A DNA stretch of 25,482 bases from positions 1 through 25,482 of the IMG/VR virus record IMGVR_UViG_3300000101_000143; one strand, given 5' to 3'. Each line of letters begins with the position of its first letter. Position 1 is the stretch's first letter. Positions 1 to 25,482 of this stretch are shown piece after piece. This stretch comes from a virus. The position numbers were made by a program, and so were the translations under genes. The notes under the pieces were generated by a model. That model was not told where the DNA came from. It saw only the letters and a list, made by a program, of their open reading frames with translations, and did not search any database.

Positions 1-79
1 CGCTAGGAACCAAAATTAATAATAAGAGTATAATCAAGATTTCAGTTTACTCAGAAGTAATTATGTTGGAGACAGAGTA

Positions 80-427
80 ATGAAAAAAGACCGATTTGAT
101 TTAGAACAAGAAATAATGAACTGTTGGAATGTGACCACTGACATAGATACTATTATGGAATATGTTGGGGACGATGTATTCTTTAGGGGTATGTCTTCTA
201 CTCATTCAGACGAAATATCGAATCTGCTTCTTGGAATACGTAGTCTATATGAGATTAAGTTTGCCAAGTTGTTCAGAACTTTAGAGGATTGTATTCCTGA
301 TCTTGAAAGTCCAGTGTGGGCACAGGACGAAGAAGATTTGTCTCCGCCTTGGGATGTCGATGACTCTCCTCAACTTGGTTTGCGTTTAAATGATACTACC
401 CCCTCGGACTGGGATAGTCTAAGATAA
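80..427 (+). CDS. Hypothetical acidic protein (115 aa)
   Basis: I do not recognise this family. The ATG is preceded by GGAG about 8 nt upstream, which supports the start. The product is rich in Asp and Glu, especially in the last 45 residues, with a Pro/Trp/Asp-rich end and no transmembrane segment. It is the first complete gene in the window and is followed by the hairpin and late promoter of the next gene, so it belongs to an upstream transcription unit. Coding is supported by an uninterrupted frame with an SD; function is unknown. Confidence 0.65.
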   Translation: MKKDRFDLEQEIMNCWNVTTDIDTIMEYVGDDVFFRGMSSTHSDEISNLLLGIRSLYEIKFAKLFRTLEDCIPDLESPVWAQDEEDLSPPWDVDDSPQLGLRLNDTTPSDWDSLR

Positions 428-441
428 TTTCTCCCTAGACA

Positions 442-475
442 CCCCCTTGGTTATAAATAACAATAGACAAGGGGG
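442..475 (+). promoter_or_regulatory. T4-type late promoter inside an SD-masking hairpin
   Basis: TATAAATA at 452-459 is an exact match to the T4 late promoter octamer. It lies in the loop of an inverted repeat: CCCCCTTG (442-449) pairs with CAAGGGGG (468-475), and TAGAC (436-440) can extend the stem with GTCTA (479-483) across a small internal loop. The right arm carries the G-rich SD for the ATG at 484. If TATAAATA covers about -13 to -6 as in T4, transcription starts near 465, so late RNA lacks the left arm and leaves the SD free, while read-through RNA would mask it. Confidence 0.8.
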
Positions 476-483
476 AGAGTCTA

Positions 484-753
484 ATGACCAAGTTTCACAC
501 AGTGGCAATAACTGCCTTGCTGTGCTCGTTACTTTGGATTGGTTGCACAGCACTTATAATTAATGAATATATAAAGGTAGTACAAACAAAAGACTTTAAT
601 ATTATGATGTTGAAGTCAGAACTTAATAGCAGTAAACAATTAAATGTTTTATATGATGATACCTTGAAAATGTTTATTTGGAAATGTGTGGATAAGTATG
701 AGATCCGCATATCCAATAAATCCTTCATGTGTCATAAAGTTGATAAGGTGTAG
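484..753 (+). CDS. Small single-pass membrane protein (89 aa)
   Basis: Residues about 7-27 form a hydrophobic N-terminal segment with Cys at 14 and 21, followed by about 60 polar residues with two more Cys. This suits an N-anchored protein with a periplasmic tail. The sequence around Cys21 (WIGC) is a poor lipobox, so a plain membrane anchor is more likely than a lipoprotein. A late promoter and an SD-masking hairpin lie directly upstream. The gene is visibly more A+T-rich than its neighbours. An inner-membrane spanin-like role is possible given the lysozyme downstream, but nothing in the sequence proves it. Confidence 0.65.
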   Translation: MTKFHTVAITALLCSLLWIGCTALIINEYIKVVQTKDFNIMMLKSELNSSKQLNVLYDDTLKMFIWKCVDKYEIRISNKSFMCHKVDKV

Positions 754-755
754 TA

Positions 756-1187
756 ATGATAACATTTCGTAAAGAAGTCTTTGAAGTTTTCGAGGAATAT
801 AAAGAAGCAAGTTCCAGAGAAAGTCGGATAGATGTTTTGAAAAAATATGAAGACAACTGGGCGTTCAAGGATATCCTTCGAGGTTCCTTCGATGATTCTC
901 TGGAATTCAACCTTCCGGCAGGGCGCCCACCTTTCACTCCGAATAAAGCGGAGTCTTCCCCTTCCACTCTACTCAAACAACATAAACAGTTCGGTAAGTT
1001 TATCAAGGGTGGCCAAGGTGACCAAACACCATCATTCAAAAGAGAGAATCAATTCGTCCAGCTTCTAGAATCCGTTCATCCGGAGGATGCTGAGTACGTT
1101 CTGAAAATGGTGGCAAAGAAACCACCATGTCGTTACATAACCAAGAAAATAGTACAGGAGGCATTTCCAAATTTGATACGCGAGTAA
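756..1187 (+). CDS. Hypothetical protein (143 aa)
   Basis: Starts 2 nt after the preceding stop, so it is probably co-transcribed with it. The soluble product is charged, with a Pro/Ser-rich middle (about residues 54-75) flanked by predicted helical stretches. There is no signal peptide or membrane segment and I recognise no family. Overlapping frames on both strands are also open here, but this frame fits the operon spacing and the upstream gene order best. Confidence 0.6.
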   Translation: MITFRKEVFEVFEEYKEASSRESRIDVLKKYEDNWAFKDILRGSFDDSLEFNLPAGRPPFTPNKAESSPSTLLKQHKQFGKFIKGGQGDQTPSFKRENQFVQLLESVHPEDAEYVLKMVAKKPPCRYITKKIVQEAFPNLIRE

Positions 1188-1223
1188 TCTTTTCGACACT
1201 AACTAACTTCTAAGGAGAATCCT

Positions 1224-1394
1224 ATGTCGAGTCAAGAACAGCAGTTGAACCAAAATATTACCGAACTACAACAGTTCGTGCATGATACCAGACGCCAAGT
1301 AATATATTCCCAAGGTAATCGAAATTATCGACCGGAAACCATTGCCCAGTATTACAATATACTGAATTCGTCTACTCAACAACTTTCTCGATAA
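1224..1394 (+). CDS. Small Gln/Asn-rich protein (56 aa)
   Basis: A short ORF with a strong SD (TAAGGAG, 1211-1217) 6 nt before the ATG. The product has about 14 Gln and 7 Asn in 56 residues, with two probable amphipathic helices (residues 3-27 and 37-52). No family recognised. Its TAA stop at 1392-1394 is the first part of an unusually complete SD-like sequence. Coding is supported by the SD and the gene-length open frame, but the size keeps certainty moderate. Confidence 0.55.
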   Translation: MSSQEQQLNQNITELQQFVHDTRRQVIYSQGNRNYRPETIAQYYNILNSSTQQLSR

Positions 1395-1434
1395 GGAGGT
1401 GATTATCTCTTCAGAAGCGTGTGTGAGACTTCTG
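1392..1434 (+). promoter_or_regulatory. Extended Shine-Dalgarno-like sequence followed by a hairpin
   Basis: TAAGGAGGTGAT (1392-1403) is complementary over 12 nt to the usual 16S rRNA 3' end, far longer than any other SD here, yet no ATG lies at normal spacing. CAGAAG (1412-1417) can pair with CTTCTG (1429-1434) just after it. The next credible start is ATG 1471, about 70 nt away. A non-AUG start (ATT or ATC near 1402-1407) would give only about a dozen codons. The role is unknown. Confidence 0.4.
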
Positions 1435-1470
1435 TCGTAGTGATTGAAAATAATTTGGAATGGACTTATA

Positions 1471-1713
1471 ATGCCACAGTATGATTTTAAAAACAAAGAA
1501 ACCGGAGAGGTCACGGAAGTGCTTCTCCGGATTTCCGAATACGACCAGTGGACTGTCGATAACCCTGAATGGGTACGATATTTCCCTCCATCTTCAGCAC
1601 CTAAGATAGTATCTGGTGTTAAGTCTACGATGAGACTTGCCGGAAGGGATTGGCAAGACCATCTTAGCAATATCAAAAAAGGTTCTGGTAAGGACAATAC
1701 TATAAAGGTTTAA
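1471..1713 (+). CDS. Phage protein resembling cyanophage FmdB-like small proteins (80 aa)
   Basis: Begins MPQYDFKNKETGEV and continues through a segment of the type ISEYDQW...NPEW. This resembles small proteins of T4-like cyanophages that start MPTY-F-(N)KETGE and are often annotated FmdB-like. The zinc-ribbon Cys pairs of true FmdB proteins are absent, so metal binding is not expected. I chose ATG 1471 over the in-frame TTG at 1444 because family members start at this Met and GGAA lies about 11 nt upstream. Function unknown. Confidence 0.65.
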   Translation: MPQYDFKNKETGEVTEVLLRISEYDQWTVDNPEWVRYFPPSSAPKIVSGVKSTMRLAGRDWQDHLSNIKKGSGKDNTIKV

Positions 1714-1718
1714 GTTGT

Positions 1719-1922
1719 ATGAAATTTTTACATTGGCTGAAGTCAGGGCCTACAGGTGGGAAAAATATTGTTGATAGTTCAGGGCCAGACCCCGATGACA
1801 TCACAGTAGAAAATGCTTACAAGACTAGGTGGGTGTGGTATCATACTATACTCGCTCTTGAAATTTTAACGACCAACATTTTGTTGGCGTCTATCTTGGT
1901 GGTACTTGCCATCAAGTTATGA
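1719..1922 (+). CDS. Small membrane protein (67 aa) before the lysozyme
   Basis: Residues 1-38 are polar with a Gly/Pro/Asp-rich stretch. Residues about 42-66 form a strong hydrophobic C-terminal segment ending at Lys-Leu, so the protein is probably tail-anchored with its N-terminus in the cytoplasm. Its TGA overlaps the ATG of the lysozyme gene (ATGA), which implies coupled translation. A membrane protein joined to an endolysin suggests a lysis role (holin, antiholin or spanin partner), but one transmembrane segment and no recognised family leave this as inference. Confidence 0.65.
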   Translation: MKFLHWLKSGPTGGKNIVDSSGPDPDDITVENAYKTRWVWYHTILALEILTTNILLASILVVLAIKL

Positions 1923-2416
1923 TAGAACTAATTCGTAAACTATGGTGTAAACCTAAAGTGAACCAAACCATGAATAGACAAGCAGTATATGACCAACTCA
2001 AGATTGACGAAGGAGTCGTCTATGAGATTTACCTCGACCACCTCAACTACCCAACGTTTGGTGTTGGACACCTCGTTAAAGAAAGTGACGGAGAGTTCGG
2101 CGCTAAAGTCGGAACGAAAATATCCCCCGAAAGAGTTAGCGAGGCATTCCAACAAGACCTCGACATCGCAATCAACGAATGTCGTGTACTATACGGAGAA
2201 CGGTTCGATTGTTTCCCAGATGAGGTACAGCAAGTCTTGGTTAATATGATGTTTAACCTAGGTAGACCAAGACTAAGTAAGTTCAAGAACATGTATGCTG
2301 CGGTACTCGAAGGTGACTGGAAGACAGCTGCTATCGAAGGCCGTGATTCGCGATGGTATCATCAAGTAGGACTTAGGTCTGAACGACTAATGAGAAGGTT
2401 AGAGAATGTCGAATAA
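1919..2416 (+). CDS. e: T4-type lysozyme (GH24 endolysin, 165 aa)
   Basis: A muramidase that cleaves the N-acetylmuramic acid-N-acetylglucosamine bond of peptidoglycan at lysis. The T4 lysozyme signature is clear: IDEG with Glu31, Asp40, and YPTFGVGH with Thr46 match the T4 triad E11-D20-T26 with identical spacing. Downstream, a segment like T4 ALINMVFQMG (here VLVNMMFNLG) and the SRWY motif near residues 143-146 are also present. There is an N-terminal extension of about 18 residues relative to T4; an internal ATG at 1970 would remove it, but ATG 1919 overlaps the upstream stop. The extension is not obviously a signal peptide, so export through a holin is expected. Confidence 0.92.
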   Translation: MIELIRKLWCKPKVNQTMNRQAVYDQLKIDEGVVYEIYLDHLNYPTFGVGHLVKESDGEFGAKVGTKISPERVSEAFQQDLDIAINECRVLYGERFDCFPDEVQQVLVNMMFNLGRPRLSKFKNMYAAVLEGDWKTAAIEGRDSRWYHQVGLRSERLMRRLENVE

Positions 2417-3257
2417 TGTAATATTCCAATATATGATTGTGAGTGACGCAGTAGACGCTCGCGGTGGTATCAAAGGTTGGGACGGTACACGTTCTTCCTT
2501 GTACAAAGATGTTGCGGACATATCCCGCACATCATTCGAAGAGTACGCAAAGAAGATTGGTGCAACTCACATCTACTCGGATGAACGAGTGGCTACCAAA
2601 GGTCACGGATGTTCTACCTCACTGTTGCACGAGTGCGCACGTGTCTGGTTAGACCCTATGTTTGACCAGTACGATAACCTACTATTCGTAGACACAGACA
2701 TCGTGGTCAATACCGAAGAGAATATCTTTGACGTGATGGAATCGGGTGCCGAAGTCTACGGTGTATTAGAGTCGGACTTCGTTACTGCTGATGGGGGTGG
2801 GTACAACTCTTGGGACAGCAACGAAGAGAATTACATGAACTTCTGTCGAAAGTTCGAACTGCATGACTGTCCTATCGTCCCTGTAATGCCACCTAACCGA
2901 AAGTCCAAACTAATGATAATGAATACCGGAGTTGTTCTCTGGACTAAGGAAGCACGTCTACGTGCACGTAATGAGTTCATGAATTGGGAAGACTGGTGCT
3001 ATACTGGTGACTTCCACATGTCTATCATGAATGACCAACCCTATATCTCTGCGCAGTTGATGAAACATGATTTCGATGTAGAGACTATCGATACGACTTG
3101 GAACGACTCCCCCCACTATGCGTCCGAACATGAGTTCTTCGAGAACGCAAGGTTCTGTCACTACACGGGTGGTGAATGGAAGGTTGATATGGTACGTCAC
3201 TGGCGTGATCTCCGGTTCAAGACGACCCCTTGGCAAAGAAGTATGGGCCCACCGTAA
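2406..3257 (+). CDS. Glycosyltransferase, GT-A fold with DxD (283 aa)
   Basis: Predicted to transfer a sugar from a nucleotide-sugar donor. Hydrophobic strand NLLFVDTDIVV places the metal-binding DxD at residues 96-98. NTGVVLWT lies further on, as in GT8/GT34-like enzymes where an N(S/T)G-V motif lines the acceptor pocket. A His/Trp-rich C-terminal part (HYTGGEWK) is also typical of these families. The ATG lies 11 nt inside the end of the lysozyme gene. There is no membrane segment, so it is cytoplasmic. The acceptor (host LPS, virion protein or DNA) cannot be read from sequence. Confidence 0.75.
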   Translation: MSNNVIFQYMIVSDAVDARGGIKGWDGTRSSLYKDVADISRTSFEEYAKKIGATHIYSDERVATKGHGCSTSLLHECARVWLDPMFDQYDNLLFVDTDIVVNTEENIFDVMESGAEVYGVLESDFVTADGGGYNSWDSNEENYMNFCRKFELHDCPIVPVMPPNRKSKLMIMNTGVVLWTKEARLRARNEFMNWEDWCYTGDFHMSIMNDQPYISAQLMKHDFDVETIDTTWNDSPHYASEHEFFENARFCHYTGGEWKVDMVRHWRDLRFKTTPWQRSMGPP

Positions 3258-3275
3258 ATATTTTCAAAATAAGTC

Positions 3276-3304
3276 TTGACAAACCTCTCATATAGTAGTA
3301 TAAT
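3276..3304 (+). promoter_or_regulatory. Consensus sigma70-type promoter
   Basis: Perfect -35 TTGACA (3276-3281) and -10 TATAAT (3299-3304) separated by 17 bp. Transcription should start near 3311 and serve the three-gene set 3332-4274, which ends in a strong terminator. Host RNA polymerase could read it without phage factors, so this is probably an early unit set within late-type genes. Confidence 0.88.
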
Positions 3305-3327
3305 GATACTTCAAATGTGAGAGGTTT
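3281..3327 (+). repeat. Inverted repeat around the promoter, right arm holds the SD
   Basis: AAACCTCTCA (3281-3290) is the exact reverse complement of TGAGAGGTTT (3318-3327). The right arm contains the SD GAGAGG for ATG 3332 and runs into a T-tract. The -10 box and start site lie in the loop. In RNA from upstream the arms could pair and hide the SD, or act as a weak terminator. RNA started at about 3311 lacks the left arm. Confidence 0.7.
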
Positions 3328-3331
3328 TTTT

Positions 3332-3529
3332 ATGTTTTTATTTAAAATATCAAACGAGGGTGATGGGATATCAGCAACCATTAATGAATCCCCCAATCCC
3401 CGACACAAGTATCGTCTGGTGTATATGGACGATGACGCTAATGAGACAATCTCTGCCGTATACGGTGATGATTACAATGGGTGTGTGACACGTGCACTTG
3501 AATTCGTCAGAGGAATAAAGTTATCATGA
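3332..3529 (+). CDS. Hypothetical protein (65 aa)
   Basis: I chose ATG 3332 because SD GAGAGG lies 7 nt upstream and the predicted transcript begins near 3311; the in-frame GTG at 3317 would have no SD. The product is small, acidic in the middle (MDDDANE) and probably beta-rich, with no membrane segment. Its TGA overlaps the next ATG, so it is translationally coupled. No family recognised. Confidence 0.65.
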   Translation: MFLFKISNEGDGISATINESPNPRHKYRLVYMDDDANETISAVYGDDYNGCVTRALEFVRGIKLS

Positions 3530-3702
3530 ACGAGTTAAATGCCACCAAGATAGAGTTGGCGACCAACTTAGTTAACCGCTACATCTATGAACTAGAGAAC
3601 CCCGATTGGGGACAATTGATGATTTCCCTGCTAAATGAGGGGTTGACTTCCAAGGAAGTTTATGTTATAATGAACAAAGTTAGAGAAGAGGGGGTTGTGT
3701 GA
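3526..3702 (+). CDS. Hypothetical helical protein (58 aa)
   Basis: A short ORF linked by ATGA to the gene before and by GTGA to the gene after, the typical pattern of coupled phage genes. The product appears all-helical, with Leu/Glu-rich segments and a central NPDWGQL turn. A small nucleic-acid or protein-binding domain is possible but unproven. It shares the promoter at 3276 with the HAD phosphatase. Confidence 0.6.
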   Translation: MNELNATKIELATNLVNRYIYELENPDWGQLMISLLNEGLTSKEVYVIMNKVREEGVV

Positions 3703-4274
3703 AAGATAAAGTAATTTTAGTAGACTGTGACGGTGTGTTGTTGGATTGGATGTATTCATTCCAAGCTTGGATGAAACGTCATGGGTATGAAGCGATTGAT
3801 GTTGATAAGTACAAAATCAACGAGATATTCGGAATAGAAAGAAGTGAAGGACGTAAGTTGTGTCGTATGTTCAACGAGAGTGCAACGATTCGTAAGGTTC
3901 CACCTCTGAGAGATGCAATCAAGTACGTTAAGAAGTTACACGAAGAAGAAGGATACATATTCCATGCAATTACTTCTTTGAGTAACGATGAGTATGCACA
4001 ACATCTACGTACTAAGAACCTGTGCGAACTGTTTGGCCCTACAGTCTTTGAGAAATATGTTTACCTAGATACTGGTGCTGACAAAGACGAGGCACTCGCA
4101 GAGTATAAAGATACTGGGTGTCTGTGGGTAGAAGATAAAGTAGAGAACGCTATAGCCGGTGCTGTGGTCGGACTTGAATCAGTTGTCATGCAACACGAAT
4201 ACAACAAAGATACATCAGATTTCCCTTTGATGCGTAACTGGAAAGACATTTACGACTATGTAAAAGGACAGTGA
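3699..4274 (+). CDS. HAD-superfamily phosphatase, 5' nucleotidase-like (191 aa)
   Basis: Starts at GTG overlapping the preceding TGA, with a GA/G-rich SD (GAAGAGGGGG) just upstream. HAD motif I is VDCDGVLLDW (nucleophile Asp9, acid/base Asp11). Motif II is the hydrophobic strand ending in Thr-Ser (AITS), and motif IV is LWVEDK with an acidic pair. The helical cap between motifs I and II and the overall size fit the 5'(3')-deoxyribonucleotidase-like group common in T4-like phages. The likely role is dephosphorylation of a nucleotide or sugar phosphate in the cytoplasm; the substrate is not clear. It is the last gene before a strong terminator. Confidence 0.8.
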   Translation: MKDKVILVDCDGVLLDWMYSFQAWMKRHGYEAIDVDKYKINEIFGIERSEGRKLCRMFNESATIRKVPPLRDAIKYVKKLHEEEGYIFHAITSLSNDEYAQHLRTKNLCELFGPTVFEKYVYLDTGADKDEALAEYKDTGCLWVEDKVENAIAGAVVGLESVVMQHEYNKDTSDFPLMRNWKDIYDYVKGQ

Positions 4275-4297
4275 TTTGTTTCGTTCAGTGGTATTTT

Positions 4298-4323
4298 GGG
4301 AGTCTTAGGACTCCCTTTTTTTT
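4298..4323 (+). terminator. Intrinsic terminator
   Basis: GGGAGTC (4298-4304), loop TTAG, GACTCCC (4309-4315), then eight T. A perfect 7-bp stem right after the HAD gene, and immediately before the late promoter at 4326, so it insulates the two units. Confidence 0.93.
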
Positions 4324-4325
4324 GG

Positions 4326-4333
4326 TATAAATA
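4326..4333 (+). promoter_or_regulatory. T4-type late promoter for the carbamoyltransferase unit
   Basis: Exact TATAAATA, 3 nt after the terminator T-tract. The predicted start near 4339 leaves a leader of about 23 nt with SD AGGTGG before ATG 4362. This also argues against the in-frame upstream start at 4296, which lies within the terminator. Confidence 0.85.
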
Positions 4334-4361
4334 TAAATTTAATCTGATACACAGGTGGATA

Positions 4362-5867
4362 ATGAGATACGTTGGATACAGTGAATTTTATCATGACTCT
4401 GGTCTTGCTATTATTAACGAAGACGGTGTTGTAGACTTTGCCACGCACGGAGAACGATACTCCAAGAAAAAGAACGACCCCAATATCCCTGATGTATTGT
4501 GGGACATGATAAGGGATGATGACCATGTGTCTTTCTACGAAGACCACGTCATCAAGTTTGATATGCGTGGTGGCATTGAAGCAACTGGACGGTCAGTTGA
4601 AAATATTCAAGCTTCAGAATCATTCGAAAAGTTCCCTTATCCAGAAGCATCTACTTATGATGCGCATCACCAACATCACGAATCTCACTGTGCGGCTGCG
4701 TTCTACACGCGCCCGTGGGACTCGAAGGAAGATACTGTCCTAGTATCAATCGATGGAGTTGGAGAGTTACAGACAGCAGTCATCTACGACTCCGACTTCA
4801 AACTAATCAAAGAATGGCACTACCCTAAGTCGGTAGGTCTAGTCTATACCCTTACTACTAAGTTCCTTGGTCTACGGCCTCTCGAAGATGAGTACGTGGT
4901 AATGGGACTGTCTGCCTATCACGACACATGTCCAGAGTCCAAAGCAATTACTGACTGGTTAATTAGTTGGTACAATGACCTAGAAGATATCGCACCTGAA
5001 GTTGAAATGGGTATTGCGGTTGGGGGTGTAGAGTCTAAAAGAGAACAGGATCGTTTAAGGTTCCGGAAAGAGTTTAAGAAAAGAATTCTATCCGTAGAAG
5101 ATAAGGTTGCCGCACGTGCGACCCAAGACTTTGCAGACTATGCAATCATGGGTATCATGGGTACTGCACGGCAGTATGGTAAGAAACTATGTTACTCCGG
5201 TGGTTGTGCACAAAATGTAGTAATCAACTCACGACTGTTCGAACTGTTCGATGAGGTACATATCGCATGTTCACCTACGGATGCTGGTTCCGGTCTGGGT
5301 ACAGCTGCAAGGTCTTGGGCAAAGGCAACAGGTAAAGACAAACTAGTATGGTCTCCATACTGCGGGTACGATATCGAACGTCCGGTTAACCCTAGTGAGA
5401 TCGTAGATCATCTACTGAGTCACAAGGTGTGTGGTATCGCGAACGGTAAGGCAGAGTTCGGGCCACGTGCATTAGGTAACAGATCCCTGATTGCAGATGT
5501 GCGTTATGACGTACAGGATACAGTGAACGGAATCAAACGTAGACAGAAGTACCGTCCGTTTGCTCCTGCTGTACTGGAAGAGTACGCAGAAGAATACTTC
5601 AGTGGCCCTATGAATGACCATATGCAGTTCACCTCTAAGGCACTACATGACTACGCACCTGTGACCCACGTAGATGGGACTGCACGGGTACAAATCGTGA
5701 AGAAGGACTGTGAGTCTATCTTCCGTAAGGTTATTGAAGAGTACCATGATAGAACTGGTGTTCCGATGTTACTCAACACATCTCTCAACATTCGCGGTAG
5801 ACCTATGGTCAATGACGAACATGATGCTGAGTTATGGGAACAGAAATACGGTGTAAAGGTATTCTGA
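4362..5867 (+). CDS. Carbamoyltransferase, NodU/TobZ/CmcH family (501 aa)
   Basis: Enzymes of this family make carbamoyl-adenylate from carbamoyl phosphate and ATP, then carbamoylate a hydroxyl on a sugar, antibiotic or nucleoside. Visible motifs: YSEFYHDSG (residues 6-14); His cluster H102, H103, H105, H106, H109 in the metal site; YSGGCAQN (278-285); FGPRALGNRS (366-375); RPFAPAVL (398-405); LLNTSLNIRG (470-479). Both Kae1-like and YrdC-like halves are present. It ends soon after the last motif, somewhat short of the usual 550-600 residues. The start is set by the late promoter and SD. The target could be a glycan or, as in reported phage-type members, 5-hydroxymethylcytosine in DNA. Confidence 0.93.
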   Translation: MRYVGYSEFYHDSGLAIINEDGVVDFATHGERYSKKKNDPNIPDVLWDMIRDDDHVSFYEDHVIKFDMRGGIEATGRSVENIQASESFEKFPYPEASTYDAHHQHHESHCAAAFYTRPWDSKEDTVLVSIDGVGELQTAVIYDSDFKLIKEWHYPKSVGLVYTLTTKFLGLRPLEDEYVVMGLSAYHDTCPESKAITDWLISWYNDLEDIAPEVEMGIAVGGVESKREQDRLRFRKEFKKRILSVEDKVAARATQDFADYAIMGIMGTARQYGKKLCYSGGCAQNVVINSRLFELFDEVHIACSPTDAGSGLGTAARSWAKATGKDKLVWSPYCGYDIERPVNPSEIVDHLLSHKVCGIANGKAEFGPRALGNRSLIADVRYDVQDTVNGIKRRQKYRPFAPAVLEEYAEEYFSGPMNDHMQFTSKALHDYAPVTHVDGTARVQIVKKDCESIFRKVIEEYHDRTGVPMLLNTSLNIRGRPMVNDEHDAELWEQKYGVKVF

Positions 5868-6040
5868 TGGGACACCTACGGGATATAGGACTGAACTATT
5901 TCGAACATCTGTACAGGGCGTGGTCACTCGCATTTGTTTGTATAGTGCATGGTCTGTTTCCTACTATATGGGAACATAAGGCGAAAGATATAATTAACGG
6001 TGACCCAAAAGATTATAAGGTGATGAAAGATGTCAAATGA
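5867..6040 (+). CDS. Small membrane-associated protein, DUF6356-like (57 aa)
   Basis: The ATG at 5867 overlaps the carbamoyltransferase TGA, so translation is coupled. The product reads LNYFEHLYRAWSLAFVCIVH followed by GLFPTIW: one amphipathic or hydrophobic helix ending in an HGLFP motif. That motif and the YFEHL start recall DUF6356, small proteins of unknown function also seen in marine phages. It probably sits in or on the membrane. The longer frame from 5834 would run inside the carbamoyltransferase and is not needed. Confidence 0.6.
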   Translation: MGHLRDIGLNYFEHLYRAWSLAFVCIVHGLFPTIWEHKAKDIINGDPKDYKVMKDVK

Positions 6041-6353
6041 ACCAGCAAACGTAGACGTGTTCGGTAATCCTATTGGGACAGAATATAGAGAAGATATCTG
6101 TCCACCAGACCTCATGTGTATTCCTAGAGAGGAGTGGGATACTATATTAGAAGAAAACCAACTGGCATGGGACTCTGTTAATAATACAGTTGCACGACAA
6201 GGTGACGCAGAAGCAATAGCAGAATTTACATGGCAAGTATTATTCTTAACCCCTTGGGAGTTAGTATACATAGCTCTACCTATGGGCGTGTTAGCATTTT
6301 ATGGATTGAGTATATACGCTCTTTTTAAATATATACAAAAGAGGTTTAGTTAA
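6030..6353 (+). CDS. Membrane protein with one C-terminal TM segment (107 aa)
   Basis: Overlaps the preceding gene by 11 nt. Residues 1-70 are acidic and soluble, with two Cys in a PPDLMC context. Residues about 77-99 are strongly hydrophobic, followed by a basic tail (KYIQKRFS), so the likely topology is N-out or tail-anchored with a cytoplasmic basic end. No family recognised. It lies between the carbamoyltransferase and a two-TM holin-like gene. Confidence 0.6.
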   Translation: MSNEPANVDVFGNPIGTEYREDICPPDLMCIPREEWDTILEENQLAWDSVNNTVARQGDAEAIAEFTWQVLFLTPWELVYIALPMGVLAFYGLSIYALFKYIQKRFS

Positions 6354-6358
6354 TTAAC

Positions 6359-6715
6359 ATGTTTTCAGAACAATCAATAAACACCCCAACCCCAGAAGCA
6401 AAGCCACTCAAACAAAAGATTGAACTTGAAGTAGAGTTCGATACAACACAGAAAGAAGTTACCCCAACTAAGTTCAGTACCTTGTTACAGTTCGCGGATG
6501 TAATCGATGCGTTTCGAATTTTCCCACGAGCATTCATAGGTACGTATTTGTTCCTGTTGATCGAAGTCACTCAATGGTTCATGACGATATCTGAACCAAA
6601 TGCATCACAAGCAGGTCTCATCTCTGTAGTGGTTGGTGCTGGTGCTGCGTGGTTCGGTCTGTACACGTCTACAGGTTCTGGTAGACAGGTCAAAAGTATT
6701 AAGACTAGTAAATGA
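6359..6715 (+). CDS. Holin-like protein with two TM segments (118 aa)
   Basis: A polar 50-residue N-terminus precedes two hydrophobic segments: about residues 60-77 (FIGTYLFLLIEVTQWF) and about 86-103 (Gly/Ala/Val-rich), then a basic tail ending in KTSK. This layout fits small phage holins, and I recall related proteins in marine myoviruses, but the family is not certain. The SD is weak (GAGG about 13 nt upstream). Its TGA overlaps the ATG of the next gene. A second holin candidate lies at 10374, so one may be an antiholin or unrelated to lysis. Confidence 0.55.
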   Translation: MFSEQSINTPTPEAKPLKQKIELEVEFDTTQKEVTPTKFSTLLQFADVIDAFRIFPRAFIGTYLFLLIEVTQWFMTISEPNASQAGLISVVVGAGAAWFGLYTSTGSGRQVKSIKTSK

Positions 6716-7590
6716 AACCATCTGAGTTAGTTACTTGGCGAGGAACGCCAGGCGTTGGTGATTTCATGTGGGCGTTGAATTCGTGCCACAAGTATGCCGC
6801 GGATCATAATATTCGAAAGATAAATCTAGAGCTTCACTGGGAACACGGTGAGGACTACTACCATCATTTCGAAGACCCTGAGACTATCATCGAGCGGTGT
6901 AACTACATCCACAACTTCTATCACCAACAAGAACGTGTGGAGATACACCATATCTTTAATGCGCATGGTAGATATAGAGACTGGAAGTTTGACGATGATG
7001 TTGTTTTGGAAACAAACGGTGAACGTAGGATAGCTGCAATACACAAAGACAAATCCAGATTCTATTTCGAGTCAGGTGCATATGACGATACACCTGGCAA
7101 TGTTATTCCGGACAACGACTGGATATTCCGACAAGATGCTTTCAGAGACTATGACCCAAACCGTATAGTCTTCTGGAGGCCAACATGGAATGCAGAGAAA
7201 CCTCGTACATGGAAACGGATTTTCGATAATGTGGACTGGGACAAGTTGATAGCGCATTTCGAAGGTCTGGGTTTCAATATGCACGAACTTTCTTACCGCA
7301 CACCCGCATCCGAAGCAATGCAATTAATCTCTACGTCTCGCATGGTCATCTGTTACGATGGCATCTGGCATTATGTTGCAAAGAACTTTGCTAGACCTCT
7401 CGCGGTAATCTCCGGTGAAGGAGTGACTAAATACCATACACCGAATGCGCTTAGGTTAAATCCTGAGTTATCAAAAGAAGACCAAGGTGTCTGGTGGTGG
7501 ATAGAACATATCGAAGACTTGTTGCAACAAACTAAAAGAAAATCAGTAGAATATGAAGAGAGGATGAAGATTTATTATGGAAATGACTAG
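6712..7590 (+). CDS. GT9/heptosyltransferase-like glycosyltransferase, GT-B fold (292 aa)
   Basis: The C-terminal half contains a segment of the type PASEAMQLISTSRMVICYDG followed by WHYVAKNFARPLAVISG. This matches the ADP-heptose-LPS heptosyltransferase pattern (E-x-x-x-L-I-x-x-S-x-x-x-I-x-x-D-G/S-x-x-x-H-x-A). The N-terminus (RGTPGVGDFMWALN) has the Gly-rich turn seen at the start of GT-B enzymes. Probable role: sugar transfer to a lipid- or protein-linked glycan in the cytoplasm. It is ATGA-coupled to the upstream gene and overlaps the radical SAM gene by 14 nt, which suggests the two act on the same product. Confidence 0.6.
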   Translation: MKPSELVTWRGTPGVGDFMWALNSCHKYAADHNIRKINLELHWEHGEDYYHHFEDPETIIERCNYIHNFYHQQERVEIHHIFNAHGRYRDWKFDDDVVLETNGERRIAAIHKDKSRFYFESGAYDDTPGNVIPDNDWIFRQDAFRDYDPNRIVFWRPTWNAEKPRTWKRIFDNVDWDKLIAHFEGLGFNMHELSYRTPASEAMQLISTSRMVICYDGIWHYVAKNFARPLAVISGEGVTKYHTPNALRLNPELSKEDQGVWWWIEHIEDLLQQTKRKSVEYEERMKIYYGND

Positions 7591-8566
7591 AGAAACATTT
7601 CAGATTGACCGCGCAGTAATTGAAGTCGCGGGTGGATGTAACTACTCATGTTCTATGTGTCCACAAGACTTACGTGAGGGTGGACGACATAAAGGGTTCC
7701 GCCGCATCATGAAACTCGATGAGTTCGAGAAGTATGTTGCGGACTGTGCGCAGTATGGACTCAATGTTGTGAACCTAGACGGTTCCGGTGAAGCCACAAT
7801 GGCGAAGAATCTACCCGAATACATCAAGGTAGTGAAGAAGTATGGCGCAAAGGCGTTTATCTTCTCTAATGGATTTAAGATGGAAGGTCAGTACATGCGC
7901 GACTGCGTGGACGCTGGTCTGGACTTCTATCGATTCTCGTTCATCGGTGCGGATGAACAAGACTACAGCAAGTGGATGTACAATGCAGTAGGAGGACACT
8001 TTGCTCAAATCAAACGCAACATCCAAGAGATGGTTGCATACGTAGAAGAGTCTGGTTCGGACTGTGTTGTATCTACATACCACCTAATCACCGACAATGA
8101 TAACCTCGACACAGAACTAGAGAAGTACAAAGCATTGGTAGAAGAACTCGGAACTAAGACCGAGATTTGGAAGATGCACAACTGGTCTGGTGTTCAAGAC
8201 ATATCGGAGTCCGGTGTACGTGAGGGTAAGAAGAAGACCTGTGGTCGACCGTTCTCTCCGGACGTAGTGATACGTGCGGGAGGACTTGAGAAGAAGACAG
8301 GCGCAGTACATCCATGTTGTCAAGTCCTTGGACGTGACGAAGAAGCTGTACTAGGACACTGTTCAGAAGATAACATACTTGACATCTTTTTTGGTGAAGA
8401 GTATGAGACTCTACGTGAGCAACACCGCACCGAAGAATATCCAGACTTTTGTAAGAGCTGTGATTTCTTAATCGAAGACCCCGAAGTATTGGTATACACC
8501 AATCACGAAAGAGACTTGATGAAGATGCACGGCACCAATTTCACACTTAACGATTATAGGGATTAA
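7577..8566 (+). CDS. Radical SAM enzyme with SPASM-like auxiliary cluster domain (329 aa)
   Basis: CxxxCxxC at Cys21, Cys25 and Cys28 binds the [4Fe-4S] cluster that cleaves S-adenosylmethionine. LDGSGEAT (residues 68-75) is the GGE-like SAM-binding motif. The C-terminus has Cys222, Cys247/248, Cys262, Cys292 and Cys295 in the SPASM arrangement (CGRPF, HPCCQV, FCKSC), implying at least one extra cluster. SPASM enzymes modify peptides or sugars by radical chemistry. The start could be ATG 7577 or 7583. It lies between a GT-B glycosyltransferase and a small membrane protein. The substrate is unknown; no obvious precursor peptide lies next to it. Confidence 0.9.
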   Translation: MEMTRETFQIDRAVIEVAGGCNYSCSMCPQDLREGGRHKGFRRIMKLDEFEKYVADCAQYGLNVVNLDGSGEATMAKNLPEYIKVVKKYGAKAFIFSNGFKMEGQYMRDCVDAGLDFYRFSFIGADEQDYSKWMYNAVGGHFAQIKRNIQEMVAYVEESGSDCVVSTYHLITDNDNLDTELEKYKALVEELGTKTEIWKMHNWSGVQDISESGVREGKKKTCGRPFSPDVVIRAGGLEKKTGAVHPCCQVLGRDEEAVLGHCSEDNILDIFFGEEYETLREQHRTEEYPDFCKSCDFLIEDPEVLVYTNHERDLMKMHGTNFTLNDYRD

Positions 8567-8567
8567 C

Positions 8568-8771
8568 ATGTTCAATTTAGAAAAACTTTCTTTTTATGGT
8601 ACACTTGCAAAGACGTGGGTTCAATCACGACTAGGCGAACGCACAACTTATGACGGCGTAGTTATTGTCGCCCTCTGTGCAAGTTACATTATCTTTGATG
8701 GTATTATTACTCTAGCTGCATACGCTGGTATTCTATATGGTCTATGGACTATGTGGCAACAACAAAAATAA
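8568..8771 (+). CDS. Small membrane protein (67 aa)
   Basis: Starts 1 nt after the radical SAM stop, with AGGGA upstream. Residues 1-28 are polar and basic; residues about 30-62 are hydrophobic and long enough for one or two short TM segments with a tight Asp-Gly turn, ending in WQQQK. It could be a membrane anchor for the preceding enzyme or a lysis accessory protein. It is also the right size for a modified peptide, but has no leader-like features. No family recognised. Confidence 0.6.
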   Translation: MFNLEKLSFYGTLAKTWVQSRLGERTTYDGVVIVALCASYIIFDGIITLAAYAGILYGLWTMWQQQK

Positions 8772-8805
8772 ATGTCGACCAACGGACTTGAAAGAGTTCG
8801 ATTAT

Positions 8806-8813
8806 TATAAATA
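8806..8813 (+). promoter_or_regulatory. T4-type late promoter
   Basis: Exact TATAAATA about 100 nt before the ATG of the sulfotransferase-like gene. The predicted start near 8819 gives an unusually long leader of about 92 nt for this genome. Confidence 0.8.
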
Positions 8814-8818
8814 ATAAC

Positions 8819-8910
8819 ACTTATCCGTATTTGACTGGCCAGTCCAGCGAGTTCCATTTCGCACGTGCGGGTTAAGAAACTCTTTAAAGAATCCAATGAG
8901 GAATAATAAA
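8819..8910 (+). promoter_or_regulatory. Long leader with two perfect palindromes
   Basis: The leader holds GACTGGCCAGTC (8833-8844) and CGCACGTGCG (8861-8870), both perfect palindromes, and GAGTT...AACTC that can enclose the second. It ends with SD GAGG (8898-8901) 9 nt before ATG 8911. The palindromes could be RNA folds, protein-binding sites or methylation targets. No coding frame of use is present. Confidence 0.45.
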
Positions 8911-9624
8911 ATGGAAACGCAATACAGTATTGTAACATTAAACGATCATTTTATGGTTGGTAGTGCTACATCGGGTCATGACATGGTACAAAACATGTAC
9001 GGTATGTACATCCGTTATGAACAACAGTTACAGACTTCAAAGACTAATTTAGAAGTCTCTGTTCTAGCACACGACAAAGTATATAAACCTTTGATATGGA
9101 CATCGTTAGGTTGGACTTCAACACACGACCCTGTGTCTGTTGAAAGGTTAATGATCTCTATAGAAGAGGGTTCTCTTGCCACTAACCAGATGTTAAAAAT
9201 CAATAGAGACTATAAGGATGTACTTGTTTCTACTTGGCAGCTTTGGCAACCAGAAATGTCTTGGGAAGAATTCATCGCGAGTCCTCAAGGGTTCTCATCA
9301 GTAGAAGCCTTTGAAAAGGATGCTGCGAAATTTACCTATAGTCTAGTCCTCTCCTATGAAGATTTAGTTAACGACCCACATCGTCAGTTCACTTCTATAG
9401 TAAACCATCTACTACCACGTCAGGACAATCCTGAACTGGTCACTTTTGGTAAGGCGAAAAGGAATATCGACCTTTTGGCTATCGACACTGTGGTTCAAGA
9501 TTCTAAGATCCGCGAATGTCGCGAAGGAATGTCACAAGGTCTACTAGAAAGTGTTGGTGTTTGGAAACAATTCATATCTAAAACCCAAGCAGAAGAAGTT
9601 GATGAGTTCCTAGCAACTCTATAA
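8911..9624 (+). CDS. Sulfotransferase-like protein (237 aa)
   Basis: The C-terminal half carries YEDLVNDPHRQF, the sulfotransferase signature segment (YEDL-x-x-DP) that precedes the 3'-phosphate site, and the end SVGVWKQFISKTQAEEVDEF matches the family's closing G-x-W-K...E motif. The N-terminal PAPS-binding loop, usually P-R-S-G-(T/S)-(T/S), is here GSATSGHDMVQNM, lacking the usual Arg and hydroxyl pair. It may bind PAPS differently or be inactive. I chose ATG 8911 because GAGG is 9 nt upstream; ATG 8896 has no SD. It forms a single-gene unit between late promoter and terminator. Putative target: a glycan hydroxyl. Confidence 0.6.
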   Translation: METQYSIVTLNDHFMVGSATSGHDMVQNMYGMYIRYEQQLQTSKTNLEVSVLAHDKVYKPLIWTSLGWTSTHDPVSVERLMISIEEGSLATNQMLKINRDYKDVLVSTWQLWQPEMSWEEFIASPQGFSSVEAFEKDAAKFTYSLVLSYEDLVNDPHRQFTSIVNHLLPRQDNPELVTFGKAKRNIDLLAIDTVVQDSKIRECREGMSQGLLESVGVWKQFISKTQAEEVDEFLATL

Positions 9625-9648
9625 TCTTCAGTTAAGTTTAAGATAGAT

Positions 9649-9682
9649 AAAGACGGGATTGGAAACTTTCCCGTCTTTTTTT
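9649..9682 (+). terminator. Intrinsic terminator
   Basis: AAAGACGGGA (9649-9658) pairs perfectly with TCCCGTCTTT (9669-9678) around a 10-nt loop, followed by T to 9682. It ends the sulfotransferase-like unit. The next ATG is only 15 nt further on and I see no clear promoter between, so the next gene may depend on read-through. Confidence 0.93.
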
Positions 9683-9696
9683 GTTTTGGAAATATA

Positions 9697-10356
9697 ATGG
9701 TTAAGAAAAGTTTTTTGACAGGATGCGACTATAATACCGAATGGCAACTGCCGTGGTTTATAGAGAACTTCATCGAACACTCGACAGGGATTCTACAGGT
9801 CGCAGACTTTGGTATGACAGATGATATGATAGACTTCATCGAGCATCACCCTAGGTTCGGTAAACAAATTTATATCCTTAGTTTTGAAAACAAACTGTCT
9901 GGTTGGTTCAAGAAACCACGGTCAATATATGAGGCGACTCGTGACGGGTTCAATATATGTTGGTTAGATACCGACTGTCAAATCGATGGAGATGTGGATT
10001 CTATTTGGGAACACTTCGAGTCGGGTAGGATGGGTATGGTTGTTGACCGGCCGTGGACTAAAAGAAGACCAGACAACGGTGAATGGTACAACTCTGGGGT
10101 CATTCTAAGTGACCGCAACCAAACCCTAATCAACTGGATGGACTCGTGTGAACGAAACCAAACAGAGTCTGACCAGTTCATATTATATCATATGCACACG
10201 CCCATAGAACGCCTCAGTAAAATTTATCCCATCCCACACAAGTATAATACTTTACGACTAGACTACATAGATAATGTAGCTGTAAAAAATCCTATCATTA
10301 TTCACCATACAGGTAAGAAAGGTAATGAAGTGATTAGACAGCAAATGAACTTTTAA
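9697..10356 (+). CDS. Glycosyltransferase, GT8-like with DxD (219 aa)
   Basis: Strand FNICWLDTDCQI sets the metal-binding DxD at residues 91-93, and YNSGVIL (131-137) is the family's acceptor-side motif. HHTGKKG near the C-terminus matches the His-x-Gly-x-Lys-type motif that binds the donor phosphate in GT8 enzymes. About 220 residues is short for GT8, so it is a minimal catalytic domain. It is the second DxD enzyme in the window and not closely similar to the one at 2406. Cytoplasmic; acceptor unknown. Confidence 0.68.
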   Translation: MVKKSFLTGCDYNTEWQLPWFIENFIEHSTGILQVADFGMTDDMIDFIEHHPRFGKQIYILSFENKLSGWFKKPRSIYEATRDGFNICWLDTDCQIDGDVDSIWEHFESGRMGMVVDRPWTKRRPDNGEWYNSGVILSDRNQTLINWMDSCERNQTESDQFILYHMHTPIERLSKIYPIPHKYNTLRLDYIDNVAVKNPIIIHHTGKKGNEVIRQQMNF

Positions 10357-10373
10357 CTATTAGAGGATATATT

Positions 10374-10856
10374 ATGTTAAGTGGATTAATAGGTTCACTA
10401 TTAGGATTTGGGGGTTCCCTTGTCCCAGCAGTGACAGACCATTTCGCATCAAAGCGAAACAATGAGTTTGAACTAAAAAAGATGGAGAAGATGGCTGAAC
10501 TACGGGCAGCTGGATTCGACCATGATATGAAGATGTTCGAGACCAAGGCAGCAGACGATGAACATGCTCGACTTATCGAACACGATATCTCAATCAACAA
10601 AGGCACAGGGTTCATTGCCGGACTACAGAAGTCGGTACGCCCTGTAATCACATACTGTTTCTTTATTCTATTCGCAGTGATAGAAGTAAACTTGTTGCAA
10701 CAAGCACTTGCAAGTGGATCAGACCTTTCAGGTGCATTAGATACCCTATGGGACGAAGATACTAAGGCGATATTCGCTGCGATTATCTCTTTCTGGTTTG
10801 GTTCACGTGCGGTCGAGAAGGCAAGAGAAACCCCATACAGCGCCAGAGTAAAGTAA
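10374..10856 (+). CDS. Holin-like protein, GTA_holin_3TM type (160 aa)
   Basis: Strong SD (GAGGATAT) before ATG 10374. Layout: a Gly-rich hydrophobic N-terminus (MLSGLIGSLLGFGGSLVPAV), a long charged helical region rich in Lys, Glu, Ala and Met (about 30-75), GLQKSVRPVITYCFFILFAV (TM2, about 84-103), and a third hydrophobic segment AAIISFWFGSRAVEK near the end. The RPVITY...FWFGSR arrangement fits the 3TM holin family found in gene transfer agents and marine phages. Likely role: inner-membrane permeabilisation to release the lysozyme at 1919, or membrane control of lysis timing. Confidence 0.65.
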   Translation: MLSGLIGSLLGFGGSLVPAVTDHFASKRNNEFELKKMEKMAELRAAGFDHDMKMFETKAADDEHARLIEHDISINKGTGFIAGLQKSVRPVITYCFFILFAVIEVNLLQQALASGSDLSGALDTLWDEDTKAIFAAIISFWFGSRAVEKARETPYSARVK

Positions 10857-10859
10857 TAT

Positions 10860-11210
10860 ATGTATAACTATCAAGCAATAGTTCGCAGATGGGTGGACGG
10901 AGATACAGTCGATGTTGACATTGACCTAGGATTTGGTCTTGTTTACGCTAACCAACGTCTCCGTCTTTACGGTATTGATGCATACGAGTCTCGTACTAGA
11001 AACCTTGACGAAAAGAAGAAAGGTCTAGAAGCGAAAGAGTATGTTAACCAGATGGCCCCCGAAGGGACAACCGTAAGCATAATTACCCACAAGACAGGTA
11101 AGTACGGTAGAATACTCGCAGAGGTATTTGTCGAGACCGACTACAACGAGTGGACATGTATAAATAATCTACTAATAGAGGAAGGTCATGCTACAAAGTA
11201 TCCTATCTAA
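10860..11210 (+). CDS. Staphylococcal nuclease-like nuclease (SNase/TNase domain, 116 aa)
   Basis: A complete OB-fold nuclease domain: RWVDGDTVDVDIDLGFG holds the Ca2+-binding DGDT (13-16), RLRLYGIDAYES supplies Arg35, Asp40 and Glu43, and TGKYGRILAEV supplies Arg84. These match the catalytic Arg35/Glu43/Arg87 of the S. aureus enzyme. LIEEGHA near the end is also typical. There is no signal peptide, so it would act in the cytoplasm on DNA or RNA. Such proteins are frequent in marine phages. The late promoter of the next gene lies inside its 3' end. Confidence 0.9.
   Translation: MYNYQAIVRRWVDGDTVDVDIDLGFGLVYANQRLRLYGIDAYESRTRNLDEKKKGLEAKEYVNQMAPEGTTVSIITHKTGKYGRILAEVFVETDYNEWTCINNLLIEEGHATKYPI
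11159..11166 (+). promoter_or_regulatory. T4-type late promoter inside the SNase gene
   Basis: Exact TATAAATA. The predicted start near 11172 gives a 16-nt leader containing GAGGAAGG 3 nt before ATG 11188. An intragenic promoter would allow separate late expression of the lipoprotein and the genes after it. Confidence 0.72.
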
Positions 11211-11550
11211 AATAACACTTGCCATCATGGTGTTGTTTTTGGTATCATGTGACCCTTCCCCAGATAAAAAACTGTCAGGGACACAAGATTACACTGGCGT
11301 TCAATTCCCGATAACCGTCTATACATATGATAGTAGGGAAGAGTTGAATAAGGCGGTAGAAGGTAAGAAGCCCAAAGGACAAAGAGTCGAAGGACTAGCT
11401 CTGTGGTTCCTGAAAAAAGAAAACAGAGAAATGATAAGGTGTGAGATTCATGTTGTATCTCCAAGTAAAGTTGATGATGAACATACACTGACTTGGGGTC
11501 ATGAACTAGCACACTGCATATACGGCACATACCACAAGGAACCAAAATGA
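11188..11550 (+). CDS. Lipoprotein with HExxH motif, putative periplasmic metallopeptidase (120 aa)
   Basis: The signal peptide has a basic start, a hydrophobic core, and lipobox LVSC with the lipidated residue at Cys21. Asp at +2 would keep it in the inner membrane in enterobacteria by Lol avoidance. The mature part ends in WGHELAHCIYGTYH, giving His105-Glu106-x-x-His109 with His116 as a possible third zinc ligand. A zinc-dependent peptidase or amidase facing the periplasm is the simplest reading. Its own late promoter suggests a lysis or envelope function (spanin-like or wall hydrolysis). No close family recognised. It overlaps the SNase end by 23 nt. Confidence 0.7.
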   Translation: MLQSILSKITLAIMVLFLVSCDPSPDKKLSGTQDYTGVQFPITVYTYDSREELNKAVEGKKPKGQRVEGLALWFLKKENREMIRCEIHVVSPSKVDDEHTLTWGHELAHCIYGTYHKEPK

Positions 11551-12203
11551 GACGTGTTAATGTAATGGGTAACGGAGACCATGCTGCCCTATACAAGAAA
11601 GGTACAGAGGGAGAACTTGTCGTATGTAACATGCCTCCTATCGAACTAAACAAGGAAGATGTATTCGCGTCTTGTATGGTCGACTTTAAGATGATGCAAG
11701 CGCTCAGTGAAAGTAAAGTGCACCTCGATGAGTACGACTGGATTCTGGGTACACGACCTCGCAAATGGATGGAGGTCAACGCAGCGTTCTACTTAAAGTA
11801 CTCACAGAACATTAAGGGGTTCCATACATACGTACCCCCATATGCGCAGTTGCCGGGACACAAACTGTCCGAAGCAGCGAGTAACTATTCGTGCGGTCAT
11901 ATGGCTGTGGACTATGCGTGTCGCATTATGAAGGCGACTGAGGTTCATCTGTATGGGTTCGACTCTATGTTCGATATGAACATTGACAGTTATACAGATA
12001 ACTTCTTAGAGTCCAACCGAACTGCACTAAACGTGCATCGTATGGCAAGTAACTGGAGACCTATATGGTCTGGTTTCTTCAGAGAGTTCAGTAAGGTTAA
12101 ATTTGTTATTCATCATGGGCATTCTAATATTAAATTAAGTCTGCCTGAAAATGCAACTATAGAGGTAGGAGAGTTAGAAGATGGAAATGGAGAATCTTCT
12201 TAA
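11547..12203 (+). CDS. DUF115/MptE-like putative glycosyltransferase (218 aa)
   Basis: ATGA-coupled to the lipoprotein. The N-terminus VNVMGNGDHAALYKK is a glycine-rich GNG loop like the nucleotide-binding start of DUF115/MptE and bacterial sialyltransferase-like proteins. Later come a strand with WILGTRPRKW and EVHLYGFDSMFD, where a G-x-D segment is common in that fold. There is no membrane segment. The role may be glycosyl transfer or nucleotide-sugar binding in the same decoration pathway as the genes at 2406, 6712 and 9697. Assignment is by fold-type pattern only. Confidence 0.5.
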   Translation: MRRVNVMGNGDHAALYKKGTEGELVVCNMPPIELNKEDVFASCMVDFKMMQALSESKVHLDEYDWILGTRPRKWMEVNAAFYLKYSQNIKGFHTYVPPYAQLPGHKLSEAASNYSCGHMAVDYACRIMKATEVHLYGFDSMFDMNIDSYTDNFLESNRTALNVHRMASNWRPIWSGFFREFSKVKFVIHHGHSNIKLSLPENATIEVGELEDGNGESS

Positions 12204-12318
12204 AGTAACAAAAGATTTTGTATTAGATACTGCACATGACTTCATGTCCGTATGGGACTTTAGACCCAACGTATTAATCTGGTGCTTCATCTTTGGCGTA
12301 GTACTATTCTGGATATAA
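12181..12318 (+). CDS. Small membrane protein (45 aa)
   Basis: Starts at ATG 12181 (or 12187) inside the end of the preceding gene, with TAGGAG about 10 nt upstream, and stops 4 nt before the terminator stem. Residues 1-29 are amphipathic and charged; residues about 31-45 are hydrophobic and aromatic (VLIWCFIFGVVLFWI) and run to the C-terminus. A short tail-anchored peptide, possibly lysis-related. Too small for a family call. Confidence 0.5.
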   Translation: MEMENLLKVTKDFVLDTAHDFMSVWDFRPNVLIWCFIFGVVLFWI

Positions 12319-12343
12319 AAAAAGGGACTCTTTCGAGTCCCTT
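12317..12343 (-). terminator. Intrinsic terminator between convergent genes
   Basis: AAGGGACTC (12322-12330), loop TTTC, GAGTCCCTT (12335-12343). Read on the minus strand the stem is followed by seven T, so it ends the minus-strand pair. On the plus strand the stem is the same but the T-tract is weak, so it may only partly stop the plus-strand genes. The minus-strand version is nearly identical to the terminator at 25044-25070. Confidence 0.9.
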
Positions 12344-12370
12344 CTTCATTCTTACTGTCGGGTAAGTTCC

Positions 12371-13216
12371 TTAGAATACAGAAATCATTCTTTTCATGAT
12401 GTCTGATTCTTCCGGGCGGCCTTTAGCGGCATCTTCGTCCCACTGGGAACGAATCGAGAATGCTGTGTCGACCATAGAGTCACTTTCTTTCTTTTCACCA
12501 TTGTACCATTTAACCGAAGACGGTGCTCCGTAATAAATGTCAACCATTTCAAATTCTGGGGTGCAGTATGGAGCGAAGATTTCTCGTACTTGAGACTCTT
12601 CGAAACCAACTTGCTTGTCTGTCATAGGAACACCTAGGAAGACTACTGCATCAAATTTTTCGTGTTCACCTTCTAGAGTCCAAGCGTCTTGACCGTGCTT
12701 GTACTGTTGTGAACAAGTTTGTGTCTGTGGCATCATTTCATTAATAGTATAGAGTTCGTGCATGACACCCTGATACTTATTTTCTGGTGGACGTACGATT
12801 GTGAAGTCACCTTCATATTTAAAGGTCTTCATTACCAATGGAATGAACTGCGCTACGATGTTCATATCCGGAAAGGTTTGCATTGCTGAACGTTCTGGTG
12901 GTAGAAGGTCAATCATACGACCAGCGAACTGGTCTAACATCCAATGTGTCTGAGCATCATTGAAATGACCAACGAATAGGATATTTTTATATCCACGGGT
13001 CTTTAGTGCGTTACAGAACATAGGTGCACGTGATAGAAATTCTTCTACCATATTCACCTCATCATTTTTATAACGAAGATACTTACCAGATTTAGTGGTA
13101 GTTTCCTTTAGTGTGCTATTAAAGAAACGGGCATATACTTCTTTATACTCGCCACTCACGAATTCTTGTTTGGTGCCATCGGTTAAGATAACTTCGTCTT
13201 TACTGTTATAAAACAT
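12371..13216 (-). CDS. Hypothetical protein (281 aa)
   Basis: The second gene of a minus-strand pair; its ATG lies 4 nt after the stop of the upstream gene, with GGGAT as a weak SD. Residues about 75-90 (YKNILFVGHFNDAQT) look like a Rossmann-type strand and loop, but no catalytic motif can be pinned down. There is a Cys pair region near residues 165-170. No signal peptide or membrane segment. Expression is probably late, from the promoter at 13480. Family not recognised. Confidence 0.65.
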   Translation of the reverse strand: MFYNSKDEVILTDGTKQEFVSGEYKEVYARFFNSTLKETTTKSGKYLRYKNDEVNMVEEFLSRAPMFCNALKTRGYKNILFVGHFNDAQTHWMLDQFAGRMIDLLPPERSAMQTFPDMNIVAQFIPLVMKTFKYEGDFTIVRPPENKYQGVMHELYTINEMMPQTQTCSQQYKHGQDAWTLEGEHEKFDAVVFLGVPMTDKQVGFEESQVREIFAPYCTPEFEMVDIYYGAPSSVKWYNGEKKESDSMVDTAFSIRSQWDEDAAKGRPEESDIMKRMISVF

Positions 13217-13219
13217 TGG

Positions 13220-13474
13220 TTAGGATCCCTTATAGATGTTTTGTATGTGTGTTTCGAATTGTTCTATCTTGTCGAGTCGATTCGGCCAGAGGATGTACTC
13301 TTTCTCAGGGTTCACCTTCAGGTTGGTTAACAACGGTTGAATCGCGTTGTACAAGTTTTCAAGTCGCGTCTGGTAATCATCTGCACTATCAGATACGGAT
13401 TCTAACTGTTGGACAGCTTCGAGTTCCGATTCATCTACTACGGTGAAACCAAAGTCAAATAATTCTGTATTCAT
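13220..13474 (-). CDS. Conserved small T4-like phage protein (84 aa)
   Basis: The product begins MNTELFDFGFTVVDE and ends with PEKEYILWPNRLDKIEQFETH. This pattern (FDFGF..., then KxxPxKEYI-WPNR) I recall from small proteins conserved in marine T4-like phages, function unknown. The fold is probably helical, with an acidic middle. I chose ATG 13474 because it fits that family start and the late promoter just upstream; longer in-frame starts at 13507 and 13519 lack an SD and lie upstream of the promoter. Confidence 0.68.
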   Translation of the reverse strand: MNTELFDFGFTVVDESELEAVQQLESVSDSADDYQTRLENLYNAIQPLLTNLKVNPEKEYILWPNRLDKIEQFETHIQNIYKGS

Positions 13475-13479
13475 AGGTT

Positions 13480-13487
13480 TATTTATA
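13480..13487 (-). promoter_or_regulatory. T4-type late promoter, minus strand, touching the gene start
   Basis: TATAAATA read on the minus strand. Only 5 nt separate it from the ATG at 13474, so with T4 geometry the transcript would start at or next to the ATG and be leaderless. Confidence 0.75.
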
Positions 13488-13506
13488 CTTTTTTTATGGT
13501 TAGCCA

Positions 13507-13535
13507 TTGACAAAGCCATATTTTTCTGTTACAAT
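13507..13535 (+). promoter_or_regulatory. Sigma70-type promoter
   Basis: TTGACA (13507-13512), 17-bp spacer, TACAAT (13530-13535). It serves ATG 13565, which has SD GAGAGGG. It diverges from the minus-strand late promoter at 13480, with the two octamers about 20 bp apart, so early and late transcription leave from the same intergenic spot. Confidence 0.85.
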
Positions 13536-13564
13536 ATAGTTCTGTTACCGAGAGGGGATAATAC

Positions 13565-14113
13565 ATGAATATTTTTAGATTACACGATGATCCAGTCATA
13601 TCAGCACAGATGATGTGTGACAAACATGTGGTTAAGATGGTCACAGAATACGGCCAGTTACTTTCTACTGCGCATCGCGTTCTTGACGGCACTGTTGAGA
13701 GACGACCTTCCAAGTCCGGAAAACGCATGGTAGACCATTATTTAGTCGCCGAACAAGCTCGTGAAAACATACTATATAAGGTCGCCCACAAGAACCACCC
13801 ATCAGCAATCTGGTGTCGTGAGAACGACAAGAACTACCGATGGTTGTACAAACACTTTCAGGCAACTGCAAAGGAGTACACCAAACGTTACGATCGTGTC
13901 CATATGACCTATGACAAGTTAGGTAGTATGCTGTGGTTCTCACCAAAGAATATCGACATACGATTGAAAGAAACTAAGATGCCTGAGTGTATGCCTGACT
14001 ACTGTAAGACAGACAGTGTACCTGAAAGTTACCGCAAGTACTACCGTGAAGAGAAGAAATCCTTTGCTAAGTGGACTAACCGTGAGGTACCGGAGTGGTT
14101 CGTAGGGACGTAG
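13565..14113 (+). CDS. Conserved phage protein, pyrimidine-dimer-glycosylase-like annotation group (182 aa)
   Basis: Starts MNIFRLHDDPVISAQMMCDKHVVKMVTE and includes HKNHPSAIWCRENDKNYRWLYKH and a C-terminal YRKYYREEKKSFAKW...PEWF. This combination (CDKHVVKM, KNHP-x-x-IWxRE, YxxYY) is a family I know from many phages, sometimes labelled pyrimidine dimer DNA glycosylase-like but usually hypothetical. Conserved His, Lys and Glu residues suggest an enzyme. The family resemblance is strong; the activity is not established from sequence. Confidence 0.6.
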   Translation: MNIFRLHDDPVISAQMMCDKHVVKMVTEYGQLLSTAHRVLDGTVERRPSKSGKRMVDHYLVAEQARENILYKVAHKNHPSAIWCRENDKNYRWLYKHFQATAKEYTKRYDRVHMTYDKLGSMLWFSPKNIDIRLKETKMPECMPDYCKTDSVPESYRKYYREEKKSFAKWTNREVPEWFVGT

Positions 14114-14224
14114 GACTGTGGACACTACGGGTCATGTTAATCATCTGGTTGAGTTTCTCCCAGAAGGCAGACGATGACCTGTTCGGAGTACTCACCAGTA
14201 TCCGAAGATTTAATGAATGTAAAA

Positions 14225-14265
14225 GGGTTGTGCACTTGACAACCCCCTAGGATGTATCGTATAAT
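14225..14265 (+). promoter_or_regulatory. Sigma70-type promoter with inverted repeat over the -35
   Basis: TTGACA (14236-14241), 18-bp spacer, TATAAT (14260-14265), serving ATG 14305. GGGTTGT (14225-14231) and ACAACCC (14239-14245) form a perfect 7-bp inverted repeat that covers the -35 box. It could be an operator, or a terminator for minus-strand RNA since TTTT follows on that strand. The rest of 14114-14304 holds no convincing gene. Confidence 0.75.
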
Positions 14266-14304
14266 GTACAATGTACAGTTTATGAAACATATTGAGGTTA
14301 TATT

Positions 14305-14601
14305 ATGATGTACGGTTCAATGCGACATACAACGACTGGGCGCAAGAAGAGTTACAACGCTTGGTCTACCAAGAAGAAGCCCGCACCCAAATTCCAACCT
14401 ATGGAAGTACAGAGTGAACCCTATCGAAGGGAGACTCCGGTTTACAAATCTTGCGATTCGGGTACTCTCAATACACAAATCAAGGAAAAGTTAAACTACA
14501 CCGGCACCCTAGTCAAGGGTATCGGTACAATGCACAAGTCCAATGCAATCCCTGTGATTGATGTACAACAGATGAAAGATTTAGCGAGTATGCGAAGATG
14601 A
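14305..14601 (+). CDS. Hypothetical basic protein (98 aa)
   Basis: SD TTGAGG lies upstream of tandem ATG codons at 14305 and 14308. The product has a Lys/Arg/Thr-rich N-terminal third (TTGRKKSYNAWSTKKKPAPK), a likely nucleic-acid-binding or disordered region, then a more ordered part with NTQIKEKLNYTG. No family recognised. Its TGA overlaps the ATG of the BPSL0761-type gene. Confidence 0.62.
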   Translation: MMYGSMRHTTTGRKKSYNAWSTKKKPAPKFQPMEVQSEPYRRETPVYKSCDSGTLNTQIKEKLNYTGTLVKGIGTMHKSNAIPVIDVQQMKDLASMRR

Positions 14602-14816
14602 CAATGCCGAACGAACGCCGGTGGGCGGTGAACAATACACGTCAGTTTTTATTAGACCTACTAGACCCCAAGAAAACTCCAAGGGTACCATCAGCTGTAC
14701 GTAAGGAAGCATCCCGTTGTCTTAAACACTATCCATGCAAATACTATATGGAACAGGCAGCAGAACAATCACCAGAAGTATTCGGTGAATGGGATTCGGG
14801 GTGGAATCATGAGTGA
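14598..14816 (+). CDS. BPSL0761-family protein (72 aa)
   Basis: MTMPNERRWAVNNTRQFLLD then LLDPKKTPRVPSAVRKEASR then a CLKHYPCKYYME segment. This matches the small BPSL0761 family (M-P-x-ER-x-x-A-V-x-x-T-R-x-F-L-x-x-L ... P-x-x-V-R-x-x-A-x-x-x-L-x-H-Y-P), found in proteobacteria and phages and of unknown function. Coupled by ATGA to the gene before and overlapping the next ATG by 8 nt. Confidence 0.7.
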   Translation: MTMPNERRWAVNNTRQFLLDLLDPKKTPRVPSAVRKEASRCLKHYPCKYYMEQAAEQSPEVFGEWDSGWNHE

Positions 14817-15195
14817 ATATTTTCCAGACAACTGGGTTGTGATTAAGTTTACCCAACAAGTAAAGAGTGGCAACACTGGATATGGTAGAACAGAAAAAGT
14901 GTTTTACAAAGTACTTGGTGGATGGTCAGGCGGTTATCTCGATGGTGATTCTTGGAGACTGAACAGTGGTATCGTTGACGTTGAAGAGACTACCGATTCT
15001 TTCATCTTTATTGGTCATAGTGGTAGTCGATACATATGCAACAAGACTCAGGAACGTCTGAGAATGAATACTGCCGGTATATGGGATCAAATACAGGAAG
15101 TTAGTGCAGGAACAGATGTTAAAGTCGAACTGATGGAACCTGATAACGAAAGAACTCGTAAAGATTGGAAGGCAATGGTGGCGTGCAGTGGATAA
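14809..15195 (+). CDS. Hypothetical beta-rich protein (128 aa)
   Basis: ATG 14809 overlaps the preceding gene and is preferred to a GTG upstream at 14785. The sequence is rich in Gly, Tyr, Trp and Ser with alternating hydrophobic residues (WVVIKFTQQV, VFYKVLGGWSGGYLDGDSWR), suggesting a beta fold. I recall similar small proteins in marine T4-like phages but no function. It overlaps the next gene by 8 nt. Confidence 0.62.
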   Translation: MSEYFPDNWVVIKFTQQVKSGNTGYGRTEKVFYKVLGGWSGGYLDGDSWRLNSGIVDVEETTDSFIFIGHSGSRYICNKTQERLRMNTAGIWDQIQEVSAGTDVKVELMEPDNERTRKDWKAMVACSG

Positions 15196-15436
15196 GTTTG
15201 ATGTGATGGATGTAAATCTGAAACAACGTGAAGAGATTGAGTTTCTGAAGTCGCGTCTTCAAGAACTTGAGGCAATGAATAAAGTCAATCGAATTGAGGT
15301 TATAGACCAAACAGGTCGTGCTTACACTCATTACTTACGTGAAACTGAAAGTGTGCGGTACAGTCTACAAGACGATAATCGAACACTCAAAATCTTTATT
15401 GATATGAACGGAAGTGTTGCTCGGGGTGACCAATGA
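15188..15436 (+). CDS. Conserved marine T4-like phage protein (82 aa, start uncertain)
   Basis: Starts at GTG 15188 or possibly ATG 15206. An N-terminal helix with heptad-like Leu/Glu (REEIEFLKSRLQELEAM) is followed by RIEVIDQTGRAYTHYL and YSLQDDNRTLKIFI. The second half matches a short conserved module I recall from T4-like phages (R-x-E-V-I-D-x-x-GR-x-Y ... L-Q-D-x-x-RTLK-x-F). Function unknown. Coupled by ATGA to the next gene. Confidence 0.62.
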   Translation: MDKFDVMDVNLKQREEIEFLKSRLQELEAMNKVNRIEVIDQTGRAYTHYLRETESVRYSLQDDNRTLKIFIDMNGSVARGDQ

Positions 15437-15858
15437 CTATGAACGAAGACGAACGAGTTGCAAGAGTCGAGGGTCAACTTAGTCCTGAAATTCAATCGGA
15501 GTTTTCCGGAAGTACGATGTCCAAGGCAGGGAGACTTGCTATGGAACTTAATGTCGAACGCAAACGTCTCAAGCAAGAGATGGAAGAACTACAATTAGAA
15601 GTCGAAGACTTGAAACCGGCAACACCTACAGGTACGATTGACAGTTATGTTAAGTGGGGAGCGACTGTACTTGGTGTGGTTGGAGTATTCGCTATGAGCG
15701 CAGGGTTTGGCATCACCGGACAGATATGTTATGCATCAGCCGCTACTGCATGGGTGTATGTCGGTCACTGTTGGAATGACAAAGCAATTATGATAGGAAG
15801 CGCAATATCGGGTACCGCAGTACTAATGAATCTAGTAGACAGTCTAGTAATATCGTGA
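15433..15858 (+). CDS. Membrane protein with N-terminal coiled coil (141 aa)
   Basis: Residues about 32-60 form a Glu/Lys/Leu coiled coil (MELNVERKRLKQEMEELQLE...). Three hydrophobic segments follow at about 70-90, 92-108 and 114-138. A cytoplasmic coiled coil attached to a small membrane domain suggests a scaffold or an effector of host membrane proteins. Its TGA is part of the hairpin that begins the next promoter cassette. No family recognised. Confidence 0.6.
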   Translation: MTMNEDERVARVEGQLSPEIQSEFSGSTMSKAGRLAMELNVERKRLKQEMEELQLEVEDLKPATPTGTIDSYVKWGATVLGVVGVFAMSAGFGITGQICYASAATAWVYVGHCWNDKAIMIGSAISGTAVLMNLVDSLVIS

Positions 15859-15885
15859 CCAACTATCGCTGATTGGTCGAGCTTT
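15857..15885 (+). terminator. Stop-linked hairpin with short T-tract (cassette 1)
   Basis: GACCAA (15857-15862) pairs with TTGGTC (15873-15878) around a 10-nt loop, then GAGCTTTT. The left arm starts within the TGA of the preceding gene. The T-tract is short, so it may only attenuate read-through into the next unit. The same arrangement recurs at 16778, 18806, 19122 and 19984. Confidence 0.55.
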
Positions 15886-15932
15886 TGCCTTGACTTCTCC
15901 CTAAACCTATGAGATAATAGTTACCTAATTGA
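15875..15932 (+). repeat. Direct repeat, copy 1 of a perfect 58-bp promoter repeat
   Basis: Positions 15875-15932 and 16796-16853 are identical over 58 bp and include the hairpin right arm, the promoter and the start of the leader. They flank a three-gene unit of 921 bp. Confidence 0.92.
15890..15918 (+). promoter_or_regulatory. Sigma70-like promoter, cassette 1
   Basis: TTGACT (15890-15895), 17-bp spacer, GATAAT (15913-15918), then the conserved leader AGTTACCTAATTGA... ending ATTATG at 15951-15953 with a GAGAG SD. Serves the operon 15951-16779. Confidence 0.82.
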
Positions 15933-15950
15933 CTGATAGAGAGATAGATT

Positions 15951-16298
15951 ATGACTGCATTTGTTAAAGAAAACTTCGAATGGGACGGTATGTATCTGAT
16001 GTACAATGGCCCTTACGAGGGTTCCAAGACTATGGATGAAGTTCATCCTAACTGTCACCCATCTTGGGTAGGTAAGATGAAACCTGCCTTCATTGCACGA
16101 TTCAAGTATGGTTCTAAGCCATGGAAGTCTTGGGTCAATCACTTAGTCAAACATTCTACTGTTGAACAGTATCTTGAACTGTCTGACAAAGAGAGTCCTA
16201 GAGAAGCGATGGACATTCTGGGTTGGAAACCGCGTAAGAAACGTGTTGCTCCGCAACGTACGCAGAATGGTTTTGGTATACAGAGGATGGTACTATGA
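15951..16298 (+). CDS. Hypothetical protein (115 aa)
   Basis: First gene behind cassette 1. The product is Trp- and Pro-rich with a basic C-terminal 30 residues (WKPRKKRVAPQRTQNG), a possible nucleic-acid-binding tail. The N-terminal part (FEWDGMYLMYNG, SWVGKMKPAFIARFKYGSKP) looks globular. No family recognised. The SD in the leader sets the start. Its TGA overlaps the next ATG. Confidence 0.65.
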   Translation: MTAFVKENFEWDGMYLMYNGPYEGSKTMDEVHPNCHPSWVGKMKPAFIARFKYGSKPWKSWVNHLVKHSTVEQYLELSDKESPREAMDILGWKPRKKRVAPQRTQNGFGIQRMVL

Positions 16299-16567
16299 GT
16301 CTTGCCCCAATGAGTGTCGAGAATGTATTAGGTGAGTTTGTCGAGAAAGACCATGGCCATTACTTTCATTACAGTGAGAATAATCACTGTTTCTTGGACT
16401 TCCACAAAGACTATCCCCATGTAGTTTGGGTAGGTGGTCTGGGTCAGCAGTATCGTTATGCGCATGTCAAGAAGACTGTCGCATATGTCTGCGTTGATGA
16501 AGATGAATTCGGTCTTCCTGTTGTCGAGAAATGGTCTCTTAAAAAGAATATGGAGTATGTTGCATGA
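16295..16567 (+). CDS. Hypothetical protein (90 aa)
   Basis: ATGA-coupled on both sides, with SD GAGGATGG upstream. The product is His- and Tyr-rich (KDHGHYFHYSENNHCF, HKDYPHVVW) with alternating hydrophobic residues that suggest a small beta barrel. The His content could bind a metal, but no defined motif is seen. Function unknown. Confidence 0.62.
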   Translation: MSLAPMSVENVLGEFVEKDHGHYFHYSENNHCFLDFHKDYPHVVWVGGLGQQYRYAHVKKTVAYVCVDEDEFGLPVVEKWSLKKNMEYVA

Positions 16568-16779
16568 TTGGAAAAACGATGTACGGTTCAGTTGGTGAGA
16601 CAATTCAATGGGACACCTATCGTGGTGTCCTCTCAGGTAAGATAGTGTTTGTTCATGAAGACGTTGCGGGTGATGGTGTTGACTACTACAGTATTGCGAC
16701 TGGCCCTAATCCTATGGATAGACACTTCCTCGACAGTGACACACTGAATACGATGAATGTGGTAAACCTTTCTGCGTGA
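16564..16779 (+). CDS. Hypothetical protein (71 aa)
   Basis: Last gene of the cassette 1 operon, ATGA-coupled. MIGKTMYGSVGETIQWDTYRGVLSGKIVFVHED suggests a KOW/SH3-like small beta barrel (V-G-x-x-I-x-W ... G-x-x-S-G-K-I), followed by an acidic part. The assignment to that fold is only a guess. Its TGA opens the next hairpin. Confidence 0.6.
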   Translation: MIGKTMYGSVGETIQWDTYRGVLSGKIVFVHEDVAGDGVDYYSIATGPNPMDRHFLDSDTLNTMNVVNLSA

Positions 16780-16839
16780 CCATTTTCTTTGTTTGGGTCG
16801 AGCTTTTGCCTTGACTTCTCCCTAAACCTATGAGATAAT
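16778..16839 (+). promoter_or_regulatory. Hairpin plus promoter, cassette 2
   Basis: GACC (16778-16781) and GGTC (16796-16799) form a weaker stop-linked hairpin, followed by GAGCTTTT. The promoter is TTGACT (16811-16816), 17 bp, GATAAT (16834-16839). Nearly everything from 16796 on repeats cassette 1. Serves 16871-17551. Confidence 0.8.
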
Positions 16840-16853
16840 AGTTACCTAATTGA
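16796..16853 (+). repeat. Direct repeat, copy 2 of the 58-bp promoter repeat
   Basis: Identical to 15875-15932. Loss or duplication of the three genes between the copies by homologous recombination would leave one working promoter. Confidence 0.92.
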
Positions 16854-16870
16854 TTGAGAGAGTATAGATT

Positions 16871-17089
16871 ATGTCCGAAGTTACCTATGTTGTTCGATGC
16901 GCTGAGACCGATAAACCACTTGCCGGTTTCTTCACTCCATGTTATGACAAAAAGCTTGCATTTACATACCAAACCCAACTAGAGCAATATGGTTACGAGA
17001 ATACCTATGTTGTTGTTCGTAAAGAGAGCACCGAAGTGACTGGTATGTACCAAGAGCGTGAAATTTTCAATACCGAGGTAAATGTATAA
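16871..17089 (+). CDS. Hypothetical protein (72 aa)
   Basis: First gene of cassette 2; start set by the leader SD (GAGAG) and ATTATG. Reads TYVVRCAETDKPLAGFFTPC then YENTYVVVRKESTEV, consistent with a small alpha/beta or beta-hairpin fold with two Cys. Not recognised. Its TAA overlaps the next ATG (taATG). Confidence 0.62.
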   Translation: MSEVTYVVRCAETDKPLAGFFTPCYDKKLAFTYQTQLEQYGYENTYVVVRKESTEVTGMYQEREIFNTEVNV

Positions 17090-17298
17090 TGGATCTCCCT
17101 ATGACTGTTTACAAGAACAAAACCGAAAACACCATGACTTACTACTACAATCGCACGAAAGATGTGTTTGTTGATAAGATGGAGTTTCTACTACTTAACG
17201 GTGATGTCGATTGCATCGTCGTCGATGATACTCTAACCGCACAAGAAGTTGATGTCGTCTTTGGTGAAATCTACGGAGAAAAATATGAGTACGCTTAG
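17089..17298 (+). CDS. Hypothetical acidic protein (69 aa)
   Basis: taATG-coupled to the gene before. The product has Tyr-rich MTYYYNRTKDVFVDKMEFLL and an acidic valine-rich second half (GDVDCIVVDDTLTAQEVD). No motif found. It overlaps the next gene by 14 nt. Confidence 0.6.
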   Translation: MDLPMTVYKNKTENTMTYYYNRTKDVFVDKMEFLLLNGDVDCIVVDDTLTAQEVDVVFGEIYGEKYEYA

Positions 17299-17551
17299 TC
17301 TAGAAGAAGCCTGTCACTACTTGTGGCGCGAAGAGATTACGGATTGGGGTTCGTATACCTACGTCCAGAATCATATCTATATTAGCAAGGGTACCGACCT
17401 CGTAGGATTCGTTCCTCGTGATACAGGTATCATTAAGATGTTCAATACCCCCAAGAAGTCTTGGTCAGTTGCTCGACGTAAGTTCCGCAAGTTTACCAAG
17501 AAGGATATAAAAAAGGTTATTGATATGCAAAATGGTTCTAAAAATAACTGA
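17285..17551 (+). CDS. Hypothetical protein with basic C-terminus (88 aa)
   Basis: I chose ATG 17285, which has GGAGA upstream, over a longer frame from 17249 that would overlap the previous gene by 50 nt. The N-terminal half is helical (LSLEEACHYLWREEIT); the C-terminal third is very basic (ARRKFRKFTKKDIKKVIDMQ), a possible nucleic-acid-binding region. Family unknown. Confidence 0.6.
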   Translation: MSTLSLEEACHYLWREEITDWGSYTYVQNHIYISKGTDLVGFVPRDTGIIKMFNTPKKSWSVARRKFRKFTKKDIKKVIDMQNGSKNN

Positions 17552-17570
17552 TTTATTTTGGCTTGGCCCC

Positions 17571-17599
17571 TTGCGTTTTGAGAAGAAGTATGAGACAAT
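17571..17599 (+). promoter_or_regulatory. Sigma70-like promoter, cassette 3
   Basis: TTGCGT (17571-17576), 17 bp, GACAAT (17594-17599). It shares the GAGAAGAAGTATGAG spacer and AGCTACCTAATTGATTGA leader with the other cassettes, but lacks a clear stop-linked hairpin. Serves 17631-18480. Confidence 0.72.
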
Positions 17600-17630
17600 A
17601 GCTACCTAATTGATTGATAGAGGTATGAAT

Positions 17631-17801
17631 ATGACAGTTATCCCAGTAGACATCAAAGACGTTAAGACCTTCCGTGCCGGTTTTGAACTGGTCGAGTACG
17701 AAGCGGGTACCGACCCTATGGACGGTTTCTGCCTGATGGGTTTCGATGAGGTAGGAATGTTCTGCCAGAACCCTCGTTACGCTTTCATTGGAGGTCTTTA
17801 A
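17631..17801 (+). CDS. Hypothetical protein (56 aa)
   Basis: ATG 17631 lies 8 nt after AGAGG; the in-frame ATG 17625 is too close to the SD and TTG 17610 lies before it. The product is acidic, with FRAGFELVEYEAGTDPMDGF and two Cys. No family recognised. It ends 1 nt before the next ATG. Confidence 0.58.
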   Translation: MTVIPVDIKDVKTFRAGFELVEYEAGTDPMDGFCLMGFDEVGMFCQNPRYAFIGGL

Positions 17802-17802
17802 T

Positions 17803-18480
17803 ATGGAAGGTTATAACTACTTTGAGTACCCAACCTACGGTTCTGACGAATACCTGTATAATCAATACCTACGTAAGCACATCAACAAGCAGAATAAGGG
17901 TAGTCGCGGTCAGGACTCTGAACGCCAGAAGACCTACCGTGCAGAGTGGACTTTCCAGTCTAAGGTGACCAACCCTGAGTTCTCGTCTATCGAGGAGGCT
18001 CAGAAGTTCGCCAAGACGATTTATAAGTCCAAGACTTGGGTGAAACTATGGAACAAGTCTATAGAGGATGACGTTGGTCGCATCTTCGGTGCGCAACCTA
18101 AAGTAGTCGCGATGGGAAGTCGCACGAAAAAGTTAAGTGGTCACACCGATGGATTCACTGTGTCATTGGACTTGGTCACTGGTCTGAACAAGTACACCCT
18201 CCTACACGAACTTGCACATTGTCTTGGTCATATGCACCACGGCCGGTCTTTCCGACAGTGTCTCCTGAGTCTGGTCGGTGCCTTCATGGGCGGGAATGAG
18301 AAGAAGATTCTGAAAGAGGAGTTTAAGAGGGCAAAGTTGAAGTGTGGTGATGCCCGTAAACCCCAGTCCTTCGAGGTCTGGCTGGCCTCCAAGAAGAAAA
18401 TGGAACAGATGCGTTGGGAGAAAGAATTCCGTGCTGACTGTCTTGCGATGCACGAGAGAATGAAGAAGTACGACAAATAA
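17803..18480 (+). CDS. HExxH metallopeptidase-like protein (225 aa)
   Basis: GGAGG lies about 8 nt before ATG 17803. LLHELAHCLGHMHHGRSF gives His135-Glu136-x-x-His139, with His143, His145 and His146 close behind, the pattern of a small zinc peptidase such as the SprT/WSS1-like or DUF45-like groups where a nearby His is the third ligand. The N-terminal 50 residues are Tyr/Gln/Lys-rich and probably disordered; the C-terminal 60 are basic and helical. Cytoplasmic. Possible roles are cleaving DNA-bound proteins or host factors early in infection. The motif is clear; the family is not. Confidence 0.62.
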   Translation: MEGYNYFEYPTYGSDEYLYNQYLRKHINKQNKGSRGQDSERQKTYRAEWTFQSKVTNPEFSSIEEAQKFAKTIYKSKTWVKLWNKSIEDDVGRIFGAQPKVVAMGSRTKKLSGHTDGFTVSLDLVTGLNKYTLLHELAHCLGHMHHGRSFRQCLLSLVGAFMGGNEKKILKEEFKRAKLKCGDARKPQSFEVWLASKKKMEQMRWEKEFRADCLAMHERMKKYDK

Positions 18481-18626
18481 TGAAGTTTCCTTGGTGGGTA
18501 CGGTATTGCGAAGATTGCTACTTATTGCTATGTGTACTAACCCCACCCTTTTTTATTCTAAAATGTTCTAAGAAAACCCTTGCGTTTTCAAAAGAAGTAG
18601 GGTATAATAGTTACTTAATTACTTGA
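18480..18626 (+). CDS. Possible small membrane peptide (48 aa)
   Basis: ATG overlaps the TAA of the metallopeptidase-like gene (taATG), as in many real pairs here. The first 18 residues (MKFPWWVRYCEDCYLLLC) lead into a hydrophobic stretch through VLTPPFFIL. The 3' third lies over the promoter of cassette 4, which argues against strong constraint on the protein. It may be chance. Confidence 0.3.
   Translation: MKFPWWVRYCEDCYLLLCVLTPPFFILKCSKKTLAFSKEVGYNSYLIT
18580..18608 (+). promoter_or_regulatory. Sigma70-like promoter, cassette 4
   Basis: TTGCGT (18580-18585), 17 bp containing TTTCAAAAGAAG, TATAAT (18603-18608), then AGTTACTTAATTACTTGAGAAA and ATG 18637. Confidence 0.82.
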
Positions 18627-18636
18627 GAAATAAAAT

Positions 18637-18807
18637 ATGAATTTATACGATATGAACGATACAAACTTTGCTAACTACCAAACCTTTATCCTAGACAATG
18701 CTTGCCCTTCTGAGGTCACCATCTGTAATGGAGATACCCTATTAGAAGCTGCTGAGAATTCTTACCTCCTTGAAGAGTTCATGGCGTCACCCAGTTACGT
18801 TGCGTGA
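18637..18807 (+). CDS. Small acidic protein (56 aa)
   Basis: Single gene between cassette 4 and cassette 5, with a GAG-type SD in the conserved leader. The product reads MNLYDMNDTNFANYQTFILD, then a Cys-x6-Cys stretch, then an acidic helical end. Too short for most gene callers, but the dedicated promoter and leader support it. Function unknown. Confidence 0.6.
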   Translation: MNLYDMNDTNFANYQTFILDNACPSEVTICNGDTLLEAAENSYLLEEFMASPSYVA

Positions 18808-18867
18808 CCAACCCTTGTGTTTGGGTCGCGTTTACGCCTTGCGTTTTCAAAAGAAGTGTGAGATAAT
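18806..18867 (+). promoter_or_regulatory. Stop-linked hairpin plus promoter, cassette 5
   Basis: GACCAA (18806-18811) pairs with TTGGGTC (18821-18827) with one bulged G, beginning inside the TGA of the previous gene. Promoter: TTGCGT (18839-18844), 17 bp with TTTCAAAAGAAG, GATAAT (18862-18867). Confidence 0.78.
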
Positions 18868-18899
18868 AGCTACCTAATGAGATGAGAGAGTAAATGATT

Positions 18900-19118
18900 A
18901 TGAATAAAAAGTTACCTACCCCGTTACCCATGTCTTACATCAAGTCTGCCTATGATAGGTGGAACTATGGTAACGACATCACCCAAGAGTGGTGTTCTAC
19001 CCTAACCAATTTTGTTTTAAACCTGCGTAAGTACTACGAACACGACCAGTGTGTCGTTCTTTATGCTGATGTGTCAGAGTTCTGGCATAACCCTAATCAT
19101 GAAGTCCATCTCCGATGA
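18900..19118 (+). CDS. Hypothetical protein (72 aa)
   Basis: I chose ATG 18900, with a GAGAGAG SD about 9 nt upstream, over ATG 18894, which is too close. The product has PTPLPMSYIKSAYDRWNYGN and a helical middle, ending in a His-rich stretch (FWHNPNHEVHLR). Single-gene unit behind cassette 5. No family recognised. Confidence 0.62.
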   Translation: MNKKLPTPLPMSYIKSAYDRWNYGNDITQEWCSTLTNFVLNLRKYYEHDQCVVLYADVSEFWHNPNHEVHLR

Positions 19119-19121
19119 GAT

Positions 19122-19185
19122 GTGACTAATTACCAGAAATAAGTCACGTTTAGGTGTTGACATTTGTTTCCAAAAGAAGTATAAT
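19122..19185 (+). promoter_or_regulatory. Hairpin plus consensus promoter, cassette 6
   Basis: GTGACT (19122-19127) pairs with AGTCAC (19142-19147) around a 14-nt loop. Promoter: TTGACA (19157-19162), 17 bp, TATAAT (19180-19185), a perfect consensus. The leader TAAATTGATAGAGACTAGATT leads to ATG 19214. Serves 19214-19984. Confidence 0.88.
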
Positions 19186-19213
19186 GTGTACATAAATTGA
19201 TAGAGACTAGATT

Positions 19214-19408
19214 ATGAAAAAAGACTTCCCAACCCTTTGCGGACTCCTCGGAGCGATTCTTATGGCAATCTTTGCCTTTCACATGAATCCCGTGATAGCG
19301 ATAGTTGGATTGTCTTTGTTGTCTGTTCAATCAGTTAATGCAAAGTTGTGGAACCTTGTCGCTCTGAACGCGATAAGCATTTGTGGATTTGTTACCCAAT
19401 TACTCTAA
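19214..19408 (+). CDS. Small membrane protein, two TM segments (64 aa)
   Basis: A short basic N-terminus, then hydrophobic segments at about residues 9-24 and 27-41, with a further hydrophobic C-terminal part (NLVALNAISICGFVTQLL). The protein is almost wholly membrane-embedded. It is made from a perfect consensus promoter, so it would be an abundant early membrane protein, possibly affecting the host envelope or superinfection. Function inferred from context only. Confidence 0.6.
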   Translation: MKKDFPTLCGLLGAILMAIFAFHMNPVIAIVGLSLLSVQSVNAKLWNLVALNAISICGFVTQLL

Positions 19409-19418
19409 GGAATTTATT

Positions 19419-19631
19419 ATGAATTTGATTGGTCAGAAAGTTGAAGCGAACTGGGGCGCAATGTACCCTATCGAAGAAGGTGTTGTCGATGGTCACATTG
19501 GTGCGTCGACTGTGATTATCCGTTGGAACGATGGGTCTCGGTCTGAGGTGGACGCTCTTGACATCCATGAGACTGGACATCGTTCGGTTAATGGTTCGCC
19601 AATCGGAATCTTCTTCGGAGAAGTCGCGTGA
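19419..19631 (+). CDS. Small beta-barrel (SH3/KOW-like) protein (70 aa)
   Basis: SD AAGGAA precedes ATG 19419. The sequence GQKVEANWGAMYPIEEGVVD and STVIIRWNDGSRSEVDALDI has the alternating pattern of a Tudor/SH3-like barrel with a W-x-D-G turn. Binding of nucleic acid or a host protein is possible. The in-frame TTG at 19383 would lie inside the previous gene. GTGA overlap with the next gene. Confidence 0.6.
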   Translation: MNLIGQKVEANWGAMYPIEEGVVDGHIGASTVIIRWNDGSRSEVDALDIHETGHRSVNGSPIGIFFGEVA

Positions 19632-19984
19632 AGATTGTCAAGTTGAACTACGACCGCAAGGTCAGGTACATATTCGACAAGGATACTGAAGAGTGTGAAC
19701 GTCTCTGTGAACAGGTCATGGATCACTATGGTCAGTTTCTAGTCACCCCGCATTGTTGGTACATCGAAGACATCAAGCGCCTACAGAAAGAACTCAGAAC
19801 CTGTGGTTTGTCAGTAGACGAATTCCTTGCTAAGGAGTTTCCAAAACAAGAGAAACCTGTAGAGAAAACCAAACCCAAGAGGAAGCCTCGGAAAAGTGTT
19901 ACCAAGAAAACTACCGTGACCAAAAAGAAGGTTCCGGTCAAGAAACCTACTGTTAGAAAGAAGAATACCAAGAAGGCGGCATAG
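19628..19984 (+). CDS. DNA-binding-like protein with Lys/Pro-rich histone H1-type tail (118 aa)
   Basis: Starts at GTG 19628, overlapping the previous TGA. Residues 1-70 form a folded domain with a helical CERLCEQVMDHYGQF and SVDEFLAKEF. Residues about 71-118 are nearly all Lys, Arg, Pro, Thr, Val and Ala in repeats such as KKxxVKKPTV. This resembles histone H1/AlgP-like C-terminal tails that coat DNA. A role in binding phage or host DNA or RNA is likely, but no catalytic motif is seen. The tag stop leads straight into the next hairpin. Confidence 0.62.
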   Translation: MKIVKLNYDRKVRYIFDKDTEECERLCEQVMDHYGQFLVTPHCWYIEDIKRLQKELRTCGLSVDEFLAKEFPKQEKPVEKTKPKRKPRKSVTKKTTVTKKKVPVKKPTVRKKNTKKAA

Positions 19985-20009
19985 TGACCAATTACCTTAA
20001 TTGGGTCAC
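19984..20009 (+). terminator. Stop-linked hairpin (cassette 7)
   Basis: GTGACC/GGTCAC plus AATTA/TAATT give 11 bp with one bulged G and a 3-nt loop, the best-formed of this hairpin family. It begins on the last base of the TAG. No long T-tract follows, so termination would be partial or the element may have another role. Confidence 0.6.
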
Positions 20010-20018
20010 GCTTAGTGG

Positions 20019-20047
20019 TTGTGTTTTACATTTAGATCGATTATAAT
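20019..20047 (+). promoter_or_regulatory. Sigma70-like promoter, cassette 7
   Basis: TTGTGT (20019-20024), 17 bp, TATAAT (20042-20047), then a leader ending GAGAGAGTATT before ATG 20077. Confidence 0.72.
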
Positions 20048-20076
20048 AGCTGTACAAATTGAGTTGAGAGAGTATT

Positions 20077-20496
20077 ATGAATCCAGTAGTTATCGAAGGT
20101 AGAATCAAGAACAAGAAGAAGGTCGAAGCGTACATTCATGCTATTGCAAAAGAGTTGGGTATCAACCGCCTCTATAGTAAAGTCCTTCTCGTTAAATTCT
20201 CTACCAGACTTGATAATGATGCCCAAGGCCTTTGTTGGGGAGACCATAAGAGTCATGCTGAGATATCTGTCGCACGAACCAGTTGTGGTGAACCCATGAC
20301 TATGGAGTCTATGATGCAGACCCTAGCGCACGAACTGGTTCACGCTAAGCAGTATCTCCGTCGAGAACTGTGCGGTTACACTCATGCTTGGAAGGGACGT
20401 AAACCTCGCAACTACAAGTATGAGAATGCCCCTTGGGAGAAAGAGGCCTACGGACTCGAAGAAGAATTGTTCAACAAATATTGGGATATCGTATGA
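20077..20496 (+). CDS. SprT-like zinc metallopeptidase domain protein (139 aa)
   Basis: TLAHELVHAKQYL gives His85-Glu86-x-x-His89. This is followed by YTHAWKG (His103) and PWEKEAYGLEEEL with Glu123 and Glu128-130, the layout of SprT/SprT-like domains where a distal His or Glu completes the zinc site. The N-terminus is a helical region with a basic cluster (KNKKKVEAYIH). Unlike the protein at 17803 it is a compact single domain. Known SprT-like proteins (Spartan) cut DNA-protein crosslinks; whether this one does is unknown. Cytoplasmic, early promoter. Confidence 0.75.
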   Translation: MNPVVIEGRIKNKKKVEAYIHAIAKELGINRLYSKVLLVKFSTRLDNDAQGLCWGDHKSHAEISVARTSCGEPMTMESMMQTLAHELVHAKQYLRRELCGYTHAWKGRKPRNYKYENAPWEKEAYGLEEELFNKYWDIV

Positions 20497-20684
20497 ATCT
20501 GATAATGGATGCCCACAAAGAACTGACCGAAGATTTGGAACTTATTATTGAGACCATAGTTCATCCAGACTACGAAGAACTCTCTGAGGAAGTGCGGGAT
20601 GCTGTGATGAAAGAGCGCAACCGTCTAGAGATGTTGCTCGAAGTCTTGGAAGAAGATTCGGAATATGAAAGGGCCTCGTTATAA
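20493..20684 (+). CDS. Small acidic helical protein (63 aa)
   Basis: ATGA-coupled to the SprT-like gene; the longer frame from 20433 would overlap that gene by 64 nt and is not preferred. Heptad-like leucines and many Glu residues (ELTEDLELIIETIVHP, RNRLEMLLEVLEED) indicate a helical hairpin. It could be a partner or regulator of the upstream metallopeptidase. No family recognised. Confidence 0.6.
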   Translation: MNLIMDAHKELTEDLELIIETIVHPDYEELSEEVRDAVMKERNRLEMLLEVLEEDSEYERASL

Positions 20685-20705
20685 CAAATTGGTCTAAGAA
20701 AAGTG

Positions 20706-20733
20706 TTGACTTTGTTTTAAAATCGTGTATAAT
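20706..20733 (+). promoter_or_regulatory. Sigma70-type promoter for a structured leader RNA
   Basis: TTGACT (20706-20711), 16 bp, TATAAT (20728-20733). The predicted start near 20740 is about 8 nt before the structured RNA. The leader differs completely from the other cassettes. Confidence 0.82.
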
Positions 20734-20747
20734 ATGTATTGTGAGTT

Positions 20748-20813
20748 GGGGAGTTCTGGTGCGAATTCTTCGCTAGGAACCTTCGGGGTTCACTGCTTCT
20801 CCCCTCCGTTTTT
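20748..20813 (+). ncRNA. Candidate structured RNA with three-way junction
   Basis: The outer stem is GGGGAG (20748-20753) with CTCCCC (20799-20804). Inside are hairpin GCGAA-TTC-TTCGC (20761-20773) and hairpin GAACC-TTCGG-GGTTC (20777-20791). TCCG and a T-tract (20809-20813) follow, so RNA of about 75 nt could end here as a free small RNA, or the fold could act as an attenuator or riboswitch for the gene at 20832. It is too short for a tRNA and matches no motif I know. Confidence 0.6.
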
Positions 20814-20831
20814 AATTTTTGAGGATTTATT

Positions 20832-21038
20832 ATGAAATTTATTACTGAAAGTGTTTCTGTTATCGTTGCGATGTTATTGTTTGGATACGCTTGGTCAATG
20901 CCTGGTATATGGGATGCCCCTCAAGTACACGTGAGTAATTCAAGCAACGAGTGTGTGCGAGTCATCAACTACAAAGAGACTGATAAATGGTCTTGTGAAA
21001 ACCTTCCAGAACTTTACAGCCACGTTTGGGTGAAGTAA
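20832..21038 (+). CDS. Small exported or membrane-anchored protein (68 aa)
   Basis: SD GAGGA precedes ATG 20832. Residues about 7-22 (SVSVIVAMLLFGYAWS) form a signal or anchor segment, followed by a short periplasmic domain with two Cys (Cys42 and Cys55) that could form a disulfide. It is the first gene after the structured leader RNA. taATG coupling to the next membrane protein suggests a pair working in the envelope. Family unknown. Confidence 0.62.
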   Translation: MKFITESVSVIVAMLLFGYAWSMPGIWDAPQVHVSNSSNECVRVINYKETDKWSCENLPELYSHVWVK

Positions 21039-21211
21039 TGGAACTAGTATATGACATCTTAGGTATAGCACTGTTCACCTTTTTACTGTTCCTTATATAT
21101 GTCAACCTCCATATGGAAAATGAGAAACACCAAGGTGAAAGTCTCCCCCTGATGTGGGAAGAAGGTGGGTTCTTAAATGACTTCTGGCAATGGGTAAAAA
21201 AGTTTAAATAA
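21038..21211 (+). CDS. Small membrane protein (57 aa)
   Basis: ATG 21038 overlaps the preceding TAA. Residues 1-24 (MELVYDILGIALFTFLLFLI...) form one TM helix, followed by an acidic then aromatic/basic tail (FLNDFWQWVKKFK), probably cytoplasmic and amphipathic. Its partner is the exported protein just upstream. No family recognised. Confidence 0.6.
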   Translation: MELVYDILGIALFTFLLFLIYVNLHMENEKHQGESLPLMWEEGGFLNDFWQWVKKFK

Positions 21212-21215
21212 ACGC

Positions 21216-21244
21216 TTGCCTTTTGTTTCAAAAAGAAGTATAAT
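21216..21244 (+). promoter_or_regulatory. Sigma70-like promoter, cassette 8
   Basis: TTGCCT (21216-21221), 17 bp with TTTCAAAAAGAAG, TATAAT (21239-21244), then a leader ending GAGAGAGAATATT before ATG 21279. Confidence 0.83.
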
Positions 21245-21278
21245 AGGTACTTAGTTAATCGAGTTGAGAGAGAATATT

Positions 21279-21665
21279 ATGGCGTATGTAAGTCAAGAAG
21301 ACAAAAAAAAGTTAGCTCCCGCAGTCAAAGCTGTTCTGAAGAAGTACAAGATGAAAGGTAGTATTGCGGTTAAACACCACAGCACTCTGGTCTGTAACAT
21401 CAAGAGTGGTGCGTTAGACATCATCGGTGCTTTGCCTGTTAGTGAGTATGGCCCTCGTGATTACATTCAAGTCAACCCTTACTGGATTAAAGAGAACTAC
21501 GAGTGTCCTACTGTCGTTGCCTTCTTGACTGAACTGAAGAGTGCGATGGAAGGAGAAGACTTCTTCTGTGAAGATGACATGATGACTGACTACTTCCACA
21601 GAAGTCACTACACCGATATCAACGTTGGTACTTACAGCAAACCTTATGTGTTGGAGGCTGCGTAA
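21279..21665 (+). CDS. Conserved hypothetical protein (128 aa)
   Basis: MAYVSQEDKKKLAPAVKAVL followed by KKYKMKGSIAVKHHSTLVCNI. This start (Y-V-S/T-x-EDK-x-x-x-AP-x-x-K-x-V-L-KKY) is one I recall from a family spread among phages and proteobacteria (LPD29-like in some annotations), function not known. The middle has YGPRDYIQVNPYWI and the end is acidic then Tyr/Thr-rich. ATG 21279 is set by the cassette leader. taATG coupling to the next gene. Confidence 0.62.
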   Translation: MAYVSQEDKKKLAPAVKAVLKKYKMKGSIAVKHHSTLVCNIKSGALDIIGALPVSEYGPRDYIQVNPYWIKENYECPTVVAFLTELKSAMEGEDFFCEDDMMTDYFHRSHYTDINVGTYSKPYVLEAA

Positions 21666-21829
21666 TGACTGGTATGACTTTTCGAATGTGGTGTAACGAG
21701 ATGTGGTTCGAACACTGTGATGAGGTTGAGACCTTCACTGGAAAACGACCGGACTACAAAGCGAAGGATTACTTTGCAAAGTACAAGTGGTTCCTGAAAC
21801 GCGAATATGTCCACCTTAAAAATAAATGA
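21665..21829 (+). CDS. Conserved small T4-like phage protein (54 aa)
   Basis: ATG overlaps the preceding TAA. Reads MTFRMWCNEMWFEHCDEVET and YKAKDYFAKYKWFLKREY. The F-R-x-WC-x-x-MW-x-EH-x-DE and DYF-x-KYKW-x-LKREY blocks match a tiny protein I recall from marine T4-like phages. Aromatic-rich, basic C-terminus, no membrane segment. Function unknown. Confidence 0.6.
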   Translation: MTGMTFRMWCNEMWFEHCDEVETFTGKRPDYKAKDYFAKYKWFLKREYVHLKNK

Positions 21830-21848
21830 AATAATTTAGTTAAATCCC

Positions 21849-21876
21849 TTGACATTTCGTCAGAATAGTGTATAAT
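21849..21876 (+). promoter_or_regulatory. Sigma70-type promoter
   Basis: TTGACA (21849-21854), 16 bp, TATAAT (21871-21876). The leader has an AGAGAG SD before ATG 21913 but does not share the AAAAGAAG spacer of the cassettes. Serves 21913-22957. Confidence 0.86.
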
Positions 21877-21912
21877 GATTGTATTGAATTAACTACTAGA
21901 GAGAAATATATT

Positions 21913-22146
21913 ATGTTTTATGCAAAACCAAAGATGACCAATCACCATGATGCAGAGTACTTCAAGACCGTTACCGAAGCAGTTGACTTCCTTAACCAGT
22001 ACAATAAGTTAGGCCCTGAATATGAGAGTGACGGGTTTTCTAACAGTGTCTCTAAACTTCAAGCCGAAGACTTTTGGATGTTAGGCAAGTTGACTGGCCC
22101 AGAGGGTGTTCAGTTTAAGAATAACAAAGCAGTGGAGGTGGCATAA
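21913..22146 (+). CDS. Hypothetical protein (77 aa)
   Basis: The start is set by SD AGAGAG. The product looks mixed alpha/beta (FKTVTEAVDFLNQYNKLG, LQAEDFWMLGKLTGPEG), without membrane segments or clear motifs. The longer frame from 21868 begins in the promoter -10 region and cannot be translated from this transcript. No family recognised. Confidence 0.6.
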   Translation: MFYAKPKMTNHHDAEYFKTVTEAVDFLNQYNKLGPEYESDGFSNSVSKLQAEDFWMLGKLTGPEGVQFKNNKAVEVA

Positions 22147-22147
22147 C

Positions 22148-22495
22148 ATGGGTATTATTGCTGAGATTTTTCGTAACGATATGTTCAAAGACTGTTCTAA
22201 CGGTGGTGTAAGTTCCAACTTCACTTCGGTGACTGTTGTGAATGTAGAAGGCCCGTTTGAACCCACTGTGGGTCGTCCGGCCGTCTTCATTAAGGAGGGT
22301 GCTTTTAAGGGTACGATAAAGTGCGTCCCTGCGGTCAAGTCCCTTTCTGGAGGATATGAGGAGGACACACAAGGGTTCTCGATGGGTGGTACTTATATTG
22401 CTACATCTGACAGTCGTTTCTCTAAGAAGTGTAGGGAATTAGTAGGACAGAGTTTTTATGGTGCGGTTCCTTTCCACGACAGATACGAGGGATAG
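22148..22495 (+). CDS. Hypothetical beta-rich protein (115 aa)
   Basis: GGAGG (22134-22138) lies 9 nt before ATG 22148, inside the end of the previous gene. Many Gly, Ser, Val and Thr residues (SSNFTSVTVVNVEGPFEP, GGTYIATSDSRFSKKCREL) suggest a beta sandwich. Function unknown. Two minus-strand frames here are shadows. Confidence 0.6.
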   Translation: MGIIAEIFRNDMFKDCSNGGVSSNFTSVTVVNVEGPFEPTVGRPAVFIKEGAFKGTIKCVPAVKSLSGGYEEDTQGFSMGGTYIATSDSRFSKKCRELVGQSFYGAVPFHDRYEG

Positions 22496-22497
22496 TG

Positions 22498-22803
22498 ATG
22501 TTAAAACATAATGACTCTGCAACTGAGCTGCTCACCATTCTACAGGAAGAGTGTGCTGAGGTTATCCAAGAGGCCTCAAAGATTAAACGATTTGGTCAAG
22601 AGAAGGATAACATCGACCGTCTCGCCAAGGAAGTGGGTGACCTTGTGTGTATGATAGAACTTCTACAACAATGGGAAGTTGTATCGTATAGTGCAGTTGA
22701 AGACGCCCGACAAGAGAAGTTAGGTAAACTTCGTAGGTGGTCTAATCTCTTTGCATATGATAGTGATGTTAACTACGAGGCCGGTATTCCTTCGGATAAC
22801 TGA
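22498..22803 (+). CDS. MazG-like NTP pyrophosphohydrolase (101 aa)
   Basis: The all-alpha NTP pyrophosphatase pattern: LQEECAEVIQEASKI gives Glu17, Glu18 and Glu21 for Mg2+, and RLAKEVGDLVCM gives Glu45 and Asp48, the E-x-x-D half. One domain of about 100 residues is the usual phage size. It would hydrolyse nucleoside triphosphates to monophosphates, perhaps removing noncanonical dNTPs or ppGpp-like signals in the host. ATG 22498 is chosen over GTG 22495. Confidence 0.78.
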   Translation: MLKHNDSATELLTILQEECAEVIQEASKIKRFGQEKDNIDRLAKEVGDLVCMIELLQQWEVVSYSAVEDARQEKLGKLRRWSNLFAYDSDVNYEAGIPSDN

Positions 22804-22804
22804 T

Positions 22805-22957
22805 ATGAAAAAGAAACAAAGTGTGTCGCGAAGTAATCCTGTCGCGAAATATGCACGGAAATTTAATCGCGCTTCCACTCACGTGGATAAGAAGAAGGAA
22901 GCAAAGAAATACGGTCAATTGACCAAAGAAGAACTTTATCCAAATAATGGGTTCTAG
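22805..22957 (+). CDS. Small basic protein (50 aa)
   Basis: Starts 1 nt after the previous stop. Reads SRSNPVAKYARKFNRASTHVDKKKEAKKYGQL, a pattern (NP-x-x-K-x-x-x-x-FN-R-A-x-x-H-x-D-(R/K)KK) I recall from tiny T4-like phage proteins. Strongly basic and probably nucleic-acid-binding. Function unknown. The next promoter begins 3 nt after its stop. Confidence 0.58.
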   Translation: MKKKQSVSRSNPVAKYARKFNRASTHVDKKKEAKKYGQLTKEELYPNNGF

Positions 22958-22960
22958 CCC

Positions 22961-22989
22961 TTGACACAAACCACTAATTGAGGTATAAT
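22961..22989 (+). promoter_or_regulatory. Consensus sigma70 promoter abutting an ATG
   Basis: TTGACA (22961-22966), 17 bp, TATAAT (22984-22989), directly followed by ATG 22990. SD TGAGG (22979-22983) lies in the spacer. RNA started about 7 nt after the -10 would begin inside the gene. Confidence 0.8.
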
Positions 22990-23214
22990 ATGTCCGTATC
23001 AAAAGAAGTACGTTATGCGATGATTCGTGCAGCTGCACTTAAAGTTCAGAAGCATAGTAAGGTCAGTAAGTCTAATAAAAAACTTGCTGACGAAGTAGTT
23101 GGTCTTGACCGTCAAGACTATAAGTCCGATGTACGTTGGGGAGATGAGGAAAGTTTTGTAAACTCGGTTTTCTCCGATGTATATCAAGCAACCAAAAATG
23201 AGGAATGGAATTAA
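22990..23214 (+). CDS. Hypothetical basic protein (74 aa)
   Basis: ATG 22990 has a good SD (TGAGG) for RNA coming from upstream. For RNA from the promoter that overlaps it, the next in-frame ATG at 23020 would be the first usable start, giving 64 aa. The product is helical, Lys-rich at the start (LKVQKHSKVSKSNKKLADEV) and acidic at the end. Family unknown. taATG coupling to the next gene. Confidence 0.6.
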   Translation: MSVSKEVRYAMIRAAALKVQKHSKVSKSNKKLADEVVGLDRQDYKSDVRWGDEESFVNSVFSDVYQATKNEEWN

Positions 23215-23507
23215 TGTCCCAAGCAATTGAAAACCTAATTGACCTCGGTCAATACGCTCGCAATGATGTGGAACTCATTACACGTGAGTACATGCGTCAT
23301 GCATATCTAGAAACTCTTGAGACCTATGCTAAAGAGTATGTGAAACTAGATGAAGGTGATGATACCCGTAAGGCTGTCCTTGCCACTCTAGAAGCATTCG
23401 AACATACTATTGCAGTATTAGATGGTAGTGAAGATTTCCTTGAAGCTGTCCACGCGGACAGTGATGATGAAACTCCCACTGAAGATGATGAATACGACCG
23501 TTTTTAA
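23214..23507 (+). CDS. Hypothetical acidic protein (97 aa)
   Basis: GAGG lies 10 nt before ATG 23214, which overlaps the previous TAA; ATG 23205 is too close to the SD. All-helical with an acidic C-terminal tail (about 16 Asp/Glu in the last 26 residues), which might mimic DNA or bind a basic partner. No family recognised. Confidence 0.62.
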   Translation: MSQAIENLIDLGQYARNDVELITREYMRHAYLETLETYAKEYVKLDEGDDTRKAVLATLEAFEHTIAVLDGSEDFLEAVHADSDDETPTEDDEYDRF

Positions 23508-23517
23508 GGAGAACGAT

Positions 23518-23778
23518 ATGTTTAGTTATGATAAAATAGTTGACCAACTAAGATCCAATGTACTTCAGGTTACCTTTAGTAAGGTGAACGGTGAGCAACG
23601 GGTTATGCCCTGCACTCTCCAGACCGACTATATGCCTGAGTTATCTGAATCTAAGGTCAAACAGGTAGACGAATTTTCTGTTAATAAATCTGTGATACGC
23701 GCATTCGCTATTGATAAGCAATCTTGGAGATCTTTCCGAGTGGACAATATCTCTGCGATTGAGGTAATAAATGGATGA
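23518..23778 (+). CDS. WYL_2/DUF2693-like SH3 beta-barrel protein (86 aa)
   Basis: SD AAGGAG precedes ATG 23518. LRSNVLQVTFSKVNGEQRVM then PCTLQTDYMP, and later KQSWRSFRVDNISAIEV, match the small Sm/SH3-like barrel protein conserved in T4-like marine phages (V-x-F-x-KV-x-G-x-x-R-x-M-x-CTL ... W-RSFRVD). The role is unknown; possibly RNA or protein binding. It overlaps the gp33-like gene by 8 nt. Confidence 0.65.
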   Translation: MFSYDKIVDQLRSNVLQVTFSKVNGEQRVMPCTLQTDYMPELSESKVKQVDEFSVNKSVIRAFAIDKQSWRSFRVDNISAIEVING

Positions 23779-24007
23779 TAAGACAGAAGAGAAGTTCTTA
23801 ACCAAAAAATCATTCTCGGCTATGATAGAGAGTTTCGTGTTCCAACACAGAATGACTTACATGGATTCCATTGTACATCTCTGTGAAAAGAACGGACTAG
23901 AACTGGAAGACATCAAGAAGTATCTGTCTCCCACTATCGTAGAACATCTAGAGAGTGAAGCACGTCAGTTGAATTTTCTGCCAAAACAGAATCAACTAGA
24001 CGTATAA
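23771..24007 (+). CDS. 33: Late-transcription coactivator, gp33-like (78 aa)
   Basis: T4 gp33 bridges host RNA polymerase to the gp45 sliding clamp and, with gp55, activates late promoters. The core here (MIESFVFQHRMTYMDSIVHL...NGLELEDIKKYLSP-x-IVEHLESEA) lines up with the T4 gp33 core EKMVEEFGMSYLEA...FAKFIPSGIIEKIQSEA. The T4 N-terminal extension is missing (78 versus 112 residues), and the C-terminus lacks an obvious clamp-binding DFLL. Position just upstream of gene 32 and the presence of TATAAATA promoters support the call. Confidence 0.82.
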   Translation: MDDKTEEKFLTKKSFSAMIESFVFQHRMTYMDSIVHLCEKNGLELEDIKKYLSPTIVEHLESEARQLNFLPKQNQLDV

Positions 24008-24010
24008 ATA
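24003..24010 (+). promoter_or_regulatory. T4-type late promoter before the gp32-like gene
   Basis: Exact TATAAATA overlapping the TAA stop of the gp33-like gene. The predicted start near 24016 gives a leader of about 57 nt. T4 gene 32 also has a late promoter. Confidence 0.82.
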
Positions 24011-24072
24011 GTAATGCCCTAGAGGCAATCTCATACATTGTTTATATTTAAGTTTATATTAAAGGAAATATT
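24011..24072 (+). promoter_or_regulatory. gp32 leader, possible autoregulatory operator
   Basis: TGCC-CTAGA-GGCA (24015-24027) can form a small hairpin, followed by about 35 nt of almost pure A/T without structure, then SD AAAGGAA and ATG 24073. T4 gp32 represses its own translation by binding an unstructured A/U-rich leader next to a folded element. The layout here is similar, but control is inferred. Confidence 0.45.
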
Positions 24073-25017
24073 ATGTCTTTTGCAAATCTAAAATCCAAAT
24101 CTATGGATATCTCGAAACTTGTCAACGCTGCATCAGCGGCATCCGGACAAACTAAAAACACTAACAAATACCAAGACGACCGCAAGTGGAAGCCTACTGT
24201 TGATGAACAGGGCAACGGCTATGCAGTTATTCGTTTTCTTCCTGCTACTGAAGGTCAAGACCTACCGTGGGTTCGCTACTGGGATCACGCGTTTAAAGGC
24301 CCTACCGGACAGTGGTACATCGAACGTTCATTGACCACACTAGGTCAGAACGACCCATTAGGTGAGTTAAACTCTCGTCTGTGGAACTCCGGTATCGAAG
24401 AAGATAAAGAAACTGCTCGCAGACAGAAGCGGCGTCTACACTATGTTACTAACATTCAAGTTATTAACGACCCTGCAAACCCTGCCAACAATGGCAAGGT
24501 AATGATTTACGAGTTTGGTAAAAAGATCTTTGATAAGATTATGGATCAGATGCAACCAGAATTCCCAGGCGAGACTCCGGTCAATCCTTTTGACTTTTGG
24601 TCTGGTGCGGACTTCGAACTGAAAATCCGTAATGTTGCTGGATACCGTAACTATGATAAGTCAGACTTTAAATCACCGTCTGCATTCCTAGGTTCGGATG
24701 AGACTCAATTAGAATCAGTTTACAACTCACTGTATGACTTGAATGAGTTCATCATTCCTAATTACCCAAGTGCGTTCGACTCAAACTGGTTCAAGTCTTA
24801 TGACGATCTAAAGAACAAGTTGGAGACAGTACTAGGTCTTGCGACTGGTGCCGGTTCTACTATTAAGAACGAAGCACTAGCACAGACTGCTGAAGCTGCT
24901 CCGATTCGATCAGCAATCGAACCGACTGTTGTCGCAGTTGCTCCTGCCCCTGTTGCTGCTGTCGCAGAAGAAGATGACACACTTTCATACTTCGCGCAGA
25001 TGGCTGCTGAAGACTAA
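24073..25017 (+). CDS. 32: Single-stranded DNA-binding protein, gp32-like (314 aa)
   Basis: Binds ssDNA cooperatively in replication, recombination and repair. The N-terminal basic segment (LKSKSMDISKLV) corresponds to the cooperativity region. The OB-fold core includes WKPTVDEQGNGYAVIRFLP, QWYIERSLTTLGQNDPL and RRLHYVTNIQVINDPANP, all familiar from marine T4-like gp32. The Asp/Glu-rich C-terminal tail would recruit partners, after an Ala/Pro-rich linker. There is no Cys in the whole protein, so the T4 zinc site (Cys77, Cys87, Cys90) is absent. It is preceded by a late promoter and an A/T-rich leader. Confidence 0.94.
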   Translation: MSFANLKSKSMDISKLVNAASAASGQTKNTNKYQDDRKWKPTVDEQGNGYAVIRFLPATEGQDLPWVRYWDHAFKGPTGQWYIERSLTTLGQNDPLGELNSRLWNSGIEEDKETARRQKRRLHYVTNIQVINDPANPANNGKVMIYEFGKKIFDKIMDQMQPEFPGETPVNPFDFWSGADFELKIRNVAGYRNYDKSDFKSPSAFLGSDETQLESVYNSLYDLNEFIIPNYPSAFDSNWFKSYDDLKNKLETVLGLATGAGSTIKNEALAQTAEAAPIRSAIEPTVVAVAPAPVAAVAEEDDTLSYFAQMAAED

Positions 25018-25043
25018 GAGACCAGTTAACAGGTCTTTTCAGA

Positions 25044-25070
25044 AGGGGACTCGAAAGAGTCCCTTTTTTT
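25044..25070 (+). terminator. Intrinsic terminator after gp32
   Basis: GGGACTC (25046-25052), loop GAAA, GAGTCCC (25057-25063), then seven T. It sits between convergent genes and its last bases overlap the stop codon of the minus-strand gene. Nearly the same sequence is used on the minus strand at 12317-12343. Confidence 0.93.
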
Positions 25071-25482
25071 ATGATCGTGTGGAAAAGTAAGGATCCATTA
25101 GATCGAAAGGTGATATAGGCCCACCTAAGACAGTCGTCCCACCACCGCCACCGGACGATGAAGAGTTTGTGCTGTTGTCCATGATGACTACTGGAGGGGT
25201 AGAAGATACCGCAGCTTGTTCGGTGACCAACTTACCGACGTTTCCTGCTGAAGTAGATTTCTGTTGTTGCCCCGAAGAGTTAGAAGATATCTGAGTTCCT
25301 GCGGATGCGATGTTATTCATCATCTGCACATCTTCGTTAGAGAAAGAGTTTAGGCCTGGCGAGAAGTCAAGTTTCTTCTGACCATCAAACCAACCTTCAC
25401 CAACCACATATGGATTCTCTCCGGTACCTTGACCTTTCATCGCAGCCAGCATAGGTATTGCATATGCCATTGTCTTACCGAA
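25069..25482 (-). CDS. Partial gene, likely structural protein C-terminus (at least 137 aa)
   Basis: The frame is open to the window edge, reading FGKT before the first Met at 25470, and that Met has no SD, so the 5' end is probably outside. The visible part has AMKGQGTGENPYVVGEGWFD, then a long Ser/Gln/Thr-rich stretch, a run of Ser and Gly (about residues 97-109 from the Met), and GGPISPFDLMDPYFSTRS at the end. Low-complexity Ser/Gly linkers with a short conserved tail are common in virion proteins. No family recognised. Confidence 0.6.
   Translation of the reverse strand, partial: FGKTMAYAIPMLAAMKGQGTGENPYVVGEGWFDGQKKLDFSPGLNSFSNEDVQMMNNIASAGTQISSNSSGQQQKSTSAGNVGKLVTEQAAVSSTPPVVIMDNSTNSSSSGGGGGTTVLGGPISPFDLMDPYFSTRS

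Follow-up and report, generated by a model that had tools for sequence, protein, structure and literature searches.

A sigma70 promoter set between the arms of a putative terminator hairpin that includes a ribosome-binding site in a marine T4-like phage

The stretch of DNA analysed here (the window) is 25,482 nucleotides long and comes from a marine T4-like phage; the features of the locus all lie on its plus strand. A co-directional gene at 2406–3257 ends 18 bases 5′ of the −35 box of a sigma70 promoter. Its product has no Pfam or PHROG match, "glycosyltransferase" being the label given to it in an earlier note on this DNA, and it is the last gene of an operon preceded by a T4-type late promoter at 452. 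The intergenic gap that follows (3258–3331) leaves little room for separate signals and contains the element considered here (3276–3331). Behind it lies a 65-aa ORF (3332–3529) with a homologue in phage C48C1, and then gene X (58 aa, 3526–3702), which in most relatives is directly 3′ of the element. The 65-aa ORF sits between the element and gene X here and in two near-identical contigs and is missing from a 99% relative (L004), a pattern that reads as the gain or loss of a gene behind an element that stays in place. A second sigma70-like promoter (3643–3671, an 11/12 match), with neither a strong stem nor a T-tract, serves a 191-aa gene (3699–4274; phrog_420) that is NT5C-like just below the Pfam cut-off. 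A conventional intrinsic terminator at 4298–4323 closes this sigma70-driven island, and a T4-type late promoter (TATAAATA, 4326–4333) located before a carbamoyltransferase gene would restart transcription. The order of island, terminator, late promoter, and carbamoyltransferase is found in six of the seven contigs checked, the terminator being unrecognised in L035.

The promoter of the element matches the sigma70 consensus at 12/12 positions, with a −35 hexamer TTGACA (3276–3281) and a −10 hexamer TATAAT (3299–3304) separated by 17 bp, and is one of three such matches in positions 1–20000. The last A of the −35 hexamer is also the first base of a left arm, AAACCTCTCA (3281–3290), which lies within the promoter spacer and is the perfect reverse complement, over 10 bases, of a right arm, TGAGAGGTTT (3318–3327). 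The 27-base loop between the two holds both the −10 box and the predicted transcription start, which promoter geometry places at about 3311, 7 bases 3′ of the −10 box. The right arm contains the Shine–Dalgarno (SD) sequence GAGAGG (3319–3324) and shares three T with a T7 tract (3325–3331). This tract—which would make the hairpin an intrinsic terminator—doubles as the spacer between the SD and the ATG at 3332, which comes right after it. Direct reading therefore bears out what the earlier note had described, namely a consensus sigma70 promoter within a perfect 10-base inverted repeat, with the −10 box in the loop and a right arm that supplies the SD of ATG 3332 and leads into seven T. An AT-rich block 5′ of the −35 box (TATTTTCAAAATAAG, 3259–3273) is kept in most relatives of the element and is possibly an UP element.

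RNA covering 3276–3345 is predicted to fold with an energy of −20.1 kcal/mol (z = −4.8; 0 of 200 shuffles equally stable) into a 13-bp stem that includes G-U pairing, plus an inner 5-bp hairpin in the loop. In the predicted fold of read-through RNA, every base of the SD is paired (mean unpaired probability 0.000), whereas in RNA beginning at 3311 its unpaired probability is about 0.4; the AUG of the latter RNA is mostly paired in prediction (short folds). The whole window has two perfect inverted repeats of 10 bases with a loop of 3–40 bases, against 1.27 in shuffles (sd 1.6), which is no enrichment; the repeat is thus weak evidence by itself and was rejected as such, and the case rests on its position and on relatives. 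What does lie above chance is the placing of the repeat on a consensus promoter with a T-tract, together with covariation in relatives. An Rfam search of the window gave no match at the gathering score, and hence no known RNA family (riboswitch, attenuator).

Relatives of the same locus (family A) were sampled through the upstream protein (80 contigs) and through gene X (34), and 14 distinct elements retain both stem and T-tract. For the covariation analysis, the helix was anchored at the last base 5′ of the T-tract, with the register set per sequence and the same treatment given to real and shuffled partners. Relative to AAACCTCTCA/TGAGAGGTTT in the window, the arms of L016 (AAACCTCTCC/GGAGAGGTTT) carry an A-T to C-G change, those of L035 (AGCCTCTCTG/CAGAGAGGTT) a T-A pair, a new G-C pair, and a one-base shift of register, and those of L089 (AAACCCTCTCA/TGAGAGGGTTT) an extra base pair through extension of both sides. 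G-U pairs, found on either side, occur once in L031 and twice in L028, and a single C-U mismatch is present at pair 7 in L010, L017, and L390. Both-sided changes affect pairs 3–9, and the mean arm score of 17.8 compares with a maximum of 17.4 in partner shuffles (0/2000 reach the observed value). Stem and T-tract in this family are either both present or both degraded: two arm mismatches are accompanied by loss of the T-tract in L020 and close copies of it, and L051 to L054, L056, and phage C48C1 possess the promoter without stem or T-tract. L047–L049, in which a 7-bp stem is kept without a T-tract, are the one partial exception to this coupling. No named isolate carrying the element was found, phage C48C1 having the promoter only.

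A second and independent context is provided by gene B (phrog_27048), the downstream gene common to several of the elements recovered by the scan of viral contigs described below, whose homologue in the window is the ORF at 14305–14601. Promoters collected by gene B protein homology alone comprise 54 distinct regions (family B). A stem is present in 21/21 of those with at least five T before the ATG and in 1/33 of those without (Fisher 4e-14), and an upstream co-directional ORF ends no more than 30 nt away in 21/21 promoters with stem and T-tract versus 3/33 others; most of the 21 stem-bearers, however, belong to a single lineage in which a DnaB-like helicase gene lies upstream, and because of this shared ancestry the Fisher and P values of both contrasts overstate independence. 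Covariation within the family does not depend on those inflated values. Among its 22 distinct elements, both-sided changes affect pairs 1, 2, and 4–9, with a mean arm score of 18.1 versus a maximum of 15.7 in partner shuffles (again 0/2000). Mean hairpin energy is −19.8 kcal/mol versus −6.9 in stem-less homologues. In part of the family, a tract of T5–T6 directly abuts the stem although the ATG follows only several bases later (TTTTTTATTTATG). The window's own gene-B promoter (14236) has no strong stem, no T-tract, and more room upstream. The compensatory arm changes that the earlier note had put forward as a check are accordingly found in two unrelated gene contexts, and in neither do the arms vary independently, which would have told against that note's reading. 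Such paired changes show that evolution keeps the RNA fold in place.

Viral contigs were scanned with the pattern TTGACA-N17-TATAAT-N10..30-T7-ATG, in which the left arm is unconstrained. Together with a related scan, this gave 89 distinct sequences, 32 with a strong spacer-to-leader stem; a mispaired-arm control for the viral-contig scan gave a strong stem in about 2%. After grouping, the stem reached at least 20 in 17/48 clusters. A replicate scan with GGAG-T6-ATG gave a weak signal, with 4/18 clusters at 18 or above (null 13%) and 2/18 at 20 or above (null 2.8%), against 2/59 and 0/59, respectively, in its no-T control, so the kind found at 3276 is a minority among phage promoters whose SD spacer is T-rich. 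The first pattern gave 7/109 clusters in bacterial genomes, none close behind an upstream gene, and a scan of the T4 genome revealed no such sigma70 element. Two near-complete relatives (151 and 145 kb) carry the element once each among 36 and 37 sigma70 promoter–ATG pairs, with one match each among 92 and 100 promoter-like sites and none in five shuffles of each. A general sigma70 switch of this phage, as proposed in the earlier note, is rejected by this single occurrence per genome, and the other strong promoters of the window are without the element. The arrangement thus appears to be real but uncommon, and concentrated in some gene contexts. MazG homologues of cyanophages, which adjoin gp41, were uninformative.

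Other leaders have features of their own. In L131, L140, L142, L153, L176, and L197, a consensus promoter is followed by a terminator-like leader that consists of a hairpin from near the start, then T7 and ATG, with no SD. Within the window, a dispersed promoter–leader repeat of about 59 bases precedes successive small genes (five copies in 15888–18895, and others at 19157 and 21216). Short hairpins of the form GTGACC...GGGTC, seen by eye just 5′ of promoters at 15855, 16776, 18804, 19121, and 19984, contain the preceding gene's stop codon. The leader at 20738–20812 (promoter near 20705) is long and has nested hairpins, with folding no better than in shuffles (z = −0.5).

The element at 3276–3331 is probably a terminator, a promoter, and a ribosome-binding site superposed on one another. 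Polymerase entering from the upstream gene would copy both arms—the left arm being copied only in such RNA—and the hairpin would form during synthesis of the T-tract, so that the incoming transcript would terminate about 15–20 bases beyond the promoter's predicted start site. Any read-through RNA that escapes would have its SD paired in the stem and be poorly translated. Polymerase starting at about 3311 would make no left arm, leaving no terminator fold and a free SD, and the gene behind the element would be expressed from its own promoter only, insulated from upstream transcription. The earlier note had regarded SD masking as the main role and a stop to read-through as a secondary idea. Masking is retained here as a predicted effect, consistent with the paired SD of read-through RNA, but is placed second to termination; the stop to read-through is the better supported of the two, given that gains and losses of the stem coincide with those of the T-tract. 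Against this reading, efficient terminators tend to have shorter loops than the 27 bases seen here, which include an inner 5-bp hairpin.

It is unlikely that the element is a switch of translation only, in the style of T4 gene e, with a hairpin that masks the SD in read-through RNA and causes no termination. Such a switch would explain why the SD forms part of the 3′ arm and is completely base-paired in the predicted read-through RNA, and genuine masking hairpins of the T4 type accompany late promoters in this phage. A T-tract is not needed for masking, however, and those late-promoter hairpins have none, yet the stem goes with the T-tract in 21/21 versus 1/33 family B promoters and is abutted by T5–T6 even where the ATG is further away. 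The converse proposal, a terminator only, in which purine-rich arms and tight spacing make the SD overlap incidental and translation is unaffected, is quite improbable. Termination alone would account for stem and T-tract, and any 3′ arm in that position would overlap the SD; nevertheless, the SD is still fully paired in the modelled read-through RNA, and some masking would be hard to avoid. Very little probability is given to the arms being a DNA dyad for a phage or host repressor that overlaps the promoter. Symmetric arms on either side of the promoter would suit such a site, as would the likewise symmetric A-T to C-G change in L016, but the arm centres are 37 bp (about 3.5 turns) apart, their distance varies among relatives, arm sequences are completely different between families, G-U pairs are tolerated, and the coupling to the T-tract would be left unexplained. 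A chance inverted repeat is scarcely credible: ten-base repeats at such spacing are expected about once per window, but the compensatory changes in two families, matched by 0/2000 shuffles, contradict it.

If the element is indeed a superposed terminator, promoter, and ribosome-binding site, then its role at this locus is likely to be to insulate an early island that is surrounded by late genes, since a late promoter precedes the upstream operon and the island is closed by a terminator and a late promoter; the early timing is predicted from the promoter type. Late-to-early insulation as a rule for all cases was rejected, because the upstream gene in family B encodes a DnaB-like replication helicase and not a structural protein, and the common theme would therefore be insulation from a neighbour rather than late-to-early timing. 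As a tentative generalisation, which may or may not hold, we propose that phages, marine T4-like and others, have on several occasions evolved an insulator made in one piece, with the sigma70 promoter as the loop of an intrinsic terminator and the SD as its 3′ arm, thereby closing a gene to incoming transcription and keeping it open to its own promoter. This would mirror the late-gene hairpins of T4, shutting genes off once their own promoter is silent, and would arise where an intergenic gap cannot accommodate the signals one after another. Should this hold, about 56 bases serve as terminator, promoter, and SD together and would provide a compact insulated expression part in which neighbour-driven expression is shut at both transcription and translation. 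This would explain how single genes within foreign operons keep their own timing, and terminator finders restricted to short loops would miss such elements.

No description of such an element was found in the open-access literature searched, outside which most subscription journals lie, and its nearest counterparts each share part of the arrangement. Like an intrinsic (Rho-independent) terminator, it has a stable stem of 10–13 bp (−20.1 kcal/mol) abutting T7. Unlike one, it has a 27-base loop, interrupted by the inner 5-bp hairpin, that holds a promoter, and a 3′ arm that doubles as an SD; with loops of 3–8 bases, a terminator scan of the window did not return it. In Escherichia coli, the frd terminator overlaps the ampC promoter region, an arrangement comparable in its overlap of signals from two adjacent genes, but there the terminator works as an attenuator of ampC located past the start. 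Mobile elements such as Tn916 have insulating terminators that isolate genes from incoming transcription (PMC11658703); there the terminator is a separate one, whereas at 3276 a single set of bases serves as terminator, promoter, and SD.

A close likeness is to the promoter-in-hairpin translational control of T4 gene e, soc, and I-TevI (and of Aeh1 mobE), in which, for the three T4 genes, a late promoter is flanked by arms whose pairing hides the ribosome-binding site in early RNA (PMC3014915, PMC2988022). As in these, the 3276 element has its promoter between the arms, with a predicted start at a fitting position, an SD in the stem of the predicted read-through RNA, and a transcript from the embedded promoter that would lack the 5′ arm. 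A true counterpart in the window is the hairpin at 442–484, which, judged by its sequence, is of the T4 gene e type: the late promoter TATAAATA (452–459) lies between CCCCCTTG (442–449) and CAAGGGGG (468–475), the SD is in the right arm and, with no T-tract, the hairpin could only mask translation. This hairpin, also reported in the earlier note, is supported by covariation of its arms (CCCCCTTG/CAAGGGGG versus CTCTCCCT/AGGGAGAG in G002), but the "same logic" that the note extended to 3276 is not supported. Late promoters TATAAATA within SD-masking hairpins also occur at G001:15252 (−) and G002:70518 (+), and a second late-promoter hairpin precedes a 118-aa ORF at G001:105607 (−) and G002:127783 (+), with arms CTAGAACCTTAAA/TTTAAGGTTCTAG and AGCCTTAAACTGT/ACGGTTTAAGGTT that are complementary though different between the two phages. 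The T4 elements use late promoters and keep late genes from being translated on early or middle transcripts; the 3276 element uses a sigma70 promoter, and it has a T-tract that makes its hairpin a predicted terminator. With no late promoter, an added T-tract, and a loop that is not short, the element at 3276 is a member of neither class.
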